Under the pieces are notes generated by a model. It did no database searches. It was not told where the DNA came from and saw nothing but the letters and a program-made list of their open reading frames with translations. Below, one piece after another: positions 1-64,000 of a stretch of DNA of 64,000 nt (position 1 is the first letter of the stretch; each line of letters begins with the position of its first letter). The stretch lies in the IMG/VR virus record IMGVR_UViG_3300034356_001231, positions 23,809 through 87,808 of that record. One strand, 5' to 3'. The translations under genes were made by a program, and so were the position numbers. Source of the DNA: a virus.

Positions 1-730
1 ACTACTAGGCGTATCATTCACTGGTATCTATGATAATCCTTTGATGAACGATTACAATGATCCTGAGTTGCCTGCACGTCTAGAACGTCTACGTCAGGTT
101 GCTATTGATACGAATAAGGAATGGAGCGAGAAACTTGGAATTAATCAGTCAGTAGCTATTACCTGCGTTAAACCATCAGGAACAGTCAGTCAATTGGTCC
201 TTAGTCCTTCTGGCATTCATCCAGGCCATGATAGGTACTACATCCGCCGTGTGCGCAGCGACAATAAAGACCCACTCACCAATCATCTTATTTCTGCTGG
301 CGTGCCTCATGAGCCAGACGTTACTAAGCCTCATTCTACTACTGTCTTTAGTTTCCCGATGAGACTACCAGATACTTCAATCACAAGAGAGAATGTATCA
401 GCTATTGACCATCTAGAACTTTGGTTGAAGTATCAGCGTCATTGGTGTGAGCATAAACCATCTGTTACTATTAATGTAACGGAAGCAGAATGGCCACGTG
501 TTGGCGCATGGGTTTATGATCACTTTGATGAAATGTCAGGCGTTTCCTTCCTACCATATGATGGTGGTACATATCGTCAGGCGCCATATGAAACCATCAC
601 AAAAGAAGAGTATGAAAACACAATCATAAATATTCCGACGACTGTTGATTGGGATAACTTGATTGAAATGGTTGACAACGTAGAAGGCGTTCAGACATTG
701 GCTTGTAGTGCAGGAAATTGCGAGATATGA
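1..730 (+). CDS. nrdJ: Class II (adenosylcobalamin-dependent) ribonucleoside-triphosphate reductase, C-terminal part
   Basis: The frame is open from base 2 at the window edge, so the gene begins upstream and only about 242 C-terminal residues are visible. The motif VKPSGTVSQL followed by GIHP and a YYIRRVR segment is typical of monomeric B12-dependent ribonucleotide reductases. The tail ends in two nearby cysteines (ACSAGNCEI), the place of the swinging redox pair. The enzyme reduces ribonucleotides to deoxyribonucleotides for phage DNA synthesis, and the glutaredoxin at 6280 could re-reduce it. The family call is firm. The choice of class II over class I rests on the motif pattern, because the N-terminal half is outside the window. 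Confidence 0.85.
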   Translation, partial: LLGVSFTGIYDNPLMNDYNDPELPARLERLRQVAIDTNKEWSEKLGINQSVAITCVKPSGTVSQLVLSPSGIHPGHDRYYIRRVRSDNKDPLTNHLISAGVPHEPDVTKPHSTTVFSFPMRLPDTSITRENVSAIDHLELWLKYQRHWCEHKPSVTINVTEAEWPRVGAWVYDHFDEMSGVSFLPYDGGTYRQAPYETITKEEYENTIINIPTTVDWDNLIEMVDNVEGVQTLACSAGNCEI

Positions 731-1095
731 GCGAAGAATGGAAAGACGGATACAAACAAGGTTTCCAAGATGGCATGGAAATAGGAAAATTATGGAGGGA
801 CCAGATGGTCCCTCCACCTTCTGTTGGTCGATTAGACTATGGCGAACAGAAATGTAAAGTCTGTGGAATGTCTTTCACTGATAGTCTTGGTAGATTGAAA
901 CCTATGGGATATGTTTGTTCGCATAACAATTGTCCTAGTAGAATTACTTGTAACACAAGCCAACCATATAATTCTTCATGGTCTACTTCTATGGCTGCAT
1001 CTTTAATAAAAGATCCTGGTCCTAGTGATGGTATGTCTTATGAGGAAATTTATGGTTCAGTAATTTATCAACAAAATAAAAATAAGGAAGAATAA
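727..1095 (+). CDS. Small zinc-ribbon-like protein, unknown function
   Basis: The protein has about 122 residues, starting at the ATG that overlaps the reductase stop (ATGA), which suggests translational coupling. A TTG nine bases earlier is a possible alternative start. The N-terminus is charged (EEWKDGYKQGFQDGMEIG). It is followed by a CxxC pair (CKVCGM) and a second CxxxxC pair (CSHNNC), a plausible zinc knuckle. The C-terminal part is Ser/Asn-rich. I do not recognise a family. Its place directly behind nrdJ suggests co-expression with nucleotide metabolism genes. Confidence 0.7.
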   Translation: MSEEWKDGYKQGFQDGMEIGKLWRDQMVPPPSVGRLDYGEQKCKVCGMSFTDSLGRLKPMGYVCSHNNCPSRITCNTSQPYNSSWSTSMAASLIKDPGPSDGMSYEEIYGSVIYQQNKNKEE

Positions 1096-1284
1096 ATGAA
1101 GGTTGACGCAGAATTATTCGATCTTTGTAGAGAATTTATAAAAGAACATAAAATTGAATGTGCAGAAGACATCTATCAGACAGATAGCGTGTCTGAATAT
1201 TCTTTAGAATTTATTGAATCAATCTGTGAATTAATTGGTTATCATGAAGAAGAAGAAATAGAAGACGAAGAATACGAAGATTGA
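1096..1284 (+). CDS. Small acidic protein, unknown function
   Basis: A 62-residue protein whose ATG immediately follows the previous stop. It is strongly acidic, ending in a run of Glu and Asp (HEEEEIEDEEYED), with no membrane segment or recognisable motif. The start has the upstream AAGGAAGAAT sequence as a ribosome-binding site. It sits in a chain of overlapping small genes, as is typical of T4-like early regions. Function is unknown. Confidence 0.7.
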   Translation: MKVDAELFDLCREFIKEHKIECAEDIYQTDSVSEYSLEFIESICELIGYHEEEEIEDEEYED

Positions 1285-1508
1285 TACGTATTGATCCTCC
1301 TATACCTTTGTTAACACCAAAGGGCAAAGCATTAGCGCATTTTCTTATTGATTATGGGTTTGAGCACGATTTATATTGGGTTTGTTTTCAAGAAGAAACT
1401 GGTGAATGTTGGACTTGGAATAATAAAGATATAAGAGCGCAAAAGAATATTACGGCTGGTAGGATAAATATCCCGAAGGAGATTCGGGATGTGGACTTAC
1501 AAAGGTGA
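1281..1508 (+). CDS. Small conserved-looking phage protein, unknown function
   Basis: About 75 residues starting at a TTG that overlaps the previous stop (TTGA). The body contains an aromatic, acidic stretch (YGFEHDLYWVCFQEETGECW) of a kind I associate with small T4-like phage proteins, but I cannot name a family. The last 20 bases overlap the next gene in another frame. The non-ATG start and the overlap suggest translational coupling. Confidence 0.6.
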   Translation: MIRIDPPIPLLTPKGKALAHFLIDYGFEHDLYWVCFQEETGECWTWNNKDIRAQKNITAGRINIPKEIRDVDLQR

Positions 1509-1887
1509 AATCTTAGAAGATATACCAGAAGGCTATGTTGGAATGGTTTATATGATCACCAACATAGCCACTAATAAAAAGTATATCGGCAAAAAGATTT
1601 TTCATTTTACTAAAACAAAACAAGTAAAAGGTAAAAAGAAAAGATCTAAAGTTGAAAGCGACTGGAAAAATTATTATGGCTCCAACAAAGAACTCAATGA
1701 GCATGTGGAGTTGTTTGGAGTCAACAACTTTAAAAGAGAAATTCTGCATCTCTGTGTCAATAAATCTCAAATGTCTTATCTAGAATTACGAGAACAGATA
1801 GATCGTAGAGTATTGGAAACAGAAGAGTATTATAACGAATGGATCTCTGCGAAAGTTCGTAAAACAAAACACTTGACTAATCTATAA
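1489..1887 (+). CDS. GIY-YIG-like nuclease-fold protein (Seg-like)
   Basis: A 132-residue protein with an AAGGAG ribosome-binding site ahead of its ATG. The N-terminus shows a degenerate GIY-YIG signature: GMVYMITN followed about ten residues later by KKYIGKK. Further on are WKNYYGSNKELN and FGVNNFKREIL, the arginine/glutamate region seen in GIY-YIG nucleases. A lysine-rich insert (VKGKKKRSK) lies between. It is shorter than typical Seg homing endonucleases and shows no separate DNA-binding domain. It may be a small nicking enzyme or a domesticated remnant. The fold assignment is likely; activity is uncertain. Confidence 0.65.
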   Translation: MWTYKGEILEDIPEGYVGMVYMITNIATNKKYIGKKIFHFTKTKQVKGKKKRSKVESDWKNYYGSNKELNEHVELFGVNNFKREILHLCVNKSQMSYLELREQIDRRVLETEEYYNEWISAKVRKTKHLTNL

Positions 1888-1900
1888 AATATAGTATAAT
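1873..1900 (+). promoter_or_regulatory. Sigma70-type promoter (TTGACT-16-TATAAT)
   Basis: TTGACT at 1873-1878 and a perfect TATAAT at 1895-1900 are separated by 16 bp. It lies at the end of the GIY-YIG-like gene and 26 bp ahead of the tiny basic gene at 1927, which has a GGAGG ribosome-binding site at 1916-1920. It matches other promoters in the window that begin with TTGACT. Confidence 0.75.
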
Positions 1901-1926
1901 TGGATTATTAACAATGGAGGTGTTAT

Positions 1927-2025
1927 ATGGCATGGCCACATAAGAATCGTCCTCGTAAGGGACGTAGAAAGATCGGCTCTCAGAAACGTAAGGCACGTCG
2001 CCTAAAGGGTCGTAAGCGTAAGTAA
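1927..2025 (+). CDS. Very basic 32-residue protein
   Basis: An ATG with a strong GGAGG site seven bases upstream opens a 32-codon frame ending at TAA 2023-2025. About half of the residues are Lys or Arg (for example RPRKGRRKIGSQKRKARRL), with one Trp near the N-terminus. It has its own consensus-like promoter, so strong expression is expected. Such a peptide could bind nucleic acid or the host transcription or translation machinery, but the function is unknown. It is distinct from ribosomal protein L34, which it resembles only in size and charge. Confidence 0.75.
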   Translation: MAWPHKNRPRKGRRKIGSQKRKARRLKGRKRK

Positions 2026-2047
2026 TAAAATTGAAAGGTGAATAAGT

Positions 2048-2335
2048 ATGAATAAGTTTTTCCTAACAGCAGCATTTGTTCTCGGTCTATCTGGCTCTGC
2101 ATTTGCTCTGCATACCCACGATGAGACACACAACGGTAAGACTGTTGCTGTTCCTGGCGCAACTAAGAGCAATGGCGTTTACGCTCCAGCAGCGCAGTAT
2201 ACTCCGCACGGTCTAGTTGTGACTGCTCCTCCAGGCGCTGACGTTGATGTTGATAACGATGGTAGTGATATTTCAATTGATATTACTCCAAAGGGCAAGC
2301 GTGGCCTTCTTGGGCTTGGCGTTCTAGGTCTATAA
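2048..2335 (+). CDS. Small exported protein, unknown function
   Basis: A 95-residue protein with a clear Sec signal peptide: MNKFFL, a hydrophobic core to about residue 19, then a small-residue cleavage site (SAFA, cut before LHTHDE). The mature part is rich in Gly, Asp and His, with an acidic DVDVDNDGSDI segment and a Gly/Leu-rich tail (RGLLGLGVLGL). GAAAGGTG precedes the start. It belongs to a group of exported phage proteins here (2900, 3290, 17711, 18132). The role is unknown; periplasm or cell envelope is the likely location. Confidence 0.7.
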   Translation: MNKFFLTAAFVLGLSGSAFALHTHDETHNGKTVAVPGATKSNGVYAPAAQYTPHGLVVTAPPGADVDVDNDGSDISIDITPKGKRGLLGLGVLGL

Positions 2336-2337
2336 CA

Positions 2338-2796
2338 ATGAAAAAGCTGAATCTGAATGAAGTAAAAGAATTCATTGTCAATACATCATTGTCAACTAAA
2401 ATTTACATCGGTTCAGATTCAGCACGTCATCGTAAGGGTGATGTTTGGTTTGCTGAATACTGTACTGTTATAGTTGTTCACTATGATGGTAAACATGGTT
2501 GTAAAGTTTTCGGTGAGTTAGAAACCGAAAGAGATTATGACCAGAGGAAAGACAAACCACGCATGCGTCTCATGAATGAAGTAATGAGAACTGCGCAGAT
2601 GTATCTTGAACTTGAAGAAGCTATTGGCGATAGACAAGTTGAAATACATCTGGACATCAACCCTAACGAAAAGCATGGTTCATCATGTGTCATTAGTGAA
2701 GCAGTAGGTTATATCAAAGGAATGTGTAACGTAGTACCTTTCGTAAAACCAAAAGCATTTGCTGCTTCTATTGCAGCTGATAGGCTGCTCGCGTAG
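2338..2796 (+). CDS. RNase H-like protein of the DUF458/YkuK type
   Basis: A 152-residue protein beginning three bases after the preceding stop. It carries the pattern of the DUF458 family: IYIGSDSARHRKGDVWFAEY near the N-terminus, an acidic ERDYDQRKD region, then EIHLDINPNEKHGSS and an AVGYIKGM segment. The DSA, DIN and Glu positions would form an RNase H-fold metal site. Cellular members (YkuK-like) are poorly characterised, so a nuclease role is inferred from fold only. It ends just before the tRNA gene at 2805. Confidence 0.7.
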   Translation: MKKLNLNEVKEFIVNTSLSTKIYIGSDSARHRKGDVWFAEYCTVIVVHYDGKHGCKVFGELETERDYDQRKDKPRMRLMNEVMRTAQMYLELEEAIGDRQVEIHLDINPNEKHGSSCVISEAVGYIKGMCNVVPFVKPKAFAASIAADRLLA

Positions 2797-2804
2797 CCTA
2801 TCTT

Positions 2805-2881
2805 GGGGATGTAGAACAATTGGTTAGTTCCCGCTGCTCATAACAGCGTGGTTGCAGGTTCGAGTCCTGCCATCCCTACCA
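2805..2881 (+). tRNA. tRNA with CAU anticodon (Met or Ile2)
   Basis: It folds as a cloverleaf: acceptor GGGGATG with CATCCCT (first pair G-U), anticodon stem CGCTG/CAGCG around loop CTCATAA, T-arm GCAGG-TTCGAGT-CCTGC, and encoded CCA. The anticodon is at 2839-2841. Met versus lysidine-type Ile cannot be decided by eye. It is the only tRNA on the plus strand here, away from the main array. Confidence 0.9.
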
Positions 2882-2899
2882 TTTCCGAAAGGTTTTATT

Positions 2900-3253
2900 A
2901 TGAATTGTTTGATCCCATTTTTGTGCGCATTAGTTATGAATGCGCCAGATAATAATCATAAATCTAAATATATAAATAAACATTACCAGGGTGGCGGACA
3001 TAACGCCTCTTGGTATAACGACCGGAGCGGACGGACAGCATCCGGCATGCGTCATCACTATGGTGTTGCGCATAGAACTCTACCATTTGGAACAACAGTT
3101 TGCATTAGCAATCCTGCAAATGGTAGATCAGTAGAAGCCGTTGTAACCGATAGAGGGCCATTCGTCAGAGGAAGAACTATTGACGTCAATCAAAACGTGG
3201 CTCGTGCCCTTGGTTTCCGAGGAACCGCACATCTAAATTACCATCCGTGTTAA
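2900..3253 (+). CDS. Exported RlpA-like double-psi beta-barrel protein
   Basis: A 117-residue protein. The ATG at 2900 is preferred over an upstream start inside the tRNA because AAGG lies just ahead of it and the protein then begins with a short hydrophobic signal-like segment. The core GGGHNASWYNDRSGRTASG, LPFGTTVCI, VTDRGPFVRGRTIDV and AARALGF-like pattern is the RlpA/expansin barrel. RlpA proteins bind or cleave peptidoglycan glycan strands and carry a conserved Asp, here in the TDRGPF and RTIDV elements. It may help entry or lysis through the cell wall. It is followed by another exported cell-wall-type protein. Confidence 0.8.
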   Translation: MNCLIPFLCALVMNAPDNNHKSKYINKHYQGGGHNASWYNDRSGRTASGMRHHYGVAHRTLPFGTTVCISNPANGRSVEAVVTDRGPFVRGRTIDVNQNVARALGFRGTAHLNYHPC

Positions 3254-3289
3254 GGGTCGGTTGCACATAACAGAAAGGTAAATCCCAAA

Positions 3290-3811
3290 ATGAAGAAGAT
3301 TATTTTTGCTGCTGTGACAGCAGTAGCTATGCTTGCGATTAGCAGCACAGCTGAAGCACGTCGCTACAGCCAGAATACTCAGTATTCGCAACACGAAGAG
3401 GTAGACTTTGATCCCATTGGCTCTCTCTTCGGAGGAAGTAATTGGAGTGTAACACCACAATTCCGATTACATCCAAAACATGCTGTCTATCATAACAGCC
3501 GTTACCACACTTACTCTCATCATTTTTCTGGCAATATGTCAAGATCAATTGTATCTTATGGTCATATGCTTCAGAATATGGGACTGAGAGTATCCGAACA
3601 TCCAGCATTCGGTGGCGTTCACCATGTTCATCATGGTCATGCGCATTATGCTGGACGTGCGATCGACGTTAATGTTGGTCGTGGCGTATATGAAGCACAT
3701 TCCGGCTATGCTCATAAGTTTGATGCTATTGCAGCACGAGCAAGAGCAGCTGGCTATACAGTACTTTGGCGTGTGGCTGGTCATTTCAACCACATGCACA
3801 TTCAGAAGTAA
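3290..3811 (+). CDS. Exported His-rich M15-type metallopeptidase-like protein
   Basis: A 173-residue protein with a Sec signal peptide (MKKIIFAAVTAVAMLAISS, cut near AEA). The C-terminal half carries HYAGRAIDV and, near the end, HFNHMHIQ. These are the HxxGxAxD and HxH zinc ligands of the M15/D-Ala-D-Ala carboxypeptidase fold. Many other histidines are present. It probably cuts peptidoglycan cross-links in the periplasm. It directly follows the RlpA-like gene, and a strong terminator closes the pair. Exported endolysin-like enzymes are unusual for T4-type phages, which mostly use cytosolic lysozyme and a holin. Confidence 0.7.
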   Translation: MKKIIFAAVTAVAMLAISSTAEARRYSQNTQYSQHEEVDFDPIGSLFGGSNWSVTPQFRLHPKHAVYHNSRYHTYSHHFSGNMSRSIVSYGHMLQNMGLRVSEHPAFGGVHHVHHGHAHYAGRAIDVNVGRGVYEAHSGYAHKFDAIAARARAAGYTVLWRVAGHFNHMHIQK

Positions 3812-3820
3812 TATAAGTAT

Positions 3821-3849
3821 AAGGGTGGCAATGTCCGTGCCACCCTTTT
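3821..3849 (+). terminator. Intrinsic terminator
   Basis: A perfect 10-bp stem (AAGGGTGGCA at 3821-3830 with TGCCACCCTT at 3838-3847), a 7-base loop and a T-run. It closes the exported-protein pair and precedes the ClpP-like gene. Confidence 0.9.
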
Positions 3850-3864
3850 ATCATGGAGGCAAAC

Positions 3865-4431
3865 TTGAACGTAGAAAAAGAGGATAAAAATATAGAAATC
3901 CCTAACATTGAAGATCATCACTACCTATTATTCAACTCGATTTTTGACGCAAGTTCAACAGGCGAAGCAATAAAATTTATTCTCGCTCGTAATCTTATGA
4001 AAAAAGATCGCCCAAAATTCATGAAGATGATCATAAATTCTCCAGGCGGCGAAGTCCCTTCAGCCTTTGCGTTAATTGATACGTTAAAAGGTTCAAAGAT
4101 TCCGGTGTATACATATGGACTTGGTGAAATTGCTTCTTGTGGTCTACTTACGTTCATGGCGGGAACGAAAGGACATCGTTACATTACTAGAAATACCGCA
4201 ATTCTTTCCCATCAGTTCTCATGGGGAACTATTGGCAAAGAACACGAGTTACATGCATCAGTAAAAGAATTTAATAACACCAGTCAACGTATTATAGATC
4301 ATTATAAAAAATGCACTGGCCAGACTGAAGCGACTATCAAGAAATATCTATTACCACCAGAAGATGTTTGGTTAACGCCCAAGGAGGCAGTGAAGTATGG
4401 TATCGCAGACCAAATTGTGGATTTTTACTGA
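3865..4431 (+). CDS. ClpP-like serine protease
   Basis: About 188 residues. The in-frame ATG at 3853 lies upstream of the GGAGG at 3855-3859, so the TTG at 3865, five bases behind that site, is the better start. ClpP features are visible: INSPGGEV (oxyanion strand), GEIASCGLLTFMAG with the nucleophile Ser in ASCG, LSHQFSWG with the catalytic His, and a C-terminal PKEAVKYGIADQIVD. ClpP forms a tetradecameric peptidase, and a phage copy could act in host takeover or prohead processing. Overlap with the next gene suggests coupling. Confidence 0.8.
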   Translation: MNVEKEDKNIEIPNIEDHHYLLFNSIFDASSTGEAIKFILARNLMKKDRPKFMKMIINSPGGEVPSAFALIDTLKGSKIPVYTYGLGEIASCGLLTFMAGTKGHRYITRNTAILSHQFSWGTIGKEHELHASVKEFNNTSQRIIDHYKKCTGQTEATIKKYLLPPEDVWLTPKEAVKYGIADQIVDFY

Positions 4432-4636
4432 GTGGGCAGCAACCTTAATACTAATCATTGGCGTTGCTCTTACATCATGGAACATATATCCAGCTAACAT
4501 ATATATTAGTGCACTAGGTAATTTTTTATGGTTACTTATGGCATTGTATTGGAAAAAGTGGTCTTTGATTGTTATTCAAGTATTCATACTGTTAATATAT
4601 ACAGGTGGTGTAATTAAAGTTTTTATGGGAGTATAA
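4397..4636 (+). CDS. Small membrane protein, about three helices
   Basis: A 79-residue protein with an AAGGAGG site at 4381-4387, starting inside the end of the ClpP-like gene. Three hydrophobic stretches are visible: ATLILIIGVAL, ISALGNFLWLLMALY and LIVIQVFILLIYTGGVI. Short charged turns lie between them. It is probably in the inner membrane. No family is recognised. The tight linkage to ClpP and to the following methyltransferase suggests joint expression only. Confidence 0.7.
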   Translation: MVSQTKLWIFTEWAATLILIIGVALTSWNIYPANIYISALGNFLWLLMALYWKKWSLIVIQVFILLIYTGGVIKVFMGV

Positions 4637-4637
4637 T

Positions 4638-5339
4638 ATGGCAATTATTCGTTTTTCTACCGAAGAAGTGTTCGGTACTGATTCTCAAGAATATGAAATC
4701 CTAACAAATGCAGTAGCTAAAGTAGGCGATACACCAGGAGCAATCGTTGAGATTGGCACTCGTCGTGGTGGTTCTGCTAAGTTGATTATTGATACGCTTG
4801 TCGAGAATGGTAACTCTGATCGTTCTATGTTCTGTATTGATCCTTATGGTAATATTGAAATTGAATGCACCAATCTTAATATGACTATGCACAATCCAGA
4901 CCGCCAAATCGATGGCGATAAGATGTCTAAGGAATTGACATCTCCTCAGCGTTTTGATTATGACAACACCATGCGTAATCGCACTATTCCTTCTCTGTAT
5001 TTCTATGCATACCAGGCAGGTCTTAACTTTTCTTTCTTTTGTCTAGAAGATCACGAGTTCTTTAAGCGTTATGCTGATGGTGTTCCTGTTTATGACGAGT
5101 TTAAAAAGTTAGAAAATGAGTATGCATTTGTTTTCTTTGATGGTCCACATGATAATGAAACGCTACACATTGAATGTGACTTTTTCGTAAAGAGAGCGCC
5201 AGTCGGAGCAGTATACGTATTCGACGATATCTGGATGTATGATCACGATGAGATCGTAGAGAATACTTATCTGTTCCCTAATGGTTTTGAGGTTCTCGAG
5301 AAAAGCAAGATCAAGGCTTCCTACGTCAAGACTAAGTAA
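4638..5339 (+). CDS. Class I SAM-dependent methyltransferase
   Basis: A 233-residue protein. Residues around 37-47 (AIVEIGTRRGGSA) form the SAM-binding loop. FCIDPYG provides the acidic residue after strand 2, and FVFFDGPHD and VYVFDDIW mark the later strands. The pattern resembles the Methyltransf_24/macrocin O-methyltransferase type, often acting on sugars or small molecules. The substrate is unknown. It lies a few kilobases before the sugar-nucleotide cassette, so a sugar substrate is possible. It begins one base after the membrane protein's stop. Confidence 0.7.
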   Translation: MAIIRFSTEEVFGTDSQEYEILTNAVAKVGDTPGAIVEIGTRRGGSAKLIIDTLVENGNSDRSMFCIDPYGNIEIECTNLNMTMHNPDRQIDGDKMSKELTSPQRFDYDNTMRNRTIPSLYFYAYQAGLNFSFFCLEDHEFFKRYADGVPVYDEFKKLENEYAFVFFDGPHDNETLHIECDFFVKRAPVGAVYVFDDIWMYDHDEIVENTYLFPNGFEVLEKSKIKASYVKTK

Positions 5340-5345
5340 TATAGA

Positions 5346-5385
5346 TCCTCCAGGATTATAAATAATACATAACAATTCTGGAGGA
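5346..5385 (+). promoter_or_regulatory. Late promoter inside an RBS-sequestering hairpin
   Basis: TCCTCCAGGATT (5346-5357) pairs with AATTCTGGAGGA (5374-5385), giving a 12-bp stem with one G-U pair. The 3' arm contains the GGAGG ribosome-binding site of the gene at 5389. The T4-type late promoter TATAAATA occupies 5357-5364 at the start of the loop. Late transcripts should start near 5370, lack the 5' arm and leave the site free. Read-through transcripts from upstream would fold it away. Confidence 0.8.
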
Positions 5386-5388
5386 ACC

Positions 5389-6114
5389 ATGCTAAACTTT
5401 GGTAATTATCTATCTGAATTAAAATTGACTCTTCAATATCATGACGAGTTAAATCCTAAGATTTGGAAAACCGAAGATAAGCTAAAACCAGAAGTTCGAC
5501 AGGCGCTTCTGAAGTTTGCTTATACTTGGGCAGATTTTGCCAAGATACCAAAGTCAATGATCGATCATGTTATTATGACAGGCGGTAATGCCAATTATAA
5601 TTACACTAGCAAATCAGACATTGATGTTCATGTTATGGTTGATCGTTCTAAACTCTTCTCGGATCCTAAATTTGTAGAAGAATATTTACAGGACAAAAAA
5701 TCTTTATGGACTCTTACTCATAATGTAGATGTTTATGGTTATCCTCTTGAACCTTACGCTCAAGATAAGACTCTGAAATATCCCAAGAATCAAGGAATAT
5801 ACTGTTTAACAAAAGATGAATGGTTACAGAAACCTAGAAAAATTGACTATGATTTCAAAAACGATCATCTTCTGAAACAAAAAGTTTCACATTACATGCA
5901 TGCAATTGATCATATGATCAACACTAAAATGAATGTTGATGCTTTTGAAAATATGAAGTCTCGTTTCAAAAACATGCGTGCTGCTTCTCTGCAACAATAT
6001 GGTGAATTTGGTAGAGAGAATCTTCTATTTAAAGAGTTACGTAACCGTGGGTACATAGACAAAATGAATAAATATGAAACATCACTCAAAGATAAAGAAC
6101 TCTCTTTAAAATAG
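5389..6114 (+). CDS. Predicted nucleotidyltransferase (pol-beta fold)
   Basis: A 241-residue protein. Near residues 65-83, MTGGNANYNYTSKSDIDVHVMVD matches the GG/S...DxD motif of the polymerase-beta nucleotidyltransferase superfamily. The C-terminal half is Lys- and Arg-rich and helical. Such enzymes add nucleotides to proteins, antibiotics or RNA; the target here is unknown. Translation appears to be delayed to the late phase by the hairpin and late promoter just upstream. The start is fixed by the GGAGG at 5380-5384. Confidence 0.7.
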   Translation: MLNFGNYLSELKLTLQYHDELNPKIWKTEDKLKPEVRQALLKFAYTWADFAKIPKSMIDHVIMTGGNANYNYTSKSDIDVHVMVDRSKLFSDPKFVEEYLQDKKSLWTLTHNVDVYGYPLEPYAQDKTLKYPKNQGIYCLTKDEWLQKPRKIDYDFKNDHLLKQKVSHYMHAIDHMINTKMNVDAFENMKSRFKNMRAASLQQYGEFGRENLLFKELRNRGYIDKMNKYETSLKDKELSLK

Positions 6115-6146
6115 AGCTTTTCTTTTTCTTAAATGTAGTCTATAAT
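6115..6146 (+). promoter_or_regulatory. Possible -10 box TATAAT before the 39-residue gene
   Basis: TATAAT stands at 6141-6146, about 25 bases before the ATG at 6171, but no good -35 box lies at the right distance. A weak CTCT/AGAG hairpin with a T-rich tail at about 6100-6130 may end the previous transcript. Listed as a candidate only. Confidence 0.35.
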
Positions 6147-6170
6147 AGAGTGTCTTAAATGGAGGTTGTT

Positions 6171-6290
6171 ATGACAATGAGCAGCGAACTAGAATTTATG
6201 GTTGAAACAGATATGATTGAACGGGGATATAATCCTTATAACCCAGAAGAAGTCAATATGTATTGGGAGAGCTATTTCAATGGCCATTGA
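6171..6290 (+). CDS. 39-residue protein, unknown function
   Basis: An ATG nine bases behind a GGAGG site (6161-6165) opens a 39-codon frame to TGA 6288-6290. It is acidic and Met/Tyr-rich, ending NMYWESYFNGH. Its last codons overlap the glutaredoxin start in another frame, the usual coupling pattern here. No motif is recognised. The good ribosome-binding site and the overlap support it as real. Confidence 0.65.
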   Translation: MTMSSELEFMVETDMIERGYNPYNPEEVNMYWESYFNGH

Positions 6291-6555
6291 AATCTACTCA
6301 AAGAACAATTGTTCTTTTTGCGAACAAACTAAAAAAATCCTAAAAATTCATGGTAAAGAATATGTCGAATATAAACTCGACGAAGACTTTACACGCGAGA
6401 TCCTTCTTTCAAAATTTCCGGAAGCCAAGACATTTCCGGTTATTGTTGTCGATGGTTTTAATATTGGAGGATTCGAACAACTGAAGAAATATCTCACAGA
6501 AGAAACTTCTGACAACAGAAAGATTCTATTAGAAACCAATTATTATGGAGCTTGA
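6280..6555 (+). CDS. Glutaredoxin
   Basis: A 91-residue protein starting at the ATG at 6280, since the longer frame begins at an unsupported TTG inside the previous gene. It has the thioredoxin-fold active site CSFC near the N-terminus (residues 11-14), the cis-Pro TFPVIVV segment and GGFEQLKKYL for glutathione binding. It is comparable to T4 NrdC. It would supply electrons to the ribonucleotide reductase at the start of the window or to other thiol enzymes. Confidence in the family is high. Confidence 0.9.
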   Translation: MAIEIYSKNNCSFCEQTKKILKIHGKEYVEYKLDEDFTREILLSKFPEAKTFPVIVVDGFNIGGFEQLKKYLTEETSDNRKILLETNYYGA

Positions 6556-6839
6556 TTGTGGTTAAGTACGTAAGAGACACCTTATTGCAAGAACTTCGTA
6601 AGAATGTCATGGCTGTTCATTTTACTAAAGTGAATGGTGAAAAGCGTGAAATGCGTTGCACTCTTATGCCAGAACTTCTTCCGCCAAATTACGTTACCGA
6701 ACAATCAGAAGAAAAAGATTTTCATGGCAAGAACCCAGATGTTCTTGCAGTATGGGATGTGATGAAGGGAGGCTGGCGTTCATTTCGCATTGACTCCATT
6801 GAGTATGTTGAAATGTTAGATCCATATCAATATATGTAG
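6552..6839 (+). CDS. WYL_2/DUF2693-type small beta-barrel protein
   Basis: About 95 residues, starting at TTG (6552) overlapping the glutaredoxin stop, or at GTG 6558. The core KNVMAVHFTKVNGEKREMRCTL followed by a WDVMKGGWRSFRIDSI stretch is the pattern of the SH3-like family often labelled WYL_2 or DUF2693 in T4-like phages. A role in nucleic-acid binding is suggested for the fold but not shown. Tight overlap on both sides suggests operon membership. Confidence 0.65.
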   Translation: MIVVKYVRDTLLQELRKNVMAVHFTKVNGEKREMRCTLMPELLPPNYVTEQSEEKDFHGKNPDVLAVWDVMKGGWRSFRIDSIEYVEMLDPYQYM

Positions 6840-6848
6840 GAGAAACTA

Positions 6849-7211
6849 ATGAACGAAAAGACTTATTGGGGGCATCATCTTATAATTAATGCAGGTGAAT
6901 GTAACCATCAAACAATCACAGATTACAATACGATTTATCAGTTTGCCAAACAGTTGGTAGAGCAGATTGATATGGTCGCATATGGCGAACCACAGATTGT
7001 TAAGTTTGGGCACGGAGATAAGCAAGGTTATACCTTAGTTCAGCTTATTGAAACTAGTAATATTTGTGCACATTTTGTCGACGAAACTAATGATGCCTAC
7101 ATTGATGTCTTTTCTTGTAAGCCATTTGATGAAAAGGTTGTTATCAATCTAGTTAGAACATTCTTTGAAGCAAAGAAATTCGATACGATGTTTATTGACA
7201 GACAAGCGTGA
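6849..7211 (+). CDS. S-adenosylmethionine decarboxylase-like protein
   Basis: A 120-residue protein with the bacterial SpeD layout. Counting residues, Ser70, His75 and Cys90 have exactly the spacing of the catalytic Ser63, His68 and Cys83 of the Thermotoga enzyme. SpeD cleaves itself before the serine to create a pyruvoyl group, then decarboxylates AdoMet for polyamine synthesis. Oddly, the usual Glu before the serine is Thr69 and the residue after it is Asn71 instead of His. Processing may therefore differ, or the protein may have a derived role. GGAGAAACTA precedes the ATG. Confidence 0.75.
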   Translation: MNEKTYWGHHLIINAGECNHQTITDYNTIYQFAKQLVEQIDMVAYGEPQIVKFGHGDKQGYTLVQLIETSNICAHFVDETNDAYIDVFSCKPFDEKVVINLVRTFFEAKKFDTMFIDRQA

Positions 7212-7218
7212 GGATTAT

Positions 7219-8052
7219 ATGGTCGATATGATTTGGTCTGATTTCGATCCGGAATCAGAATATTCAATTAAGCAACGTGAAGCTAAAGCAATAAATGGGC
7301 CAGATTATTGGCCAACTATGCGGGAAGTGTTCAAGCATGATTGTGCTACACTCCCGCTCAATCGTTTTAGATTGTGGGCTTCGTGTCACAATGTTCCTTT
7401 TATTACACAGTATAGAACTTCTCGTTTTGTAGGCGAAGCATTCTATCATGCTGCTCGTGATGCAGAAATCGCAGAAGCTCTTGAAGAAAATTGGATTGGC
7501 GCTCCTGAACATATTCGTCCAGCCCTTAAAGTTACCTCTGACTTCGACACTTCTATGCAGCGTATTCAAGATATAGCTCATTTGTGTATTACTGGATTTG
7601 CGAAGAAACTGAAAGACATGGAATCAATCGTTGAGATTGGTGCAGGTTATGGAGACATGTGTTCAGTTGTTCATGCTTTAGGATTCAAAGGTAAGTATAC
7701 CATTGTTGATATTCCAGAGACTCAACCTATTCAGGCGCACTATCTTGGTAAGCAAGGTATAACTCCGGAGTGGTCATTCGAAGACGATAATGTAACACAT
7801 TCTGATCTTGTTATTGCTACTTGGTCGTTGTCAGAAACACCAGTAGAATATCGTAATGTATTAATGCCAAAGATTGACAAATCTAAAAATTGGCTTATAC
7901 TAGCACAGTCAGAAGTATTTGGTTTGAAAGTTAATGACGATTACTTCAACAATTTCTTCCTAGATAAGGAAGTGGAAAAGATTCCGTTGATCAGTAATGG
8001 TCTTGACGTTTGGGATGGAGGAAATATGTATTATGTTGTACGGAGCGAATAA
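7219..8052 (+). CDS. SAM-dependent methyltransferase, putative sugar O-methyltransferase type
   Basis: A 277-residue protein. The ATG at 7219 follows a GAGGATTAT ribosome-binding site; the longer frame would overlap the previous gene deeply. The SAM-binding loop is ESIVEIGAGYGDMCSVV in the middle, followed by YTIVDIPE and a SDLVIATWSLSE segment. The overall order resembles putative sugar O-methyltransferases. It opens the run of sugar-metabolism genes, and its end overlaps the nucleotidyltransferase start by 20 bases. A substrate in heptose or glycan decoration is likely but inferred from context. Confidence 0.65.
   Translation: MVDMIWSDFDPESEYSIKQREAKAINGPDYWPTMREVFKHDCATLPLNRFRLWASCHNVPFITQYRTSRFVGEAFYHAARDAEIAEALEENWIGAPEHIRPALKVTSDFDTSMQRIQDIAHLCITGFAKKLKDMESIVEIGAGYGDMCSVVHALGFKGKYTIVDIPETQPIQAHYLGKQGITPEWSFEDDNVTHSDLVIATWSLSETPVEYRNVLMPKIDKSKNWLILAQSEVFGLKVNDDYFNNFFLDKEVEKIPLISNGLDVWDGGNMYYVVRSE
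7874..7901 (+). promoter_or_regulatory. Possible intragenic promoter (TTGACA-16-TATACT)
   Basis: TTGACA at 7874-7879 and TATACT at 7896-7901 lie 16 bp apart inside the methyltransferase gene, about 130 bp ahead of the nucleotidyltransferase start. It could give extra transcription of the sugar cassette but may be fortuitous in AT-rich coding DNA. Confidence 0.35.
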
Positions 8053-8527
8053 AACGTTTTATCCTTCCACTGCCGAACCATGTTATAATACCGCTGAAAA
8101 GTGGAAACCAAACATTGGTATTACATTCGGTGCGTTCGATCTTCTGCATGCTGGACATACAACTATGTTACAGCAGTGTAAAAATCAGTGCGATCAGCTG
8201 ATTGTCGGTCTTCAGTCTGACCCTACAATTGATCGTCCAGATACAAAGAATAAACCAATTCAATCTTTATTTGAAAGATACGCGCAGCTTGATGCATGTC
8301 GTTGGGTTGATGCCATCATTCCATATGATTCAGAAAACGATTTATTAAATATACTAAGTATTGCTGATGTAAGAAAAAGGTTTATAGGTGAAGAATACAG
8401 AGGCCAATATATTCATGGTTCTGATATTTGCGCCGCAAGAAATATAGAAATTATTTTTATTGATCGTCAACATGGATTTTCTTCTAGCGAATTGAGAAGG
8501 CGAGTTGCTAATGAGTCACACAGATAA
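8033..8527 (+). CDS. HxGH-type cytidylyl/adenylyltransferase (sugar-nucleotide synthesis)
   Basis: A 164-residue protein starting at ATG 8033, with GGAGG at 8017-8021. It has the signature FGAFDLLHAGH (His39, His42) and, near the C-terminus, the substrate-closing FSSSELRRRV. It matches the RfaE C-domain/TagD superfamily, which transfers AMP or CMP to a sugar- or polyol-phosphate. Among its neighbours the natural substrate is heptose-1-phosphate, giving ADP- or CDP-heptose (inferred). The stop lies inside the next gene, showing tight coupling. Confidence 0.8.
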   Translation: MLYGANKTFYPSTAEPCYNTAEKWKPNIGITFGAFDLLHAGHTTMLQQCKNQCDQLIVGLQSDPTIDRPDTKNKPIQSLFERYAQLDACRWVDAIIPYDSENDLLNILSIADVRKRFIGEEYRGQYIHGSDICAARNIEIIFIDRQHGFSSSELRRRVANESHR

Positions 8528-9095
8528 TTATTTTAATGAAGTTGTTACAATTGCTCAAACTATCGATACAGTCAAGATTGACATATTGGCACAGAAACTT
8601 CGCGATGTTCGTGAAAATAATGGCCGTGTATTTGTTCTTGGCGTTGGTGGTAGTGCTGGTAACGCTTCCCATATGGTCAACGATCTTAGAAAGCTATGTG
8701 GTATCCAGGCATATTGTCCTACCGACAACGTTCCGGAACTCACAGCACGAACTAATGATGAAGGATTCGACACAGTCTTCGAAGAGTATCTAAAGGTAAG
8801 TAGACTTAGTCCTTTTGATGCTATCTTTATTTTATCAGTTGGTGGTGGCAACAAAGAAAAGAACGTATCAGTTGGTCTAATCAATGCTATTGATCTTGCT
8901 GATGCTATTGGCGCTAACATTTTTGGTATAGTTGGCAAGAATGATGGCTATACTTATAAAATGGGCGATTGTGTTGTATGTGTACCTGCTGTTGATAATA
9001 CACGTGTAACTCCTCACTCAGAAGCATTCCAGGGCGTAGTCTGGCATTGCTTAGTTTCTAATCCAATCTTACAGAAGAATGCAACAAAATGGTAA
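8511..9095 (+). CDS. gmhA: SIS-domain sedoheptulose-7-phosphate isomerase (GmhA-like)
   Basis: A 194-residue protein, close to the family length. The ATG at 8511 overlaps the previous gene. It shows VFVLGVGGSAGNASHMVNDL (phosphate loop), LTARTNDEGFDTVFEEYL and the C-terminal EAFQGVVWHCL, all typical of phosphoheptose isomerases. GmhA converts sedoheptulose-7-phosphate to D-glycero-D-manno-heptose-7-phosphate in the cytoplasm, the first step of heptose-nucleotide synthesis. The transaldolase at 9628 could supply its substrate. The family call is strong; exact sugar specificity is inferred. Confidence 0.85.
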   Translation: MSHTDNYFNEVVTIAQTIDTVKIDILAQKLRDVRENNGRVFVLGVGGSAGNASHMVNDLRKLCGIQAYCPTDNVPELTARTNDEGFDTVFEEYLKVSRLSPFDAIFILSVGGGNKEKNVSVGLINAIDLADAIGANIFGIVGKNDGYTYKMGDCVVCVPAVDNTRVTPHSEAFQGVVWHCLVSNPILQKNATKW

Positions 9096-9631
9096 AAGCG
9101 ATATTTCTAGATCGTGATGGCACGATCAATGAACTTGTTCATGGCAGAGAAAACCCAAAGCACGTTTGCCCTTGGTATTTTGCAGAGTTCAATTATATTG
9201 ACGGTATAGAAGAAGCGATTAAAGGGTTTAGAGCTCTTGGCTTTTCTCTTCATGTTGTAACCAATCAGCCGGATGTTGATGATGGTTATACTACTGAAGA
9301 TACTATGAACGCTATTCATAATTGTATCAAAGCAGATTTAAAAGTGGATACAATTCAGGCAGCAAGAACACGTGGCACTGAAGAGTATAAACCTAATCCT
9401 GGTATGCTTAATAATATCATTAAAGAGTGGCATGTTTCAAAGGAACGTAGCTGGATGATTGGCGATACTTGGCGAGACGTAGTAGCAGGTAATAGGGCTG
9501 GCGTTAAGACTATATACCTTGGTGATATATATTCTGCTCCTGAAGAATGGTTGCATATTAAGCCAGACTTCTATGCTAAGAATCTTCTAGAAGCAGTTAA
9601 CATTATTCAACAGAATGTAGGTGGACAATGA
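9089..9631 (+). CDS. gmhB: HAD-family heptose bisphosphate phosphatase (GmhB-like)
   Basis: A 180-residue protein overlapping the isomerase end by 7 bases. It begins with the HAD motif I FLDRDGTI (Asp8, Asp10), followed by VTNQPDV (motif II), YKPNPGM (motif III Lys) and MIGDTWRDVVAGNRAG (motif IV). This is the histidinol-phosphatase/GmhB subgroup. The zinc-binding cysteine loop of E. coli GmhB is not seen, so the enzyme is a variant. It would remove the 7-phosphate from heptose-1,7-bisphosphate, downstream of the GHMP kinase at 11377. Confidence 0.8.
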   Translation: MVKAIFLDRDGTINELVHGRENPKHVCPWYFAEFNYIDGIEEAIKGFRALGFSLHVVTNQPDVDDGYTTEDTMNAIHNCIKADLKVDTIQAARTRGTEEYKPNPGMLNNIIKEWHVSKERSWMIGDTWRDVVAGNRAGVKTIYLGDIYSAPEEWLHIKPDFYAKNLLEAVNIIQQNVGGQ

Positions 9632-10368
9632 TTGAGATTTATGCTGATGGCGCAGACTTTGATGGTATTCTAAAGGCTGCTGAGAATCCAAGGGTTACAG
9701 GATTCACTACTAATCCAACGCTAATGAAGCAAGCTGGCGTTACTGATTATGAGAATTTTGCTAAAGATATTATTAAAGAATTATCAGTTCGTCGTCCAGG
9801 AACTAATATCTCTCTAGAAGTATTTGCTGATGATGTAAATGGAATGTATGATCAGGCAAAGAAGATTGCTTCATGGGGCGAAGAATATGGATACGATGTG
9901 TTTGTTAAAATCCCTGTTACAAACACAAAGGGTGAAAATAATTATGGTTTGATTCGTTTGCTAAACAGTGAAGGTGTAAAGGTAAATGTTACAGCTGTCT
10001 TTACTGTCAATCAGACACGTAACATTCTAGATAATATTACTAATCCAGATGTACCCGTTATCATTTCTATTTTCTCTGGACGTATCGCTGATACACTTCG
10101 CGATCCAGTTTTGTGGACAAAACATTGTGTTGGCGAAGCTATGGACAAGCCAGAAGAATTTGATAAGATTAAGTTCCTTTGGGCTTCGTGTCGCGAACAG
10201 TATCATCTTGTGATGGCTGAACAAGCAGGTTGTAATATTATTACTATGCTTCACGATCAGATCAAGAAGCTAAGTCTAGCTAATAAAGATCTAGATGTAT
10301 TCTCTAAAGAAACTGTTCAAATGTTTTATAATGATGCTGTTGCATCCGGATATAGGATTGAAGTATAA
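9628..10368 (+). CDS. Transaldolase / fructose-6-phosphate aldolase family
   Basis: A 246-residue protein starting with an ATGA overlap. The TalC-like pattern is clear: EIYADGADFDGI, GFTTNPTLMKQ and VFVKIPVT with the Schiff-base lysine Lys94. The C-terminal part carries ITMLHDQIKKL. Transaldolase moves a dihydroxyacetone unit from fructose-6-phosphate to erythrose-4-phosphate, forming sedoheptulose-7-phosphate, the exact GmhA substrate. Cyanophages use a similar enzyme to redirect carbon. Here its position between heptose genes suggests it feeds that pathway (inference). Confidence 0.85.
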   Translation: MIEIYADGADFDGILKAAENPRVTGFTTNPTLMKQAGVTDYENFAKDIIKELSVRRPGTNISLEVFADDVNGMYDQAKKIASWGEEYGYDVFVKIPVTNTKGENNYGLIRLLNSEGVKVNVTAVFTVNQTRNILDNITNPDVPVIISIFSGRIADTLRDPVLWTKHCVGEAMDKPEEFDKIKFLWASCREQYHLVMAEQAGCNIITMLHDQIKKLSLANKDLDVFSKETVQMFYNDAVASGYRIEV

Positions 10369-11372
10369 TGAAGGGATTTGAAGAAAACGAAATTTCAGCT
10401 AAAGCTCAAGGCGGTACAGAAATTGCTAAACGTAAGTTGGCATCAATTATTGACGAAAAGCTGCTTGATAATTTCCAGATTGTTTGTTCACGTCCGAGAG
10501 AATTAGACGAATCTAAGATTCGAATTTTTTGGTGTCATGATATGCCAGAAGATCCAGAGTCTGCTAAGTTCAGAGATACAGAATGGCGTGACAAGTTTCA
10601 CAAATTTGTATTCATTTCTAACTGGCAGTTTCAGCGCTACCAGGGAATGCACGGCATTCCCATGGACAGTAAGTGTATTATTCTAGAGTCTGGTATTGAA
10701 CCAGCACCAGAGTCATGCCTAGAAAAGTCATATGATGATAAGATTAGATTGGTTTATACATCTACACCACAACGTGGTCTAGAGATTCTTGTTCCTGTAT
10801 TTGAATTTCTAAATCAAACACAGGATGACATTCATCTAGATGTATTCTCTTCTTTTAAGATTTATGGATGGGACGAATACGATAAACAGTTCGAACCATT
10901 ATACGAACAGGTTCGTAATAATCCAAACATGACTTATCATGGATTTGTTCCTAACGCAGAACTAAAAGAATATCTAAACAAGTCTCATATATTTGCTTAT
11001 CCTTCTATTTGGCCAGAGACTAGCTGTCGTGCTATGCTAGAAGCAATGTCAGCAGGACTTGTTTGTGTTCATCCAAATCTTGGCGCTCTACCAGAAACTT
11101 CTGGTGCATTGAATGTTATGTACCAAATTGATATGGACAAAAATATGCACGGTAGTATTTTTGCCGGTAATCTCAATGCAGCTATAGAGTTAGTTCGGCA
11201 GAAAAATCAAGACAATATGATTAGATTCAATAAAACATATGTTGATTCTAGATATAATATTGATTTCATCAAAAGCAAATGGGAATTTATGTTAAAAGAT
11301 CTTGTCAAGAGATATCCTGATGAAGATTCAAGAAAGTTTCCTGAAGCTATGTTTACTTATAAGACGAGCTAA
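10368..11372 (+). CDS. GT-B glycosyltransferase (GT4-like)
   Basis: A 334-residue protein; TAATG overlap with the transaldolase. The N-terminus has the GGTE element of GT4-like enzymes. The second domain holds RLVYTSTPQRGLE, YHGFVPNAELKEYLNKSHIFAYPSIWPETSCRAMLEAMSAG and GALPET, where the E-x(7)-E sugar-nucleotide site sits. It transfers a nucleotide-activated sugar. Being embedded among the heptose genes, it probably uses the NDP-heptose made here. The acceptor could be phage DNA, a virion protein or the host surface; the sequence does not decide. Confidence 0.8.
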   Translation: MKGFEENEISAKAQGGTEIAKRKLASIIDEKLLDNFQIVCSRPRELDESKIRIFWCHDMPEDPESAKFRDTEWRDKFHKFVFISNWQFQRYQGMHGIPMDSKCIILESGIEPAPESCLEKSYDDKIRLVYTSTPQRGLEILVPVFEFLNQTQDDIHLDVFSSFKIYGWDEYDKQFEPLYEQVRNNPNMTYHGFVPNAELKEYLNKSHIFAYPSIWPETSCRAMLEAMSAGLVCVHPNLGALPETSGALNVMYQIDMDKNMHGSIFAGNLNAAIELVRQKNQDNMIRFNKTYVDSRYNIDFIKSKWEFMLKDLVKRYPDEDSRKFPEAMFTYKTS

Positions 11373-11376
11373 CAAA

Positions 11377-12366
11377 ATGATCTTAACAAAGACTCCTCTA
11401 CGTGTATCCTTCTTTAGTGGAGGAAGTGATATGCCATCCTTCTACGAGCAGGAGGATGGCGCTGCTCTTTCTGTTACTATTGACAAATTCATTTATGTCT
11501 TTGCTCACAAAGTCCCACATATGGGTGTACGTTGTATGTATGATGACGTTGAAGAGCAACATGATATTGAACAAATGCAGCATGCTATTACTCGTGAGAC
11601 ACTCAAGTATTATAATGTCACAAAGGAACTAACAGTTGCATCCATTTCAGATATTGTCACTAAGGGTTCTGGGCTCGGTTCTTCTTCTGCTTTTACTGTG
11701 GGTTTGGTAAAGGCTCTTTCTTGCACCAAATATGATAATAGCACACGTAAGTACGTTGCTGACATTGCATGTCAGATAGAAATGGATAAGTGCGGCTATC
11801 CTGTTGGTAAGCAAGATCAGTATGCTGCTGCATTTGGTGGAATGAATCTATTTCGTTTCAGAAAAAATGGTGAAGTAGAAGTAGAAGAACTACGTTTAAC
11901 TAATCCTAATGTCGAGGCTCTCGAGAAAAATCTAATGCTTGTTTACTCTGGTAGAAGTAGAAATGCTAATAACATTCTACAAAAGCAGCAAAAAGCAATG
12001 ATGGATAATGATAAATTTAACAAGGTCAAACGCTCTAAAGATAAAGCGTTCGAAGGTATGGATCTAATCCTCAAAGGAAAGATCGATGACTTCGGTAGAC
12101 TACTACACGAATCTTGGTTAGATAAAAAAGGTGTTTGCGAAGAGATCACCCAAGATTATTTCGATAATGTTTATCAAACAGCGATCGAAGCCGGAGCTCT
12201 TGGTGGTAAACTACTGGGTGCTGGTGGTGGAGGATTTTTTATTTTCTACGTGCCAGAAAAATATAGAACATCTGTAGAGGGCGCTATCTCTAATTTTCAT
12301 AAAGAATGCAAAATCTATGATTTCGAATTTTATGGATCCGGTTCTCATATGGTCTACCAGAACTAA
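11377..12366 (+). CDS. hddA: GHMP kinase, heptose-7-phosphate kinase (HddA-like)
   Basis: A 329-residue protein. The ATG at 11377 is chosen because the conserved N-terminus (KTPLRVSFFSGGSDMPSFY) follows directly; a longer frame would overlap the glycosyltransferase. GSGLGSSSA at about residues 97-105 is the GHMP ATP loop, and KLLGAGGGGFFIF is motif 3. The N-terminal pattern is that of D-glycero-alpha-D-manno-heptose-7-phosphate kinases. It would phosphorylate C1 before GmhB removes the 7-phosphate. It closes the cassette, and a new promoter follows. Confidence 0.85.
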   Translation: MILTKTPLRVSFFSGGSDMPSFYEQEDGAALSVTIDKFIYVFAHKVPHMGVRCMYDDVEEQHDIEQMQHAITRETLKYYNVTKELTVASISDIVTKGSGLGSSSAFTVGLVKALSCTKYDNSTRKYVADIACQIEMDKCGYPVGKQDQYAAAFGGMNLFRFRKNGEVEVEELRLTNPNVEALEKNLMLVYSGRSRNANNILQKQQKAMMDNDKFNKVKRSKDKAFEGMDLILKGKIDDFGRLLHESWLDKKGVCEEITQDYFDNVYQTAIEAGALGGKLLGAGGGGFFIFYVPEKYRTSVEGAISNFHKECKIYDFEFYGSGSHMVYQN

Positions 12367-12372
12367 ATACTA

Positions 12373-12401
12373 TTGACTTTTTATATTTTATAAGGTATAA
12401 T
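12373..12401 (+). promoter_or_regulatory. Sigma70-type promoter, leaderless geometry
   Basis: TTGACT (12373-12378), 17 bp, TATAAT (12396-12401). The ATG at 12408 starts on the seventh base after the -10 box, where transcription should begin, so the mRNA is predicted to have no 5' leader. Confidence 0.8.
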
Positions 12402-12407
12402 GTAACT

Positions 12408-12797
12408 ATGAATTCGAATAATGTAGTGAGCTTTCCAAAAGGTAAGACTGTTAGTCGGGATATCACTCTAGAAGATATCCAGCAAAATATGGATATGATG
12501 AGGCATTATCATATCCAAGAAACAATCCAAAACTTAGTACCTATGATTTTCAATCAATTAGATATAGCTGGTTTTGGATTGATTGAAGATGATGTAGACG
12601 TAGATATAAAGGATGGCGCTCTTATAGTCGAAGCATTACGTTCATTAATGCTAAAACACTATGATATGCACCATCCTTTTCAGCAAGTATCAGATGCAAT
12701 CTTTGTACCTCATCCTAAAGAAGAAGGTGCGTTTAAGATTGTAGATAAGATAGAACTAGAACTACTACCAATTAGCGAAACTGAAGAAACCGAATAG
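12408..12797 (+). CDS. T4-like protein of unknown function
   Basis: A 129-residue acidic protein. It begins MNSNNVVSFPKGK and has a helical middle (EDIQQNMDMMRHYHIQETI) and an acidic end. No catalytic motif is seen. The only weak Shine-Dalgarno-like bases (AAGG at 12392) lie inside the promoter spacer and would not be transcribed from it, so translation probably starts on a leaderless transcript. It heads an operon with RNase H, PhoH and the RecB-like exonuclease, suggesting a replication-linked role (inference). Confidence 0.7.
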   Translation: MNSNNVVSFPKGKTVSRDITLEDIQQNMDMMRHYHIQETIQNLVPMIFNQLDIAGFGLIEDDVDVDIKDGALIVEALRSLMLKHYDMHHPFQQVSDAIFVPHPKEEGAFKIVDKIELELLPISETEETE

Positions 12798-12804
12798 GTG
12801 AATT

Positions 12805-13662
12805 GTGATTATCGTTGACTTGAATCAGGTGATGTTGTCAAATTTGTTGATGCAACTTGGCAACCATACCAACGCACAGCTTGAAGAAAATATGGTTCGC
12901 CATATGATCCTAAACTCTTTACGATCATACAAAGTAAAATTTGGCGATGAGTATGGTGAAATGGTTATTGCTTGTGACAACACTAACTATTGGCGTAAGC
13001 AAATCTTTCCTTATTATAAGGCTAATCGTAAGAAGAATATTGAATCTTCCGAACTTGATTGGAAGGCTCTGTTCGAATGCCTTAATAAGATTCGTGCAGA
13101 ACTAAAAGAGTATTTTCCCTATAGAGTAATTGATGTTGAGTCAGCAGAAGCTGATGACATTATTTCCACACTTGTTTCTAAGTTCGGCTCAGAACTAAAT
13201 ACTGGTGAAAAAATTCTAATTCTTTCAGGCGATAAAGACTTCATTCAATTGCACGTATATCCTAACGTAAAACAGTATGATCCTACTCGTAAGAAGTGGG
13301 TTTCTCATGAGGATCCAGAGAGATATCTTCATGAACATATTCTAAAGGGAGATGCCGGAGATGGTGTACCTAATGTGCTTTCTCCTGATAATGTTTTTGT
13401 TGTGGGTGATCGACAAAGACCCCTGACAGCAAAAAAGATGGAAAAGATCATGGGCACTGATCTTGAAGATATGGACACAGTTACCGCCCGTAACTATTCT
13501 CGTAATGTGAGATTGATCGATCTCAGTTTTACTCCAGATCATATCCGCCAAAAGGTTATGGAACAATATGAAGCGCAAGCAAATCGTGATCGTAGCAAAC
13601 TACTAAATTATTTTATAGCAAACAAACTCAAAAACCTTACTGAACATTTGAGTGAATTTTAG
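12805..13662 (+). CDS. rnh: RNase H / 5'-3' exonuclease (T4 Rnh, FEN family)
   Basis: A 285-residue protein starting at GTG 12805, similar in length to T4 RNase H (305). It begins with the metal-binding MIIVDLNQVM. CDNTNYWRKQIFPYYKANRKK is the helical arch region. ESAEADDIISTLV and LSGDKDFIQL supply the acidic cluster, and GDAGDGVPNV is the helix-hairpin element. It removes RNA primers and flaps from lagging strands. The lysine-rich C-terminus may contact the single-strand binding protein or clamp. The family call is strong. Confidence 0.9.
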   Translation: MIIVDLNQVMLSNLLMQLGNHTNAQLEENMVRHMILNSLRSYKVKFGDEYGEMVIACDNTNYWRKQIFPYYKANRKKNIESSELDWKALFECLNKIRAELKEYFPYRVIDVESAEADDIISTLVSKFGSELNTGEKILILSGDKDFIQLHVYPNVKQYDPTRKKWVSHEDPERYLHEHILKGDAGDGVPNVLSPDNVFVVGDRQRPLTAKKMEKIMGTDLEDMDTVTARNYSRNVRLIDLSFTPDHIRQKVMEQYEAQANRDRSKLLNYFIANKLKNLTEHLSEF

Positions 13663-13671
13663 GAGATAATA

Positions 13672-14091
13672 ATGGCTGTCCTTGGGATGTATGAATTTTT
13701 ACACAAGGTTTCTAAACTAAAAAAGACGCAGGAAAAAGTTGATAATCTGAAGGGTAATGATACTATGGCTTTGCGGATTGTTCTGCAGGCTGTGTTCGAT
13801 CCAAATGTCAAGTTCCTCTTACCAGAAGGCGAACCACCTTATAGGCCAAATGAAATCGTAGATCAGCAGCATGTGTTCCACAGAGAAGCTGATAAAATTA
13901 GATATTTCGTCGAAGGATTCTATCCCAATCTCAATCAAATGAAACGTGAAGCAATGTTCGTAGAGTTTCTAGAGAGACTAGATCCCGACGATGCGAAACT
14001 TGTCCTAGCAATGAAGGATAAGAAGATGCCATTTCCCGGCATCACTGTTCAACACGTCAAAGAAGCACTACCAGGGTTAATCGCAGAATGA
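13672..14091 (+). CDS. Conserved T4-like protein (DUF6433-like)
   Basis: A 139-residue protein with GGAGATAAT ahead of the ATG. The N-terminus (MAVLGMYEFLHKVSKLKKTQEKV), the ALRIVLQAVFDPNVKFLLPEG stretch and the C-terminal VQHVKEALPGL follow the layout of a family common in T4-like phages of environmental bacteria. Its function is not established. No catalytic residues stand out. It lies between RNase H and a small basic protein, with an ATGA overlap to the latter. Confidence 0.65.
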   Translation: MAVLGMYEFLHKVSKLKKTQEKVDNLKGNDTMALRIVLQAVFDPNVKFLLPEGEPPYRPNEIVDQQHVFHREADKIRYFVEGFYPNLNQMKREAMFVEFLERLDPDDAKLVLAMKDKKMPFPGITVQHVKEALPGLIAE

Positions 14092-14288
14092 GCAAGTCAG
14101 CACTAAAGAAGTTTAAGAAGAACGATTATTCAGATCACGAAGAATTTCACGACGATCCTCGTGAACGTGAGAACAAACGTAAGGCCAAACGAGTTGAACG
14201 TGCCTTACGTACAAAAGATATCTCTGCTCTAATCGAAGACGATGAAGATTTTATTGACGATATCTCTCAAGATATTTGGAGAGATTGA
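14088..14288 (+). CDS. Small charged protein, unknown function
   Basis: A 66-residue protein that overlaps its neighbours by 4 bases and 1 base. The N-terminal two thirds is basic and helical (KSALKKFKKN, ENKRKAKRVERALR) and the end is acidic (EDDEDFIDDISQDIWRD). It could be a nucleic-acid or protein-binding adaptor. No family is recognised beyond its usual position next to DUF6433-like genes in T4-like phages. Confidence 0.65.
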   Translation: MSKSALKKFKKNDYSDHEEFHDDPRERENKRKAKRVERALRTKDISALIEDDEDFIDDISQDIWRD

Positions 14289-14530
14289 TGCCAACGTATA
14301 AGTTTTTAAATAATGAAACTGGCGAAGAGTATGAAAACTTTATGTCGATATCGGAACTTGATGCATACTTGCAAGAAAATCCACATATCACTCAACTCGT
14401 AAATGGCGCTCCTATGATCCATTCTGGCAGAGGCATGGGCAAACCTGATCAGGGTTTCCGTGATCTGCTTAAACATATGAAGAAGGGAAATAATAAAGGT
14501 ATTACGAGGAGCACTATCAACACATTCTAA
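14288..14530 (+). CDS. FmdB-head-like small protein
   Basis: An 80-residue protein. The ATG at 14288 overlaps the previous stop and gives the typical start MPTYKFLNNETGEEYENFMSI. This resembles the beginning of FmdB-type zinc-ribbon proteins, but the cysteines are absent. The C-terminus is Gly- and Lys-rich (GRGMGKPDQGFRDLLKHMKKG). Unknown function; it probably binds another protein or nucleic acid. It is followed nine bases later by PhoH. Confidence 0.6.
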   Translation: MPTYKFLNNETGEEYENFMSISELDAYLQENPHITQLVNGAPMIHSGRGMGKPDQGFRDLLKHMKKGNNKGITRSTINTF

Positions 14531-14538
14531 GGGGTAAA

Positions 14539-15300
14539 ATGGAAGAAGAACATACAACAAAGAGATTAACCCGTAAAGAAAAAAGACTTCTTCGCCAACA
14601 AGGAAAACCTGTTAAAGAAAATTATCAAGAAAAATTAAATTTCAATTTAAGGCATTTTGATCCTCTGACAGAAAACCAAAGATGTACGTTTAAGGCGTTC
14701 TCTGAGGAAAAAAATTTAATGTTGCATGGCATTGCAGGAACAGGCAAATCCTTCATGGCCATGTATCTATCTCTTAAACAAGTATTGGGAAATCCTGACT
14801 GTTCTTTTAAAAAGATTGTTATCGTGCGCACAGTGGTGCCCACCAGAGACATGGGGTTTTTGCCAGGTAATTCCAAAGAGAAAACTAAAGTATATGAAGC
14901 TCCCTATTACGCAATCTGTAATGAATTATTTGGTAGAGGAGACGCATACGACTATCTTAAAAATAAGAACCTTGTTGAGTTTATTTCTACATCTTTTATA
15001 CGTGGTATTACTCTTAATGATTGTATAGTTATTGTTGATGAGATGCAGAACGCAACTCTTCATGAGTTAGACTCTGTCATCACTCGTATTGGCCATAATT
15101 GTAAAGTCATATTCTGTGGTGATTTCAGGCAAACAGACTTTACTAGAGAGCATGAGAAAAACGGATTGACGGATTTCATGAGAATTGTCAAATCTATGAG
15201 ATCGTTTTCGTTGATAGAGTTCAATGCAGAAGATATCGTAAGGTCTGCTCTTGTAAAAGAATATATAGTTCTAAAGGACAAAATGAGGATCATAACATGA
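14539..15300 (+). CDS. phoH: PhoH-like P-loop ATPase
   Basis: A 253-residue protein with GGGGTAAA before the ATG. Walker A is GIAGTGKSF at residues 64-72, Walker B is IVIVDEMQNAT, and the downstream CGDFRQTDF loop follows. These are the marks of the PhoH family, common in marine and T4-like phages. The N-terminal 50 residues are Lys/Arg-rich. PhoH is an ATPase with proposed RNA helicase or phosphate-stress roles; the phage role is unsettled. An ATGA overlap couples it to the next gene. Confidence 0.85.
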   Translation: MEEEHTTKRLTRKEKRLLRQQGKPVKENYQEKLNFNLRHFDPLTENQRCTFKAFSEEKNLMLHGIAGTGKSFMAMYLSLKQVLGNPDCSFKKIVIVRTVVPTRDMGFLPGNSKEKTKVYEAPYYAICNELFGRGDAYDYLKNKNLVEFISTSFIRGITLNDCIVIVDEMQNATLHELDSVITRIGHNCKVIFCGDFRQTDFTREHEKNGLTDFMRIVKSMRSFSLIEFNAEDIVRSALVKEYIVLKDKMRIIT

Positions 15301-15968
15301 GCGAATCTTTTAATTTTTCCGACTACTGGCCAAAACCAGATCTTGGTAAACTCTATCACTACAAAGGTTTCAATCCCGCTGATCAAAAATATATTGAATG
15401 GGTTGTATGGAATTCAGGAGAGAATGGAATATTCTTTCAAGAAGATTATCATGATAGCAAATGGACAGCTACTTGGGTAATGAATTACCAATACTATGAC
15501 TCAAATAATAACTATCTTGGAGTTATGGAAACAGCCGACATTTATCCAAAATATTCTTATCAATTCTGGGCAAATTTCAGAACGACTTCTTTCGTAAAAG
15601 GATATGAAATTCCATGGGGTGGATTGCAGAAAGTTGGAGATTTAATAGACAAACCTTTAAAAATATCTTTCTTCAATTCTACATTCTTTACATTTCCTTC
15701 GCCAGGTAGGCAGGTCGTTAAGTTCGAAGCTAGACATCCAACTTATGTAAATAAGAATGGTGTGCTATATAATGATGTTCTAGAAGTAACATATGACCAA
15801 ACCTTCGGCGAAAAGACAGCTGGCGCTAGAAGCTGGTTCGCTAAGGATTTTGGTATCGTTGAGACCCAATGGCGTTGGAAGGGGCAAGATATTGGTGATA
15901 TTTTGCCAATGACAATACGTATTGATAATGGATATATAGATGAAAACAAATACCCAGTTTGGACGTAA
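15297..15968 (+). CDS. Protein of unknown function, beta-rich
   Basis: A 223-residue protein starting in an ATGA overlap with phoH. It is very rich in aromatic residues (YWPKPDLGKLYHYKGFNP, WTATWVMNYQYYD, FWANFRTTSF), with no signal peptide or membrane helix. Regular alternation suggests a beta-sandwich. I do not recognise a family. It overlaps the following exonuclease by 29 bases. Being in the early replication-type operon, it is not obviously structural. Confidence 0.6.
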   Translation: MSESFNFSDYWPKPDLGKLYHYKGFNPADQKYIEWVVWNSGENGIFFQEDYHDSKWTATWVMNYQYYDSNNNYLGVMETADIYPKYSYQFWANFRTTSFVKGYEIPWGGLQKVGDLIDKPLKISFFNSTFFTFPSPGRQVVKFEARHPTYVNKNGVLYNDVLEVTYDQTFGEKTAGARSWFAKDFGIVETQWRWKGQDIGDILPMTIRIDNGYIDENKYPVWT

Positions 15969-16617
15969 ATTATTTAAACATAATCTAGTACCAGAAGTTG
16001 AGATAGATACTCAGACTATAGATGGCAAAAGATATTATGTGTTACCGAACGGAGAAAAATTCCGTTCGGTAACGACTGTATTAGATGGAGCGTTAGACAA
16101 AACAGCACTAATGGAGTGGAAGAAGCGTGTCGGTCACGAAGAAGCTCAAAAGATTTCTACGCAAGCTGCTCGTCGTGGAACCGCCGTACATTCCATCGCA
16201 GAACGTTATGTGCTCAATGAAGAGAACCATCTTCGGGGTGCTATGCCTTCTGGAATTGATGCTTTCAAGGGCATTCAAACGTTATTAGACAAACATGTAG
16301 ATAACATTCTCGGCGTAGAGTTACCTTTATATTCGGTTGCTCTTAGGACTGCCGGGCGTTGTGATCTTATTGCAGAGTTTAATGGAACCCCTTCTATCAT
16401 TGATTTTAAAACAAGTCGTAAGTTAAAGAAAGAAGAATGGATTGAATCTTATTTTCTTCAAGCCACAACTTATTCTCTAATGTTCGAACGTATGTATAAA
16501 ATACATGTTCCGCAGATCGCAATACTTATAGCTGTAGATCATGAAGAACCACAGCTATTCGTGAAAGATCGTGGAGATTATGTTAATAGAGTATTAGAGA
16601 TATTCACAAAAGAATAG
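15940..16617 (+). CDS. RecB-like PD-(D/E)XK exonuclease
   Basis: A 225-residue protein. Motifs in order: RSVTTVLDGALDKTALMEWKKRVG, AARRGTAVHSIAERY, TAGRCDLIAEFNGTPSIIDFKTSRK and FLQATTYSLMF. This is the core of the PD-(D/E)XK fold, with catalytic Asp in RCDLI, Asp and Lys in IDFKTS, and Gln in the QATTY helix. It resembles the MGME1-like single-strand exonucleases found in T4-like phages. It probably acts in recombination or genome processing. The last bases overlap a convergent gene. Confidence 0.8.
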   Translation: MKTNTQFGRKLFKHNLVPEVEIDTQTIDGKRYYVLPNGEKFRSVTTVLDGALDKTALMEWKKRVGHEEAQKISTQAARRGTAVHSIAERYVLNEENHLRGAMPSGIDAFKGIQTLLDKHVDNILGVELPLYSVALRTAGRCDLIAEFNGTPSIIDFKTSRKLKKEEWIESYFLQATTYSLMFERMYKIHVPQIAILIAVDHEEPQLFVKDRGDYVNRVLEIFTKE

Positions 16618-16918
16618 CTGCAATAATTCCTAAAATTATTATAGTCCAGAATAAATCTGATATACTACCTTTAGGTTTTCTGCCTCTTTTTCTACGATAT
16701 CCCCCAGTAGTTTTACTAGTAGTATACCATGAATTCGGCCCAACCTTTAATGATTGGGTCGTTCTAGATCTTCCAGTTTTTTGATTGGTTGAGTAGGTAG
16801 TTCTCATACCTTTCTCACCATAAGAGGTAGATGTGGTTATACCTCTTTTACCACCCCATGAAGTAGTGGTTCTAACTGGTCCGGTTTTCTTTGTGATTCG
16901 AGTTCTTACATTTCCCAT
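16604..16918 (-). CDS. Basic Thr/Arg/Gly-rich protein with C-terminal membrane anchor
   Basis: A 104-residue protein. Most of it is a low-complexity, Thr/Ser/Arg/Gly-rich stretch (RTTTSWGGKRGITTSTSY and similar phrases repeating), ending with GSISDLFWTIIILGIIAAILL, a single hydrophobic helix. The topology suggests a tail-anchored protein. A T4-type late promoter lies immediately upstream, so it is a late product. The repetitive SYGEKG/TTYST phrases could bind nucleic acid or the cell wall. Function is unknown. Its end overlaps the convergent exonuclease gene by 14 bases. Confidence 0.65.
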   Translation of the reverse strand: MGNVRTRITKKTGPVRTTTSWGGKRGITTSTSYGEKGMRTTYSTNQKTGRSRTTQSLKVGPNSWYTTSKTTGGYRRKRGRKPKGSISDLFWTIIILGIIAAILL

Positions 16919-16923
16919 ATATC

Positions 16924-16931
16924 TATTTATA
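16924..16931 (-). promoter_or_regulatory. T4-type late promoter TATAAATA (leaderless geometry)
   Basis: TATAAATA on the minus strand ends five bases before the ATG of the gene at 16918. T4 late transcription starts about six bases after this box, so transcript and ATG would begin together. No Shine-Dalgarno sequence is visible. It lies within the end of the deaminase gene. Confidence 0.6.
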
Positions 16932-17340
16932 GGTTATTGACACCGTAAAAACTTTCTTGATCAGTGGAATATACCGTACGTTTAATGCCAAAATGTTCTA
17001 TAGCTTTCTGGCAACCAGGGCAAGGTTCAGCCAACCCAGTCACCCAGTTAGTATCTCCCTTGTTTTGTTTCTTAACACGGTAGACATATAGGGTGGCATC
17101 TTTTAGATCGTCTTCATCGACAACCTTCAACGCTTTGATAATACAATCTACCTCTGCATGTTTAAAGATCGCATCGTTATTCTTTGCGAATCTTTTTTGT
17201 AGAGGATGAGACTTATCTGAGTTGAAACCGACAGAGATAATCTCGTTACGAATAACAAGACACGCTGCCAGTTTCATTTTCATATTGTTGGAAGTAGCAA
17301 GTCTACGGACAAAGTCCATATATTTTTTATCACGAGACAT
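16927..17340 (-). CDS. Cytidine/dCMP deaminase-family protein
   Basis: A 137-residue protein with the zinc-binding pair of the family: HAEVDCI (His61, Glu63) and PCPGC (Cys107, Cys110). The order and spacing match deoxycytidylate deaminases and related nucleotide deaminases. Conversion of dCMP to dUMP would feed thymidylate synthesis. It is shorter than T4 Cd (about 190) and lacks its extra zinc ligands, so a different nucleoside, tRNA or free-base substrate is possible. It sits at the downstream end of the minus-strand tRNA region. Confidence 0.75.
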   Translation of the reverse strand: MSRDKKYMDFVRRLATSNNMKMKLAACLVIRNEIISVGFNSDKSHPLQKRFAKNNDAIFKHAEVDCIIKALKVVDEDDLKDATLYVYRVKKQNKGDTNWVTGLAEPCPGCQKAIEHFGIKRTVYSTDQESFYGVNNL

Positions 17341-17356
17341 TACATACCATAAGAAT

Positions 17357-17430
17357 TGGAGCGGGCGAAGGGAATCGAACCCTCGTCTTTAGTTTGGAAG
17401 ACTATGGCTCTGCCATTGAGCTACACCCGC
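17357..17430 (-). tRNA. tRNA-Gly (TCC)
   Basis: Cloverleaf with acceptor GCGGGTG/CGCCCGC, anticodon loop CTTCCAA, a T-arm with TTCGATT and encoded CCA. One mismatch at the outer anticodon-stem pair. Reads GGA/GGG. Confidence 0.9.
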
Positions 17431-17432
17431 AA

Positions 17433-17540
17433 TTAGTTCACACTTGTCATTATATTGATATCGCTTACAACAAAACCAATTACAATTGTTATAAGAAAGA
17501 AACAAACAATCTTTATAATAGCACTAGTCTTGTGATCCAT
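17433..17540 (-). CDS. 35-residue single-span membrane protein
   Basis: Between two tRNAs, an ATG at 17540 with AAGGAAATATATT upstream opens a 35-codon frame ending TAA at 17433. The peptide has a short charged head (MDHKTSAIIK), one hydrophobic helix (IVCFFLITIVIGFVV) and a polar tail. It should sit in the inner membrane. Tiny membrane proteins of phages often modulate host functions or lysis, but nothing specific is known here. The good ribosome-binding site, placed neatly between tRNAs, supports it. Confidence 0.6.
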   Translation of the reverse strand: MDHKTSAIIKIVCFFLITIVIGFVVSDINIMTSVN

Positions 17541-17557
17541 AATATATTTCCTTTAGT

Positions 17558-17632
17558 TGGCTCGGGGACCTGGACTCGAACCAAGAACGACTGAGTCAGA
17601 GTCAGCAGTTTTACCAATTAAACTATCCCCGA
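17558..17632 (-). tRNA. tRNA-Gln (CTG)
   Basis: Acceptor TCGGGGA/TCCCCGA, anticodon loop CTCTGAC, T-loop TTCGAGT, encoded CCA. Sister of the Gln(TTG) gene at 18933, with a nearly identical acceptor and D-arm. Confidence 0.9.
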
Positions 17633-17633
17633 A

Positions 17634-17709
17634 TGGTGCTGGCAGAAGGAATCGAACCCTCGACCTGATGCTTACAAGGCAACTGCTCTACCGTCTGAGC
17701 TATACCAGC
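17634..17709 (-). tRNA. tRNA-Thr (TGT)
   Basis: Acceptor GCTGGTA/TGCCAGC, anticodon loop CTTGTAA, T-loop TTCGATT, encoded CCA. Its 5' end lies one base from the exported-protein gene at 17711. Confidence 0.9.
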
Positions 17710-17710
17710 A

Positions 17711-18130
17711 TTAATACGCAGGAACCAAACAACTCTGAACCAGATCTGCCCCACCAAACAACTGGCCGAACAAATCATAAGGATCAACATACATTGCACA
17801 GTTCCGAGAAGCTGCTACAGGAACGTTCAGTGGATATCCTGGCGGCGAATAAATGTTAGACGCTTCTGGTGTTGGAACGTAACTATAAACAGGAACCAAC
17901 GGTGCAGGCTGAACAGGAACTACTACAGGAACTGCGATCGTTGAACTAATAGGTCCAGGACCAGCAGGAAGATACTCGACCGCTACCGGAACAGGAACGG
18001 TCTTTACAACCTTCTTGACTATTGGTCTTTGAACATTGATATTGCAGTTGTTACATTGATCAATGTTGTAGTTTCCGGCCAAAGCAGGAGTTGTAAGCAT
18101 AAGAGCAAATGCTAATACTAGCTTTTTCAT
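17711..18130 (-). CDS. Exported Pro/Val-rich protein
   Basis: A 139-residue protein. The ATG at 18130 gives a clean signal peptide (MKKLVLAFALMLTTPALA, cut before GNY); the longer open frame upstream overlaps the previous gene. The mature protein has two cysteines close together (DQCNNCNI), a long Pro/Val-rich section (VKTVPVPVAVEYLP, VVVPVQPAPLVPVYSYVP) and two later cysteines. It probably spans or lines the periplasm or outer surface. It forms a pair with the Gly/Tyr-rich gene at 18132. No family is recognised. Confidence 0.7.
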   Translation of the reverse strand: MKKLVLAFALMLTTPALAGNYNIDQCNNCNINVQRPIVKKVVKTVPVPVAVEYLPAGPGPISSTIAVPVVVPVQPAPLVPVYSYVPTPEASNIYSPPGYPLNVPVAASRNCAMYVDPYDLFGQLFGGADLVQSCLVPAY

Positions 18131-18131
18131 C

Positions 18132-18416
18132 TTAGTACCCGTAGTAATAATAACGACGAGGATTGTAGTAATAAGCAGGAGGAGCATATGGTGCATAGTA
18201 TCCACCACCATAAGCTGGATAACCATATCCATACCCATAACCCTGCGAAGCAATAGCTCCACCAATTACACCACCAAGAATAGCAGCACCAGCCATTGCT
18301 CCATAGGCTGCACCATAACCATAACCATATCCATATCCGCCCCAATACTGAGCGTTAGCAGGTTGGGCAGTAGTGATACCAAAAACCAGTAGTAATGCAA
18401 CAGCAAACTTTTTCAT
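18132..18416 (-). CDS. Exported Gly/Tyr-rich protein with glycine-zipper segment
   Basis: A 94-residue protein. The start at 18416 follows a GGAG site and gives a signal peptide (MKKFAVALLLVFGITTAQPANA). Then come alternating Gly-Tyr repeats (YWGGYGYGYGYG), a glycine-zipper stretch (AGAAILGGVIGGAIAS) and a Tyr/Pro-rich tail ending RRYYYYGY. Glycine zippers insert in membranes, so it may form an outer-membrane or envelope plug. A late promoter at 18463 suggests expression at the end of infection, perhaps in lysis or superinfection exclusion (inference). Confidence 0.7.
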   Translation of the reverse strand: MKKFAVALLLVFGITTAQPANAQYWGGYGYGYGYGAAYGAMAGAAILGGVIGGAIASQGYGYGYGYPAYGGGYYAPYAPPAYYYNPRRYYYYGY

Positions 18417-18462
18417 TTCTCTTCTCCATAGGAAGTGGACTAACCATGGGCCCACACGAGTC

Positions 18463-18470
18463 TATTTATA
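18463..18470 (-). promoter_or_regulatory. T4-type late promoter TATAAATA
   Basis: The minus strand reads TATAAATA about 45 bases before the ATG of the Gly/Tyr-rich gene, whose ribosome-binding site (TATGGAG) follows. It lies between that gene and tRNA-Asn, separating the exported pair from tRNA transcription. Confidence 0.7.
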
Positions 18471-18484
18471 GCGACCAACCTAAA

Positions 18485-18559
18485 TGGCTCCCTGAGAAGG
18501 ATTCGAACCTCCGACCAAGTGATTAACAGTCACCTGCGCTACCGCTGCGCCACCAGGGA
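18485..18559 (-). tRNA. tRNA-Asn (GTT)
   Basis: Acceptor TCCCTGG/TCAGGGA, anticodon loop CTGTTAA, T-loop TTCGAAT, encoded CCA. The stop of the 65-residue gene falls inside its 5' part. Confidence 0.9.
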
Positions 18560-18736
18560 AAAGAACCAATAACCGCCACCAAACAACATAACCAAAAAGA
18601 TAATGTTCCAACAGATATCGTTGATCATATCTTTCTTTACTTGACACATCACTCGATCGCAACCGATTGGATACGTTCGAGTTACTCGAGAACACTCTCT
18701 ACAGACATAATAGTTAGGGAAGTTCATATCATTCAT
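18539..18736 (-). CDS. Small protein with CxxC motif and membrane helix
   Basis: A 65-residue protein starting at ATG 18736, seven bases from a perfect -10 box, so probably leaderless. A zinc-knuckle-like CRECSRVTRTYPIGCDRVMC stretch is followed by a hydrophobic segment (ICWNIIFLVMLFGGGYWFF). Its last 7 codons run into the tRNA-Asn gene, so transcription of this gene also carries the tRNA. A second in-frame ATG is at codon 4. Function is unknown. Confidence 0.65.
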   Translation of the reverse strand: MNDMNFPNYYVCRECSRVTRTYPIGCDRVMCQVKKDMINDICWNIIFLVMLFGGGYWFFSLVAQR

Positions 18737-18742
18737 ATTTAT

Positions 18743-18770
18743 ATTATACCCTAGAACTGCAAAAAGTCAA
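18743..18770 (-). promoter_or_regulatory. Sigma70-type promoter, leaderless geometry
   Basis: Minus strand: TTGACT (18765-18770), 16 bp, TATAAT (18743-18748), with TCTAGGG directly before the -10 box as at 21613. The ATG of the 65-residue gene is the seventh base after the box. A TATAAATA string overlaps at 18736-18743 and could add late activity. Confidence 0.8.
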
Positions 18771-18771
18771 G

Positions 18772-18847
18772 TGGTGCTGTCGGAGAGAATCGAACTCCCG
18801 ACATGCGCATTACTAATGCGCTGCTCTACCAACTGAGCTACGACAGC
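18772..18847 (-). tRNA. tRNA-Thr (AGT), unusual A34
   Basis: Acceptor GCTGTCG/CGACAGC, perfect anticodon stem GCGCA/TGCGC around TTAGTAA, T-loop TTCGATT, encoded CCA. The anticodon AGT has adenosine at the wobble base, rare in bacteria outside tRNA-Arg. Confidence 0.85.
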
Positions 18848-18853
18848 ATTTAA

Positions 18854-18927
18854 TGGCACTGGCACCAGGTATCGATCCTAGTCTACAAGATCCACAATCT
18901 CGTGTGCTACCTTTACACTATGCCAGC
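18854..18927 (-). tRNA. tRNA-His (GTG)
   Basis: Acceptor GCTGGCA/TGCCAGT, anticodon stem CGAGA/TCTTG around TTGTGGA, encoded CCA. The T-loop is the unusual ATCGATA, and no templated G-1:C73 pair is evident. Confidence 0.8.
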
Positions 18928-18932
18928 AAAAC

Positions 18933-19007
18933 TGGATCGGGGACTAGGACTCGAACCTAGAAAGTCGGAACCAAAATCCGACGTTATGCCAATTTAACTA
19001 TCCCCGA
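18933..19007 (-). tRNA. tRNA-Gln (TTG)
   Basis: Acceptor TCGGGGA/TCCCCGA, anticodon stem TCGGA/TCCGA around TTTTGGT, T-loop TTCGAGT, encoded CCA. Confidence 0.9.
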
Positions 19008-19008
19008 A

Positions 19009-19085
19009 TGGTGTCTCGAGTAGGAGTCAAACCTACAGCCTTCGGTTTCGTAGACCGATGCTCTATTCAGTTGAGCTATCGAGAC
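19009..19085 (-). tRNA. tRNA-Arg (ACG)
   Basis: Acceptor GTCTCGA/TCGAGAC, anticodon stem TCGGT/ACCGA around CTACGAA, T-loop TTTGACT, encoded CCA. A34 is normal for this isotype. Confidence 0.9.
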
Positions 19086-19086
19086 A

Positions 19087-19164
19087 TGGTGCCCTCGGTC
19101 GGATTCGAACCGACACTAGCGATGATTTTGAGTCAACGGCCTCTGCCAATTGGGCTACGAGGGC
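19087..19164 (-). tRNA. tRNA with CAA anticodon (Leu), short variable arm
   Basis: Acceptor GCCCTCG/CGAGGGC, anticodon loop CTCAAAA (CAA, codon UUG), T-loop TTCGAAT, encoded CCA. The variable loop is short, unlike normal tRNA-Leu. Its 5' third is almost identical to that of the gene at 19362. Confidence 0.8.
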
Positions 19165-19169
19165 ATAAA

Positions 19170-19272
19170 TGATTGCGACAGGAATCGAACCTGTATCTCT
19201 GCCTTTTCTGTCCATATTGAATGTCTCCAATAGGCTCTTACATAGAGTGCTTTCCCATTAAACTACACAATC
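19170..19272 (-). tRNA. Aberrant tRNA-like gene, isotype undetermined
   Basis: Acceptor GATTGTG/CGCAATC, a D-arm and a perfect T-arm (ACAGG-TTCGATT-CCTGT) frame about 103 bases, but there is no encoded CCA and no proper anticodon arm. The central part is expanded and can form an extra hairpin (CCTATTG with CAATATGG). It could be a degenerate tRNA, an extreme long-variable-arm tRNA or a tRNA with a small insertion. Confidence 0.5.
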
Positions 19273-19275
19273 AAA

Positions 19276-19351
19276 TGGTGCTTCCCCTTTGAATCAAACA
19301 AAGTCCTTCTGTTCTTCAGACAGACGTGCGCATCAGCTACACCAGAGAAGC
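19276..19351 (-). tRNA. tRNA-Phe (GAA)
   Basis: Acceptor GCTTCTC/GGGAAGC, anticodon stem TCTGT/ACAGA around CTGAAGA, T-arm CTTTG-TTTGATT-CAAAG, encoded CCA. Confidence 0.88.
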
Positions 19352-19361
19352 ATATTTATAT

Positions 19362-19438
19362 TGGTGCGCCTGGTAAGACTCGAACTTACAACATCTGGTT
19401 TCTAAGACCAGCGCCTCTACCAATTGGGCTACGAGGGC
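19362..19438 (-). tRNA. tRNA with TAG anticodon (Leu), mosaic acceptor stem
   Basis: Anticodon stem CTGGT/ACCAG around CTTAGAA, T-loop TTCGAGT, encoded CCA, short variable loop. The 5' acceptor arm GCCCTCG pairs badly with the 3' arm CAGGCGC (two mismatches). The 5' half copies the gene at 19087, which suggests a recombinant tRNA. Confidence 0.75.
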
Positions 19439-19447
19439 ATTATAATA

Positions 19448-19501
19448 AGTTGTCTGGTGCGCTATTCTATTCTAATAAGACATAGTGGAAGCGTGACAAC
19501 T
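19448..19501 (-). repeat. Inverted repeat between tRNAs, possible tRNA remnant
   Basis: AGTTGTC (19448-19454) and GACAACT (19495-19501) are complementary, with a second inner pairing GCGCT/AGCGT. The enclosed minus-strand sequence contains GCGCACCA, the 3' end of the neighbouring tRNA-Leu. It looks like a rearranged tRNA fragment or a small structured RNA. Confidence 0.5.
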
Positions 19502-19509
19502 CTGTTTTC

Positions 19510-19585
19510 TGGTGCGAGATGACAGGATCGAACTGCCGACATTCTGCGTGTAAAACAGACGCTCTCCCAACTGAGCTAATCTCGC
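19510..19585 (-). tRNA. tRNA-Val (TAC)
   Basis: Acceptor GCGAGAT/ATCTCGC, anticodon loop TTTACAC, T-loop TTCGATC, encoded CCA. Confidence 0.9.
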
Positions 19586-19590
19586 ATTAA

Positions 19591-19666
19591 TGGTCTAGGT
19601 GGCTGGACTTGAACCAACAGCCTTCCCGCCCCAAACGGGATGCTCTGCCAATTGAGCTACACCTAG
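19591..19666 (-). tRNA. tRNA-Pro (TGG)
   Basis: Acceptor CTAGGTG/CACCTAG, anticodon stem TCCCG/CGGGA around TTTGGGG, T-loop TTCAAGT, encoded CCA. Confidence 0.9.
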
Positions 19667-19673
19667 ATAAAAC

Positions 19674-19748
19674 TGGATGCGGACCCATGAGTCGAACATG
19701 GCTCTCTTGCTTATGAGACAAGAATGGTCTCCGGACCACCTGACCGCA
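19674..19748 (-). tRNA. tRNA with CAT anticodon (Met or Ile2), T at position 73
   Basis: Anticodon stem CTTGT/GCAAG around CTCATAA, T-loop TTCGACT, encoded CCA. The base before CCA is T and the acceptor has one mismatch, both unusual for Met tRNAs. Confidence 0.8.
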
Positions 19749-19830
19749 AAACTTGCTGTCCCTCACGCCTTGGGACGAATGTTGTCTAGCATTACGACAC
19801 TCCATAAAGGCTGTGTATCTAGATCAAACA
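19749..19830 (-). other. 82-base spacer in the tRNA array, no gene seen
   Basis: A GTCCC...GGGAC hairpin (minus strand) and no T-arm or convincing frame. It may be the remains of a lost tRNA. Confidence 0.3.
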
Positions 19831-19905
19831 TGGTGCTGATAGTTGGAATTAAACCAACCTATAACGTCTTATGAGAACGCCTCGACCTCTTGCCGACCTA
19901 CCAGC
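19831..19905 (-). tRNA. tRNA with CAT anticodon (Met or Ile2)
   Basis: Acceptor GCTGGTA/TATCAGC, anticodon loop CTCATAA, T-arm GTTGG-TTTAATT-CCAAC (odd T-loop), encoded CCA. This is the third CAU tRNA of the window. Confidence 0.85.
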
Positions 19906-19909
19906 GAAT

Positions 19910-19999
19910 TGGCGGAGTGGTGGCGGAATCGAACCCCTGGCCTTTCGGCTCTACTGGTTTTCAAGACCAGACTAGTATCCCCGACTAGATACGCACTCC
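19910..19999 (-). tRNA. tRNA-Ser (TGA)
   Basis: A class II tRNA with a long variable arm (GCC-GAAA-GGC). Acceptor GGAGTGC/CACTCC region, anticodon stem CTGGT/ACCAG around CTTGAAA, discriminator G, encoded CCA. Confidence 0.92.
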
Positions 20000-20053
20000 A
20001 ATTATTCTACCTTTATAAGAGCCTCCCCGCTACCCAGCGTCACGACCATATGA

Positions 20054-20129
20054 TGGAGGATCCGGTCGGACTCGAACCGACAGCCTTGGGATTAAAAGTC
20101 CCTTGCACCACCTATTGTGCTACGGATCC
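20054..20129 (-). tRNA. tRNA-Lys (TTT)
   Basis: Acceptor GGATCCG/CGGATCC, anticodon loop CTTTTAA, T-arm GTCGG-TTCGAGT-CCGAC, encoded CCA. Confidence 0.9.
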
Positions 20130-20134
20130 ATAAA

Positions 20135-20210
20135 TGGTAGACCGAGAGGGATTCGAACCCACGACAAAGGGATTAAGAGTCCCCTGCTCTACCAACTGAG
20201 CTATCGGTCC
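20135..20210 (-). tRNA. tRNA-Lys (CTT)
   Basis: Acceptor GGACCGA/TCGGTCT, anticodon stem GGGGA/TCCCT around CTCTTAA, T-loop TTCGAAT, encoded CCA. With the TTT gene, both Lys codons are covered. Confidence 0.9.
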
Positions 20211-20216
20211 ATAAAC

Positions 20217-20291
20217 TGGTGACCCCAACGAGATTCGAACTCGTATTGACGGCTTGAAAGGCCGCTGTCCTAACCATTAGACGATGGGGCC
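20217..20291 (-). tRNA. tRNA-Glu (TTC)
   Basis: Acceptor GGCCCCA/TGGGGTC, anticodon stem GCGGC/GCCGT around CTTTCAA, T-arm ACGAG-TTCGAAT-CTCGT, encoded CCA. Confidence 0.92.
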
Positions 20292-20292
20292 G

Positions 20293-20366
20293 TGGTGCTT
20301 CCTGATGGTATCGATCCAACGTCTATCGCTTATCAAGCGATTGCTCTACCTTTGAGCTAAGGAAGC
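20293..20366 (-). tRNA. tRNA-Ile (GAT)
   Basis: Acceptor GCTTCCT/AGGAAGC, anticodon stem ATCGC/GCGAT around TTGATAA, T-loop ATCGATA, encoded CCA. Confidence 0.9.
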
Positions 20367-20367
20367 A

Positions 20368-20444
20368 TGGAGTGGATGATGGGACTCGAACCCACATATT
20401 AAGGTTTTGCAGACCTCTACCTAACCAATTCGGTGCACATCCAC
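20368..20444 (-). tRNA. tRNA-Cys (GCA)
   Basis: Acceptor GTGGATG/CATCCAC, anticodon loop CTGCAAA, T-loop TTCGAGT, discriminator T (the Cys identity base), encoded CCA. First tRNA of the array, directly after a terminator. Confidence 0.92.
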
Positions 20445-20446
20445 AT

Positions 20447-20471
20447 AAAAAAGGCGGCCACTAGGACCGCC
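20447..20471 (-). terminator. Intrinsic terminator before the tRNA array
   Basis: On the minus strand GGCGG (20467-20471) pairs with CCGCC (20453-20457), followed by TTTTTT. It ends the HTH-gene transcript three bases before tRNA-Cys, so the array is read by leakage or by other promoters. Confidence 0.85.
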
Positions 20472-20478
20472 CTCTCGA

Positions 20479-20742
20479 TTAGAGACCAGCGGCCAGCGCT
20501 CGATATCCAGCAGCAATCAACTTGCGGCTTGGTTTACCAGCACGATACTTAGCGACAGTTTCGCCCTTTGAGTTCTTGCGCTCATTTAGATAAATCGCAT
20601 AACCCATCTGACGAATCTGATAAACAGCGTCATGCGGATTAGCAACACCATAACGAGTCTTAATCTGCTGAGCAGTTAGTTCCTCGCCACGACCTACAAG
20701 AGCCTCAAAAACCTTCTCAACCTTTGTAACATTAGCAACCAT
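20479..20742 (-). CDS. Small helix-turn-helix protein
   Basis: An 87-residue basic protein. TAQQIKTRYGVANPHDAVYQIRQMGYAIYL reads as a winged or simple helix-turn-helix, with a beta-wing of NERKNSKGETVAKYR. It resembles small HTH domain proteins of phages (HTH_39 type). A GGAG site precedes the start. It may regulate phage or host transcription. It is the last gene before the terminator and the tRNA array. Confidence 0.7.
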   Translation of the reverse strand: MVANVTKVEKVFEALVGRGEELTAQQIKTRYGVANPHDAVYQIRQMGYAIYLNERKNSKGETVAKYRAGKPSRKLIAAGYRALAAGL

Positions 20743-20759
20743 TATATACTTTCTCCATA

Positions 20760-20933
20760 TTAAAATATGTCAACAACTCGGCCATTCGAATCAACTGCAC
20801 GAATCCGAGCATTCGGAAACTGCCACTGCAGCTGACGCATCCCATCTCGATACAAGAGAGGAACATTTTGAGTATACGAATACGTACGCCAGTTACCCGT
20901 CTGATCTTGAAGCTGGATTTCGATCATGTCCAT
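20760..20933 (-). CDS. 57-residue protein, unknown function
   Basis: The ATG at 20933 follows AGGAG with eight bases between, and the frame runs to TAA at 20760. The peptide starts MDMIEIQLQDQTGNWRTYSY and ends NARIRAVDSNGRVVDIF, a compact beta-like pattern. A TTGACT-17-TAAGAT promoter lies 31 bases upstream, inside the next gene. It is shorter than a typical gene-calling cutoff. Frame, ribosome-binding site and promoter agree, so I consider it real. Function is unknown. Confidence 0.7.
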   Translation of the reverse strand: MDMIEIQLQDQTGNWRTYSYTQNVPLLYRDGMRQLQWQFPNARIRAVDSNGRVVDIF

Positions 20934-20950
20934 ATCCGTATCTCCTGTCT

Positions 20951-21151
20951 TTAGCTTAACTTAATCTTACTATAGTCTTCGATAAAAGTCAAGACATTTT
21001 TTAGATCAGAGAAGATAAACTTCTTATTCTGCCAATCGTCGTTATGATCGTTGCCAGAGACCTCGACCATCCAACCGTTTTCATAACGGTTGACGGTAAT
21101 CGTTTCAGAAACATTCATGAATACTTCTGCAAGTTCAATATCCGTAGCCAT
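20951..21151 (-). CDS. Small protein, unknown function
   Basis: A 66-residue protein, acidic, starting MATDIELAEVFMNVSETITV. An aromatic beta-like section (RYENGWMVEVSGNDHNDDW) is followed by a helical tail. No motif is recognised. The promoter for the following gene lies inside its 3' end. Part of the short early-gene run between RegA and the tRNAs. Confidence 0.6.
   Translation of the reverse strand: MATDIELAEVFMNVSETITVNRYENGWMVEVSGNDHNDDWQNKKFIFSDLKNVLTFIEDYSKIKLS
20964..20992 (-). promoter_or_regulatory. Sigma70-type promoter (TTGACT-17-TAAGAT)
   Basis: Minus strand: TTGACT at 20987-20992 and TAAGAT at 20964-20969, 17 bp apart, followed about 30 bases later by the 57-residue gene. The TTTT after the -35 box is shared with sister promoters. 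Confidence 0.65.
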
Positions 21152-21159
21152 CTATTTAG

Positions 21160-21588
21160 TCATCCTCTTCGAGATTTTGTTCCAACCGTAGTTAAATCTA
21201 CATTCGGACCAGCATATTGTAGACCGCCCTTATTATAAAGGGGCATCACCAGACTCGCTTTTTTCAGGATCTCCTGTTGAACGTGCTCTGGTTCTTTATG
21301 AAGGTTTGTCATAATATCTCGCTTCGAACAATCACCAGCGACTAGCTTCTTATTGTCGTATTCGCGAGTAGAACGATCAACCACCATAGACTCATTATAC
21401 TCTTTTCTGAAGGATAAGTCAAGCGATTTTTTGTCTTTTTTGGAACGAATTTGATCTGGGTGAAGACCCTTTGATAACAACCATCTATCATGGTCGGATA
21501 CGAGCTTGGACTTAGCTGTATTCTTACGGCTCTGCTTACGTTTACTAACAGTCGTCGTATAGTAAGCGGGAAGGATATGCATAGACAT
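21160..21588 (-). CDS. Conserved-looking phage protein with internal leaderless start
   Basis: A 142-residue basic protein beginning MSMHILPAYYTTTVSKRKQS, a start I associate with small proteins in many large phages. AGGAG is eight bases upstream, with a promoter at 21613. The first half is Lys/Arg-rich; the second half is more acidic. A second perfect promoter inside the frame (21394-21422) places the in-frame Met68 codon exactly at its transcription start. Two products, of 142 and about 75 residues, are therefore predicted. Function is unknown. Confidence 0.7.
   Translation of the reverse strand: MSMHILPAYYTTTVSKRKQSRKNTAKSKLVSDHDRWLLSKGLHPDQIRSKKDKKSLDLSFRKEYNESMVVDRSTREYDNKKLVAGDCSKRDIMTNLHKEPEHVQQEILKKASLVMPLYNKGGLQYAGPNVDLTTVGTKSRRG
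21394..21422 (-). promoter_or_regulatory. Intragenic sigma70-type promoter with leaderless in-frame ATG
   Basis: Minus strand: TTGACT (21417-21422), exactly 17 bp, TATAAT (21394-21399), then six bases and an ATG (21385-21387) in frame with the surrounding gene. The geometry equals that at 12373 and 18743. Confidence 0.7.
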
Positions 21589-21612
21589 TAGGTTTTCTCC
21601 TACTGTCCTATT

Positions 21613-21641
21613 AATATACCCTAGATCCAGAAAAAAGTCAA
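21613..21641 (-). promoter_or_regulatory. Sigma70-type promoter (TTGACT-17-TATATT)
   Basis: Minus strand: TTGACT (21636-21641), 17 bp ending TCTAGGG, TATATT (21613-21618). It serves the gene starting at 21588 and overlaps the end of the gene before it. Confidence 0.75.
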
Positions 21642-21841
21642 GCGATAACTTCTAGTATTTTTTGAAGTTTTTCTACTGAAGGTTTATATTCGTTCTCAAG
21701 TATTTGCCTAGCGTAGCTATGATTTTCATATTCCATTTCTTTTAAATACTTATACCTAGAATCGATGACTGCTTCTAATACTATTGGTAATAGTTCCGAA
21801 GTGGGTATGAATACTTGTCCGTCACTGTATATCTTCGACAT
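21638..21841 (-). CDS. Small helical protein, unknown function
   Basis: A 67-residue protein, start MSKIYSDGQVFIPTSELLP, then a mostly helical, charged region (SRYKYLKEMEYENHSYARQILENE). No motif is recognised. It overlaps the end of the upstream gene by 20 bases, and its own end carries the -35 box of the next promoter. Confidence 0.6.
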   Translation of the reverse strand: MSKIYSDGQVFIPTSELLPIVLEAVIDSRYKYLKEMEYENHSYARQILENEYKPSVEKLQKILEVIA

Positions 21842-22172
21842 CCGTGTTATCCTTGCTGCTCTCTACCATAATATACCTGGCTTCAGGATGTAATTCCATA
21901 TAAGCGTCAAGTAATTTCCTTACGCTATATAGTCTTTTTGAAATGTCTCTTATTGTATTATGGACTGCTTGATCGTTGACGCCTTCTTCAAGATCGGTTA
22001 GAGCAGCATCTAGATTCATATCTACTGAATAATCAACTTGCCATTTGAAAAAACTACCATCCTTATCCATTTCCTCGTTCAATTTACTGGGTGGAAATAG
22101 TATTTCTTTGATCTGTTCTAATCGTTCTTCGGCTGGTGTATTAATTTTCTTTTCAATTTTAAATGGCCACAT
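21822..22172 (-). CDS. T4-like protein of unknown function
   Basis: A 116-residue protein starting MWPFKIEKKINTPAEERLEQ. Helical, with an acidic centre (AALTDLEEGVNDQAVHNTIRD) and an acidic tail. No membrane segment or catalytic motif. It follows regA in the same direction with a 16-base gap, so it probably belongs to the clamp/regA transcript. Confidence 0.65.
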   Translation of the reverse strand: MWPFKIEKKINTPAEERLEQIKEILFPPSKLNEEMDKDGSFFKWQVDYSVDMNLDAALTDLEEGVNDQAVHNTIRDISKRLYSVRKLLDAYMELHPEARYIMVESSKDNTDVEDIQ

Positions 22173-22188
22173 AATATAATTCCTTCAA

Positions 22189-22590
22189 TTACTTTTTCTT
22201 ACGACCCATATTATACTTAGTCTCTAAAGTCCATTCATTTTTTTCTTTATGATTAATAATTTTTATTTGACTCATAGATGCCAATGGTTCATTAATTCTA
22301 TCGGGTTCTACTACTTTCAACAAACCCCATTCTTGGAGTAAGTGAATTATTTTGTTTCGACGACCTTTATCCTCTTCTGAGAAATTAGAAGGTTTGCCAT
22401 CAATGATAAACATTTCTTTGAAATGAACAATATAATATTTTCCTTGCTTATGGAAAATATGACAAGATTGATAAATTTTCTTTTCTCTGCGCGAAGCAAC
22501 ACCTATGCGTGTTAACGTTTCTTTGATCTTAAGAAAATCTTCTTCCTCGGCAATCTTCACCTCAATTAAAGAATCTAAAAATTCATTCAT
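22189..22590 (-). CDS. regA: Translational repressor RegA
   Basis: A 133-residue protein, close to T4 RegA (122). Characteristic pieces are TRIGVASRREKKIYQSCHIF, GKYYIVHFKEMFIIDGK and EEDKGRRNKIIHLLQEWGL. RegA binds the ribosome-binding sites of early mRNAs, including the clamp and clamp-loader genes, and lowers their translation late in infection. The order gp45-gp44-gp62-regA is as in T4. The extra Lys-rich C-terminus (YNMGRKKK) is a difference. Confidence 0.88.
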   Translation of the reverse strand: MNEFLDSLIEVKIAEEEDFLKIKETLTRIGVASRREKKIYQSCHIFHKQGKYYIVHFKEMFIIDGKPSNFSEEDKGRRNKIIHLLQEWGLLKVVEPDRINEPLASMSQIKIINHKEKNEWTLETKYNMGRKKK

Positions 22591-23081
22591 TTGACTCCAC
22601 CTTTATTATTTTTATTCCTTATAATTTCTAATTGTTCCGCCGTAAGAATCTTCAATGCTTCTTTAGTGCGCACAATATTATATTTATAATAATTAGAAAC
22701 TAAGGTTTGGAGTTCTTCTTTCTTCTTTCTGGATTTCTTTTCCTCTTCGGTTTCTTTGATGCCTTTCATCTTTTTCTTACGAATTGAATAATAAAGATAA
22801 TCGTAATGCATCTGATCTGTCACGTTATAATGACAATTCATTTCGTTGGCGTAGAGGATTGTTTCTCGATAATTCGATAAGACGTTATTAGTTCTCCATT
22901 GACTATAATCCATATCAATGTCAACTGGGGTTTTACCAGAGGTAATTGAATTTTCATACCGCCAATCATATCTTTCTTTCTTGGTTTCTATAGAATGTTT
23001 TGCCCAATTGCCAAAGAATCCAACAGCTTCTTTTTCAGGGGTTCTCTCCTCCAATAATACATTAAGAAACTTAGTAGCCAT
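22587..23081 (-). CDS. 62: Clamp loader small subunit gp62
   Basis: A 164-residue protein (T4 gp62: 187). It begins MATKFLNVLLEERTPEKEAVGF and has a basic helical middle (SIRKKKMKGIKETEEEKKSRKKKE). Its position between gp44 and regA is canonical, and it overlaps both. One gp62 with four gp44 subunits opens the gp45 clamp on DNA. Sequence divergence is high, so identity rests partly on gene order. Confidence 0.8.
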   Translation of the reverse strand: MATKFLNVLLEERTPEKEAVGFFGNWAKHSIETKKERYDWRYENSITSGKTPVDIDMDYSQWRTNNVLSNYRETILYANEMNCHYNVTDQMHYDYLYYSIRKKKMKGIKETEEEKKSRKKKEELQTLVSNYYKYNIVRTKEALKILTAEQLEIIRNKNNKGGVK

Positions 23082-24019
23082 TACACAAACTCACAATCAA
23101 TCATTACCTGAACCAGGAATGCCATGAAATTAATTTCTGCATTGGCAGCAAATGCATTTTGATATTGGTATCTAGCAATAAGTAATACTAGAACAGGAGC
23201 CGAGTTCTTAGTACAAATGTCAGATGACAATTCATAGAACTGATTGTAAAGATAGTTAACATCAGTGTCTAAATTATTCTTAACCCATTTACGGATCTCT
23301 GTATAGTTTTGCTGCTTCAGTAGAGCAATAAGATCCTTGATTGAAGCCTCTGTCATATTCGCTAGAATACCAGAATCAATCTTACCCGTTGCTGAATAAC
23401 GCTGAAGCTCATTAAGAACACGGCGCCAATCTGGAAAATGTTTATTGATTACTTCAGCAACAACAGCCTTATCGTATTCAATCTTTTCGTTTTCCAGAAT
23501 AAAAGTAACACGTTTGAAGAACTGCGTAGCAAGTTTGGCCATGGCCTTTTTGCTAATTTTAAAATCAATTACTGAACATCTTGAATGTAACGGCTCAATG
23601 ATGCGGTTTTTGAAATTACAGGTGAGAATGAAGCCGCAATTCCTCGAGAATTCCTCCATAAAATTTCGAAGTGCGGGTTGAGTAGAATTGGCATTAAGAT
23701 AGTCCGCTTCATCAAGGATGACATATTTCCTTCCACCCGAAAGTGACACTGATGAGGCAAAGTTGAGAATTTCATTTCTAAGCGTGTCGATATTTCCATT
23801 CATAGATCCATTAATGACGATATAATCACAACCAAGTTGTTCAAGCATAGCACGTGCTACGGTCGTCTTTCCGACACCTGCTGTTCCTGCTAGAATTAGA
23901 TTAGGGATATTCTTTTGTTCAACAAACTGTTGAAATGTTTGTTTAAGATCGCAAGGAAGAATAGTTTCTTCAATAGTTTTTGGGCGATACTTTTCAGTCC
24001 AGATAAAGTGTTCATCCAT
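23081..24019 (-). CDS. 44: Clamp loader large subunit gp44 (AAA+ ATPase)
   Basis: About 312 residues. The ATG at 24019 is preferred because GGAG stands before it; an in-frame ATG at 24034 lacks a site. The N-terminus WTEKYRPKTIEE is standard for clamp loaders. AGTAGVGKTTVA is Walker A, VILDEADYL is Walker B, and ILTCNFKNRIIEPLHSRC contains sensor 1 and the arginine region. It loads the sliding clamp with gp62. The + strand homing endonuclease begins 86 bases upstream. Confidence 0.93.
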   Translation of the reverse strand: MDEHFIWTEKYRPKTIEETILPCDLKQTFQQFVEQKNIPNLILAGTAGVGKTTVARAMLEQLGCDYIVINGSMNGNIDTLRNEILNFASSVSLSGGRKYVILDEADYLNANSTQPALRNFMEEFSRNCGFILTCNFKNRIIEPLHSRCSVIDFKISKKAMAKLATQFFKRVTFILENEKIEYDKAVVAEVINKHFPDWRRVLNELQRYSATGKIDSGILANMTEASIKDLIALLKQQNYTEIRKWVKNNLDTDVNYLYNQFYELSSDICTKNSAPVLVLLIARYQYQNAFAANAEINFMAFLVQVMIDCEFV

Positions 24020-24036
24020 GTCAAAACTCTCCATTA

Positions 24037-24044
24037 TATAAATA
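24037..24044 (+). promoter_or_regulatory. T4-type late promoter for the homing endonuclease
   Basis: TATAAATA on the plus strand, 61 bases before the GIY-YIG endonuclease ATG, in the gap upstream of gp44. A leader with possible AGCGT/ACGCT and GTAGG/CCTAC pairing follows. Late expression of homing endonucleases is known in T4 (I-TevI). Confidence 0.7.
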
Positions 24045-24104
24045 AGCGTAGGTCACGGGACGCCAATCCCTACCTACTCTAACGCTAAACAGGAGCGCCA
24101 GCAT

Positions 24105-24623
24105 ATGATTATATATAAAATCACCAACCTTATCAATGGTAAATTTTACGTAGGTAAGTCCACAAAAACTACCGAAGAAAGATTTAAGCGTCATTATTAC
24201 AATCACAAATCTGGTAACACCTATCTCTATAAGTCGATGAGAAAACATGGCTTCGATAATTTTGTTATTGAAACAATAGAAGAAACCACATATATCGACG
24301 AAAGAGAAAAGTTCTGGATTTCAGAACTGGCGCCACATTACAATATGACAAAAGGAGGAGATGGCGGTGATACTTCTAGCTCTCCAAATTTTATCGAAGG
24401 CATAAAGAAAAGACCGCCACCACCTCCCACTTATGGTATGCTCGGAAAGAAACAATCTGATAAGTTTTTTGAAGCTATCAGAAAATCCAATAGTCGCCCA
24501 GTTATGTGCGAAGGAAAAAGATATGCTTCTATCAACGAAGCTCAAGAAGCATATCCTGGTATTTCTATTCGCAAAAGATTAGACAATCCAAAGTATTCCG
24601 AGTTTTATAGATTAGAAAGTTGA
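24105..24623 (+). CDS. GIY-YIG homing endonuclease
   Basis: A 172-residue protein on the opposite strand to all neighbours. The N-terminus IYKITNLINGKFYVGKS is a complete GIY-YIG motif. It is followed by RFKRHYYNHKSG, the conserved Arg region, KHGFDNFVIETIEE, with the catalytic Glu region, and LAPHYNMTKGGDGG. The C-terminal part resembles NUMOD-type DNA-binding pieces (SDKFFEAIRKSNSRPV, YASINEAQEAY). It probably cuts phage DNA lacking the insert and spreads itself. It sits between gp44 and gp45, and its end overlaps the 3' end of gp45. Confidence 0.88.
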   Translation: MIIYKITNLINGKFYVGKSTKTTEERFKRHYYNHKSGNTYLYKSMRKHGFDNFVIETIEETTYIDEREKFWISELAPHYNMTKGGDGGDTSSSPNFIEGIKKRPPPPPTYGMLGKKQSDKFFEAIRKSNSRPVMCEGKRYASINEAQEAYPGISIRKRLDNPKYSEFYRLES

Positions 24624-25265
24624 GCTTGATTCAACTGCAATATAATATTCTACATCATCACGCACAAAATGCGAAATGCCCTTTGATGAGATATTAACAT
24701 CATAATCGCCAGGAATAATCTTAATATTCTCAGCCTTAAAAATTGCCTTGAACGCCTTATCAGTCTCGCCAATCTGGATAGAATAAACGTCGCCAGAAGG
24801 ATTCTTAGAATCAGCAGCCTGAAGATATAGATTCTTACCGTCGCCCATGACAACAATCTCCGGTAGAGCAAGAATGCCAGAAGCCTTCTCAACATCCCGT
24901 AGATTATCATTAGTTAAACGGAAAGTAACGTCAACCGAAGGGAGATTGATTTCTCTGTCCGGAGCCTTTGTTACCGTGGTTTCGTCAGCATAAACATAAT
25001 GAGTCTTACGATTGTTGTCAGAAATATCAACAGACTTATCTCCAAACTTAAAATCTGGATCAGTAAAAGTGCTAACGATCGAGATGAAACGATCGAGATT
25101 ATAGATTGCAAATCGCTTATCAAAATCTGTCTTTACCTTTGCCTTTGCCATGATTGTCTTGGTTGGCGAAATAGTCTTAAGAACATTACCTTCCTGGATA
25201 ACAATGGAAGGATTAATCTTAGCAAAATTCTTAAGAACATTAACTGTATCTGTATCAATCTTCAT
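24612..25265 (-). CDS. 45: Sliding clamp gp45
   Basis: A 217-residue protein (T4 gp45: 228). It begins MKIDTDTVNVLKNFAKINPSI and has the repeating clamp-fold halves, with SGDVYSIQIGETDKAFKAIFK and a final DDVEYYIAVESSSTF. The trimeric ring holds the polymerase on DNA and, with gp33/gp55, activates late transcription. A GGAGAAAATAC site precedes it. The last bases overlap the convergent endonuclease. Confidence 0.92.
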   Translation of the reverse strand: MKIDTDTVNVLKNFAKINPSIVIQEGNVLKTISPTKTIMAKAKVKTDFDKRFAIYNLDRFISIVSTFTDPDFKFGDKSVDISDNNRKTHYVYADETTVTKAPDREINLPSVDVTFRLTNDNLRDVEKASGILALPEIVVMGDGKNLYLQAADSKNPSGDVYSIQIGETDKAFKAIFKAENIKIIPGDYDVNISSKGISHFVRDDVEYYIAVESSSTF

Positions 25266-25281
25266 AATGTATTTTCTCCTA

Positions 25282-26154
25282 TCACTTGTTCTTTGATTTC
25301 ATCATTTTCTTTGACTTCAATGCTCCAGGATCAGCAGTAGCTGAAGCACCAATCGAAGCAAGGTCAGCAAGCGAACCACCAAATATGTAAGTTCCAACAT
25401 GCTGCATCTTCATCCATGGACAGAACCATGTCTTAAGATCAATTGCCTGCGCCTTTTGACAGAACCAATAATCTTCTGAAAGATAACGCTTAGATACCGG
25501 ATCAATTTCTGCCTGGAAGAACTGAAGAATCTCACGGCTACCATCAAAATGCTCAGTGCGAACATGATCAGGCTTGTAAGAATACTGATCCTTATATGCG
25601 TCATAGAACTTAGTCATGGCCTTCTTAGAAACCATCATGAATCCAGTTCCGATCTCGAGAACTTCAACTGGCTCTGCGATTGGAATAGAAGTCTGATGAC
25701 CCTTGGGATTGAAAACATAATCACCAACGAAACGCTCTAGAACGTTTGGATCATCATCAGCAACACCCTTATCTACAGCGTGCTTAATCTTTTCCCAAGA
25801 GATACACTTCTTAGGATATGGGCCACCAATAATGTCATACTTATCTTCTTCAAGAGCCTGCAGAGACATTAGAGCAATAACATCCTGTGGATTGAATCCG
25901 ATGTCAGAATCAATAAACATTAGATGCTGTGATTCAGAACGCATAAACTCATCACAACAATAGTTACGAGCTCGAGTAATTAGCGATTCATTGAACAAAT
26001 AATAAAACTGAAGAGGAATACCATACTGCGTACATAGAGCAGAAAGATCTGCACACGAACGAGCAAACATACCAGCGCACTGTCCGCCATACATTGGTGT
26101 GGCGACAAATAACTTGCGCTCTCTTAGTTTTTCAATTGGGATCTTAATTTCCAT
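25282..26154 (-). CDS. GT-A-type glycosyltransferase
   Basis: A 290-residue protein. The start KLFVATPMYGGQCAGMFA is typical of this phage family. HLMFIDSDIGF supplies the DxD metal motif, and EIGTGFMMVSKKAM and a later EDYWFCQKA section mark the acceptor side. It transfers a sugar from a nucleotide donor. It sits between the clamp gene and the hypermodification cluster, so DNA-base glycosylation is a fair guess, but virion glycosylation is equally possible. Family confidence is high; acceptor unknown. Confidence 0.75.
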   Translation of the reverse strand: MEIKIPIEKLRERKLFVATPMYGGQCAGMFARSCADLSALCTQYGIPLQFYYLFNESLITRARNYCCDEFMRSESQHLMFIDSDIGFNPQDVIALMSLQALEEDKYDIIGGPYPKKCISWEKIKHAVDKGVADDDPNVLERFVGDYVFNPKGHQTSIPIAEPVEVLEIGTGFMMVSKKAMTKFYDAYKDQYSYKPDHVRTEHFDGSREILQFFQAEIDPVSKRYLSEDYWFCQKAQAIDLKTWFCPWMKMQHVGTYIFGGSLADLASIGASATADPGALKSKKMMKSKNK

Positions 26155-26166
26155 AATATACCTTTC

Positions 26167-26355
26167 TTATGCTGTAATAGTATTATGATATTTACAAGTG
26201 TTACAATGAACTTTTTTTCTAGGAGGGTTTGATAGTAAGACGATGCCAGGTTCAGACAAAACTAATTCATCACCACAAGCTGGACACTGAATGCCAGTGC
26301 CATGCCTTTCTCTCAATAATCTTTTCTCTTCTTCGTATTCCTCAATAGTCTTCAT
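26167..26355 (-). CDS. Small zinc-ribbon protein
   Basis: A 62-residue protein with two CxxC pairs, CPACGDEL and CNTCKY, about 31 residues apart, typical of a zinc ribbon. The N-terminus is Glu/Arg-rich (EEYEEEKRLLRERHG). An ATGA-type overlap links it to the preceding gene. It may bind DNA or a protein partner; no specific family. Confidence 0.65.
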   Translation of the reverse strand: MKTIEEYEEEKRLLRERHGTGIQCPACGDELVLSEPGIVLLSNPPRKKVHCNTCKYHNTITA

Positions 26356-26699
26356 TTCCTATCCTTATAATGATCTGCATAAAGCATCATTATAACATAA
26401 TGAAGAACTTTTAGCAAGTCATCTTTATTGCTGCCATGCTTTTTACCATAGCGCCAAAGATATTTGATAGCAGTGTTTCGGAAGGTAGGCATAGAATCAC
26501 CAAGAGCAAGCCACACATCGAAACATTCTATATTCTCTTCTTCAGTCATATAATGCTGCCCATATGTCTTATCTATATAGGCGTGGAAATCAGCAATAAT
26601 CTGATCTTCCATATATTTGTATTTAGGCGCAACCTTTCCAGCAACATCCAATTTATAACTAACACCTGATGGTATTTCACTATATAACCTGCTCATCAT
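26352..26699 (-). CDS. DUF3310-like protein
   Basis: A 115-residue protein. The segment RNTAIKYLWRYGKKHGSNKDDLLKVLHYVIMML is the signature of the DUF3310 family, common in phage nucleotide or replication modules, with a helical arrangement of acidic and basic residues. Function is not established. It overlaps the P-loop kinase gene by four bases, so it is co-transcribed with the hypermodification cluster. Confidence 0.65.
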   Translation of the reverse strand: MMSRLYSEIPSGVSYKLDVAGKVAPKYKYMEDQIIADFHAYIDKTYGQHYMTEEENIECFDVWLALGDSMPTFRNTAIKYLWRYGKKHGSNKDDLLKVLHYVIMMLYADHYKDRK

Positions 26700-27232
26700 G
26701 CCTCCAAATATTTCATAATGTAATCCACAATAATCTTCTGATCTTCTTTGTTATTGTTTTTAAATTTAACAGTGTTAAACATAAGAGTCATATTCGTTAG
26801 AATATTTGCAATCTTAGTTTCTCTTCCCTGTAACCAAGTTTCGTTTTGGTTACTTCCACGCTCCTTATAACGTTCTTGCCGAACAGCTTTATCGGTTTCT
26901 AGATAAATTATATCAGTGTTATAATTGTTCACACAATGTTCTAAGAACGTTGATGTGAAAAGACGGTCGCCCTCAAAAAGAACAACCGAATCTTTATGCA
27001 AACTTGCTAAGAATTTAACTGCTTCTGGCTGAACTGCCATAGACATACGATCTGTTCCAGAGAAAGTTTCACCTTCGTCATACTTACCCAAAATATAATT
27101 ACAATCATATTGAAGATACGGAACAAGTTTTACTTCATCATAAACTTTTATCCAATTAAATTTCGAAATAATTTCTTTCATTAAAGTAGATTTGCCAGCA
27201 CCTGGCTCGCCACCAATCGCAAATACAAGCAT
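26696..27232 (-). CDS. P-loop kinase, candidate hydroxymethyluracil DNA kinase
   Basis: A 178-residue protein with Walker A GGEPGAGKST (Lys14). VVLFEGDRLFTSTF is Walker-B-like, and a lid-like RYKERGSNQNETWLQGRETK contains several Arg residues. The size and shape fit nucleotide/DNA kinases used in thymine hypermodification, where the enzyme phosphorylates 5-hydroxymethyluracil in DNA. That role is inferred from the adjacent aGPT-Pplase and TET/JBP genes; alone it would be just a small-molecule kinase. Its start overlaps the aGPT-Pplase stop. Confidence 0.65.
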   Translation of the reverse strand: MLVFAIGGEPGAGKSTLMKEIISKFNWIKVYDEVKLVPYLQYDCNYILGKYDEGETFSGTDRMSMAVQPEAVKFLASLHKDSVVLFEGDRLFTSTFLEHCVNNYNTDIIYLETDKAVRQERYKERGSNQNETWLQGRETKIANILTNMTLMFNTVKFKNNNKEDQKIIVDYIMKYLEA

Positions 27233-28230
27233 TATGTAAACCTTTCAAGTCCGACCTTTTCAGGCTCAACAAACAAACCTGTGCAGTCTAGAATACCATT
27301 CTCACTATACAAAGCCATTTTACTATTGTTTATGTGATTAGTCAATAGTTTATTATTTAGAGTTTCATTACGAGCGTCCCACATTGGTTGCCAATCAATA
27401 CCATCCCATCCATCTTTTTCACACTGAGTAATTTCTTCAGCCTGACGATCTAGATAATAACCAAGATATCGACCATGTTTTACTCTGAATAACTTTTTAA
27501 AAGAACAGAGACATGTTTCCATATCAAAATAATCAGTGTCAGGAAAGTCTTTCTTAACTTCTTCTAGAATTAGATACGCCTGTGCTTCCAGATAAGCAAG
27601 TTGACTGACATCTAATTTTTTATCAATCCATTCAGGCTTACCAAGAGCGAAGCATAAACCATTGCGGTGAGATCTTGAGCCAGAATAATCTTCAAGCATT
27701 AGACTGCTCGGTTCAATTGGTAAACCGCAACATTGCTTTAATGTTTGCATGTAGAACCAAGTTGAATATCTACCAAACTTATGAAAGTTTCCCTTGACCT
27801 CGTCCCATAGTAAACTGAAACTTAATTTAGGGCTACCCGGAGCAAGGAAATCTTTAAACGCTTCTGCTTGCGATCTATCACCAACCCAGTTTTTATAAGA
27901 TTCAAACTGAGCAGGTAGATGGCCTTTGTTCCATTTAGTATCTGTTTGATACCGTAGACGTTTATAATTCTTACTGTTCCAATCTTTCAAACGATCAAGA
28001 CCAACAAGTTCCATATCAGGAAACTCGTTCCAGATAACCCACGTTGTCGGAAAATGATACGTTGTACCGTAGATCCAAGCAATCCAGAGTTTCTGTTCTC
28101 TGTTATGTTCGAACCTACGGAACAAGTAATTGGTCATAAAGATAGCGGGGTCGCAATCCTTAATGGAAAGCGACCACCGATACCAGTTTATAAAATCTTG
28201 CTTACGCTGCTTTACGATTTGCTGGTTCAC
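27232..28230 (-). CDS. aGPT-Pplase family protein (amino acid:DNA transferase type)
   Basis: A 332-residue protein with the pattern FINWYRWSLSIKDCDPA, EQKLWIAWIYGTTYH, WVIWNEFPD, RLRYQTDTKWNKGH and GSRSHRNGLCFALG. I recognise this as the alpha-glutamyl/putrescinyl-thymine pyrophosphorylase family, members of which attach amino acids to activated hydroxymethyluracil in phage DNA. Conserved His, Arg and Asp residues are abundant but catalytic ones are not mapped here. It overlaps the ParB-fusion gene by 29 bases and the kinase by 1, so the three are surely co-expressed. Confidence 0.7.
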   Translation of the reverse strand: MNQQIVKQRKQDFINWYRWSLSIKDCDPAIFMTNYLFRRFEHNREQKLWIAWIYGTTYHFPTTWVIWNEFPDMELVGLDRLKDWNSKNYKRLRYQTDTKWNKGHLPAQFESYKNWVGDRSQAEAFKDFLAPGSPKLSFSLLWDEVKGNFHKFGRYSTWFYMQTLKQCCGLPIEPSSLMLEDYSGSRSHRNGLCFALGKPEWIDKKLDVSQLAYLEAQAYLILEEVKKDFPDTDYFDMETCLCSFKKLFRVKHGRYLGYYLDRQAEEITQCEKDGWDGIDWQPMWDARNETLNNKLLTNHINNSKMALYSENGILDCTGLFVEPEKVGLERFT

Positions 28231-29542
28231 TTATTACCTTATTTGTCCTGGTGTCCCAGAAGCAAGGAAGAAATTCCAACTCGATCCATTCAAGTTTAGC
28301 AATGGCCAAACATTCACGGACTTCTTGCTCAAGAACATCTCTCTCAAGATATTCTTCAACATTCTTAAAGTGAATGAATATTTTGCCTTTCGGATTATTT
28401 CTTGCCGAGGGACGATTCTTTGTCTTTTGGCGCAAACTATTTACCACACCACCAATACCCGAGTGAATGACAGTGCTTATAGACTGACTGATACAACCAG
28501 CATAAGGATTTTCTGCAAGGTAAGAATTTACCTTCTTCTTCAGATCCTTATCTACCCAGTTATAGAAATTATACTTGCTGTTAATTTCGTTAGTGAAATA
28601 ACGATCTTTAGCAGCGCTGATCAAACTCTTTAGAGACTTCTCAGAGAATTCTCCAAGATAAAGATCAAATACAATTTCTTCCATTTCATCTGAATCAAAA
28701 GGAATTCCATCGACATAAAGAGCTTCAATCTTGCGCTTCACATCTTCCTTAGAATTACCTTCCTTGACAACTGGCTCGTGATTCATAAGAACCCCGAAAT
28801 GATCCATAATAGAAGGATCATCAAGGAATTCGTCAGAATTAATATAAATTACGGGCACAGTTGCCCATTTAGCTTCAATTGCTGCACTGAGCGTATGATT
28901 ACCATCAAGAATCTTTTTCTTGCCGTCACGGAAAACAACAACCACAATAGGATTGATATGCTGATTGGCACGCTCTGGATCGTTCATACGATCTACAAGT
29001 TTATTTACATGATGATTATGACGTAGCTTAAAACGAATTTGAATTCGTTCGAAATTCGCCAACTCTCCAACGTAAACATTATGGACTTCATAATGTTTCT
29101 TGATTTTGTTTTCTTTTACCTTATTTGCAATCGATCGAGCAAGACGAATATGCTCCTTATACGTAGATCTAGCTTTTTCGATAATGAAATCTGTAGAAAT
29201 ACATCGGCTAACGATCTCTCGCATTTTATCTGTGACGTGCGAAAGACTACATCCAGCACCACCACCATTTGTCTTATTATACATATCTGGGTTATTACGA
29301 GCATCTAATACATCAAGCATATAATGCTCGAGCGAGATACACTGTTCTAATGTGCCTTCAAAAAATTCTACTCGACGAAGAAACCCTTTGTTCCAGGCAT
29401 CATTAAACGCTGGATCAGTAGAGCTCGAAGTGTAATAGTCTGAAACATTCTTATCAGAAAGTTTATGATAACCTACATAGACAATCTTAGTAGTTTCACG
29501 ATTATACCAAAGATAACAAATAGCCTGTTTTGCAGTTTTCAT
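28202..29542 (-). CDS. GIY-YIG / ParB-Srx-like fusion protein
   Basis: A 446-residue protein. Residues 1-100 show a GIY-YIG-like fold (ICYLWYNRE, IVYVGYHKLSDK, a later YNKTNGGGAG). Around residues 190-240, INPIVVVVFRDGKKKILDGNHTLSA followed by WATVPVIYIN is a ParB/sulfiredoxin-like domain with the conserved DGNHT loop. The C-terminal 200 residues are helical and unassigned. ParB-type folds bind nucleotide triphosphates or act as kinases or nucleases; the role here is unknown. It has its own upstream promoter and lies inside the hypermodification cluster. Confidence 0.7.
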   Translation of the reverse strand: MKTAKQAICYLWYNRETTKIVYVGYHKLSDKNVSDYYTSSSTDPAFNDAWNKGFLRRVEFFEGTLEQCISLEHYMLDVLDARNNPDMYNKTNGGGAGCSLSHVTDKMREIVSRCISTDFIIEKARSTYKEHIRLARSIANKVKENKIKKHYEVHNVYVGELANFERIQIRFKLRHNHHVNKLVDRMNDPERANQHINPIVVVVFRDGKKKILDGNHTLSAAIEAKWATVPVIYINSDEFLDDPSIMDHFGVLMNHEPVVKEGNSKEDVKRKIEALYVDGIPFDSDEMEEIVFDLYLGEFSEKSLKSLISAAKDRYFTNEINSKYNFYNWVDKDLKKKVNSYLAENPYAGCISQSISTVIHSGIGGVVNSLRQKTKNRPSARNNPKGKIFIHFKNVEEYLERDVLEQEVRECLAIAKLEWIELEFLPCFWDTRTNKVISEPANRKAA

Positions 29543-29604
29543 AGGTCACTCCTTTTTGGACCGTTTCAAAATATTGGGCTTCCTTTACATCACCCAATAA
29601 ACAT

Positions 29605-29633
29605 ATACTACCACTATTCTGCGAAAATGTCAA
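29605..29633 (-). promoter_or_regulatory. Sigma70-type promoter (TTGACA-17-TAGTAT)
   Basis: Minus strand: TTGACA (29628-29633), 17 bp, TAGTAT (29605-29610). The gap to the fusion gene start (29542) holds an AAAGGAGTGACC ribosome-binding site. It gives the lower half of the hypermodification cluster its own transcription. Confidence 0.65.
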
Positions 29634-30186
29634 GTCCTTTATATTCGACGAAGAGCTCTACGCAGCCTCCCTTTCCTTTTTTCGTTGCAGCCTTATAGAT
29701 TATATCGTCGAGAGAGTAATCAATCTTCTCGAATTCCGAAGAATTAATCTTAAACATAGCCAATAGACATCCACTTTTCTGTTTACCTACGAATTGTATG
29801 CCTAGTTTTTTGTAGAACGGTATAGCTGGAATTTCCGAAGAAACTCTGAAATAATGTGCGCTCGAATAGAAAGCGTAATACAAAGAATGATTGCATAGCT
29901 TTCTAGCAACTCCTTTGTTCCTATGCGCATAAAAAGTATGAAGCAATTGAAGGTTAGCCGTATAAGGTTTACGTTTCGAAATAGTTGTGAGAATGGCTCC
30001 GGCAAGGTCATCGCCTTCCCAGAGCCCAACAACTTCATTCCATTTGTCTAGCATGTCGCATTTAGCAACAAATGTTTTGGCAAACTTATCTTCTTTACGA
30101 TCGCTAATGTTTGCTATAAATTGTTCTTTTGTAACTGTTTTAAACTGCAATGAACTCTCGGGATTTCTTTCCTCGCTCTTTTCCAT
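29614..30186 (-). CDS. GNAT-family acetyltransferase
   Basis: About 190 residues. The ATG at 30186 has GGGAG upstream. LLHTFYAHRNKGVARKLCNHSLYYAFYSSAHYFRVSSEIPAIPFYKKLGIQFVG carries the GNAT acetyl-CoA loop (R/KxGVA) and the following FYKKLGF strand. It overlaps the amidoligase gene by 47 bases. In a DNA-modification cluster it could acylate the amine of a hypermodified thymine (inference); alternatives are acetylation of a host protein or an antibiotic. Confidence 0.65.
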   Translation of the reverse strand: MEKSEERNPESSLQFKTVTKEQFIANISDRKEDKFAKTFVAKCDMLDKWNEVVGLWEGDDLAGAILTTISKRKPYTANLQLLHTFYAHRNKGVARKLCNHSLYYAFYSSAHYFRVSSEIPAIPFYKKLGIQFVGKQKSGCLLAMFKINSSEFEKIDYSLDDIIYKAATKKGKGGCVELFVEYKGLDIFAE

Positions 30187-31012
30187 ATTTTGTTTTCTCC
30201 CATGACGTATAAATCTCGTGATCATATTTTAGTTCTGGAAATTTATAATCGCCTTCAAGAAGAATTTGTAGAACATCTGGGCCATTATTGAGCGCAGCGT
30301 CTATAAACGCTTCAACAAATCTAAATGAATCTTCTAACTCTCTACGGTCAAAAGAATTACGGAAACAACGGAACTCAATAGTTCCTGTGTGTTTCATACA
30401 ATATGTATTAATTGCATAACGGAAAGGACGACCCATAGAAACGCCATCTTTACCTGCGCAATGTAACTTAATAAAGTGTTCAAAGTCGGTTGTAAGATTA
30501 ATAATGTTGTTGCACATATAATCAGGCATCAACCTACCACAATCTAACTTCAAATAAGTCTTTGCTGTTTTTGTAGAAGCCATATCTGGGTGCAATCTAA
30601 ATGCATGGATACGATCAACTACTACATGTTGATTTTCTTTGATGTATGCAACCAACCGTTTGAGCGCATCAACATCTTCTTTTAGACCTGGAACATATAC
30701 ATGAACATGATTATGAGAAATACAATTACTAGTAGGATTGTTACCGTGCGATTTATAAAAATCAAGAATCTCAAAAATTCTGTCAACCTGTTCCTTCCAA
30801 GTTTTCGTTGGTCTTACATTAATTTCGCCGCCAAATGGTGGTTCAATACCAAGAGGATCACAAGCGATACCACGATAAGGTGGATTGAGATTCACTACGT
30901 CAGTTTCTGAAAATTCCCATTTACCTAAATGTTCTGGAAGTGGGAGACGACGATCAACATCCCCCACTTCCATTTCAAACCCCCATGTGAAGTCTTTTTT
31001 GTTATATGTCAT
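30140..31012 (-). CDS. Amidoligase-type COOH-NH2 ligase
   Basis: A 290-residue protein. FTWGFEMEVGD at the start is the E-x-E metal motif. GGEINVRPT, NHVHVYVPG and GTIEFRCFRNS complete the pattern of the amidoligase family (glutamine-synthetase-like fold), which forms amide or peptide bonds. It directly follows a class II glutamine amidotransferase, a natural source of ammonia or partner. In this cluster the likely substrate is the carboxylate of an amino-acid-modified base (inference). Confidence 0.7.
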   Translation of the reverse strand: MTYNKKDFTWGFEMEVGDVDRRLPLPEHLGKWEFSETDVVNLNPPYRGIACDPLGIEPPFGGEINVRPTKTWKEQVDRIFEILDFYKSHGNNPTSNCISHNHVHVYVPGLKEDVDALKRLVAYIKENQHVVVDRIHAFRLHPDMASTKTAKTYLKLDCGRLMPDYMCNNIINLTTDFEHFIKLHCAGKDGVSMGRPFRYAINTYCMKHTGTIEFRCFRNSFDRRELEDSFRFVEAFIDAALNNGPDVLQILLEGDYKFPELKYDHEIYTSWEKTKYGKERGKKSREFIAV

Positions 31013-31692
31013 TGCAAATCCTCAATAGCAGGAAACTCATACTTATTATAGCTTACAATTTTGAAATTTTCAACAATAAAATGTTCATACATAGAAGCAG
31101 TAACTTGAACGTCAAGACCGCTTCTTTTCAGAATATCTCTGGTAGAAGCAAATATAATACCGTTCTCATTGTAAGAATAATGAAGTGGTCGAGATTCATT
31201 CCGGAATGCGGTAAGAACTTTATCCTTGTCAATAGTGCAAACAGACATGCTTGCAGGATGAAACTTATGTAAAGGAACTTCACCAGTTTCTAAACAACGT
31301 AAAATTAATTCGCTATCGTTCTTTGTAATTACATCATATCCAAAAGTTTGTTTCCATTGTTCTGGATCTTCTTGAGAAATGACTCCATTGTGGACAATAG
31401 AAAGTTCTTCAGTAGCCATTGGTTGATTGTAAGCAAGATCGCTCGTTGAGTAACGAACATGGCCAATGCAATAAAGATTGCCATCTTCGTTTACCCAACT
31501 GGGAATATCCTGATTGTTGATAAAGGTACAGGCGTTCACAGGTTCTTTGATAGTATGAACCTTACTGTTCTTTACATATGATACTCCTGTAGCGTGCTTG
31601 CCACGAATCATTGATTGAATAAAAAGCCGACGAACAAGTTCGAATTCGTGCTCGCTCGGTTTCTTTATAGCTATTCCTAATACTCCACACAT
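31009..31692 (-). CDS. Class II glutamine amidotransferase domain protein
   Basis: A 227-residue protein beginning MCGVLGI, with the nucleophile Cys2 exposed after Met removal. RGKHATGVSYV, GHVRYST and SIVHNGVI are the glutaminase signatures (GATase_6 type). It hydrolyses glutamine to glutamate and ammonia for a partner enzyme, here probably the adjacent amidoligase, with which it overlaps by four bases. No synthase domain is fused. It also overlaps the stop of the dioxygenase gene upstream (TAATG). Confidence 0.8.
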   Translation of the reverse strand: MCGVLGIAIKKPSEHEFELVRRLFIQSMIRGKHATGVSYVKNSKVHTIKEPVNACTFINNQDIPSWVNEDGNLYCIGHVRYSTSDLAYNQPMATEELSIVHNGVISQEDPEQWKQTFGYDVITKNDSELILRCLETGEVPLHKFHPASMSVCTIDKDKVLTAFRNESRPLHYSYNENGIIFASTRDILKRSGLDVQVTASMYEHFIVENFKIVSYNKYEFPAIEDLQ

Positions 31693-33062
31693 TAGAAAAA
31701 TGATTCCAATGAAGCCACTTCGTCTTTGCCGTAAGGATCTTTCATTCCATGAGCGTGAAGATAATCATACCATTCTTGCTCTTCCCACATTCCAGGAGAA
31801 ACACCATTCCACAATGGACGATGTAATGGATGATCTTTATTCATACGACGTTCTTCCACAAATTGCTTACGCAGCAATTCATAGTCATATGATTTCAACT
31901 CAAGCATTTTCTCACGGAAATAGCAGACTACAGATATGCGCTCACAAGAAGGATCATCAGGCTTATTAAGCACGATAGGAGTATTACCATGGATAATCTC
32001 ATGGTTGTTAACGAGTAACAAATCGCCAGGACGCACATTAACAGCGATACGATACTCAGGAAATATAAGATAACCACCAGTATATTCTCCAGAACCAAGA
32101 ACAAGTAGATTAGATAAACCAGAATCAAGATCACCAGCATCTCGATGACATGCTGTCCGAAAAGTCTTGTTCACAGTCAATGTAGTAAACACTGTTTCAG
32201 GAACAAGAAACCTTGGATCAAGTTTATCTGCTGCAGCTTTCTGATTGCCCCAACGCCAAGGAAGTAATTCTCTAAAACCTTTATTCAGTGTTTGGAGAAA
32301 TGGATACGCCTTTGAAAACAATTCTGGATGGTTTTCAGTATATGCAGTAGCACGACCATACGGAATACGTGGGTATCGATCGTACCAACCAGCAACGCCC
32401 GAAAACACTGACTTTGCATAGTTAGTAGTTGATGCCCACTTTTCAGCAACCTTTCTCGCCTCTGCACGCACTTCTTCGTTTGGTTTATTAGATAAACCAT
32501 CAACCCATTTATCAAACCAACCATGATATTCCGGATACACTTTCTGGACTTCTGAACGTAACCATACAGTACCACGAGTTTCATCTGCAGGTTTAAATTT
32601 AGGATCTGCATACTTAGCGCGAATAGATGCAACTGAATTGTCATCAATTACCTTTGCACCATCATCCATAAGAAAGTCTAAAATCTCCTGTTGATAAGGA
32701 GTAACCCAATCACGACCACCACGACCTTCACATGCTAGCATGTCACCACGAGGACCAGCAGCAAGACCACGATTTTGAGATTCAGTAGCTGCTTGCCTTA
32801 GACCTTCATATGCCTGATCGCATTCTTCTTTAGTGAAGTAGTTCTTACGAAACTTAAATGCAATACGTAATTCATCGTTGCCTTTATCGCAATCTTCGCA
32901 TTCTTTAGTCCCACAATCTGCTTTGGTAAGCGGATCACATAGCGGTGGCATATAACAATCAGTATCTTCTTCAATCAAAATATCATAATGACTCTCGTCA
33001 ACGAAAGTGCCAAGAAGATGTTCACAATCATGTTTTTGACGAGCAACAATACGTCTTACCAT
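31692..33062 (-). CDS. TET/JBP-family 2-oxoglutarate/Fe(II) dioxygenase
   Basis: A 456-residue protein; the ATG at 33062 follows GGAG, and a GTG three bases upstream is the alternative start. The core TLTVNKTFRTACHRDAGD carries the HxD iron ligands (His306, Asp308). LVNNHEIIHGN gives the distal His and RISVVCYF the 2-oxoglutarate Arg (about 375). LSNLLVLGSGEYTGGYL matches JBP/TET proteins. A CxxxxCxxC cluster near residues 50-60 may bind zinc. JBP/TET enzymes oxidise the methyl group of thymine or 5-methylcytosine; here oxidation of thymine to 5-hydroxymethyluracil is the likely first modification step. Confidence 0.75.
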   Translation of the reverse strand: MVRRIVARQKHDCEHLLGTFVDESHYDILIEEDTDCYMPPLCDPLTKADCGTKECEDCDKGNDELRIAFKFRKNYFTKEECDQAYEGLRQAATESQNRGLAAGPRGDMLACEGRGGRDWVTPYQQEILDFLMDDGAKVIDDNSVASIRAKYADPKFKPADETRGTVWLRSEVQKVYPEYHGWFDKWVDGLSNKPNEEVRAEARKVAEKWASTTNYAKSVFSGVAGWYDRYPRIPYGRATAYTENHPELFSKAYPFLQTLNKGFRELLPWRWGNQKAAADKLDPRFLVPETVFTTLTVNKTFRTACHRDAGDLDSGLSNLLVLGSGEYTGGYLIFPEYRIAVNVRPGDLLLVNNHEIIHGNTPIVLNKPDDPSCERISVVCYFREKMLELKSYDYELLRKQFVEERRMNKDHPLHRPLWNGVSPGMWEEQEWYDYLHAHGMKDPYGKDEVASLESFF

Positions 33063-33442
33063 CACTTATCTCCGTATAGAACACTTTTAATATCTGGAGC
33101 AGTCCAGCCTTCGGGTTTCAAAATCTTACCATCATCACGACGAACTACTTTACCGTCTACTAGTTTTTCCATGTTAGATCTATGGACTTCGTTGAAGACT
33201 CTGTCCAATGGAATCCCATAAGATGCAGCAGTGCCACAAACAATGTAAATAATATCAGCAAGCTCTTTGGCGACATTCTCTAGATCATCCTTATCTTCAC
33301 CATCAAAATATTCTTCTACTTCTTCTTTTAAAAGTTTACGACGCAATACACGTTCATTCTCATCAGGAAATTCAGGCACTTCGCTGACATTCTGACCGAC
33401 TGCTGTTTGAAACTTTTTTACTTCTTGAAACATATTAGACAT
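33062..33442 (-). CDS. MazG-like nucleotide pyrophosphohydrolase
   Basis: A 126-residue protein with the all-alpha NTP-pyrophosphatase motif: LLKEEVEEYFDGED followed by VAKELADIIYIVCGTAASYG, giving the ExxE-x(n)-ExxD metal site. Such enzymes hydrolyse (d)NTPs or ppGpp-type nucleotides. In a phage that modifies thymine, removing canonical or inhibitory nucleotides, or lowering the stringent alarm, are both plausible. It overlaps the dioxygenase start (TGATG). Confidence 0.8.
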   Translation of the reverse strand: MSNMFQEVKKFQTAVGQNVSEVPEFPDENERVLRRKLLKEEVEEYFDGEDKDDLENVAKELADIIYIVCGTAASYGIPLDRVFNEVHRSNMEKLVDGKVVRRDDGKILKPEGWTAPDIKSVLYGDK

Positions 33443-33998
33443 AGATCCACTCCGGAGGGTTACGTTTTTTCCATTTATGAAGATGTGTTTTACCCATCTT
33501 ATAATAGTTACGATAATTTATTATTGGGTCAGAGTCAATAATATATTCTGGCGCCATACACGAAGGCATGGTAGTCATATCATACTCTTGTAAATTTTTA
33601 GGTGGAGAAGCCAACGTCGCTGATATTTCTCCATAACACTTATGCGTCTTTTCATAACGATAGGTATACTCTTGCATCAACGCAAAGAAATGATCTACCA
33701 ACCAATTGTAATTCTCGACGCTACTGCGAGCCCATACAGCAGATGGGTGATTGATGTGCGTAGCTGAATATATAATTTGTTCGCGCGAGTCATTTAGTAA
33801 CCACCATTTTTTCTTGCGTGTTTTAATTTTACCATCTTCCTGCTCAACCTGCACCTCGAGTTGAATTTCTCGACCGTCTAGTAAACGATGTGCTGTAGAA
33901 AGCAACTGAGCGGATTCGAGGATCATCTTAACAACATGACGATCTACCATCCACTCGGCTGCTTCCACGGGGTTATCAGAAATATAGAAAATATTCAT
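33435..33998 (-). CDS. Conserved T4-like phage protein, unknown function
   Basis: A 187-residue protein starting MNIFYISDNPVEAAEWMVDRHVVKMILESAQLLSTAHRLLDG, a pattern I recall from many T4-like and cyanophage genomes without assigned function. The conserved DRHVVKM and AVWARSS pieces hint at a helical enzyme or nucleic-acid-binding fold. The C-terminus ends PPEWIYV. The ATG at 33998 overlaps the stop of a 37-residue gene, so the two are coupled. Confidence 0.65.
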   Translation of the reverse strand: MNIFYISDNPVEAAEWMVDRHVVKMILESAQLLSTAHRLLDGREIQLEVQVEQEDGKIKTRKKKWWLLNDSREQIIYSATHINHPSAVWARSSVENYNWLVDHFFALMQEYTYRYEKTHKCYGEISATLASPPKNLQEYDMTTMPSCMAPEYIIDSDPIINYRNYYKMGKTHLHKWKKRNPPEWIYV

Positions 33999-34108
33999 TT
34001 TTTTCTCATATACCAATAAACAAATATTGCGAACACAATTAGTATAAACCATTGTTCATAATATTCAAGCATTAAATTCAGTTTATAGAAATTAAAAAAA
34101 TGATTCAT
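33995..34108 (-). CDS. 37-residue single-span membrane protein
   Basis: Between the deformylase and the 33435 gene a 37-codon frame starts at ATG 34108 (overlapping the deformylase stop) and ends at TGA 33995 (overlapping the next ATG). The product has a polar head, then a hydrophobic helix (WFILIVFAIFVYWYM) and a basic end RKK, so it should lie in the inner membrane. ATGA-type overlaps on both sides argue strongly that it is translated. Function is unknown. Confidence 0.7.
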   Translation of the reverse strand: MNHFFNFYKLNLMLEYYEQWFILIVFAIFVYWYMRKK

Positions 34109-34572
34109 TGTTTCCACTTTCTCATTGCTTGGTCTCGATGAAACTTGTTAGCTCTATCATAAAAACGAATGCCTTGCAAGTGATCATATTCGTGTTGAAA
34201 TACTCTAGCAGACATACCTATAAACTGTTTTGTCAAACTATCTCCATTAGGAGTATTGAATCGAACACGAACTACTGTTGGTCTTTTAATTTTAACTACT
34301 AATCCAGGATAAGATAAACACCCTTCCTCGAGAACTACGTCGTCTTTAGATTGACTAACTATCTTAGGATTATAACAAACAAAATTTTCCGGAGCTCCAC
34401 GCATAGCGAAAATACGATAAGGCACTCCTACTTGGTTTGCTGCCACTCCAAGACCATTGTTCTCATACATAAATTTGATGAGACTCTGCGCGAAATCAAT
34501 CGGATCGAAGGGAGGATCTTTAAAATCGAATTCTTCACATTGTTCTAAAAGATATCTATCATCTAGTTTCAT
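34105..34572 (-). CDS. def: Peptide deformylase
   Basis: A 155-residue protein with all three deformylase motifs: GLGVAANQ (residues 40-47), EGCLS (83-87, Cys85 as metal ligand) and QHEYDHLQG (His127, Glu128, His131). It removes the formyl group from nascent proteins, probably securing processing of abundant phage proteins after host shut-off. The start is supported by GAGG seven bases upstream. Phage deformylases often lack the C-terminal tail; this one is short too. Confidence 0.92.
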   Translation of the reverse strand: MKLDDRYLLEQCEEFDFKDPPFDPIDFAQSLIKFMYENNGLGVAANQVGVPYRIFAMRGAPENFVCYNPKIVSQSKDDVVLEEGCLSYPGLVVKIKRPTVVRVRFNTPNGDSLTKQFIGMSARVFQHEYDHLQGIRFYDRANKFHRDQAMRKWKQ

Positions 34573-34601
34573 ATTATAACCTCGATTTTCATTTTAGTCA
34601 A
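34573..34601 (-). promoter_or_regulatory. Promoter-like sequence overlapping the def start
   Basis: Minus strand: TTGACT (34596-34601), 17 bp, TATAAT (34573-34578), immediately followed by the def ATG. Its transcripts would begin inside def codon 3, so they could serve only the genes downstream of def. It may be fortuitous. Confidence 0.4.
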
Positions 34602-34603
34602 TA

Positions 34604-36304
34604 TTATTGTATCTGAGAGAAATTTTTATTTTTCACGAATTTCAATACGTTATTGAACTTCTCGTTCAAATGTTCTTTGTGCGATATAATGATAATATTA
34701 CTATCTTTGGATATCTCACGAATAATATTCATAAGATAATCTGTTGCATTTTGGTCCAAAGAAGAATCGAACACTTCGTCCATTATTAAAAGATTTGTGC
34801 TTATTGAGTTACGAAGTTTGGCAATTGCTCTCCATGTAAACAATAAAGCCAAATCAATTTTCTGTTTCTCTCCTTCAGAGAAAGATGCGTATGAAAAATC
34901 ATCTCTATATCTAGACTTGATTGTTTCGTTAAAATTTTCATCGAGTTCAAACGAAACAAAAAAATCCATAGAAGAAAGGTATTTATTAATCAATTTGTTA
35001 ATGACAGGAATATACTGCCTAATAATTTTAGATTTAATTCCTGTATCTTTTAATAAAACTGTTGCTGCGCTCAAAACTTCTTTTTCTTCGCTTAATTCAT
35101 TATATCTAGTTTCTAACGCATTCAATTCTTTTTCGTAGTCTACTATTTTAACATCAACCACTTCATTTTTATCTTTTAGATTTTCTATCTCTTGATTCAA
35201 TTGTTCGATATATTTGTTTAAAGAATTTATTGTTGTTTTGTATTCAACTCTTTCCATTTCAAATTTCTGAATATCATTGTTCATATTCATAATTTGTTTT
35301 AGGCGGTTATTAGCAGTTTCATACTCTAAAGATAATAACTTCAACCCTTCTTCAGTATCTTTGATCTGAGAAGTTTTTTCCTCTATAGTTTTGTCTCTAA
35401 AATTTTTATCAATATTTTGTTTACATGTGGGGCAATTTTCGTGATTACTAAAGAAAACAACATCTTGATTTAGAATGGCTACTTTTGCTTCTATCTGATG
35501 ACGAAGTTTAGAGAGTTTTTCTAGTTTTCTAGAAACGCTATCATTGTCGCCAATATCTTTCTTACAAATTTCTATTTGTTTTGTTATTCTATCAATTTTA
35601 TTAGTATACTCTTGGATTTTTTTATTGGTGTCTTTTATGTTTTTTTCTTTTTCCTCTACCAATTTATTATTATTAATCTGAAGTTCTTGCAAATGACTTT
35701 TAGTCAATTCAATTTTAGAGTTGACTAGTTTTTTAGAAGTATTAACTTCGTAGATATTTTCACTGTTTATAAGAACTTTATCTTTTAATATAGAATTCAT
35801 AACAGTAAAGATTTGAAGGTCTAATAGATCCTCAATAATTTCTCTACGCTGACCAGAAGACAACTGCATAAAAGGCTGAAAGGTAGCTGAACCTAGAACA
35901 ACTACCTGCGAAAAAGATTTATGATTTACTTTGATAATTTGTTTTTCTAAAAGTTCCTGGTAATCTTTCATCTCAGCGTTTTGATTTAAAAGATTACCGT
36001 TCTGATATACTTCAAAAACAGTTGGCTTTATACCACGAACAATCTTATACTCTTTAGAACCTATAGAAAATTCTATTTCTACCAAGCAGTTCTTTTGTGT
36101 GATTGAATTTACAAGTTGTGGTTTGTTTATCTTTCGGAACGGTTTACCAAAAAGACCAAAACTCAACGCATCTAGAATCGTAGACTTCCCAGCCCCATTC
36201 TGTCCAACAATGAGTGTAGTCTCTTTGCTTGCTAAATTGATTTCTGTAAAAACGTTTCCAGTCGAAAGGAAGTTCTTCCATTTTAATTTCTTAAAGTGAA
36301 TCAT
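34604..36304 (-). CDS. 46: Recombination nuclease subunit gp46 (SMC/Rad50-like)
   Basis: A 566-residue protein (T4 gp46: 560). Walker A is IVGQNGAGKST near residue 37. Long coiled-coil arms flank a zinc hook CPTC (NHENCPTCKQ). The C-terminal ABC signature is ASFSEGEKQKIDLAL, and LLIMDEVFDSSLD is Walker B. With gp47 it resects DNA ends for recombination-dependent replication and host DNA degradation. It overlaps gp47 by four bases. Confidence 0.95.
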   Translation of the reverse strand: MIHFKKLKWKNFLSTGNVFTEINLASKETTLIVGQNGAGKSTILDALSFGLFGKPFRKINKPQLVNSITQKNCLVEIEFSIGSKEYKIVRGIKPTVFEVYQNGNLLNQNAEMKDYQELLEKQIIKVNHKSFSQVVVLGSATFQPFMQLSSGQRREIIEDLLDLQIFTVMNSILKDKVLINSENIYEVNTSKKLVNSKIELTKSHLQELQINNNKLVEEKEKNIKDTNKKIQEYTNKIDRITKQIEICKKDIGDNDSVSRKLEKLSKLRHQIEAKVAILNQDVVFFSNHENCPTCKQNIDKNFRDKTIEEKTSQIKDTEEGLKLLSLEYETANNRLKQIMNMNNDIQKFEMERVEYKTTINSLNKYIEQLNQEIENLKDKNEVVDVKIVDYEKELNALETRYNELSEEKEVLSAATVLLKDTGIKSKIIRQYIPVINKLINKYLSSMDFFVSFELDENFNETIKSRYRDDFSYASFSEGEKQKIDLALLFTWRAIAKLRNSISTNLLIMDEVFDSSLDQNATDYLMNIIREISKDSNIIIISHKEHLNEKFNNVLKFVKNKNFSQIQ

Positions 36305-37359
36305 TCAATTGTCAATGCCTCATGATATAACTCTACAATTTTATTTTCTAATTTGTTCTTATCAACGCCTTTTACTTCGGCGCCAGTAATGTATTTTTTA
36401 AAAATTTCAATTGTAGATTCAGCTTCATCAATAATATCATCGTCATCTTCCAAATCAAGATTAAGATGATCTTCTACGATTTGTATGTCCACAGGATTTT
36501 GTTTTTCAATATTCTCTATAAATTTTTCAAACCAATAAGGATTATTCTTTTCAGTGATTATAATTTTAATTATCTTATTAGCAAATTGAGTATAGTCGAT
36601 TTCGGAGTCTACAAATTTAGTATCTCCGTCATTATACCAGAACTTATGAAACATCTTATACGGGTTTTCAATAAAAGTTAATTGTCTCGTTTCTGTGTCA
36701 AAGATATGAAACCCTCGAGGATCGTTATAATCAGACCAAGTATACTCTGCAGGAGAACCGAGATAATTAATATTACCACGGTTTGAACGATGATGAAAAT
36801 GCCCAGAACAAACAATATCAAACCGTCCAAAAAGTGACGGATCGTCTCCATGAGAAACGATTGATCCTTTAAACATTTCAAATCCTTCCAGTTCCAAATG
36901 ACCGAAAGCAATTTGTGCATCTGTTTCCTTAATTAGTTTGAAGGAATGCTGTTTATTGTCATCACAAATCCAAGGAATTAATAGAATCTTGGTTTCACCG
37001 AACATTACTTCGGTTGCTTTATCATAGATATTTATCTCATACTTACGAAAAAGTTCGTTAAAAGATGACACCTCATTAGTATTTTTATGATATGTGTCAT
37101 GATTGCCGAGTATCTGATGCCATTTTAATCCACGTTCAATAGCTGGTTCAATCAAATCTTTTCTTAAACGATACGCAGTATTGATGTTGATATATTTTCG
37201 GCGATCCACAATATCGCCGCAATGCACAACAGTTTTAATATTATTTTCGTCGATATATCTATAGAATACATTATCATAGAACCTTTTCATATAGTCATGA
37301 AAGACTAGAGAGTCATTACGAACACCAGCATGACTATCGGTTAAAAGAGCGATTTTCAT
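36301..37359 (-). CDS. 47: Recombination nuclease subunit gp47 (Mre11-like)
   Basis: A 352-residue protein (T4 gp47: 339). The metallophosphoesterase motifs are in order: LLTDSHAGV, HCGDIVDRR, ILGNHDTYH and CSGHFHHRS. It is the nuclease partner of gp46. Its start overlaps the end of the small 37334 gene, and its stop overlaps gp46, showing one transcript. Confidence 0.95.
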   Translation of the reverse strand: MKIALLTDSHAGVRNDSLVFHDYMKRFYDNVFYRYIDENNIKTVVHCGDIVDRRKYININTAYRLRKDLIEPAIERGLKWHQILGNHDTYHKNTNEVSSFNELFRKYEINIYDKATEVMFGETKILLIPWICDDNKQHSFKLIKETDAQIAFGHLELEGFEMFKGSIVSHGDDPSLFGRFDIVCSGHFHHRSNRGNINYLGSPAEYTWSDYNDPRGFHIFDTETRQLTFIENPYKMFHKFWYNDGDTKFVDSEIDYTQFANKIIKIIITEKNNPYWFEKFIENIEKQNPVDIQIVEDHLNLDLEDDDDIIDEAESTIEIFKKYITGAEVKGVDKNKLENKIVELYHEALTIE

Positions 37360-37516
37360 TTTTAGAACTTGCCTTTACAACAGCAGCCGTAACATAATCA
37401 CGAATAGCATCTAGACGTAGCAATAGATTTGCTCTTTCGTTTTCTCGAATATTTTTGTCGTTTAATCTATTAACAATATCCTGAACGACAACAGGTACTA
37501 AATGATCATTCTTCAT
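37334..37516 (-). CDS. Small helical protein between gp55 and gp47
   Basis: A 60-residue protein starting MKNDHLVPVVVQDIVNRLNDK and Arg/Asn-rich thereafter. It overlaps gp55 and gp47 by about 11 and 26 bases. T4 carries small genes in the same interval (the 55.x group), but I cannot assign a homologue. No motif is visible. Confidence 0.6.
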   Translation of the reverse strand: MKNDHLVPVVVQDIVNRLNDKNIRENERANLLLRLDAIRDYVTAAVVKASSKNENRSFNR

Positions 37517-38048
37517 TTTCTTCCACCTCTGAAAATTTTTCTACTCCAGTAAGTTTACTCTCTTTTTTAGATTTAGTCAACTTATCTTCAAACGAACGCA
37601 CTATGTCTGACGAATACTCATTAGATTTCAAATGCATAGCATGCCCCGAATTTTCTACAATTTCGCTAAACAAATGAGAGTTCTCGAAATTCTTATGTTT
37701 TATATATGTCTGTTTCTTTTCTTTTTGTATTCTTCGAAGAAAGGCGTTCCATGCAATCTGTGTAAAATAAGCAAATGGATTGTTTGTTTTGTCTGGATTA
37801 AAATTATCAACTGCAGATATACAATCCATGATACCATCAGAAATCATTTCTTGTTTGTATGTATATCCTGAGAAGTTTGGTTTCTTAGCAAGATTATTAC
37901 ATATAAGGATAATCGATTCTCCAATATAGTTAGGCACTTGCGGTTTATCTGCATCGTGTTCCAGAGCATGTTGCAAATCATTCTTGTAATGGATCATGGC
38001 GCCATATAAAGTTTTGTTATTGATATAATTTTTTACCTTAGCCATCAT
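37506..38048 (-). CDS. 55: Late-gene sigma factor gp55
   Basis: A 180-residue protein (T4 gp55: 185). YIGESIILICNNLAKKPNFSGYTYKQEMISDGIMDCISAVDNFNP and FAYFTQIAWNAFLRRIQKEKKQ correspond to sigma region 2, the only part retained in T4-type late sigma factors. With the clamp it directs host RNA polymerase to TATAAATA promoters, several of which are visible in this window. Transcribed from a promoter inside the preceding gene (38167). Confidence 0.9.
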   Translation of the reverse strand: MMAKVKNYINNKTLYGAMIHYKNDLQHALEHDADKPQVPNYIGESIILICNNLAKKPNFSGYTYKQEMISDGIMDCISAVDNFNPDKTNNPFAYFTQIAWNAFLRRIQKEKKQTYIKHKNFENSHLFSEIVENSGHAMHLKSNEYSSDIVRSFEDKLTKSKKESKLTGVEKFSEVEENEE

Positions 38049-38057
38049 TCCTCACTT

Positions 38058-38429
38058 TTAAAAAATTACGAATAAAAAGAAACATACTAAAGATATTAAA
38101 AACCCAAAGACAGTTTCAGATATTGTGTGACTGTTAGTTTCAATAAGCGCATAAGCAAATATAGATAGTATACCTAAACAAGCTATAAAAGTCAATAACT
38201 TATTTGATAAAAAAGAAGCCCATAACAATATAATTGTTGCCATTGCCATATGTCCACTGGGGCTATACGGCTGTAGAATTATTTTTAAAAAACCAGTTAT
38301 TACCACTGAAGAGAGAAAAGACAATACGAATCTAAAATTGTTTGTCAAAATAAAAACAATATACGCTAGATAGAAAGCGATATTAATGTTTCCTATTTCA
38401 AGTATCTTTCTCAAAATTTCTATTGACAT
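38058..38429 (-). CDS. PAP2-like membrane phosphatase
   Basis: About 123 residues. The ATG at 38429 has AGGA just upstream; a GTG at 38441 is the alternative. Four or five hydrophobic segments are visible. YSPSGHMAMAT carries the PSGH motif of PAP2 lipid phosphatases, and NSHTISETVFG resembles the second motif's His, but the usual SR pair is missing and Glu replaces Asp. It may dephosphorylate lipid or undecaprenyl carriers or be an inactive relative. It is unusual next to gp55. Confidence 0.55.
   Translation of the reverse strand: MSIEILRKILEIGNINIAFYLAYIVFILTNNFRFVLSFLSSVVITGFLKIILQPYSPSGHMAMATIILLWASFLSNKLLTFIACLGILSIFAYALIETNSHTISETVFGFLISLVCFFLFVIF
38167..38195 (-). promoter_or_regulatory. 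Sigma70-type promoter ahead of gp55
   Basis: Minus strand: TTGACT (38190-38195), 17 bp, TATACT (38167-38172), inside the PAP2-like gene and about 120 bp before gp55. It shares the TTGACTTTT start and TAGG before the -10 with other early-type promoters here. Confidence 0.7.
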
Positions 38430-38451
38430 TTTTCCTGACACCCAGTATAAT
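38423..38451 (+). promoter_or_regulatory. Perfect consensus promoter in antisense direction
   Basis: TTGACA (38423-38428), 17 bp, TATAAT (38446-38451) on the plus strand, at the gap between the PAP2-like gene and uvsW, both of which are minus. No coding frame follows; it would yield RNA antisense to uvsW. Confidence 0.55.
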
Positions 38452-38471
38452 CATTAATGCGCTGATTGAAA

Positions 38472-39917
38472 TTAAATATCCAATTGAACCTTATAGATCT
38501 TGTACTCAAACTTCTCTTCGTTATATATCTTTATTCTCTCCATGAAATGGAGTAAGGTATAGTTCTTCTTACTCTTCCAAGACATGTCGTCAGCTATATC
38601 AAAAAGGGTAGCAGAAGTTTTCGTATCAGACTTACGTAGTCCACGGCCAATTGACTGTAGATTCCTAATGCGAGACTTGCTTGGGCTACTAAAAATAATA
38701 TTATGGAGATTCTTAATATTGACTCCGGTGCTAAAAGTACCAAAAGAAGCGACAATAATAGCATTGTGATCATTTTCGACAACCTTTCTAATTTGTTCTC
38801 TATCGTCGCCAGATATATCTCCTGAAACGAAATATACAGGACGATTATTATTTTGTAACATATTAGCTAGATGAATACCATGCTTTTCTACAAATTGATA
38901 TAATACTAAAGTATTACCCTTTAACGATAACGCAAGATTCTTAATGAATTTATTTCTTGATTCTAACCTTACAAGGTAATCCATTTCAGCTTGATAATCG
39001 TTTGCTCGAGCAATCATCTGTCTAATTTCATCCGGATATGACAAAACAATAGCTTTAATTTTAAAATCAGCAAGATGTTTTTGATCAATAAGTTCTTTTG
39101 TGGTTGTTACTTTTCTGACTGCTCCGAAGAGTCCCTCAAGGACGAGGCGGTGGGTTTCAGTACCATCCAATGTTCCGGTAAATCCAAAACGATAACGGCA
39201 TCCGGACATCTTAGTAAGTATAGAAGTAAGAGATTTTGCTTTGAAGAGATGAGCTTCGTCTCCGATGACAACATCAAAGTTTGCAAAGAATTCTTTAGGT
39301 AGCTTGTATACGCTTTGCCAAGTTGTGATTGTGATCGGTTTTGTTGATCCCTTATCCTGTCCAGCGAACACACGATGAACAAAAGTATCGGAGTCAAAAC
39401 CATAGTCAGCAAAATCACTGGCAAGCTGACTAACAAGAGAAGTAGTTGGTACAATAATAAGAGTGCGTTTCGCATAATACCTCACAAGTAAATAAATGAT
39501 AAATGACTTACCAGAAGCTGTGGGAGAAAGCATTAATGCTCTACGTTCTCTTACAGCATGAACAAAAGCATCCAACTGGTAATCTCTTGGCTGCATCGTA
39601 GGTTTTATTTTTTCAACAAACTCTTTAGCTTCCTTTAAAGAAAAGTTCTCAGAAGCAAAATCTGAAAGATATTCTAGTTCATAGTTTCTAGATTTACAAA
39701 ATTCTTCTACATATTTTGTTAAACCAGCATACAACAAACCAGTCATGGCATTTAACAAGCGTATCTTACCATCCCAAAATTTAGAACGATAAGCGGGCAT
39801 GAATTTAGCGCCAGGAACAGTGAACGTAAAGAATTCGCTCATTTCCATCATAATGCTTGGTTCGGCTTTTACTTTAATATAAACTTCGTCGAACCTTTCG
39901 ATTTGCACTATATCCAT
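38472..39917 (-). CDS. uvsW: DNA/RNA helicase UvsW
   Basis: A 481-residue superfamily 2 helicase (T4 UvsW: about 500). The N-terminus matches the substrate-recognition domain. LMLSPTASGKSFIIYLL is motif I, VVIGDEAHLF is the DEAH motif II, FGFTGTLDG is motif III, and SIGRGLRKSD is motif VI. UvsW unwinds R-loops and branch-migrates recombination intermediates, switching replication from origin-driven to recombination-driven. Gene order next to uvsY is as expected. Confidence 0.93.
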   Translation of the reverse strand: MDIVQIERFDEVYIKVKAEPSIMMEMSEFFTFTVPGAKFMPAYRSKFWDGKIRLLNAMTGLLYAGLTKYVEEFCKSRNYELEYLSDFASENFSLKEAKEFVEKIKPTMQPRDYQLDAFVHAVRERRALMLSPTASGKSFIIYLLVRYYAKRTLIIVPTTSLVSQLASDFADYGFDSDTFVHRVFAGQDKGSTKPITITTWQSVYKLPKEFFANFDVVIGDEAHLFKAKSLTSILTKMSGCRYRFGFTGTLDGTETHRLVLEGLFGAVRKVTTTKELIDQKHLADFKIKAIVLSYPDEIRQMIARANDYQAEMDYLVRLESRNKFIKNLALSLKGNTLVLYQFVEKHGIHLANMLQNNNRPVYFVSGDISGDDREQIRKVVENDHNAIIVASFGTFSTGVNIKNLHNIIFSSPSKSRIRNLQSIGRGLRKSDTKTSATLFDIADDMSWKSKKNYTLLHFMERIKIYNEEKFEYKIYKVQLDI

Positions 39918-40351
39918 TAAGCACCCATTGTAAATTTCTGCCAGTCAATCGCATTTTTTATCACGAAATTTCTATTCATAATAGACTTGATAATTGAATC
40001 TAGCAGTTCTATTTTTTCTTGTTGATAACCAATCTTAAGAGATAGATTGATAATGTCTTGGTCGGCTTCTAGATACATAGGAATATCGCTTTTAAGCACC
40101 ATTCCTTTTGGAGGGAGCTTCCAACCCTTGTCTTTAGTTTCTTCGTTCGGCCCCTGAGTCAAAAACTCATACTTATCTAGTTTGAGTTGTCTCATGTCAG
40201 CTTCATGTTTTCGAAGAAGCATTTTCTCCTTAACATATATCTGATAGTATTTATGGTGAAGTTTTGGGATGTTTAGAGCTTCTTCGCCCAGTTCAGTTTT
40301 ATCAATTTTAGTGTCGGTTTGCCAATGTTCTAGTATTTCATCTATATTCAT
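39917..40351 (-). CDS. uvsY: Recombination mediator UvsY
   Basis: A 144-residue protein (T4 UvsY: 137). It is all-helical and charged, with LHHKYYQIYVKEKMLLRKHEADMRQLKLDKYEFLTQG and the ending NAIDWQKFTMGA, which matches the UvsY type. UvsY loads the UvsX recombinase on gp32-covered DNA. It overlaps uvsW by one base. Confidence 0.88.
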   Translation of the reverse strand: MNIDEILEHWQTDTKIDKTELGEEALNIPKLHHKYYQIYVKEKMLLRKHEADMRQLKLDKYEFLTQGPNEETKDKGWKLPPKGMVLKSDIPMYLEADQDIINLSLKIGYQQEKIELLDSIIKSIMNRNFVIKNAIDWQKFTMGA

Positions 40352-40374
40352 AATAATCTCACAGGTTAAATAAT

Positions 40375-40896
40375 TTAGATTTTAATAATATTATAGTATG
40401 TATATTTGAAAGAAGCAGTAGCTGTAATATAATTTACATCGCTATCAATTGTATTGAATTCAAGCCCAGATAGAGAAACAGGATATCCGTCAACGTAAAC
40501 AATTTCATAATTGGCTGATTTGGTGCTAGATAAAACTATAACAGAAATATCTGAGTATATGCCTTCGCCAGTCCATTCTTTTTTGTCTGCAATGTTTTTA
40601 TACTGTTCAAACTCTTCTGGCTTGCCTAATCCTGTTATCCAATTATGAATCTCGAGATAGTTTTGTAAATCTTCATCAACCTTAAATGTTATATTTAATT
40701 CACCATAAGTCAAATGTTCTCCCGGCAATGGTATATTTACGAAGGGATTTGGTGATACTGCTGGCGGTAGATTGATTGCCGGTATGTTTACTTTCTGAAT
40801 AAAGAAGTTTACATGTGGAGCTTTCTTAATCTGAAACTTGAAATTCAGAGGGGAAAGAAAGTTTCTATTAGATGGTGTGTTATCTATAGCTGACAT
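40375..40896 (-). CDS. Virion-type protein, tail-tube-like
   Basis: A 173-residue protein. FKFQIKKAPHVNFFIQKVNIPAINLP and LTYGELNITFKVDEDLQNYLEIHNWITGLG resemble tail-tube/gp19-type proteins of T4-like phages, which share the beta-barrel and a helix after VDEDL. It is not the main tube protein (at 48259). It may be a second tube-fold or completion protein. It lies between uvsY and the gp23 region and is followed upstream by a terminator. Confidence 0.55.
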   Translation of the reverse strand: MSAIDNTPSNRNFLSPLNFKFQIKKAPHVNFFIQKVNIPAINLPPAVSPNPFVNIPLPGEHLTYGELNITFKVDEDLQNYLEIHNWITGLGKPEEFEQYKNIADKKEWTGEGIYSDISVIVLSSTKSANYEIVYVDGYPVSLSGLEFNTIDSDVNYITATASFKYTYYNIIKI

Positions 40897-40904
40897 GTTT
40901 TTCT

Positions 40905-40931
40905 CTAAAAAAGTGGGGGTGATTAGCCCCC
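40905..40931 (-). terminator. Intrinsic terminator after the GIY-YIG gene
   Basis: On the minus strand GGGGG (40927-40931) and CCCCC (40915-40919) form a stem, followed by a T-rich run. It ends the endonuclease transcript and shields the 40375 gene. Confidence 0.8.
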
Positions 40932-41650
40932 TAGTCTGATGTTGTTAGATCTTTGCCTAACGATTTATTTAGTCTATAATCTTCCCAACGTTTTTTTGAT
41001 GCTTCTTTTAGTTTTCTCTTTTGATTTTCTGCCCAGACAGGGTCACTCCATCTATTCTTCAGTTGTGTGGAACATAGTTTATCTTGTTCTTCTCTTGTCA
41101 TAGTTTTTTTGGGTTCTGCTCTTTTTCTTGAACCATTATTCCATTGTTCTTTCATTCGAATAGAATTTTGTTGTTTCCATTCTTCTGTATGTTTTTTACC
41201 TAGTTTTGCTTGTCGAAGTTTTTCTTTGTGCTCTTCTGAGAATTTTCTGCCTTTGTTCGCTGTAGATATTTTATCAGCAGTTTCAGGAGAACATGGACCT
41301 GTAGATTTGCCTTTTTTAGAATGAGAAATTTTTTGTCCGATAGTTTTTACTGACTCTGGATACTGATGCCAAGGATTGCCGTTTTTAGTATCAAGGTTAT
41401 AATATCTAATTTTCTTTTCCTCAGGTTTCATCATATTCAAATAACGTTGTTCCTCAAGATACATTTGTTCTCTGCTAAGATTAGTTTTAAGAACTTTTCT
41501 TCTGAAATCTTGTGGCCTTCTTTTATATGAGTCTCTCATCCAATTAGAAGAACAGATATATCCGTCTGTTTCTGTTCCCCAATGACAACCAACATAATAG
41601 CGTTTATGTTTAACATCATACCAGATATATACAAACCCATACTTTTCCAT
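40931..41650 (-). CDS. GIY-YIG homing endonuclease with NUMOD3 motifs
   Basis: A 239-residue protein next to the gp23 gene. GFVYIWYDVKHKRYYVGCHWG is the GIY-YIG motif, and the conserved Arg/Glu region follows. From about residue 108 several NUMOD3-like repeats are visible (KISHSKKGKSTGPCSP, KISTANKGRKFSEEHK, KLRQAKLGKKHTEE), as in DNA-binding tails of intron endonucleases. It would nick or cut near conserved capsid or neighbouring genes. Bounded by terminators on both sides, it is likely a mobile insertion. Confidence 0.88.
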   Translation of the reverse strand: MEKYGFVYIWYDVKHKRYYVGCHWGTETDGYICSSNWMRDSYKRRPQDFRRKVLKTNLSREQMYLEEQRYLNMMKPEEKKIRYYNLDTKNGNPWHQYPESVKTIGQKISHSKKGKSTGPCSPETADKISTANKGRKFSEEHKEKLRQAKLGKKHTEEWKQQNSIRMKEQWNNGSRKRAEPKKTMTREEQDKLCSTQLKNRWSDPVWAENQKRKLKEASKKRWEDYRLNKSLGKDLTTSD

Positions 41651-41664
41651 TAATATTTCTCCAT

Positions 41665-41700
41665 AAAAAAATACCTGGGAACTTTCGAAAGTTCCCAGGT
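41665..41700 (-). terminator. Terminator after gp23: 28-base perfect palindrome
   Basis: ACCTGGGAACTTTC (41673-41686) is exactly complementary to GAAAGTTCCCAGGT (41687-41700). Reading on the minus strand the hairpin is followed by T-rich TATTTTTTT. It probably stops the heavy capsid-gene transcription. Confidence 0.85.
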
Positions 41701-41722
41701 TTATTTAGTCATATTACTGACG

Positions 41723-41747
41723 CTTTTTAGTGAATAACACTAAAAAG
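41723..41747. repeat. Second hairpin downstream of gp23
   Basis: CTTTTTAGTG (41723-41732) and CACTAAAAAG (41738-41747), a perfect 10-bp stem with loop AATAA, just below the gp23 stop. It may protect the 3' end of the mRNA or aid termination. Confidence 0.6.
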
Positions 41748-41755
41748 TATAGTGA

Positions 41756-43132
41756 CTACATCAAATTATTTACGATCACACGACGATAATATTTGTTAGT
41801 GCTAATAACATTAGAACGACCAAGGCCCTGGTTAGTGCCTTCGGCGAATGGGTTTGCAACCATGCCGTAACGAGTCTTAAAGCCGATCTTTGGCTGGAAG
41901 GATGACTGATCAACAGCACGAACCATCTGTAGTGGAACGTATGGGCAGTAGAATAGACCAGCGTCGAAAGCTGATGAACCCTTATAGCCAACTGTTAGAT
42001 AGTTACCGCCTAGAGCGTATGGATCGATATAAACACGTAGACGACCATTTAGGATACCAGCGAAGGTATTTCCTGTATCGTCAACCTGTAGGTTATTTGA
42101 GTTAAGAGCAGGAGCGTAGTCAAGAACACCAGCCATCTGTAGAGCAGAAGCAACGTCTGAAGAACAGATAACGATGTTACCCTTACCACGACGAGTCTGC
42201 TTGGCGATCTGGTTAGCTTCACGCTCTAGCTGGAACATTAGACCCTTGAACTTTTCAACTGACCAACGACCGTTTGAGTCAGTATCAAGATCGAAGACAC
42301 CAGCTGTAGTAACGTTATCCTGAGCGCCAGCTTCAGCAGTGAAGTTAATAGTACGAACAACTTCACGGTTGATTTCGGCTAGGATTTCAGCTGATAGAAT
42401 ATTGGCTAGTTCTGTTTCAGCGTCTAGACCATGGATTGCCTTAAGATCCTGAGCAAGTTCCATAGTATACTCTGCCTTTAGAGCACGAGTGTTAGCAGTT
42501 ACAGTAACCTTCTCAATTGAGAATGCCATCTGTGGGAAAGCTGTATTTGAATCAGTTCCAAGAGCTTCAGCCTGGAAAGTTGACATACCAGCACCAGTGT
42601 TATATGTATTAACAGCTGTTAGTGGTGTAGTGTTAGTAGCACCTGGAATTGTACCAACGAACTTCTGACCGAAGGTGTTAGCGCCAGATGTAACAGAAGA
42701 GAACTGAGTGTTAACTTCGTTATAGAATGTTTCTGCGCCAGCGTTGTTATAGCTAGTTGTATTAGCATAACGTGAACGCATAGCGAAAATGAGGCCAGTT
42801 GGGCCAGTCATTGGCTGAACGCCGCAGATGTCGTAAGCAATTAGATTTGGCATTGCACGACGAACTAGAGAAATAAGAACTGGATCGAAAGTATCGATGC
42901 CGCCTGTTCCCTGAGTTGAGCTTGAAGCGCCCATTAGGTTTGTGTGAACAAGTGAACTTGTTTCTGTTAGTGTCTGATAGTCACCATGAGCTGCTGATTC
43001 ACGGAGAGCCTTCTCTGTGTTCTCAAGCATAACTGCTGTGACTGAACGGCGGTGCTGGTCCTTAATGGCGCCAAGAGCGTCATGGTCTAGGACTGGAGCC
43101 CACTTGTTTTGAATTTCCTCAGCTAGATACAT
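41756..43132 (-). CDS. 23: Major capsid protein gp23
   Basis: A 458-residue protein (T4 gp23: 521). It contains the conserved FDPVLISLVRRAMPNLIAYDICGVQPMTGPTGLIFAMRSRY segment, the insert region rich in Thr/Asn/Gly, and the C-terminal KIGFKTRYGMVANPF. The N-terminal portion is probably removed by the gp21 protease. It forms the capsid hexamers. A strong late promoter lies 35 bases upstream, and the start has AGGAAAACC as its site. Confidence 0.95.
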   Translation of the reverse strand: MYLAEEIQNKWAPVLDHDALGAIKDQHRRSVTAVMLENTEKALRESAAHGDYQTLTETSSLVHTNLMGASSSTQGTGGIDTFDPVLISLVRRAMPNLIAYDICGVQPMTGPTGLIFAMRSRYANTTSYNNAGAETFYNEVNTQFSSVTSGANTFGQKFVGTIPGATNTTPLTAVNTYNTGAGMSTFQAEALGTDSNTAFPQMAFSIEKVTVTANTRALKAEYTMELAQDLKAIHGLDAETELANILSAEILAEINREVVRTINFTAEAGAQDNVTTAGVFDLDTDSNGRWSVEKFKGLMFQLEREANQIAKQTRRGKGNIVICSSDVASALQMAGVLDYAPALNSNNLQVDDTGNTFAGILNGRLRVYIDPYALGGNYLTVGYKGSSAFDAGLFYCPYVPLQMVRAVDQSSFQPKIGFKTRYGMVANPFAEGTNQGLGRSNVISTNKYYRRVIVNNLM

Positions 43133-43166
43133 TTAGGTTTTCCTTTCTTAGAAATACACTTTATCT

Positions 43167-43174
43167 TATTTATA
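43167..43174 (-). promoter_or_regulatory. T4-type late promoter for gp23
   Basis: TATAAATA on the minus strand, 35 bases ahead of the gp23 ATG, with a typical leader and AAAGGAAAAC site. Confidence 0.85.
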
Positions 43175-43179
43175 ATATA

Positions 43180-44340
43180 TTACTTTTTAACTGTTCTGGA
43201 GATAGCGTCTAGATAGCGACCAACTGTTGGATCGATATTCTTAGTTACAGCTACTTCTCCTTCAAATGTTTCTTCTTCAATTGAAGAACTTGAAGTTGCT
43301 TCATTCTTAAAGTAGTTTTCCTTGACAATCATTAGCTTCTTAGCATAAACGTCAAGATCGCCGTCGAACTCAATTCCTTCAACTAGAGCAGCAAACTTTT
43401 CTTGTTGTGTCAATGCTAGATCGGAAGCAAGACTCTCAACGATATCCTGTCTTTCGTTCTCAACAACAAAGTTTCTTAGCTCAACGTTTTCTGTAATTGT
43501 TTCGTCAAGTTTTGCTTCTAGAGCTTCAACCTTCTCAGCCATAGCCTCTAGAACATCAACCTTTTCTTCTGGGACACTGATGTAGTGTTCAGCGAATAGG
43601 TTCTTCAATCCTTCCATGAACTCTTCAGCAAGTTCATTACGTAGGGTTGATTCGATAGCTACTTCGTTTTCTTTCATCCAGTTCTCAACAACATAATCGA
43701 GATATGTGTCGAGCTTTGATGTCATCTCTTCAGCAATTGAAGAAACTTCTTCCTGTAGCTTTGTTTCAAATTCTTCTTCAAGACGTGTCTGCTCTGCAAT
43801 AACTCTTACGGAAACTGCAGCTTCGAATAGAGTAGCAACGTTGTCTTTAAATTCTTCTGATAGATCCTGACCGTTAAACATTTCTTCAATGTCTTCGCGG
43901 ACATTTAGTTTTGGCATAGCGTCACGTGTCTTTGGAGCTGACTTAGCAGTTGCATCAGATGGCTTCATGTCAATAGTTGACTGATTGTGACCTGACTTGT
44001 CGCCAACACCCCAATCCTTACCTGGACCATACTGAGCTTGAACCTGATTGAAGAAATCGACAAGATCTGACTTGCCCATGCCAGCCATAACATTCATTAC
44101 TGAAGTCATTGCTTTTAGTTTTGGCATTGGATCTGAATGACGAGCGGCTGGATGAAGTGAAGATGCAGCAAGAGTTTCCTCGTCAACTGTTTCTTCTCCC
44201 ATCTTCTTACAAGAAGATTCCTTTTCTTCTTTTTCCTCTTCTTCCTCTTCCTCTTCCTCATGATGCTTCTTCTTGCCCTTTACCTTGGCTTCCTCAAGAG
44301 CATTTAGAGCTTCAAGATCGAATTCTTCGTTATTAGCCAT
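43180..44340 (-). CDS. 22: Prohead scaffold core protein gp22
   Basis: A 386-residue protein, larger than T4 gp22 (269). It is extremely acidic and helical, with a Glu-run near the N-terminus, repeated coiled-coil stretches (VEALEAKLDETITENVELRN) and a C-terminal EVAVTKNIDPTVGRYLDAIS typical of gp22. It assembles the inner core on which gp23 forms the prohead and is then degraded by gp21. Its own late promoter stands at 44373. The N-terminal extension is the main difference. Confidence 0.85.
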   Translation of the reverse strand: MANNEEFDLEALNALEEAKVKGKKKHHEEEEEEEEEKEEKESSCKKMGEETVDEETLAASSLHPAARHSDPMPKLKAMTSVMNVMAGMGKSDLVDFFNQVQAQYGPGKDWGVGDKSGHNQSTIDMKPSDATAKSAPKTRDAMPKLNVREDIEEMFNGQDLSEEFKDNVATLFEAAVSVRVIAEQTRLEEEFETKLQEEVSSIAEEMTSKLDTYLDYVVENWMKENEVAIESTLRNELAEEFMEGLKNLFAEHYISVPEEKVDVLEAMAEKVEALEAKLDETITENVELRNFVVENERQDIVESLASDLALTQQEKFAALVEGIEFDGDLDVYAKKLMIVKENYFKNEATSSSSIEEETFEGEVAVTKNIDPTVGRYLDAISRTVKK

Positions 44341-44372
44341 TTAAATAGTCTCCTATTAAAGAAATTTACAAT

Positions 44373-44380
44373 TATTTATA
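44373..44380 (-). promoter_or_regulatory. T4-type late promoter for gp22
   Basis: TATAAATA on the minus strand, 33 bases ahead of the gp22 ATG, overlapping the stop of gp21. Confidence 0.8.
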
Positions 44381-45047
44381 ATTTTTTGTTTTTTACGATT
44401 AGAGAAGTGAGATAGTTCTCAAATAAGTTCAATTTCTGTTCTTCAAGTTGTCTTTTACTCAAAGAATGAATATTCTTCTTCATTTCATGAAGTTTTTCTT
44501 CATGCCACGAACCTTTGACTGGGTCGTAAATCCATTCAACGTTTTCCATAATACCATTTACGAAACATCCTGGTCCACTGGGATCAGAAACAATATCAAC
44601 TGTTGAAAGTTTGAAATCAGGTTGAACGATCATGGCGCCATTTGATTCTTTTAATGAACCCATACCACGTGTAGAAACGCCAAGTTGTCCGCCTGATTCT
44701 AGGAGACCACGAGCAATCTCACCCATAGGTGTTGATGTAATTTTGGCCTTACCGTTTACATAGTTACCATCCCACTTTAATTCGGTAATGATATGAGAAA
44801 CACGATCTAGATTGATAGTTGGACCTGATGGATGATTTAATTCGCCGAATGCTCTTTTTGCATTAACTACTTCACGAATATATCTTGACACTTCGTTTTC
44901 AAGAATATCTTTCTTATACAATCTACCGTTTTTATTTTTCTCTTCAGCAGTCATAAAGCGTCCCATAATATAATGGTGCTTCTTACCGTCTTCAGATCTT
45001 TCGGTAATATATTGAGTGTCTTCGTTTAATTCGGCGATGAGTTTCAT
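44376..45047 (-). CDS. 21: Prohead protease gp21
   Basis: A 223-residue protein (T4 gp21: 212). GRFMTAEEKNKNGRLYKKDILENEV and AFGELNHPSGPTINLDRVSHII carry the catalytic His of the herpesvirus-type maturation protease fold. GGQLGVSTRGMGSL carries the Ser. The protease matures gp22, gp23 and core proteins within the prohead. Clear family match. Confidence 0.93.
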   Translation of the reverse strand: MKLIAELNEDTQYITERSEDGKKHHYIMGRFMTAEEKNKNGRLYKKDILENEVSRYIREVVNAKRAFGELNHPSGPTINLDRVSHIITELKWDGNYVNGKAKITSTPMGEIARGLLESGGQLGVSTRGMGSLKESNGAMIVQPDFKLSTVDIVSDPSGPGCFVNGIMENVEWIYDPVKGSWHEEKLHEMKKNIHSLSKRQLEEQKLNLFENYLTSLIVKNKKL

Positions 45048-45050
45048 CTG

Positions 45051-45296
45051 TTATCCTCTGTATGCTACTGGAGTTGCTAATAGGCCAGTGCCTTGTAAAC
45101 CGTCTGTTAAACCTTTAGCAACAATGACAGGTGCTGTATTGGTTACAGTTGTATTAGCATAAACAACACCATTTGCGTATGAAATATTTAAAACTGCTGC
45201 AGCGCCAGTAGCAACCACTCTACAAAGATTAGCAGTATTTGAAAAAGTGTTAGCTGTTGAAATGCTAACCTCTGGTCCTAAAAGTTTTATAACCAT
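45051..45296 (-). CDS. Small Ala/Thr/Asn-rich virion-region protein
   Basis: An 81-residue protein beginning MVIKLLGPEVSISTANTFSNT and rich in Ala, Thr and Val; beta-type alternation suggests a small structural protein. It sits between gp21 and the 45296 gene, three bases from gp21, and overlaps the next one by one base. It has no T4 counterpart I can name. Possibly a head decoration or spike-like protein. Confidence 0.6.
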   Translation of the reverse strand: MVIKLLGPEVSISTANTFSNTANLCRVVATGAAAVLNISYANGVVYANTTVTNTAPVIVAKGLTDGLQGTGLLATPVAYRG

Positions 45297-46141
45297 TATA
45301 AAGTCCCCACATCTAGTCTACCTGTTGACCATCCAGCAGCGCCTGGTCCAGCATAATCAGTATTAGTTGCTGGGCCAGATTCAGATTGGCCGTGCATTTT
45401 CCACGCTTTAGCATATAGAACTTGCGTTCCTTTTTCTTTACCATACTGTTTTATGAAACGTTCTTTGTTTGACTTGATCCAAGATTCAATTTTTTTACTT
45501 GGTGGAGCAACTTCTTGGATATCTTCTTCTTTTAGCTTTGCTTTAGCTACAGAAGAACCACGCTCGCCAGCTTCGATATCACGTTTTGCTAATCCCGCAG
45601 ACATTGTTCTAGCTCCACCAAACATAGAGCCAGTAGATTTTAATTGATTATACTGTTTCTTGCCTGGTTTTAGTTTTGTTACTGGTTTGTCAGAAGCAGC
45701 TGCTATAGCAGCAAGTTGTTTAGTAACTTTCTTATGCGCTACATCTTCAACACGTCCTTCTGAAACATGTTTTTTATCGGTAAGCATTTTCTTGCCTTTA
45801 TATCTTGGTTCTTGATCGGAACCAGATGGGCAAGCAGCTTCGCCGTGAACTTCGCACATCACACCTTCATTGGTTTGATTACATGCAGCTTCATAAACTC
45901 CATCTTTCTGGAATTTATACTTTGAAGTCTTTTCACCACCACCCTTCTTACCCTTGAATGCAGCTTCTGCATCATATGGGTAATCATGAGTCTCAGTGTC
46001 ATGTTTCTTTACAAAGGCAACGCCATCTTTAGCATTCCACTGATATAAATTCTTATCGTCAATATCTGGCGGAGCAACTGTAGTTTTATTTACTCCAGCG
46101 AACTGGCCTTTACCAGCAATATCTCTAAGTTTCTTCGCCAT
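45296..46141 (-). CDS. Lys/Gly-rich head-region protein
   Basis: A 281-residue basic protein. The first part contains four cysteines (EAACNQTNEGVMCEVHGEAAC), a possible metal site. The middle is Lys/Ala-rich (KKVTKQLAAIAAASDKPVTKLKPGKKQYNQ), and a helical KKIESWIKSNKERFIKQYGKEKGTQVLYAKAWKMHG closes it. The position between portal and protease is where T4 has the core proteins gp67/gp68. It may be an internal or core protein (inference from order). Confidence 0.6.
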   Translation of the reverse strand: MAKKLRDIAGKGQFAGVNKTTVAPPDIDDKNLYQWNAKDGVAFVKKHDTETHDYPYDAEAAFKGKKGGGEKTSKYKFQKDGVYEAACNQTNEGVMCEVHGEAACPSGSDQEPRYKGKKMLTDKKHVSEGRVEDVAHKKVTKQLAAIAAASDKPVTKLKPGKKQYNQLKSTGSMFGGARTMSAGLAKRDIEAGERGSSVAKAKLKEEDIQEVAPPSKKIESWIKSNKERFIKQYGKEKGTQVLYAKAWKMHGQSESGPATNTDYAGPGAAGWSTGRLDVGTL

Positions 46142-46376
46142 TATCCTCTTCCTCTGAGTTATCTATTTCTTGTTCTTGTTCTTCAGCATCATCTTCATAT
46201 TCGACTTCTGGTTCGTAACCATACATCTGTTGAGCAATTTGTATTTTCTTATTCTCAATAGCTGTAGAGATACGATCAACAATCAAGTCATTAAATGCTG
46301 CTTCAAAATCTGTTGGCTTCTGATCTAATGCAGAAATAACTAAGTCATCTAATTCATATTTATTAACGTCAGTCAT
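46125..46376 (-). CDS. Prohead core protein, gp67/gp68-like
   Basis: An 83-residue protein. VISALDQKPTDFEAAFNDLIVDRISTAIENKK is typical of the small T4-like head core protein following the portal. The C-terminal third is almost pure Glu/Asp. It likely helps set the prohead core shape and is cleaved by gp21. It overlaps the following gene by 17 bases. Confidence 0.75.
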   Translation of the reverse strand: MTDVNKYELDDLVISALDQKPTDFEAAFNDLIVDRISTAIENKKIQIAQQMYGYEPEVEYEDDAEEQEQEIDNSEEEDNGEET

Positions 46377-46392
46377 TTACATTCATCCTTTA

Positions 46393-48201
46393 TTATTGTT
46401 CTGTAGCTCTAACAGAACCTCTTTGTACTAGTTCTGGATTCTTTGCTAATACTTGTACCGCTGCTTTATATTTTGCTTCATCTGCCATAGTTCTATTAGC
46501 CTTTGGCATTTTCTTCATTTGATCTACGATTATTTCAGCGTTTCTAACTTGTTCCATTTTTTGTGCTAGTTCTGGATCTTGACCTTGCGAACCTTCAACA
46601 CCTGGTTGAAGTTGCTGTTCTTGCATACCTTGCATCTGTTGATTCTGCATTTCAGCTTGCTGTAATAACATTTCATTATTAATAATAGCTGGATTAATCC
46701 ATCTGTTTTCGCCTTGATCCGCCATTTGTGATTCTGTATTGATTTGTTTATCGTTCTTTGCTATATCATCGTCAGACTGTTGAAGAACGTTTTTACGAAC
46801 CCATTCATGACTGTAATACTTACCAACCATATCCTGAATATTTCTTGCTTGGTTTATACGACCTTCAAGAATTTCAGCGTCTTTAAGTTCTGTAAAATAG
46901 TTATCCTTAGCAAAGTCAAAACGAATATCGTCGACGATGTAATTCCAATCTTCAATAGTAGTAACACCCTTGAGGATTAGTTGTTTCTTCAACATTTCTA
47001 GGAATAGGTTTGAGAATCTTCCTCTCAAACGAATACAAAAACGATTAAACTTTAACTCGTCTCTTGTAATTTCTGTGGCTCTACCAACTGAAAATAGAGC
47101 GTCTGAATTAAGTCTTGACACTGGAACATTAAGCGCCTGTAAGAACTTCTTTTGAAAGTATAAAACGTCGTCCATCTGTCCCAATGTCTGACCGCCTGGT
47201 AGGGTAGTAACCTCCGTACCTCTACCACCTTCACGACGAGGTAGCCAGTAATCCTCTAGCATCGTCATGAATTTGCGGTCATCTCTAATGTCGCCTGTCT
47301 GGGCGTCATAGATTAATCTGTTTTTATGCTTAACCATAATATCACGAACGTACTGCTCTGCCTTCATCTTAGGCAGATTACCAACATCGATATACCAAAT
47401 ACGTCTTTCGGGCGCACGAGCAAGGCGATAAATCACTAAGGCGTCTTCCAGGGTGCGCAACTGGTTTAGCGGTTTAATAGCTTTATGCAGATAGGAAAGA
47501 ACCATTGTGCCTTGATTGTCTGTTAGACCTGACACAACATGTAGAATAGAATCTTTAGCAATCTTTAAACCAGTAGTTGATGGACCGACTGCTTTATTAC
47601 CGAAATTGAAACCTTTGTCGTTAAAGATAAAATATTCATTAACTGTTTTGGTAACAATTGCATCGCCTGGATTGTTGGCTTGAATTTTTTTCTTTTGAAC
47701 TTCGCGGACTTTACGGATCTTTCTTGGATCAACGTAACGAACTTCTTTGATACCAGCTGATGGATTATTGTCATCAATAATAACATGATAATATAAACGA
47801 CCATCAATATACCAGCGTCTATAAATTTCATATGCATATTTGTTGAAACCTAAAAGGTTCAAACAATGCTGAAACTCGTCTCTAATGATTTTTTTAATAT
47901 TGTCTTTGACGTTTAATTGTTCTAGATTAATTTGAACAATATGTTCTTCATCAATTGAAATAGACTCATTGACAATTTCATCAACAGCTGCATCACATTC
48001 TGGTTGTAATGACATCTCACGATATTTTGTAACTAGTTCTGCTTCAGATCTTACTGTACCATCAAGATCAACATAAGTGCCAAAAGCACCACCTGCTGAT
48101 ACGACAACAGCACCATCGTCCGAGTCCTTTGGTGGAGCGAACGACGGTAGCTCTGGGTCTGGTCTTTTTTTTCTGAATTCGAAACCGAATAATTCTGCCA
48201 T
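46393..48201 (-). CDS. 20: Portal vertex protein gp20
   Basis: A 602-residue protein (T4 gp20: 524). It contains the well-known conserved stretches REMSLQPECDAAVDEIVNE, YYHVIIDDNNP, GIKEVRYVDPRKIRKVRE, IYRLARAPERRIWYIDVGNLPK and LPGGQTLGQMDDVLYFQKKF. Twelve copies form the DNA entry ring and packaging docking site. The C-terminus adds a Gln-rich stretch (QQAEMQNQQMQGMQEQQ) longer than in T4. Very confident. Confidence 0.96.
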   Translation of the reverse strand: MAELFGFEFRKKRPDPELPSFAPPKDSDDGAVVVSAGGAFGTYVDLDGTVRSEAELVTKYREMSLQPECDAAVDEIVNESISIDEEHIVQINLEQLNVKDNIKKIIRDEFQHCLNLLGFNKYAYEIYRRWYIDGRLYYHVIIDDNNPSAGIKEVRYVDPRKIRKVREVQKKKIQANNPGDAIVTKTVNEYFIFNDKGFNFGNKAVGPSTTGLKIAKDSILHVVSGLTDNQGTMVLSYLHKAIKPLNQLRTLEDALVIYRLARAPERRIWYIDVGNLPKMKAEQYVRDIMVKHKNRLIYDAQTGDIRDDRKFMTMLEDYWLPRREGGRGTEVTTLPGGQTLGQMDDVLYFQKKFLQALNVPVSRLNSDALFSVGRATEITRDELKFNRFCIRLRGRFSNLFLEMLKKQLILKGVTTIEDWNYIVDDIRFDFAKDNYFTELKDAEILEGRINQARNIQDMVGKYYSHEWVRKNVLQQSDDDIAKNDKQINTESQMADQGENRWINPAIINNEMLLQQAEMQNQQMQGMQEQQLQPGVEGSQGQDPELAQKMEQVRNAEIIVDQMKKMPKANRTMADEAKYKAAVQVLAKNPELVQRGSVRATEQ

Positions 48202-48211
48202 TTATTTCTCC

Positions 48212-48239
48212 AAAAGTTGGAGGGAGTTAACTCCCTCCA
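48212..48239 (-). terminator. Terminator-like palindrome after gp19
   Basis: A 22-base perfect palindrome (48218-48239, core GGAGGGAGTTAACTCCCTCC) in the gp19-gp20 gap, followed on the minus strand by CTTTT. It probably limits read-through from the abundant tube gene into gp20. Confidence 0.7.
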
Positions 48240-48258
48240 TTCACATAGTTTAGTTTAT

Positions 48259-48870
48259 TTAGACTATTGGTCCGATATCAGTTTGAGCGAGATATGGTGT
48301 GACTTTACCAGCTGTCTTGACTGAAGTGTCTTCAATTACTGGTAGCCAGTAATCGTAAGCAAAGTTTACAGTAAACTCTTCAACAGCGTTCTGCGAATCC
48401 CATCCTAGTGTAATGCCACTAAGCTGAGTTGGGAATGCACCAATTAGCTGATAAACACGAAGTACTTCGCCATCCTTAGCAAACTGTGTAACGTCAACAG
48501 CGAATGCTTTATATTGTTCAAAAGCAGCTTCTGGTAGACGAATATTTGTCTGCATCGTATTGATAGCATTCTGCCATGCTTCAAACATTGAACGTACAGA
48601 GAAATCTTCATCGTTCATTACTGTAATTGACCAATCAGCAAAAGATCTTTCGCCAGCCAACTTAATTCTACGACCGAAATATGGAACTTCAATCTGAGAA
48701 ATTGTTGACTCTGGTAGCTCTGCTGCTCTACAAGTGAAAACTAGCTTTTTAAATGCTTCAGGATTCAATGGTAGAGTAGGAGGCGGTGTTATTTGGACTT
48801 GGAAGAGGGAGGGGCGAGCGCCCCCCCATGGTAGTCCATTTACTTTAAAAGAGTTAATATTAAAAGCCAT
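48259..48870 (-). CDS. 19: Tail tube protein gp19
   Basis: A 203-residue protein, starting MAFNINSFKVNGLPWGGARPSLFQV, with CRAAELPESTISQIEVPYFGRRIKLAGERSFADWSITVMNDEDFSVR and a C-terminal TVNFAYDYWLPV. This is a clear match to T4-type tube subunits (163 in T4). It stacks in hexamers within the gp18 sheath to form the DNA conduit. It lies next to gp18 as expected; a variant AATAAATA late-promoter-like string precedes it. Confidence 0.92.
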   Translation of the reverse strand: MAFNINSFKVNGLPWGGARPSLFQVQITPPPTLPLNPEAFKKLVFTCRAAELPESTISQIEVPYFGRRIKLAGERSFADWSITVMNDEDFSVRSMFEAWQNAINTMQTNIRLPEAAFEQYKAFAVDVTQFAKDGEVLRVYQLIGAFPTQLSGITLGWDSQNAVEEFTVNFAYDYWLPVIEDTSVKTAGKVTPYLAQTDIGPIV

Positions 48871-48902
48871 CTATTTTACTCCTAGAATATTTTATCTATT
48901 TA

Positions 48903-51509
48903 TTAAAACTTACCGATAACTTCAGAGAACTGAACACCAGTTGGAACAGCAACGAAGTTAAGCTGGATAAAGTTAATGCTTCTAGCAGGTTTAATATAGA
49001 TGTCTCCAACAAACTGATTGCTGTCAATAATTTGTGGAGTGTTGTTTGTATCATCACATACAACATAGAAATCAGTAATACCACGACGACCTTTAATAGT
49101 GCGTAGATATGGTGTTACAAGGTTTCTAAACTGTGCTCTTGTGAAAGCATCGTTGAATTCGAACAACTGATACTTAGCTGCAGTAGCAATTGCCTTTTCA
49201 AGAACAATGAACAATCTGCGAACATTGATACGATCAAAGGCAGATGGCTTGTCCTGTAGGGTTTTATCTCCATATAGAACAGTTCCCTGACCTGGGAATG
49301 TTACAACAGGATTGATACCGTTACTATAAAGAATGTCGCGCTCTGCTTTGCGTGGATTGAATGCTAGTTTTACTAGATTCTTAATTTGACCACGGTTGAA
49401 ACCAGCTGGCGACCACCAAGCGTCATTAGTAGTATCTGTTCTTGCGCAGATACCAGCAATGTCACCGTTTAGTGGAACCCAACGATAAACGTCATTATAA
49501 CGATCATATTGATACTTATAACCTGAATCCATGATAGCGTATGAAGAACTATTAAGAGATCCTCTCCATGCTTTAAGATCCACAGCTTCGTCGCCGACGT
49601 TATTAAGGACTGTTGAACGATCAGGAGATACTAGAACCACACAATCTCTTCTAGAATTGACTATGTTATCGATTAGATAATTAGCCAACTGGAAATTATT
49701 GACTGTTCTTCCACCTACTGCAGTAGTTCCGCCAATAGGCTTTCCTTGGATAACTAGAGAAATATCGATATCCTCGGCTGACTGGAATAGATCATAAGCT
49801 GAACCTAGGATAGCAATTGTTGCTGATGATTCATTAAGACCGTCAGCTCCATGAGCAAGGGTTATATTAGCAGGAGCAGTAGCTGATGAAGAAACTACAT
49901 TTAGTGCTGATGCAGAAGGAGCAATACTACGGTCATTAGCCCAACGAATATAATTAGAATTCTGATTAATTACGTCTTTGTAGTAATTACCAGTTCCATC
50001 ATTATTCTTGCCATCAGTAGCACGTGATAGACCTCTATAAACCTCAAGAATTGTTCCTGGTGTTCCTGAGAATTTTCCACCATCATCAACAACTACGACG
50101 TGAAGTTCGTCTTGTGCAGAAGTGTTACCATTGGCTAGTACGAAATCAGACTGACCTGGTGCAACGTCTACGACATTGAAGAATTCCCAATAACGATCAA
50201 TAGTATTGCTGACAAAATCAGTTCTTAGTCTGTAAGAATCTTCAAGATTAATTCTGACTACAGTGGTGTTTGCCACTAGAGTTGAATTTGCACCAGAAGT
50301 AGTAGTTAGATCAATTTCATCGCCAAATGGTGTTAGCGATAGTTTTAATCCAGAAGAATTAGCCTGAATTACATGGTAGTTAATACCCTGTGTTAGACCG
50401 GTAATTTGACTGTTTCCAGCTGTGTTAGAATAGTTAACAATATCGCCGTTTGAGTATGGATTACTTGCAATAGTAATGAAGTTAGAAGTATTTGATACAT
50501 CCAAGCCACTGAAACCAATAGTTGAAGTATTAATGAAACTTGCATTACTTCCTACTGATACTGACTGAACCATCAAATATTGCTGATTGATTGAACTATT
50601 ACCAGCAAGAACTTGATCGCCGTTTGCCAACTTAGTTGCAACACTGTTTGCTGCAGCATTTGTAGTGCCAGCAAACTTAATAGTTGCTACGTTTGAACCA
50701 AGGCGGAATTCAATACGAGCATTAGCAGTTACGCCACTACCAGCAACATTAGCGCCAGTTAGAGCGATTGTTGAATTGAAGCTCTCTGCTGTGTCGCAAA
50801 TTCCAACTCTTAGAGAATTACCCATGTCGCCTGGGAATCTTGCAACGTAAATAACGTCTGGATCAAAGTTGCCATCTTTATCAGCATAATCATTGTCGTT
50901 TTTGACTACCTGATTTACTAGGTTAGCAACAAACCCATTAGCGCCCATTGCTGAAGAACCTGGCTCTAGAGCTACAGCAGTATAAGCTGAAGCTGGATGA
51001 GCAAAGTAGAAACTTACGCCATTCTGTGTAGCAGTTACATTGCTTGAAAGGGTTACTGAAGATGAGTTCTTAGAAAGTACTGAAATTGTTGAAAGCACTG
51101 CAGTGTTTACTGAGCTATTACCAAAAGTAATGCTAGCATTTGAACATTGAGTAAGATACATTCCTACTAAAATGTTAGATGTATCGGCAATCAAAACAAC
51201 ATTATTAGCGCCATCAGTGTTACCAGAAACTACAGGAGTGGCTCCGGTTACATCAGCAGCACGTGAAACCCAAAGGCGATTAGTATATGATAGAAAGTTC
51301 GCCGCTGTGAAAAATGTTTCGCCGTTAAAATTGGTTGGTTTACCAAATCGAGTAACTAGCGCATTTTCAGAGTCGATTAAAACTCTTTCTCCGATTGGAC
51401 CCCAACGAAAAACGCCAGCAAAGGCGCCATCAGTTGTGGCAACTGAAGGAACCACTGTTGTAAGGTCGATCTCAGATACATTAACACCAGGTGATAGTTG
51501 AAAAGCCAT
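48903..51509 (-). CDS. 18: Tail sheath protein gp18
   Basis: An 868-residue protein, longer than T4 gp18 (659). The conserved ends are clear: MAFQLSPGVNVSEIDLTTVVPSVATTDGAFAGVFRWGP at the start and RKAERDILYSNGINPVVTFPGQGTVLYGDKTLQ, INVRRLFIVLEKAI and YIKPARSINFIQLNFVAVPTGVQF at the end. A long Asn/Ser/Thr-rich middle (about residues 120-480) accounts for the extra length and probably forms surface-exposed insertion domains. It contracts to drive the tube through the envelope. Confidence 0.95.
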   Translation of the reverse strand: MAFQLSPGVNVSEIDLTTVVPSVATTDGAFAGVFRWGPIGERVLIDSENALVTRFGKPTNFNGETFFTAANFLSYTNRLWVSRAADVTGATPVVSGNTDGANNVVLIADTSNILVGMYLTQCSNASITFGNSSVNTAVLSTISVLSKNSSSVTLSSNVTATQNGVSFYFAHPASAYTAVALEPGSSAMGANGFVANLVNQVVKNDNDYADKDGNFDPDVIYVARFPGDMGNSLRVGICDTAESFNSTIALTGANVAGSGVTANARIEFRLGSNVATIKFAGTTNAAANSVATKLANGDQVLAGNSSINQQYLMVQSVSVGSNASFINTSTIGFSGLDVSNTSNFITIASNPYSNGDIVNYSNTAGNSQITGLTQGINYHVIQANSSGLKLSLTPFGDEIDLTTTSGANSTLVANTTVVRINLEDSYRLRTDFVSNTIDRYWEFFNVVDVAPGQSDFVLANGNTSAQDELHVVVVDDGGKFSGTPGTILEVYRGLSRATDGKNNDGTGNYYKDVINQNSNYIRWANDRSIAPSASALNVVSSSATAPANITLAHGADGLNESSATIAILGSAYDLFQSAEDIDISLVIQGKPIGGTTAVGGRTVNNFQLANYLIDNIVNSRRDCVVLVSPDRSTVLNNVGDEAVDLKAWRGSLNSSSYAIMDSGYKYQYDRYNDVYRWVPLNGDIAGICARTDTTNDAWWSPAGFNRGQIKNLVKLAFNPRKAERDILYSNGINPVVTFPGQGTVLYGDKTLQDKPSAFDRINVRRLFIVLEKAIATAAKYQLFEFNDAFTRAQFRNLVTPYLRTIKGRRGITDFYVVCDDTNNTPQIIDSNQFVGDIYIKPARSINFIQLNFVAVPTGVQFSEVIGKF

Positions 51510-51555
51510 TTTTATTTTCTCCCTATTACGAGAACATTCGTATATTTGTTTTTTG

Positions 51556-51563
51556 TATTTATA
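51556..51563 (-). promoter_or_regulatory. T4-type late promoter for gp18
   Basis: TATAAATA on the minus strand, 47 bases ahead of the gp18 ATG, in the short gap after the terminase gene. A GGGAG site follows. Confidence 0.8.
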
Positions 51564-51575
51564 AAAAGGGCTTTT

Positions 51576-53216
51576 TTAGAAGTCTTGCGGATGATTCCAC
51601 ATCCAAGAGTCGCCTACAAATCTTTCATATTCTTCCTCAACGAAATCATCTCTCCCAGAATCTACAAAGCCGAATGGGGCCAAATCTTGCTCCATATCAT
51701 CTTCAGTTTTGTCTCTCAGTGACATAAGAGTATTAATATTAGTATAATCTTTAAAATATTGTTGGTCTGAAAGCCAAGCAAATAGAACCAAACACATTAC
51801 CAAATCGTCGTGTTTCCCTGGCTCGGCTTCATACGAAGTTCCTTTTTTAGAAAAGGTTCCTAACTCGCTAATCGTGTTTATATCGTTAACGATTAATTGA
51901 TTCTGTTCTATAAGTAGCTTTAATATAGAACAACCTATAGATTTGACGATTTTAGTGGTACGGATACCTTTATCAACGCTCCCTCCACCAAATCCAGTTG
52001 TGATCCTTTTACCAGATCTTCCTGCATTCTCAGTAAAAAGAACATTCTCATAACCAAAATCATAGTTTAATGAAGTTGAAACTTGTTCGCCAATATCATT
52101 TACTTCAACCAACACAGAGGCGTTATTATATGCCTTAGCAGTTCTATGAATAATATCAGCATAATCTAAAGGAGTGATAGCATTATTTCTATAAACTCCG
52201 ACCTGTTGGTAAGGCATATTTGTAACATCTATAAGCTGAAACGCTGAATAGTCTAATCCTTTGCCTCTAGAAACGTCGCATACCATCATATATACATGAT
52301 TCGGTTCTACTGGCTTGAATTGAGTCAAACCATCTTTTTGTAAGATAGGGTTACTAGAAACCAGTTCTTTGAGTTTCCAACCAGCAATAAGTGTTCCTGA
52401 TGACCCCAAGAACTCACAATTGTATTCCTGATCAAACTTCTCTAGGTCGAAGTTCATACCTGCTATGGTTTCAGATTTCCATTTTTCATCTCTACCTGGA
52501 ACACTAGTCCAGTGAACAAGAATAGGATGATAACCATTTTGACCTTTTTGAGCATTAGCCCAAGTAGCGTGGAAATGATTTAGACCATTAGGGGTAGAAA
52601 CTAGAATAATCTTTGATTCTGAACCTGATGAGATAGTAGGATAAACCGATGTGAAAAATTCGTCCCAATTTTCAATGAACGCTGCTTCGTCGATGAATAG
52701 AAGGTTGATAGTATAACCACGGATGGCGCTGGCTGAAGTTGCCGCTGCCAAAACACGAGAATTGTTTTCTAGAACAAACGAACCTTTGTTCCATTCAACC
52801 ACACCCTGCTGTAGCCATTTAGGTAGATGTTGATAGGCGAGCTGAACTCGACCTAGAATTTCTCGAGCCGTATCACCTTTATTCGCCAAAAGAGCAACTG
52901 TTTTATCAGGATGGAAAATGATATACCAAAGGATGAATGCGCAAGTTGTTGTTGATTTACCAGCCTGACGAGCAGTTGTGACTATAGAATAACGATTATC
53001 TTTGAAAGATCTAACCATATCCTTCTGATAATCATACATTTTAAAACTTGTAAGACCCTCGTTAATTGAGATGATCTTCATATAATTTTCAGTAAAATAG
53101 ATAGGATCTTGTTGACACTTAACATACTCCTGGACTAATTCCGGAGTCCATTCAATGTTCTGATTAGTTTTCTTTAATAGAACATTACCCTTATAACCGC
53201 CAGTCAATTCATTCAT
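51576..53216 (-). CDS. 17: Terminase large subunit gp17
   Basis: A 546-residue protein (T4 gp17: 610). The ATPase part has TTARQAGKSTTTCAF (Walker A) and LLFIDEAAFIENW (Walker B). The nuclease part has VCDVSRGKGLDYSAF, LVEVNDIG and KHDDLVMCLVLFAW with the catalytic Asp residues. It pumps DNA into the prohead through gp20 and cuts the concatemer. The start overlaps the gp16 stop. Confidence 0.96.
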   Translation of the reverse strand: MNELTGGYKGNVLLKKTNQNIEWTPELVQEYVKCQQDPIYFTENYMKIISINEGLTSFKMYDYQKDMVRSFKDNRYSIVTTARQAGKSTTTCAFILWYIIFHPDKTVALLANKGDTAREILGRVQLAYQHLPKWLQQGVVEWNKGSFVLENNSRVLAAATSASAIRGYTINLLFIDEAAFIENWDEFFTSVYPTISSGSESKIILVSTPNGLNHFHATWANAQKGQNGYHPILVHWTSVPGRDEKWKSETIAGMNFDLEKFDQEYNCEFLGSSGTLIAGWKLKELVSSNPILQKDGLTQFKPVEPNHVYMMVCDVSRGKGLDYSAFQLIDVTNMPYQQVGVYRNNAITPLDYADIIHRTAKAYNNASVLVEVNDIGEQVSTSLNYDFGYENVLFTENAGRSGKRITTGFGGGSVDKGIRTTKIVKSIGCSILKLLIEQNQLIVNDINTISELGTFSKKGTSYEAEPGKHDDLVMCLVLFAWLSDQQYFKDYTNINTLMSLRDKTEDDMEQDLAPFGFVDSGRDDFVEEEYERFVGDSWMWNHPQDF

Positions 53217-53616
53217 TGTTCTTCATATCCTTAAGAACTTTTTGTAACTCTGCTGTCGATCCTACAAATAGATTGTTATTGATAGTCTGAGCTTTTTCGC
53301 TTATAGGAGAATCCTTAGCGTCAATGTCTCTTATTTTTGTTTGTAATTCTAACAGTTCTTTATTGGTGTTGACAACTGTATCCATCAACTTAGCAAGAAC
53401 TTCGAACGCACGTGGATGCTGCGATTGACCAGCTATTTCAGATAGCTTATCAATTGCTTCTTGACCTGTTTGAATAACTTCATAAAGATTAGCTCTGGCT
53501 GCTTCGAAATCATTTCTAGCAGAATCATCATGAGCTTTTGCTATCAAATTGTCAATTTGTTTTTCATATTGTAACGGAGTAAGAGATTTATCCGTTTCAT
53601 CATTTTTTTCTGTCAT
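53209..53616 (-). CDS. 16: Terminase small subunit gp16
   Basis: A 135-residue protein (T4 gp16: 164). Helical and charged, with LTPLQYEKQIDNLIAKAHDDSARNDFEAARANLYEVIQTGQEAI and HPRAFEVLAKLMDTVVNTNKELLELQ, the pattern of T4-type small terminases. It binds DNA and regulates gp17. Position and overlap confirm it. Confidence 0.9.
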   Translation of the reverse strand: MTEKNDETDKSLTPLQYEKQIDNLIAKAHDDSARNDFEAARANLYEVIQTGQEAIDKLSEIAGQSQHPRAFEVLAKLMDTVVNTNKELLELQTKIRDIDAKDSPISEKAQTINNNLFVGSTAELQKVLKDMKNNE

Positions 53617-54470
53617 TCAATCTCATCAGTGTTATAAATTTGAGTTATGAAACCATAATCATCGTCGGAATTTATTTCAATATAAGGCACAGTTCCTGTG
53701 TTGGCGTTTGGACCTCCATAGTAATTTATAGGATTGCCATTAGCGTCTAAACCTGGCTGAACTGTTACCTTCTCGGCCATTTGAGTTATACCTCTACCCT
53801 GAGCGGCAGTATTTGTAGAAGGTATATAAAACTGTGTTCTAACGAACTTAATAATACCAGAGGATTTAACAGGTCCGTAAAGATAACCTTTCAATACAAA
53901 ATCCAACTGCCAAATTATAGCTCTTCTTTCAGTATATGCTCCATCATAATTATCAGAATAACTAATGTTATTTAGAATGATTGGTATGTCCATTGTAACA
54001 TTAACTTCTGGAATTAAATTACAAGTAGTTGTCCAATCTGGAGTAAAATACGGAAGTATCTGTTCAATAATTTTAGTTCCATCTTCAGCGTTTTTAGCGT
54101 AGATAAAAACCTTAAAATCTATATTGTAAGGAACAGGATTATATTGATATTTGAACTTATCAGCGTCAGTAGCGTCTTTGACAGAAACCTTACCAATAGT
54201 GTTTAATTTTCTAGAGCCATCATAAACCATTTTGCCCATCTCGAAAGAGATCATAGGCAATGGCGCTACTGCTGTTTGAGCGTCTAAACCTGGATCTTGT
54301 GTAATACGAGCCAGCATTTTATCTTTAGGAGCGTATGTAATTGGAACCCTTAAAAGAGCAGTAACATCCCCAGCTGTGTTTGTTCTAGTAATTCGAATCT
54401 GATTTAGCAAAGTTCCCATAAGAATTACATATTTTCTTATAAGACCAAAATAAAACGGCGAACCAAACAT
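53613..54470 (-). CDS. 15: Tail completion protein gp15
   Basis: A 285-residue protein (T4 gp15: 272), starting MFGSPFYFGLIRKYVILMGTLLNQI, a typical beginning, then RIPITYAPKDKML-like and PMISFEMGKMVYDGSRK segments. It caps the tail and joins it to the head through gp13/gp14. One-base overlap with gp14. Clear by sequence and order. Confidence 0.9.
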   Translation of the reverse strand: MFGSPFYFGLIRKYVILMGTLLNQIRITRTNTAGDVTALLRVPITYAPKDKMLARITQDPGLDAQTAVAPLPMISFEMGKMVYDGSRKLNTIGKVSVKDATDADKFKYQYNPVPYNIDFKVFIYAKNAEDGTKIIEQILPYFTPDWTTTCNLIPEVNVTMDIPIILNNISYSDNYDGAYTERRAIIWQLDFVLKGYLYGPVKSSGIIKFVRTQFYIPSTNTAAQGRGITQMAEKVTVQPGLDANGNPINYYGGPNANTGTVPYIEINSDDDYGFITQIYNTDEIE

Positions 54471-55198
54471 TAAATTTTACCTTCGCTAAATGGATCTATT
54501 GAACTAAAGTCTACAAATAAATCTGACTCTTGTTGTATTTCTTCGTTATCAGAAGCATGTATAAGATCGTTCATTGAAGAATTTTCCAGAACTATATAAT
54601 CTCCGTCTTCAGTCAAAATAGGCAATTCATTCGAGCTTTCTTCTTTGATAGTCCAATCAAGAATATTGATATCATATTTTTTCTGAATAGCATCTATTTC
54701 AGGAATACCGGTATTGATAAGTTCGCCTGAATACTCAAATACTTCACAAGTCATTTCCCATGTTTGTAAAGCGCCAAGCTGGTAAAACATCTCGTACTTA
54801 TTTACATATTTTATTTGAAAAGCTCTTTGATTCAATGGAAACCAAATTAGGTCGCCTTCGTTTGGTCTTACCTGAGTAGTAAACTCTCCGACTTCATCGT
54901 TAAAAATTCTACGAGCGACCGAGAACACAACCTGATTACGGATTTCAACGCCAAACTTAGAAAGGAATTCTTGATCGCCGCTGAAACCATCAATAGATTT
55001 GATATACATTTCTATTGGGTAAGCTACTTCATATGACGATTGATCGTCTGCTCCATACACATCATCATAATTGTTCAATTTACGAGGAATGTAGTATATA
55101 TCGTGACCATATATTTTTATTGACTCAATAATTAAATTCTCAAGAAGCAGCTGCTCCTGAGATGCTTGAAAATTATTGAAGAAAAAATTAGTGGCCAT
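54470..55198 (-). CDS. 14: Neck protein gp14
   Basis: A 242-residue protein (T4 gp14: 256). MATNFFFNNFQASQEQLLLENLIIESIKIYGHDIYYIPR is the standard start, and VRPNEGDLIWFPLNQRAFQIKYVNK and WEMTCEVFEYSGE follow. It completes the head-tail connector with gp13. The acidic C-terminus is poorly conserved. Confidence 0.9.
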   Translation of the reverse strand: MATNFFFNNFQASQEQLLLENLIIESIKIYGHDIYYIPRKLNNYDDVYGADDQSSYEVAYPIEMYIKSIDGFSGDQEFLSKFGVEIRNQVVFSVARRIFNDEVGEFTTQVRPNEGDLIWFPLNQRAFQIKYVNKYEMFYQLGALQTWEMTCEVFEYSGELINTGIPEIDAIQKKYDINILDWTIKEESSNELPILTEDGDYIVLENSSMNDLIHASDNEEIQQESDLFVDFSSIDPFSEGKI

Positions 55199-55200
55199 AA

Positions 55201-55941
55201 TTATCCAATCATGTCTACAGCTGGTAGCGAGTATGTGTAAATCATTTCACGCTCTAGATCTGCTCTTTCCTGAGTGGCTTCATCGTATATTTTTTGACCA
55301 TTAAAAGTCAGTCCACCTGGCATTTTCATACCTTCAAACTTCTTAAGGTTTTGACCCCATTGCTGTTTGATTAAACAAGCAGCATATCTTAGTAACCAAC
55401 GATCGCTCCAAGCATCAGTATAAACAGCAGGATCAACAACTTGATATGCTTCAACGATTAAATAATTACCCACAGCAACTTGATCCCAAGACATGTCGAT
55501 ATAAAGTCTATTAATGTGTCTATTGTATCTAAGTGGCTGTTGGCCAACTAGCATCTGTTCTAGAAACTGAACATGATTCATGGCCATATAATATGGCACC
55601 ATAGAAACTGATGTTAAAGTGTAAAGATCATTCAACGCAATCTGGTAACGAATATTAAAAAGATTGTTTAAACCTAATGCAGAACCAAGAGGAAAAATGT
55701 TTACAGCTCCAATAATATTTTCTGGAAGCGTAATATACTTGTTGTCTATATCAGTTTGATCAATTTGTTTTTTGTAATATGTTTTTTCAGAACCATCAAA
55801 GTGATAATCCCAATAATATCTCAGAGCTTCGTCGATACGATCGGAAACTTGATCATCGTCAACGTTGATTTCAATAACTGGTTTACCCAATCTTCGTAAA
55901 CAATTTTCAACAAATTCTGCTCTTGATGTTGGGATTGCCAT
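55201..55941 (-). CDS. 13: Neck protein gp13
   Basis: A 246-residue protein (T4 gp13: 309). MAIPTSRAEFVENCLRRLGKPVIEINVDDDQVSDRIDEALRYYWDYHFDG is characteristic of the family. SVSMVPYYMAMNHVQFLEQML and the C-terminal AACLIKQQWGQNLKKFEG also fit. It seals the portal after packaging. It is shorter at the C-terminus than T4's. Confidence 0.92.
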   Translation of the reverse strand: MAIPTSRAEFVENCLRRLGKPVIEINVDDDQVSDRIDEALRYYWDYHFDGSEKTYYKKQIDQTDIDNKYITLPENIIGAVNIFPLGSALGLNNLFNIRYQIALNDLYTLTSVSMVPYYMAMNHVQFLEQMLVGQQPLRYNRHINRLYIDMSWDQVAVGNYLIVEAYQVVDPAVYTDAWSDRWLLRYAACLIKQQWGQNLKKFEGMKMPGGLTFNGQKIYDEATQERADLEREMIYTYSLPAVDMIG

Positions 55942-56145
55942 TTATTGTTCCTGATTTTCTGAGTAACTATTCCACTTAGCGAGCGGACATCTAGATTCGG
56001 GGAATATAGTTTTTAATTTCATAAAACAACCGCATTCTTTACATGTAAAAAATGTCTTATCGAATTTTTCGCATTGATTGCAAACTTCTAATCTTTCTTT
56101 AGATTTTTTACTTCTTTCTTTCCAAACTTCTTTAACGTCTTTCAT
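55942..56145 (-). CDS. Small zinc-ribbon protein beside gp13
   Basis: A 67-residue protein. Cysteine pairs CNQCEKFD and CKECGCFMKLK, plus a later Cys, suggest a zinc ribbon. The N-terminus is Lys/Glu-rich (KEVWKERSKKSKERLEV). Such small ribbons are frequent beside neck genes of T4-like cyanophages, but the role is unknown. It ends exactly at the gp13 start. Confidence 0.65.
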   Translation of the reverse strand: MKDVKEVWKERSKKSKERLEVCNQCEKFDKTFFTCKECGCFMKLKTIFPESRCPLAKWNSYSENQEQ

Positions 56146-56147
56146 GA

Positions 56148-56705
56148 CTATTTATCAATCACAAGTTCGTTAAATAAATTCTGCAATTCTAATAATTGTG
56201 TTTTGTCTATTTTATCTAAGTCTTCGGGTCTAGTTTCTAATAATCCGTATTCTTTTATTTTTTTATAATATTTTGATAACAATTCATCAAAATTCTCAGG
56301 TTTTTTAATCCAATTATTAGAAGAAACAGACCAAACGTAATAATTGCCATCGTCAGGCGCAGAATACGGCGCATTCATAATTTTTCTCATGTTCTCATTA
56401 TAATCTTTTACAGATTGAATAGCTAATTGTATTATTTCTTCTTCAGAAAGCGATGTTATTTCGTAATGATCTGTCCATATTTCAGTATTGTATTCTTTAG
56501 ATAACTCCTCGTCACTAATATAATGAACAGAAGAAAGTTTTTGATGAATTGCGACGTCTGGTAATGGCTTTCTTATAAATCTAGCATAACCTTCTGGTGG
56601 ATTGTCAGGATCAAAATCTGAAAAAAGTAATCTCATGTTCCATTCTGCAATCGGGTGCTCATATGGTTTATTGTTTTTAATTTGAATAAAAAATTTTTCT
56701 GTCAT
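56148..56705 (-). CDS. Tail-fibre-region protein, possible assembly chaperone
   Basis: A 185-residue protein. The ATG at 56705 (GGAG six bases ahead) is chosen; an upstream in-frame ATG lies inside the previous gene. FFIQIKNNKPYEHPIAEWNMRL and the YVWSVSSNNWIKKPENF signature resemble tail-fibre assembly or chaperone-type phage proteins. The rest is acidic and helical. It directly follows the glycine-rich adhesin candidate, a place where T4-like phages often keep a fibre chaperone. Not certain. Confidence 0.55.
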   Translation of the reverse strand: MTEKFFIQIKNNKPYEHPIAEWNMRLLFSDFDPDNPPEGYARFIRKPLPDVAIHQKLSSVHYISDEELSKEYNTEIWTDHYEITSLSEEEIIQLAIQSVKDYNENMRKIMNAPYSAPDDGNYYVWSVSSNNWIKKPENFDELLSKYYKKIKEYGLLETRPEDLDKIDKTQLLELQNLFNELVIDK

Positions 56706-56707
56706 GT

Positions 56708-57424
56708 TTAACTCCAAGATATCAAAACAGAACCATTGGCACCTGTTCCACCGGTGCCGCCGCCCCAGTCACGATTTCCTCCACCACCTGCGCCGCCCTG
56801 TCCTACTACTACTTGATAACTTGTTGACCAAGTAGGATGACCCGCTGTAGAATTGAAAGTCCAAGATTTAGTCTGTCTATTTCCTGTACCACCCGACCGG
56901 CCGCCGCATCCACCATTAGGAGATCCACCAGCACCACCTGCGCCTCCGCCAGCGCCTTGATCAGTACCACCAGAACCAGTTCCGTTTCCTCCCCCAGGAC
57001 CACTTCCGCCGCATTCGGGTGCACTATTTCCACCAAACCCGCCTCCTCCAATTACTGGAGTTGAAGAAACAAATCTTGATTCTCCGCCATTTGTGCCAGG
57101 CAAACCAGGGCAATTGCCTAAAAACCCGCATGGGTAAAAAAATGTTCCGCCACCTCCACCGCCGCCACCAGCACCTCTGACATCAACATTTAATGTTTGA
57201 TATGGAAGAGTTAGAAATGTATACGTTCCAGGAGTGCTGTAACTATTACTTCCTGCTACAGGTTTGCCTCGTGCATTTGTCATACTTATCTGAGCTGCAC
57301 TAGTAGGAACATCTAATAAAATTCTAACATTAGTATCATTTAAACTTATTTGAGCTGTTGCATTGTTATAAACAATACTTGCAATGTCAGAAAATGATAT
57401 AGCGCCTGAACTAGGAGTTGGCAT
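56708..57424 (-). CDS. Glycine-rich tail-fibre adhesin candidate
   Basis: A 238-residue protein. The first 80 residues (ISFSDIASIVYNNATAQISL, ISMTNARGKPVAG) form a small attachment domain like that of other phage glycine-rich proteins. The remainder is dominated by poly-Gly runs separated by short loops (GAGGGGGGGG, GGGNGTGSGG, GAGGAGGSPNGGCGGRSGG). This is the architecture of receptor-binding adhesins with polyglycine II helices at the fibre tip (Salmonella phage S16 gp38 type). Two cysteine-bearing loops are present. It overlaps the long fibre gene start by one base. Confidence 0.65.
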   Translation of the reverse strand: MPTPSSGAISFSDIASIVYNNATAQISLNDTNVRILLDVPTSAAQISMTNARGKPVAGSNSYSTPGTYTFLTLPYQTLNVDVRGAGGGGGGGGTFFYPCGFLGNCPGLPGTNGGESRFVSSTPVIGGGGFGGNSAPECGGSGPGGGNGTGSGGTDQGAGGGAGGAGGSPNGGCGGRSGGTGNRQTKSWTFNSTAGHPTWSTSYQVVVGQGGAGGGGNRDWGGGTGGTGANGSVLISWS

Positions 57425-60372
57425 TATTTATTCTCCAACATTTTTTTAAGTTCGTCAATTTGATTTTGTTGTTCTTTGATTGCTTCGATTAGAATTGCAA
57501 ACAAACCTCTATCGCGCAAAGATAGATAACCGTCTTCGCCTTCACGAACTAGATCTGGAAATACTTCTTGGACGTTCTGTGCAATCAAACCAATATCATT
57601 ATTGATACCAGCAAAATCACGTTCAGCGGTTCCTTTTTTCCAATTATAAGTAACGCCTTGAAGTCTTTTTACTTTATCTAGTGTGTTTGAAAATGGTGTA
57701 ATATTTTCCTTTAATCTTTCGTCAGAAACCGAACCAAATGCAGTAATATTACCATTGGCCACGAAATTACCACTTGGATCTAATGCGGCCTTTGCTGAAC
57801 CACCGGCTACAAAATAAACAGAGGCGCTAACAGAAGTACCCACAAAAAGACCAGAAGAATTTACTGCGATTTGGGCTGTTTGTGTATTTTGAGTAGCGTT
57901 TGTGAATTGTAATATAGCAGTATTTGAGTCACTACCACCGCCTGGATAAATTCTAATACCATAATCACCAGAGCCAGTCCTAAAAACTCCACCAAGACTG
58001 GTTATATTATGATGAGTAGCAAATACCGCTGAATTAATTATAACATTACCATTAGCTTGCACACTCATAACGTTAGCGCCACTAGAATTAGCAGCTACAA
58101 ACGGTAGACCGCCATTAGATCTAGCATAGACTCCAGTGCCATTACTTTGATTAAAGAAATATCCTGCAACTGAAGAAGAATCAGTTGTTGGTTGTGTGAA
58201 CCCTGCAACAGCCCAACCACCGCCAACATTGGCAGAGCCAAGAACGCCTATACCAGCTCCAGAAACTCCAAGAACAGCGAAACCATTAGCGTTGTATCCA
58301 CCAATAGCAGCTCCGCCTTTGTTGTTAGAATTATTAAATGTGTTACTATTATAAGTTACTGTTAGACCATTAATGTCTAGGTTAGTAGCATTACCAGAAG
58401 GTCCAGCAATAGTTACCAAAGCATTAGGGGTAGCAGTACCAATACCAATATTACCGTTAGCTGAAATACTCATAAATTCTACAGTATTATTAGCAGCAAC
58501 GAATGGTCTACCAGTTCTGGATTGAGCGTAAACACCAACGCCAGCATTAGCTATACCTGCTAAAGCTGTTTCTGACCCAAAATAGGTTTGAAAATAACCA
58601 CCATATCCAGTATTAGCATAACCAGCAACAGCAACAGATGTTGTACCAAAAGTGTTAGATACACCAATAATTCCAGCAAAACCATTTTCAGTTTTGGAGT
58701 TCAAACCATTACCTGTATTGGATTGAAAATAACCAGCTCCTCTACCATCGGTGCTAATTACCGTAATTCTTTCGCCAGGAGTAGCAGTGCCAATACCAAT
58801 GCTACCATTACTAGCGATACGCATACCTTTGTTATCAGAAGACCATGGTCCAATGACCAAAGCGCCAGTATCAGCCGAACCATCAGAATATATTAAAGTA
58901 TGATCATTAGTTTGTACTAATGGATTCCAAGAGCCAACGGTCGACCGACTGTTCAACATGGACCAATATAAACCTTCATCCAAATATATTTCGCCCGCAG
59001 AGGCTGCGCCCGAACTTCTGGTTATATGTAATCTAGTTCTAGGCGATGAATTGCTGAAACCAATGTTGCCATTAGCTTCAACAGACATAAATTCTACAGT
59101 AGCATTAGAAGCAACGAAAGGTCTACCACCTGTTGAGGCCGCCGCTCTAACGCCAATACCATTACTTTGGTTAAGAAAAAAGCCTGCATGTGCAGAAGAA
59201 TTAGTTGTTGCATGAGCATAACCTGCAACAGCAACACCACCACCAGAGTTAGCAACTCCAACAATACCTATACCAGCGCTAGATCTACCAAGAACAGCAA
59301 AACCATTGGCGTTATACCCACCAATAGCAGCTCCGCCTACATTAGAAGAACTGGTGAATGTGTTACTATTATAAGTTACTGTTAGGCCGTTAATGTCTAG
59401 GTTAGTAGCATTAGTGGTTGGGCCTACAATAGTCACCAGAGCATTAGGGGTGGCAGTGCCTATACCAATATTACCGTTAGCGACTATTCGGGCTGCTGTG
59501 CCAAAAGTAGAAGTATTAGTTGACACTACTAGCGAAACAGCGTTTACTAAAGTAGAATTAGCAGTGAAAGAAGTACCAACTGTATGACTGGCTGCATTAA
59601 TGATTCCAGTGTAAACACCAGTAGCATTAGCAATTGTTGACGTTCCTACAGAATGTACTGCTGCATTAATTATAGGAGTATAAACACCAGTAGAATTAGC
59701 AATTGTTAATGTTCCTACAGAATGTACTGCTGCGTTAATTATAGGAGTATAAACACCAGTAGAATTAGCTATTGTAGAAGTTCCAACTGTATAAGAAGCA
59801 GCGTTTATACTAGTAGTATTGATTGAACCATTAACGACTAATTTAACTGCAGGGGTTGAATCGCCTATACCAATATTACCATTAGCTGAAATGCTCATAT
59901 ATTCTGCAGTATTACTAGCAGCAACGAATGGTCTACCGCCAAAAGATCTAGCATAGACTCCAGTGCCATTACTTTGATTAAAGAAATATCCTGCAATTGA
60001 AGAAGAATCTGCCGTTGAATGGGCGTAACCTGCAACTCCTTGACCGCCACCAACGTTAGCAGCACCAATAACGCCTATACCGGCCCCTGATTTACCAAGA
60101 ACACCAAAACCATTAGCGTTATAACCACCAATAGCTGCAGCACCAGTATTTACCGAACTAGTGAATGTGTTACTATTATAAGTTACAGTCAAACCATTAA
60201 TATTTAAATTAGTTGCGTTAGTGGTCGGACCTACAATAGTCACCAGAGCATTAGGGGTAGCAGTGCCAACGCCGACGTTGCCATTGGCAACTATATATAC
60301 TGAGTTACCTATTGTGACGTTATTAGTTCCGGTAACTAGACCATTTTTTACGACGAAATCTTTATCTGCCAT
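57424..60372 (-). CDS. Long tail-fibre protein with S74 intramolecular chaperone
   Basis: A 982-residue protein. The body is a chain of beta-type repeats such as GVGTATPNALVTI followed by NATNLNINGLTVTYNSNTF and GAAIGGYNANGFGVLG, plus the shorter INAAVHSVGT-STIANSTGVYTP units. The C-terminus (about residues 881-982: SVSDERLKENI, FAGINNDIGLIAQNVQEVFP) is the peptidase S74 trimerising chaperone, which cleaves itself off after folding. It probably forms a trimeric fibre contacting the host. Near-identical repeats make it prone to recombination and length change. Confidence 0.85.
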   Translation of the reverse strand: MADKDFVVKNGLVTGTNNVTIGNSVYIVANGNVGVGTATPNALVTIVGPTTNATNLNINGLTVTYNSNTFTSSVNTGAAAIGGYNANGFGVLGKSGAGIGVIGAANVGGGQGVAGYAHSTADSSSIAGYFFNQSNGTGVYARSFGGRPFVAASNTAEYMSISANGNIGIGDSTPAVKLVVNGSINTTSINAASYTVGTSTIANSTGVYTPIINAAVHSVGTLTIANSTGVYTPIINAAVHSVGTSTIANATGVYTGIINAASHTVGTSFTANSTLVNAVSLVVSTNTSTFGTAARIVANGNIGIGTATPNALVTIVGPTTNATNLDINGLTVTYNSNTFTSSSNVGGAAIGGYNANGFAVLGRSSAGIGIVGVANSGGGVAVAGYAHATTNSSAHAGFFLNQSNGIGVRAAASTGGRPFVASNATVEFMSVEANGNIGFSNSSPRTRLHITRSSGAASAGEIYLDEGLYWSMLNSRSTVGSWNPLVQTNDHTLIYSDGSADTGALVIGPWSSDNKGMRIASNGSIGIGTATPGERITVISTDGRGAGYFQSNTGNGLNSKTENGFAGIIGVSNTFGTTSVAVAGYANTGYGGYFQTYFGSETALAGIANAGVGVYAQSRTGRPFVAANNTVEFMSISANGNIGIGTATPNALVTIAGPSGNATNLDINGLTVTYNSNTFNNSNNKGGAAIGGYNANGFAVLGVSGAGIGVLGSANVGGGWAVAGFTQPTTDSSSVAGYFFNQSNGTGVYARSNGGLPFVAANSSGANVMSVQANGNVIINSAVFATHHNITSLGGVFRTGSGDYGIRIYPGGGSDSNTAILQFTNATQNTQTAQIAVNSSGLFVGTSVSASVYFVAGGSAKAALDPSGNFVANGNITAFGSVSDERLKENITPFSNTLDKVKRLQGVTYNWKKGTAERDFAGINNDIGLIAQNVQEVFPDLVREGEDGYLSLRDRGLFAILIEAIKEQQNQIDELKKMLENK
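58040..60290 (-). repeat. Large protein-level repeats in the fibre gene
   Basis: Three near-copies of a roughly 130-residue unit (…NALVTI…NINGLTVTYNSNTF…IGGYNANGF…FNQSNGTGVYARS…RPFVA) are encoded at about 58040-58470, 59000-59480 and 59890-60290. DNA identity looks high in stretches (for example the repeated GTGTTACTATTATAAGTTAC). Confidence 0.75.
59580..59806 (-). repeat. Short tandem repeats (about 69 bases) in the fibre gene
   Basis: Four tandem units encode variations of GVYTPIINAAVHSVGTSTIA with only a few changes. Similar units recur in the fibre gene at the window's end (63898-64000). Confidence 0.75.
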
Positions 60373-60457
60373 GGTTCCCTATCCCCTTGTTGGCTTTGTT
60401 TTTATAATATTTAGTCATATCCAAGGTTAGATTGCTCGCTCTATGTTGTAAATAGAT
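60373..60457 (-). promoter_or_regulatory. Fibre gene leader, no clear promoter
   Basis: An 85-base gap between fibre-associated genes. It holds the AGGGGATAGGG site of the fibre gene and the string ATATGACTAAATA, also seen below gp23 (about 41701-41713). It might be a variant late promoter; nothing firmer is visible. Confidence 0.3.
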
Positions 60458-60703
60458 TTATTGTAATCCTAATGCTTCTTTCAATTCGTCAATAGTTAGA
60501 CCAACACGCTGCAGTTTTTCCTGAACTGTTGGTTCTGGTAATGATTCTGGTAATGGTTCAGGCTCTTCTGGTTTGTTACCTTTTTTTAACCATGCCTGAT
60601 ATTCTGCCCATTCTTCTGGATTATTGGGACCTAATATCATACCATCTGTTAGTCTTACAACCGCATTTGTATGGAGCCTTGATTTATAATTAAGTTTTGT
60701 CAT
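60458..60703 (-). CDS. Small acidic tail-region protein
   Basis: An 81-residue protein, MTKLNYKSRLHTNAVVRLTDGMILGPNNPEEW followed by a Pro/Glu-rich linker (KPEEPEPLPESLPEPTVQEK) and a final helix (GLTIDELKEALGL). The helix with DEL resembles ends of tail-fibre chaperones. It lies between fibre genes; probably an assembly factor. No firm family. Confidence 0.55.
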   Translation of the reverse strand: MTKLNYKSRLHTNAVVRLTDGMILGPNNPEEWAEYQAWLKKGNKPEEPEPLPESLPEPTVQEKLQRVGLTIDELKEALGLQ

Positions 60704-61287
60704 TAGTTATATCCATATGCTCTTACTGTCCCTGTGATGTTTCCTGATGATGCATACATTTGAAATCCGGTTATAGCAACCGTTGATGCTGTATACCATC
60801 CTCCACCAATATACAAAGCAGTATATCCTGTCGTGTATGTCGGACCATTAACTTTGTAATCCCAAGTTTTATAAGTAGAACCCGTCACATTATAAAGATA
60901 CATAGTACCACATATACCAGATCCACCACTGGCTGTTGTAATGAAATATGACGGATAAGTCATTGTTAATTGTGTTGCTGACACTGAATGGAATGCACCA
61001 GTATTGGTATTGTATAAACCATAACCCATACTTTGATAACCAGCCGCTGCGTTGAGATATGCGCCGCCACCATATAACTGAAAATAAAGAGTCACCGACT
61101 GAGTTACAGGCAACAGATTTTCAAACACCAATTCGTAATTTCTATAACCAGAAAGAACAGTAGTAGCGAGAGAAGCGACATTCGTGCCGGTGATCGTAGT
61201 AACCAAGTTTCTTGATCCATTACCGGTTGCCACAATACTGTTATCCGGATATGTGATACCACTGGTGCCGTTTATAGTGATCGCCAT
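60703..61287 (-). CDS. Tail-fibre-type protein
   Basis: A 194-residue protein beginning MAITINGTSGITYPDNSI, a start common to phage fibre and tail proteins. It is followed by beta-strand-rich, Tyr/Gly/Thr-rich sequence (YFQLYGGGAYLNAAAGYQSMGYGLYNTNTG). Probably a small structural fibre or adhesin component. A one-base overlap links it to the 60458 gene. Moderately confident about class only. Confidence 0.6.
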   Translation of the reverse strand: MAITINGTSGITYPDNSIVATGNGSRNLVTTITGTNVASLATTVLSGYRNYELVFENLLPVTQSVTLYFQLYGGGAYLNAAAGYQSMGYGLYNTNTGAFHSVSATQLTMTYPSYFITTASGGSGICGTMYLYNVTGSTYKTWDYKVNGPTYTTGYTALYIGGGWYTASTVAITGFQMYASSGNITGTVRAYGYN

Positions 61288-61291
61288 CTAG

Positions 61292-61702
61292 TTACTGCCC
61301 ACAAGTAAGCGTTAAAAGTTCTTCAAGAGTAGTCGTAGAATCCACTACCTGAGTAATGTTACGAAGGCGGTTCTTTTCAGCAACAATAGCAGTTGTATCA
61401 GCACCAGTCTCTAATGCCTTCATAAAAAGAACATCCTGTGCGGCCAACAATGGAGCACGTTCTGAACGAAGACGGTTCTTTGTGATCTCTTGGGCCTTAG
61501 TAAAGTTTACTGTTACTTCCTTAGCATCTATTTCCCAGGCATCAGTAAACTCTATATGCTCTGGAAGGTCAGAGGTATCAACAATACGAGCAAGATTACC
61601 TAGACCACCTTTGTCTAAAATCTCTTGTGCTGAAAATTCTTTGGAAGGCGAGGTGATAGCAACACCACCCTGTCCATTCTGTGAAATGATTACCTGTGTC
61701 AT
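61292..61702 (-). CDS. Tail assembly chaperone-like protein
   Basis: A 136-residue protein. The C-terminal half, AQEITKNRLRSERAPLLAAQDVLFMKAL and RNITQVVDSTTTLEELLTL, matches the helical domain seen at the end of the 62119 protein and in phage tail assembly chaperones. The N-terminus has QVIISQNGQGGVAITSP. It probably helps fold or attach fibres and is not part of the mature virion (inference). Confidence 0.65.
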   Translation of the reverse strand: MTQVIISQNGQGGVAITSPSKEFSAQEILDKGGLGNLARIVDTSDLPEHIEFTDAWEIDAKEVTVNFTKAQEITKNRLRSERAPLLAAQDVLFMKALETGADTTAIVAEKNRLRNITQVVDSTTTLEELLTLTCGQ

Positions 61703-61714
61703 TTTATCTCCTGA

Positions 61715-62119
61715 TTAGTTGGCCATGATACCAAAGTTTAATGAGAACGAGTCAACATACGTATCACCATTATTATCACAGTTATTGACTCTTGTTGTGC
61801 TTGTCGTTTTGGCACCATATGTATTACTTGCTGACAGCAATTCCGAGAATACGGCGGCGGCAGCAGTAGTACCGGAACCAGTATGAACCGTTGATCCAAA
61901 AACACAATAGTTAGCATCAGCTACGGCAGATGCAAAGTTTTGAGTATAATCGCCAGTGCCGTTTCTTGTAACAGAACTAAGGTTGAATGATGATCTTACT
62001 GTCGCACCACCTGCACCATTGGTATTTGACCATACTTTGGCGCTACCTCTAATAACAGTAGTGGCACTACCATTGATTGAACCATCAGATATTGTGGTTA
62101 CTGTTAATGTACCTGGCAT
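61715..62119 (-). CDS. Small fibre-like protein, paralogue of 62988 gene
   Basis: A 134-residue Thr/Ser/Asn-rich protein. MPGTLTVTTISDG, AKVWSNTNGAGGATVRSSFNLSSVTRNGTGDYT and ADANYCVFGS recur almost unchanged in the 62988 protein. These sequences resemble C-terminal domains of phage tail spikes and fibres. It overlaps its upstream neighbour by one base. Likely a secreted or virion tip domain. Confidence 0.6.
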   Translation of the reverse strand: MPGTLTVTTISDGSINGSATTVIRGSAKVWSNTNGAGGATVRSSFNLSSVTRNGTGDYTQNFASAVADANYCVFGSTVHTGSGTTAAAAVFSELLSASNTYGAKTTSTTRVNNCDNNGDTYVDSFSLNFGIMAN

Positions 62120-62895
62120 TATACTTCCTTATCCAAATAGTCTGGCCAAACCGCTTCTAGTTCTTCTATCGTTCTGGCTGCTTCTAATTCTGGTAACTGT
62201 GTAACGTCTCTTAGTAATTGCTTACGGTTAGCAATGGCCTTTTGATCTTCTGGCGTTCCTCTTTCCAACGCTATAAAATATTGTGTGTCAAGTTTAGGAA
62301 ACAGTAGTTCTCTAGCCTGTCTCATTCTGTTCTTCCATATATCTTTCGCTTTATCAAGATCTATAGATATAAGTTGTTCTTCTGTATCTGATAGGCGCCA
62401 CGCATTTCTATATGTCTGGTCGACCGGTATATCTTCCCTTGTAACAATTCTATACATTTGTCGGTTATACTTGTAATCAGGATGCCATACTCTTGCTGGT
62501 ATGTCTTTCTTCAGAATATACTCAATGGCCTCTTCTTCTGTCATAGGGCCAATTGGTTCTGGTAACAAGTATTCTTTATAATCTATAACCTTTTCGCCAG
62601 TGATCTTCTTTTCTAGGTATATCTGTTGTGCTTCGAAGAATGTTGTTACAATCTTTTCACCATCTTCGGTGGTCAATTCTAGTTTCATATTATGTTGGTG
62701 TTCGACCGAAGGAAGAATACCACCATGTAAAGCGCATGCCATCCATTCTGGTGCTACACATACCTCACATACTGGATGATCTGGATATGCAGGGTCTTCA
62801 TAAACAATAACATATTTGGATTGATATGGTTCAAGGTTTTCAGACGCCCAATGTAACCTGGTAAACATATCTACATTACGAAAATCTGGTGTCAC
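62119..62895 (-). CDS. Tail assembly chaperone-domain protein
   Basis: A 258-residue protein starting at GTG 62895, with AAGGAG ahead of it. The first 100 residues contain two cysteine/histidine groups (HPVCEVCVAPEWMACALHGGIL). A middle section, ARVWHPDYKYNRQMYRIVTRED, follows. The end, KNRMRQARELLFPKLDTQYFIALERG and LRDVTQLPELEAARTIEELEAVWP, is the tail-assembly-chaperone helical domain also present at 61292. It probably aids fibre or tail assembly. A T4 equivalent is not evident. Confidence 0.6.
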   Translation of the reverse strand: MTPDFRNVDMFTRLHWASENLEPYQSKYVIVYEDPAYPDHPVCEVCVAPEWMACALHGGILPSVEHQHNMKLELTTEDGEKIVTTFFEAQQIYLEKKITGEKVIDYKEYLLPEPIGPMTEEEAIEYILKKDIPARVWHPDYKYNRQMYRIVTREDIPVDQTYRNAWRLSDTEEQLISIDLDKAKDIWKNRMRQARELLFPKLDTQYFIALERGTPEDQKAIANRKQLLRDVTQLPELEAARTIEELEAVWPDYLDKEV

Positions 62896-62987
62896 TTAGT
62901 TCTCCTTATCTATTAATTATTATATAAACTCTGAAAAAAACAGTTCAAGGGCCGCCAGAAAAATATATAAAGCATTTAATTATAATC

Positions 62988-63383
62988 CTATCTTACTAAA
63001 TTTGTAGAACAATATACAGGATCTCTAGCGCCACCGGCGCCATCGGATACAAATACTCTAACAAGACTTACGGTGAGTCCCCAACATATAGCTTGTCCGT
63101 CATTAGCAGGGCCAGTAGCTGTATTGGTAAACGAATAGTTAGCAACCGCAGAATAATTTGCATCATTAATCGCATTCGAAATATTAACTGTGTAATCTCC
63201 ACCACCATTTCGAACAGCACTGGAAACATTAAAACTCGCTCTAATAACAGCCGAACCTGTTGATCCGTTAAAGTTGCACCAACTTCTACACAACTGTCCA
63301 ATTTCAGTTCCACTGGTGTTCTGAAAAACTGTTGGCGTCGAAAGACCAGATTTAATCGTATCTGCTACTATTGTTCCTGCCAT
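62988..63383 (-). CDS. Small fibre-like protein, paralogue of 61715 gene
   Basis: A 131-residue protein, MAGTIVADTIKSGLSTPTVFQ, then GSAVIRASFNVSSAVRNGGGDYTVNISNAINDANYSAV, shared with the 61715 protein. Cysteines near residues 32 and 36 and at the end (VYCSTNLVR). The class is a phage tail tip or fibre domain; the duplicated pair suggests diversification of receptor contacts. Confidence 0.6.
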   Translation of the reverse strand: MAGTIVADTIKSGLSTPTVFQNTSGTEIGQLCRSWCNFNGSTGSAVIRASFNVSSAVRNGGGDYTVNISNAINDANYSAVANYSFTNTATGPANDGQAICWGLTVSLVRVFVSDGAGGARDPVYCSTNLVR

Positions 63384-63411
63384 AATATTTCCTTTATATT
63401 ATTTATTATCA

Positions 63412-64000
63412 TTATACAATTGTCCAAGTGGAACCAGTTGGAACCGTAACAGTTACGCTAGTATTTACAGTAATAGGACCAGCTGACATAGCGTTTTTAC
63501 CAGTTGTTATGGTATAATTTGATGTAATGTTATTAGAAAATTCAATGAAAGCGTCAACGCCCATGTTACCAGCAACTTGTAGTTTGACTGCTGGTGACGT
63601 GTTACCAATACCAACGTTACCACTATTTAATACAGTAATATATTCACTAAACGTATTCTGTGATGTATTAGATGCTGGATATGCACCTATTCTAACAGCT
63701 ACAGTGTCTGATTTTCTACCATAGAGGGCTGTAGCCCAAGCGGTACTTTGTAAAGAACCAGTGTCTCCATAATGAAGTTCTGCACCAAAACCTCTGTCTG
63801 TCCAAAATGTAATACCAGCATTTCTAACAGTATTTGCTGTCGAAGCACCGCTTTGTACCTGAACGCCAAAAGTTGAGTTAGCAATAAAGTTAGATCCAAC
63901 TGTGTGACTAGCCGCATTAACAACACCAGTGTAAACACCAGTAGCGTTTGCGATGGTTGATGTACCTACTGTATGACTGGCAGCATTAACAACACCAGTG
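63412..64000 (-). CDS. Tail-fibre protein, C-terminal part (gene continues beyond window)
   Basis: An open frame on the minus strand runs from the window edge to TAA at 63412, giving about 196 residues without a start. It begins with TGVVNAASHTVGTSTIANAT units, repeats shared with the 982-residue fibre. Then come an aromatic domain (ITFWTDRGFGAELHYGDTG), a LNSGNVGIGNTSPAVKLQVAG repeat and the end TVNTSVTVTVPTGSTWTIV, typical of phage fibre C-termini. Its 5' end lies outside the window. Confidence 0.8.
   Translation of the reverse strand, partial: TGVVNAASHTVGTSTIANATGVYTGVVNAASHTVGSNFIANSTFGVQVQSGASTANTVRNAGITFWTDRGFGAELHYGDTGSLQSTAWATALYGRKSDTVAVRIGAYPASNTSQNTFSEYITVLNSGNVGIGNTSPAVKLQVAGNMGVDAFIEFSNNITSNYTITTGKNAMSAGPITVNTSVTVTVPTGSTWTIV

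Follow-up and report, generated by a model that had tools for sequence, protein, structure and literature searches.

Promoter-containing hairpins in T4 and in the leader studied here

In bacteriophage T4, gene e lies in an early-transcribed region and its ribosome-binding site (RBS) is held in a stem whose 5' arm is located upstream of the late transcription start, and the late RNA lacks this arm; according to the accessible part of the source, the measured effect of this leader is about 100-fold (PMC3014915). A late promoter inside an RBS-hiding hairpin of early or middle transcripts is likewise described, in the accessible part of PMC2988022, for I-TevI, I-TevII, I-TevIII, segB and mobE of phage Aeh1, and in both sources, as far as accessible, RBS sequestration is named for the late genes soc, 49, 39, 25 and 26 on long messages (PMC3014915, PMC2988022). 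We describe a comparable leader in front of a gene for a putative nucleotidyltransferase (NTase) in T4-like phages of one family that is known from metagenomes, where the hairpin probably restricts synthesis of the NTase to late infection. The analysis concerned a 64-kb stretch of DNA, hereafter the window, which comprises bases 23809-87808 of the 87,808-base IMG/VR virus record IMGVR_UViG_3300034356_001231.

The NTase leader shares with gene e the RBS stem and, by prediction, a late start past the 5' arm. In contrast to gene e, which encodes a lysis enzyme and whose effect was measured, the switch at the NTase gene is predicted, and it differs in sequence and position; unlike I-TevI, I-TevII, I-TevIII, segB and mobE, which are mobile endonucleases, the NTase is not a mobile endonuclease. 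With soc, 49, 39, 25 and 26 it has in common an RBS that would be hidden in a long message, a likeness that follows the published description in its accessible part. The parallel to e, soc and I-TevI had been drawn in the original prediction and is indeed in print in the accessible parts of PMC3014915 and PMC2988022. The prediction also regarded NTases as a gene class without a prior report of this switch, and a search of the open-licence literature yielded none. The arrangement itself is already known; what this case adds is the gene, the phages that carry it and the depth of the comparison.

The hairpin and its promoter in the window

The 12-bp stem that had been predicted to bury GGAGG, with TATAAATA at the loop, was present base for base, both by direct reading and by RNA folding (Table 1). 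It consists of 11 Watson-Crick pairs and one G-U pair (5354-5377), and base 5357 serves both as the first T of TATAAATA and as the final paired base on the 5' side. The predicted RNA fold comprises exactly this 12-pair stem; the region 5335-5440 has a z of -2.6 and none of 200 shuffles was as stable. When the 5' arm (20 nt) was shuffled, 0 of 1000 trials were equal or better (p 0.001). No Rfam family matches the hairpin, and from 2445 to 6417 of the plus strand the terminator scan gave no terminator-like site. For the predicted transcription start, the spacing from TATAAATA is presumably that of T4 late promoters.

Table 1. Features of the NTase locus and of the late genes in the window (positions of the window)
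Feature	Position	Strand	Basis or remark
Upstream gene, Methyltransf_24-type methyltransferase	4638..5339	+	ORF and domain assignment
5' arm of the RBS-hiding stem	5346..5357	+	sequence read directly, RNA folding, arm shuffles; predicted to be missing from late RNA
T4-type late promoter TATAAATA at the loop	5357..5364	+	octamer also present ahead of the head, scaffold and sheath genes
Predicted late transcription start	5369..5371	+	inferred
3' arm of the stem with Shine-Dalgarno GGAGG (5380-5384)	5374..5385	+	sequence read, folding
NTase-fold protein, 241 aa, phrog_36119 (ATG at 5389)	5389..6114	+	function unknown in PHROG; fold from model and GG/DxD residues
Capsid-targeting-like sequence MLNFGNYLSE, codons 1-10	5389..5418	+	motif match to T4 sequence
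gp55-like late sigma factor gene	37506..38048	-	phrog_234, E 3.3e-54
TATAAATA before major head protein gene (41756-43132)	43167..43174	-	no RBS hairpin
TATAAATA before scaffold gene (43180-44340)	44373..44380	-	no RBS hairpin
TATAAATA before tail sheath gene (48903-51509)	51556..51563	-	no RBS hairpin

We read TATAAATA as a late promoter because it is located upstream of the head, scaffold and sheath genes and because a late sigma factor gene is present; a gp55-like gene was found in 8 of the 13 related records searched. The frequency of TATAAATA in the window is ordinary (11 occurrences vs 7.2 expected). For a gp45-like clamp, PF02916 gave no match in five records, but likewise none in control genomes. 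Upstream of the NTase gene and on the same strand lie a ribonucleotide reductase fragment (phrog_367) and genes for a ClpP-like protease, a small hydrophobic protein and the methyltransferase; a glutaredoxin gene lies downstream. The putative late gene would therefore sit among genes that are early or middle in T4.

Conservation of the stem and re-made 5' arms

The homologue scan yielded 48 viral loci (49 with the window), of which 43 leaders were used; L043 and L044 (truncated) and L045-L048 (50% identical) were left out, and L136, a wider cut of the contig of L045, was tested among the distant homologues. The 43 leaders, from relatives at 67-100% protein identity, reduce to 16 distinct ones, and in all 16 TATAAATA is located at the loop. 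Related phages that break the stem had been named as evidence that would speak against the predicted switch. The stem was kept: 14 of the 16 distinct leaders beat shuffles of their 5' arm (1000 each) at p ≤ 0.05, the others being L014 (0.055, borderline) and L015 (0.137, a weak stem). The combined p of 2.6e-20 is overstated, since the leaders are related and the tests not independent. Own 5' arms gave on average -13.4 kcal/mol vs -8.8 kcal/mol for arms swapped between leaders; the own arm ranked first or second in 10 of 16 leaders and lower in six (ranks 6, 7, 11, 6, 6 and 4, with L015 at 11). A looser score, the expected pairs between leader and start region, was dropped in favour of arm shuffles and opening energies, as 256 of 520 control starts reached at least 5 and real cases were not separated from random starts.

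Covariation was evaluated for 10 pairs in the 11 leaders that follow a methyltransferase gene. Here 94.5% of cells are paired, compared with 27-71% when the partners are slid against each other, and four of the 10 pairs show double compensatory changes, as the original prediction had proposed to look for. The covariation score is 0.398 vs 0.257 in shuffled alignments, with 0 of 500 shuffles reaching 0.398; the alignment puts L006 and L013 one base off and is in this respect biased against structure.

Five further leaders (L014, L015, L030, L035 and L038) have no methyltransferase gene ahead of them, and a gene for a small hydrophobic protein precedes the NTase gene instead. L014 and the group L030/L035/L038 nevertheless enclose the promoter in a stem, whose unrelated 5' arm derives from the end of the other upstream gene, while the re-made stem of L015 is not convincing. 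These methyltransferase-free leaders occur at three separate places in the NTase tree: L014 inside the starred group of five that includes the window, L015 with L020 and L022 (90/87), and L030/L035/L038 as a starred group of three. To judge from these leaders, the re-making of the arm is the strongest evidence that the hairpin exceeds chance.

Predicted effect on translation and comparison with other late genes

Opening energies were calculated for a long RNA, beginning 60 nt upstream of the promoter, and a short RNA, which begins 13 nt past the first T of TATAAATA. For 16 of 16 leaders it costs more to open RBS and AUG in the long RNA (median 10.8 vs 3.2 kcal/mol). In the five large related records, 39 other genes with a late promoter had a median difference between long and short RNA of 0.4 kcal/mol and only two reached 5, in a comparison whose distance filter was passed by 3 of the 5 NTase genes. 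In the window the short RNA is still predicted to be structured, with GGAGG 0.20 unpaired and an opening cost of 6.5 kcal/mol.

A hairpin test defined by at least 6 cross pairs and p ≤ 0.05 was passed by 13 of 99 late-promoter-like genes in nine genomes: 6/22 in T4, where the positive controls e and I-TevII were recovered, 3/15 in G002, 1/9 in G000 (the record studied here), 1/15 in G004, 1/14 in G009 and 1/5 in DSL-LC03. No gene passed in G007 (0/8), S-CRM01 (0/10) and Cr30 (0/1). The NTase gene is the single passing gene in G000, G004 and G009 and one of the three in G002; its leader in G007 gave p 0.065. At position 40846 of DSL-LC03, TATAAATA is enclosed by a 12-pair stem that includes the start codon AUG of a small ORF.

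The nucleotidyltransferase and its N-terminus

The product is, according to its predicted structure, a protein of the polymerase-beta-type nucleotidyltransferase fold. This assignment, made in the original prediction, was borne out by the GG and DxD residues (G65, G66, D77 and D79 invariant in 58 of 58 family members) and by an AlphaFold model with pLDDT 90. The profile PF01909 (NTP_transf_2) matches 54 of the 58 members at E ≤ 0.1 (best 7.1e-05); the window protein itself scores 17.8 bits (E 0.0043), under the curated cut-off of 21. Structure matches are weak and consistent, the best PDB matches being NTases (CdnC, CdnD, AAD(9) and MNT), with which the protein shares a GG...DxD-type core and the fold. 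The model of the window NTase has no Foldseek match below E 0.001. A sequence search of solved structures gave three matches at E 0.43-0.91, which were judged to be chance.

The first ten residues resemble the capsid-targeting sequence of T4, in which, according to the accessible part of PMC9026906, residues 4 and 7 matter for targeting and residues 8 and 10 for processing. As in T4 IPII and IPIII, there are aromatic residues at 4 and 7, an aliphatic one at 8 and E10 (PMC9026906, accessible part); unlike these, the NTase has an enzyme fold and its packaging is predicted. With a strict motif, M..[FY]..[FY][LIVM].E, the search picks out 2 of 209 T4 ORFs, exactly ipII and ipIII, and 2 of 718 S-CREM2 open frames, which both belong to the virion proteome; the SAM hydrolase of S-CREM2 is a third fit, from its annotated start. 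Seven of 761 ORFs match in the five related records, namely five NTases and two proteins of 424/428 aa. A late promoter precedes 7 of these 7 vs 43 of the 754 other ORFs, a combination found only in these five records and partly in S-CREM2: none of the five strict-motif ORFs in T4, S-CRM01 and DSL-LC03 has TATAAATA or CATAAATA just upstream. Within the clade 14 of 14 distinct NTase N-terminal 10-mers match, and 10 of 16 in a hand-chosen set of more distant N-termini. We found no open-licence paper that links an NTase to a capsid-targeting sequence.

Virion evidence comes from S-CREM2, where mass spectrometry detected ORF156 (126012-126725), a hypothetical protein, with 6 unique peptides and 15.2% coverage (Table 3 of PMC10665884, a source accessible in part). 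ORF156 is a homologue of the NTase (48.9% identity over 97%), and its start, MKKLISELKL, is not a strict motif match. The authors of that study point out, in the accessible part, that abundant proteins, some enzymes among them, may co-purify (PMC10665884). Packaging of the NTase in phage heads appears likely on these grounds. The capsid-targeting-like N-terminus and the virion homologue would give a reason for late-only synthesis: because proheads assemble late, a packaged NTase would have to be a late protein despite its nucleotide-metabolism neighbours.

Other proteins also carry such starts. The non-structural S-CREM2 virion proteins ORF6, ORF14 and ORF154 (SAM hydrolase, kinase and cytidylyltransferase) each start with the capsid-targeting motif, in the case of ORF14 from GTG, and the accessible part of the source paper contains no mention of it. 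The 424/428-aa protein (L055:1168-2439, in the same record before the window, and L065:14359 in G009) is a candidate for a second packaged protein; its late promoter directly follows a C-rich, terminator-like stretch with a T run, and the L055 copy has no PHROG match.

Distant homologues

The scan for distant homologues covered 80 of 579 confirmed loci, and 43 leaders were examined among the matches listed. A late promoter was found in 21 of these 43, and 3 of the 21 (L094, L095 and L111) passed the hairpin test, again among the matches listed. No such hairpin is present in the leaders of the isolates MA01, S-CRM01, S-CREM2 and Cr30, in which the NTase gene overlaps the gene ahead of it; DSL-LC03 has a gap at this point but lacks TATAAATA. 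Since only 3 of the 21 distant late-promoter leaders pass and the isolates are without it, the NTase hairpin appears to be confined to one clade and a few scattered cases rather than universal in the protein family; elsewhere the gene would be insulated from upstream transcription by other means, or not at all. L105, whose leader was classed from a wrong downstream start in this set, has by eye an 8-bp stem around the late promoter upstream of the NTase gene, with a 5' arm that is apparently the 3' end of a tRNA gene.

Proposed switch and alternative explanations

We consider it likely that the NTase leader is a T4-type switch for late expression. Read-through RNA from the upstream genes would contain both arms, so that the stem folds, GGAGG is hidden and no NTase is made. 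After the onset of replication the gp55-like sigma factor would start transcription about 6 nt after TATAAATA, in the loop; the late RNA would have no 5' arm and a freer RBS from which the NTase is translated, and would presumably be the sole translatable RNA. The NTase, with its capsid-targeting-like N-terminus, would probably then be loaded into the late-assembling proheads. In this scheme we infer the start site, the read-through, the silence of the long RNA, the packaging in this phage and the modification target.

Ribosomes that finish the upstream gene could instead open the hairpin by translational coupling, in which case NTase synthesis would follow that of its neighbour and the overlap with the promoter would be incidental. 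For the L030 group, whose 5' arm is part of the final codons of the upstream gene, with the stop codon within TATAAATA, translating ribosomes would open the arm, and in the window the stop (5339) is 6 nt ahead of the arm. Yet in the methyltransferase group the arm is wholly past the stop, where a terminating ribosome would presumably cover only part of it, and coupling leaves unexplained why every distinct leader has retained the promoter precisely at the loop; we regard it as unlikely. The palindrome might also be a DNA or RNA operator for a protein such as the NTase itself or a RegA-like repressor. I-TevI offers a precedent, as it represses its own late promoter via an overlapping operator (PMC2988022, accessible part), but the letters of the stem vary while pairing is kept (CCTCC/GGAGG, CCCTGGATT/AATCCAGGG, ATTGGTTC/GGAATCAAT), and because of this we favour pairing over a fixed recognition sequence and give the operator little credence.

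Still less probable is that the repeat ends the upstream transcript as an intrinsic terminator or stabilises its 3' end. A terminator does occur just before the late promoter, ending 4-11 nt ahead of it, in 6 of the 21 distant late-promoter leaders among the matches listed. At the NTase gene, by contrast, no T run follows the stem (GGAGGAACCATG), the stem is absent from the terminator-scan list, its 3' arm is the RBS itself and its loop the promoter. The explanation we find least credible is chance, by which a strong Shine-Dalgarno sequence near a T/A-rich promoter would happen to pair with an upstream pyrimidine stretch: RBS pairing is common in long leaders, random starts scored high on the loose score and L015 is compatible with no structure, but the arm shuffles, swapped arms, slid-partner controls and re-made arms all argue against it.

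On the late-expression reading, a classic T4 control device extends to uncultured T4-like phages, including stems re-made from new sequence, and is tied to a newly linked protein class, an NTase with a homologue seen in virions (as judged from the open-licence literature). Late-only control together with a capsid-targeting N-terminus would also allow head-packaged, possibly injected enzymes to be predicted from sequence alone. More tentatively, and with considerable doubt on our part, the NTase may be a late-only cargo: heads would be armed with an injected enzyme that works in the next host on, for instance, RNA, tRNA or a defence protein. Made early, it would hinder the phage or the producing cell and would be silenced by any means, be it a promoter-in-loop hairpin, re-invented with a new neighbour, or elsewhere a terminator set against the promoter.

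Related arrangements at other genes

A scan of the whole collection for CCTCC-TATAAATA-GGAGG gave at least 119 stretches and the control with a scrambled promoter at least 120, so that no enrichment can be read from the counts. Among the matches listed, 59 of 130 with the promoter have an ORF start after GGAGG vs 16 of 73 in the control, an excess that is suggestive only. A late promoter in an RBS stem was seen before GIY-YIG homing endonucleases in many T4-like contigs (L320:4292, L296, L325, L216 and L219 among others) and before a neck-like protein (L208, L213, L220 and L247); two structural genes that diverge from each other (L235, L239 and L299) show it as well. At 1463-1887 (plus strand) the window itself contains, behind GATAAATA at 1463, a SegE-type GIY-YIG ORF (PF19835) whose RBS lies in a small hairpin, CCCGAAGGAGATTCGGG, wholly downstream of the promoter.

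Further along the plus strand, 7997-12366 encodes a sugar-nucleotide-type cluster (SIS domain, HAD phosphatase, transaldolase, glycosyltransferase and GHMP kinase). Nineteen tRNA genes are packed into 3 kb on the minus strand (17357-20444), with one further tRNA-Met at 2805. A conserved structured RNA leader (24037-24107, plus strand), which has no Rfam match, is located between a TAAATA-type promoter and homing-endonuclease-like ORFs. Copies of this leader type occur in L074, L079, L080, L201, L205, L206 and L065 (11 copies in 4 records); 94.8% of cells are paired, 30 cells are double-changed vs 9.4 in shuffles, and the last stem contains the RBS.

Follow-up and report, generated by a model that had tools for sequence, protein, structure and literature searches.

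A candidate thymine hypermodification cassette in an uncultivated T4-like phage and its relatives

We describe a minus-strand gene cassette that would rebuild thymine in phage DNA after replication. It lies in the window (the whole stretch of DNA analysed here, 64,000 nucleotides), which is part of an 87.8-kb contig of an uncultivated T4-like phage, and encodes a TET/JBP oxygenase (TET), a class II glutamine amidotransferase (GAT) domain, a predicted amidoligase, a GNAT acetyltransferase, an ADDT, and a P-loop kinase. Gene content, protein families, folds, linkage, gene swapping, and C-terminal tails were determined by computation. Judged from the encoded families, the end product is probably a larger rebuilt thymine base that has not yet been described.

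Results

All eight minus-strand open reading frames listed in a sequence-only reading of this DNA were found at the same coordinates (Table 1), and the MazG, TET/JBP, GAT, GNAT, aGPT-Pplase (ADDT), and P-loop kinase identities were each matched in Pfam. This includes the two proteins singled out beforehand for a sequence check, those at 27232 (aGPT-Pplase/ADDT) and 31692 (TET/JBP). The genes had been described as overlapping throughout, which does not apply to the 71-base gap separating 29542 and 29614. The Pfam family of the ADDT corresponds to the amino acid:DNA transferase, or aGPT-Pplase, group. The kinase matched Ploopntkinase3 and none of the named HMUDK (5-hmdU kinase) models. As for the GIY-YIG/ParB fusion proposed for the 446-aa protein, the ParB part persists as a weak match, and no GIY-YIG domain reached Pfam E=1.

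Table 1. Genes of the cassette and its flanks (positions in the window)
Feature	Position	Strand	Basis of assignment	Remarks
MazG/PRA-PH-like pyrophosphohydrolase	33062..33442	-	PRA-PH 9.5e-19, MazG 3e-6 (Pfam)	lineage flank, outside cassette
TET/JBP oxygenase, 457 aa	31692..33065	-	Tet_JBP 4.6e-23 (Pfam)	tail ASLESFF
Class II glutamine amidotransferase (GAT) domain, 227 aa, Cys2	31009..31692	-	GATase_6 3.6e-12 (Pfam)	
Predicted GS/GCS-like amidoligase, 290 aa	30140..31012	-	conserved motifs and predicted fold	
GNAT acetyltransferase, 203 aa	29614..30225	-	Acetyltransf_10 2.3e-7 (Pfam)	tail GLDIFAE
ParB-like, possible GIY-YIG N-terminus, 446 aa	28202..29542	-	PHROG ParB-like 3.2e-6, Pfam ParB_N 0.052	
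ADDT, GAT-linked clade, 332 aa	27232..28230	-	ADDT PF18724 3.5e-24 (Pfam)	tail GLERFT
P-loop kinase, 178 aa, Walker A at residue 8	26696..27232	-	Ploopntkinase3 9.8e-13 (Pfam)	
DUF3310 protein	26352..26699	-	DUF3310 3.9e-5 (Pfam)	lineage flank, outside cassette

TET and the source of 5-hydroxymethyluracil

The HxD...H iron ligands of TET and the arginine for 2-oxoglutarate are intact, and its Pfam score exceeds the cut-off. The HxD...H...R motif had been recognized correctly, with each residue numbered one too low (His306, Asp308, His358, and Arg375). Counted from the GTG start, the residues are His307, Asp309, His359, and Arg376, each at least 97% conserved among 134 TET proteins. Searches for a C5-methyltransferase (PF00145) found none, either in the window contig or among 27 related records, a set that takes in contigs of 146, 162, and 168 kb. 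No thymidylate synthase was found in the window contig or across 23 contigs with the cassette, in agreement with the initial impression that a thymidylate-synthase-like hydroxymethylase is missing. Since neither enzyme was found in the 23 cassette contigs, oxidation of thymine by TET would be the evident source of 5-hydroxymethyluracil; together with the Pfam families, this supports the suggested sequence of TET as the source of this base, followed by kinase and ADDT.

Other phage TET enzymes that have been studied act on 5-methylcytosine, together with C5-methyltransferases. This background would favor a scheme in which the TET studied here also oxidizes 5-methylcytosine, with cytosine as the base that becomes hypermodified, which we consider very improbable in view of the lack of a C5-methyltransferase in the 27 records, the assignment of ADDT and kinase to groups described for 5-hmdU, and the presence in phage Simon of a thymidylate synthase-family protein where TET is missing. 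On the family assignments, a thymine pathway of TET, kinase, and ADDT is likely, and we hold it with considerable confidence.

Linkage of the cassette genes

The TET, GAT, amidoligase, GNAT, ADDT, and kinase genes were found together as one cassette in 23/23 deep loci, a count that, like those below, spans related phages rather than independent events. Recurrence of the same six genes in all of these deep relatives indicates that their clustering is not due to chance. The ParB-like protein is an optional cassette member and not an essential part of the pathway, as had been supposed for ParB/GIY-YIG, since ParB was detected in just 12 of the 23 loci. MazG had likewise been placed in the pathway; however, both MazG and DUF3310 are retained where a lone glycosyltransferase replaces the cassette, and we therefore rejected them as pathway members and regard them as lineage flanks. 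Relatives were the closest 80 per search, a sample in which distant contexts are underrepresented. One survey of the loci yielded no gene fusions among the window families; at a locus found later (L271), GAT overlaps ADDT and the amidoligase is fused to an LMW phosphatase.

GAT follows one ADDT clade

GAT produced PurF-type matches in the PDB and possesses the N-terminal Cys nucleophile and the glutamine-site residues. Cys2, Arg80, Asn102-Gly103, and Asp126 are invariant in 31 relatives, which, with the GATase_6 match, confirms the class II assignment. The ADDT profile found nothing significant in the PDB by sequence; a fold search provided one credible match, the PUGT 5-phosphomethyl-dU glycinyltransferase (8z2m, probability 1.00).

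ADDT was present with all 61 GAT representatives (61/61). When loci were mapped to the ADDT tree, GAT stood beside one ADDT clade at 54/54 loci and beside other ADDTs at 0/10. GAT follows this clade whatever the middle genes are, even where an amidoligase is missing. Such GAT genes with no adjoining amidoligase occur at L118, L219, L220, L231, L232, and L278 and in V3 phages, the absence from V3 phages coming from a search without a positive control in contigs that may be incomplete. Because the ADDT clade was never seen without GAT, ammonia from glutamine would be the likeliest amine used by ADDT. However, the single ADDT relative with a solved structure delivers glycine rather than ammonia, which counts against this reading.

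The amidoligase and its separation from GAT

Against Amidoligase_2 (PF12224), the window amidoligase remained below the gathering score (13.8 bits, E 0.053), and its best relative fell just under the cut-off of 22 (21.9 bits, E 1.8e-4). Its profile retrieved nothing significant from the PDB by sequence, and a fold search was required: the predicted model (pLDDT 94.7) gave 50 listed PDB fold matches, all from the GS/GCS superfamily and individually weak (best E 0.009). E13/E15, E63, H102/H104, and E213/R215 are conserved, and the family comprises 201 phage relatives. The amidoligase identity put forward earlier is thus sub-threshold in Pfam, and conserved motifs and predicted fold support a GS/GCS-like amidoligase.

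Among cultured phages, only two were found with this family, adjoining TS/kinase/ADDT or deazaguanine genes, and tblastn with the window amidoligase matched none of the LUZ24/phiEco32-type phages. The isolated phage Simon carries an amidoligase without GAT; this gene and a phosphatase sit in the PaMx11 acetyltransferase slot, after ADDT and the FAD enzyme. No relative was found when the Simon amidoligase served as query against IMG/VR. GAT without amidoligase on the one hand and the Simon amidoligase without GAT on the other imply that the two are separable. An obligatory pair that amidates an attached amino acid, as envisaged in the sequence-only reading, was therefore rejected; V3 phages and Simon separate its members, and GAT tracks one ADDT clade. 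In V1 and V2 loci, GAT and amidoligase co-occur almost without exception, and for this reason they may share a reaction there.

These observations also bear on a scheme along the lines of the sequence-only reading, in which ADDT attaches an amino acid via its amine, GAT and amidoligase act as a glutamine-dependent amide synthetase on the carboxylate, and GNAT acetylates. Three points would fit: GAT and amidoligase lie side by side and mostly co-occur, glycine is the group moved by the solved ADDT relative, and some CmoY relatives, which contain a domain for glutamine hydrolysis, are believed to draw on ammonia (PMC12783734). We nevertheless consider this scheme unlikely, as it is hard to reconcile with GAT lacking an amidoligase in V3 phages, with the GAT-free amidoligase of Simon, and with the constancy of GAT beside its ADDT clade across differing middle genes.

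Clamp-docking-type tails

Clamp-docking-type tails (e.g., SLESFF), similar to that of the phage DNA polymerase, are frequent at the C-termini of TET, ADDT, and GNAT. These short C-terminal hydrophobic/aromatic peptides match the polymerase tails of the same genomes, and GNAT2 and the TET-associated glycosyltransferase TAGT have the same tail as TET and polymerase. In Stenotrophomonas phage DLP6, which is in culture, TET ends in ATLGDFFV and the polymerase in ATLDSFFA. The T4 alpha-glucosyltransferase, which binds the sliding clamp, provides a precedent (PMC2988020, PMC3012046, PMC13216743); we found no literature report of clamp binding by TET or ADDT. From their sequences, TET, ADDT, and GNAT probably reach newly made DNA via sliding-clamp-docking tails, which hints at a means by which they could modify DNA just after replication.

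The tails are also relevant to the view that GAT, amidoligase, and GNAT belong to a pathway of their own, for small molecules or for peptide/cell-wall chemistry, and only happen to adjoin a TET-kinase-ADDT module. Such a role was proposed for phage GAT/amidoligase pairs in phiEco32/LUZ24-type clusters (PMC10580990), which resemble the window in a class II GAT adjoining a ligase. In the LUZ24 stretch consulted, the partner of GAT is a protein with a RimK domain (ATP-grasp), and the annotation lists no TET, ADDT, or kinase. For the window, a separate pathway appears very unlikely: GAT covaries with one ADDT clade, the amidoligase was found in the two cultured phages mentioned above and not in LUZ24-type phages, and GNAT, GNAT2, and TAGT share their tail with TET and polymerase.

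Discussion

Several known systems resemble the cassette in part. The PaMx11/M6 thymidine hypermodification system, consisting of a thymidylate synthase homolog, 5-hmdU kinase, ADDT/PUGT glycinyltransferase, FAD enzyme, and acetyltransferase, applies a kinase and an ADDT of the same fold to a 5-hydroxymethyluracil derivative, as predicted for the window, and includes an acetyltransferase, whereas the window has TET in place of the thymidylate synthase homolog, GAT in place of the FAD enzyme, and an additional amidoligase. The TET-type thymine hypermodification cluster of Rhodococcus phage Tonitrus comprises ParB, TET, aGPT-Pplase2, and 5-hmU kinase, with one of its five genes hypothetical (PMC11955845). 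It thus unites TET, aGPT-Pplase/ADDT, kinase, and ParB as in the window, but GAT, amidoligase, and GNAT are not named in it. CmoA/CmoX/CmoY form an ATP-dependent amide bond on a phage DNA base, with a glutamine-hydrolysing domain in some relatives (PMC12783734). This system is cytosine and carboxymethyl based and employs an AsnB-like adenylating ligase, in contrast to the window, and a CmoX-type C5-methyltransferase-family gene (PF00145) was not found in the window contig. In sister phages with the same TET and the same flanks, TAGT, with its clamp-type tail, replaces GAT, amidoligase, GNAT, ADDT, and kinase.

In the pathway that we infer, as regards each chemical step, the amine and acyl donors, clamp binding, and the end product, TET would oxidize thymine in phage DNA to 5-hydroxymethyluracil, which the P-loop kinase would phosphorylate to 5-phosphomethyl-dU. 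ADDT would then swap the phosphate for an amine, most likely GAT-derived ammonia, yielding 5-aminomethyl-dU. The amidoligase, using ATP, would form a bond between the 5-aminomethyl amine and the carboxylate of either an amino acid or another acid, and GNAT would acetylate the product; put differently, amidoligase and/or GNAT would acylate 5-aminomethyl-dU. We regard this five-step order of a post-replicative thymine hypermodification cassette, taken as a whole, as evenly poised between right and wrong, and the ammonia and acylation assignments, taken jointly, stand at about the same level.

It is tempting to speculate further that GAT and ADDT produce 5-aminomethyl-dU, from which the amidoligase makes an undescribed base, a thymine with a peptide-like side chain that is acylated and capped by an N-acetyl group, with the enzymes tethered to the clamp by their polymerase-like tails and the modules interchangeable. 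The middle genes (amidoligase and GNAT; amidoligase and LMW phosphatase with or without a glycosyltransferase; GNAT2 alone) would then be acylating chemistry modules exchanged between phages. This fuller reading is tentative, and we give it somewhat less than even weight. Phage TET/JBP neighborhoods were reportedly discussed by Iyer in 2013 (NAR), and TET may already have been named alongside GAT, amidoligase, and GNAT in an earlier prediction.

Rebuilding of thymine may shield the phage from bacterial DNA-cutting defenses. The cassette points to new base chemistry in aquatic phages and to an enzyme order that is open to testing, for which the natural swap set, with constant TET and flanks and varying middle genes, ties each gene to a chemical step. 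GS-like DNA acylases, if their role is as proposed, would offer a new way to install side chains on DNA.

A conserved, probable DNA-modification cassette with exchangeable middle genes

The source contig (87,808 bases, of which the window spans 23809-87808) is an IMG/VR phage sequence with T4-like replication and recombination genes, namely clamp, clamp loader, and gp46/gp47 homologues. The main proposal of the sequence-only reading, a thymine hypermodification cluster, holds, and the sequence tests set beforehand were passed. All eight minus-strand genes are there, and TET/JBP, amino acid:DNA transferase (ADDT), class II glutamine amidotransferase (GAT), P-loop kinase, GNAT, and MazG/PRA-PH proteins scored above cut-off in family searches. 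The amidoligase gave a Pfam match that is weak taken alone (0.053), and of the proposed GIY-YIG/ParB fusion, the ParB part matched weakly and GIY-YIG had no Pfam match. The TET motif is intact, with its residues one position further on than first counted: the iron ligands His307, Asp309, and His359, and Arg376, are each at least 97% conserved among 134 homologues. The TET homologues of the cultured phages DLP6 (L004) and Cr30 (L005), labelled "SNF2 DNA repair protein" in GenBank, align with the window protein over nearly their full length.

Amidoligase relatives in IMG/VR numbered 201 by sequence query and 432 in a later profile search, whereas a profile search across the genomes of 84,980 species of bacteria and archaea yielded only two, one of which lies on a 3.6 kb contig preserving the phage gene order. 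TET, GAT, GNAT, ADDT, and kinase genes adjoined the amidoligase, in two gene orders, in 23/23 loci flanked by 6 kb or more in both directions, where ParB (12), MazG (10), gp46 (15), and clamp (14) were also detected. The cassette is a genuine unit.

A search with TET as query returned sister phages with unchanged flanks (MazG, TET ... DUF3310, clamp) and altered middle genes, many of their TETs being 79-87% identical. The alternative middle was either a lone TET-associated glycosyltransferase (TAGT) or a set combining distant ADDTs, a kinase, and further genes such as an inositol-1-phosphate synthase. Since MazG and DUF3310 are both kept when the middle differs, they are flanks, and MazG, previously counted in the pathway, is not supported as a member of it.

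Features of the window and of related loci
Location	Strand	Feature
24105-24623	+	ORF resembling GIY-YIG homing endonuclease; clamp loader and clamp genes either side, opposite strand
25282-26154	-	PHROG 1574 member (8.6e-56, function unknown); flanked by clamp and DUF3310 in most close relatives, position unchanged when cassette differs
27232-28230	-	ADDT
29614-30225	-	GNAT
31692-33065	-	TET
33435-34052	-	Conserved neighbour; resembles pyrimidine dimer DNA glycosylase weakly, below threshold (0.015)
L271:7992-9374		Amidoligase/low-molecular-weight phosphatase fusion, adjoining GAT-ADDT and radical SAM-like ORF; contig binned as WOR-3 bacterium
L008:7866-8978		Vibrio phage 2.275.O amidoligase, beside QueC-, QueF-, FolE-like and GAT-like genes

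Predicted chemistry

None of 27 records, three of them contigs measuring 146, 162, and 168 kb, yielded a C5-methyltransferase, and the 23 cassette contigs yielded no thymidylate synthase, though the contigs may be incomplete. Because of these absences and the ADDT and kinase families, thymine is the likely TET substrate, although host methylation is conceivable. The ADDT model (pLDDT 91.1, tail low-confidence) had one credible PDB match, 5-phosphomethyl-dU glycinyltransferase (probability 1.00; next protein 0.04). The 50 matches listed for the amidoligase fold (pLDDT 94.7) were individually weak in E-value and unanimous in superfamily, all being of glutamine synthetase, gamma-glutamylcysteine ligase, YbdK, or PafA type.

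GAT and amidoligase had been read as jointly amidating or extending the attached amino acid, which needs revision, as GAT persists without amidoligase and phage Simon has amidoligase without GAT. Long branches in the ADDT tree set GAT-linked rows apart. Among 64 ADDT loci (collapsed at 90% identity, at least 3.5 kb upstream), GAT was present in 54/54 of the GAT-linked clade versus 0/10 others, and ADDT lay nearby in 61/61 GAT representatives with enough sequence. The genes separating GAT from ADDT in this clade are amidoligase 1 and GNAT, with or without ParB (V1, the window type); amidoligase 2 and low-molecular-weight phosphatase, with or without glycosyltransferase (V2); or only a different GNAT, GNAT2 (V3). 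Amidoligase is missing beside GAT in L118, its relative L226 (146.6 kb contig), L219, L220, L231, L232, and L278, and a search lacking a positive control did not find it elsewhere in 4 of these contigs; the L118 GAT is nevertheless 89% identical to that of the window. In L271, GAT directly overlaps ADDT and amidoligase is fused to phosphatase, which agrees with GAT-ADDT and amidoligase-phosphatase as working pairs.

An independent system is found in the isolated phage Simon (PQ683277), where a row of genes encodes ADDT (1e-60 to the PUGT glycinyltransferase 8z2m), a FAD oxidoreductase, an amidoligase, an LMW phosphatase, 5-hmdU kinase domains, a member of the thymidylate synthase family, and an HD phosphohydrolase, with no GAT. 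Phage PaMx11, from which PUGT comes, has a similar row, but with an acetyltransferase replacing amidoligase and phosphatase. Thus, in two different backgrounds, acetyltransferase or amidoligase occupies the slot after the ADDT step, and because they alternate there, the amidoligase may be an enzyme N-acylating an amine. By the same comparison, the TET phages would use GAT, in place of the FAD enzyme, to make 5-aminomethyl-dU. In work by Lee et al. from 2022, a flavin enzyme reportedly cleaves the glycinyl group. Phages do carry 5-aminomethyluracil (PMC11550810). The surroundings of the 2.275.O amidoligase suggest a role in deazaguanine-type modification.

Clamp-type tails

SLESFF-like C-termini are present in many of the TET proteins. 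The C-terminal tail common to the window TET, GNAT, and ADDT is similar to the T4-type clamp-docking peptide, and DNA polymerases of related phages also carry it. The motif [LI][DESNAG]x[FW] near the C-terminus, picked after the tails had been inspected, occurred in TET (96/115), ADDT (80/107), GNAT (25/70), GNAT2 (5/5), TAGT (11/12), and polymerase-sized proteins (10/16; two checked were DNA polymerase B), compared with 26/1013 other ORFs, 0/94 GAT, 0/81 amidoligase, and 3/98 kinase proteins. After collapse at 70% identity, the counts were 32/45 TET, 14/26 ADDT, and 12/37 GNAT versus 33/764 others. The tails match that of the same-genome polymerase in L118 (polymerase STLEDFFND, TET ASLESFF, GNAT2 SSLESFLS), C48C1 (TLEDFFG, SLEEFFV), and DLP6 (ATLDSFFA, ATLGDFFV); no polymerase was seen for the window phage. 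In T4, such interchangeable tails dock polymerase, gp55, and gp33 onto the clamp (PMC2988020, PMC3012046), and alpha-glucosyltransferase binds it (PMC13216743). We infer that the tailed cassette enzymes may dock onto the clamp.

For cytosine in phage DNA, modification by an ATP-dependent amide ligase has a precedent (PMC12783734), and clustering of TET, ADDT, kinase, and ParB has been noted (PMC11955845). The end-product base predicted here is probably undescribed. What is new is this candidate base together with the recruitment hypothesis, both drawn purely from comparative evidence.
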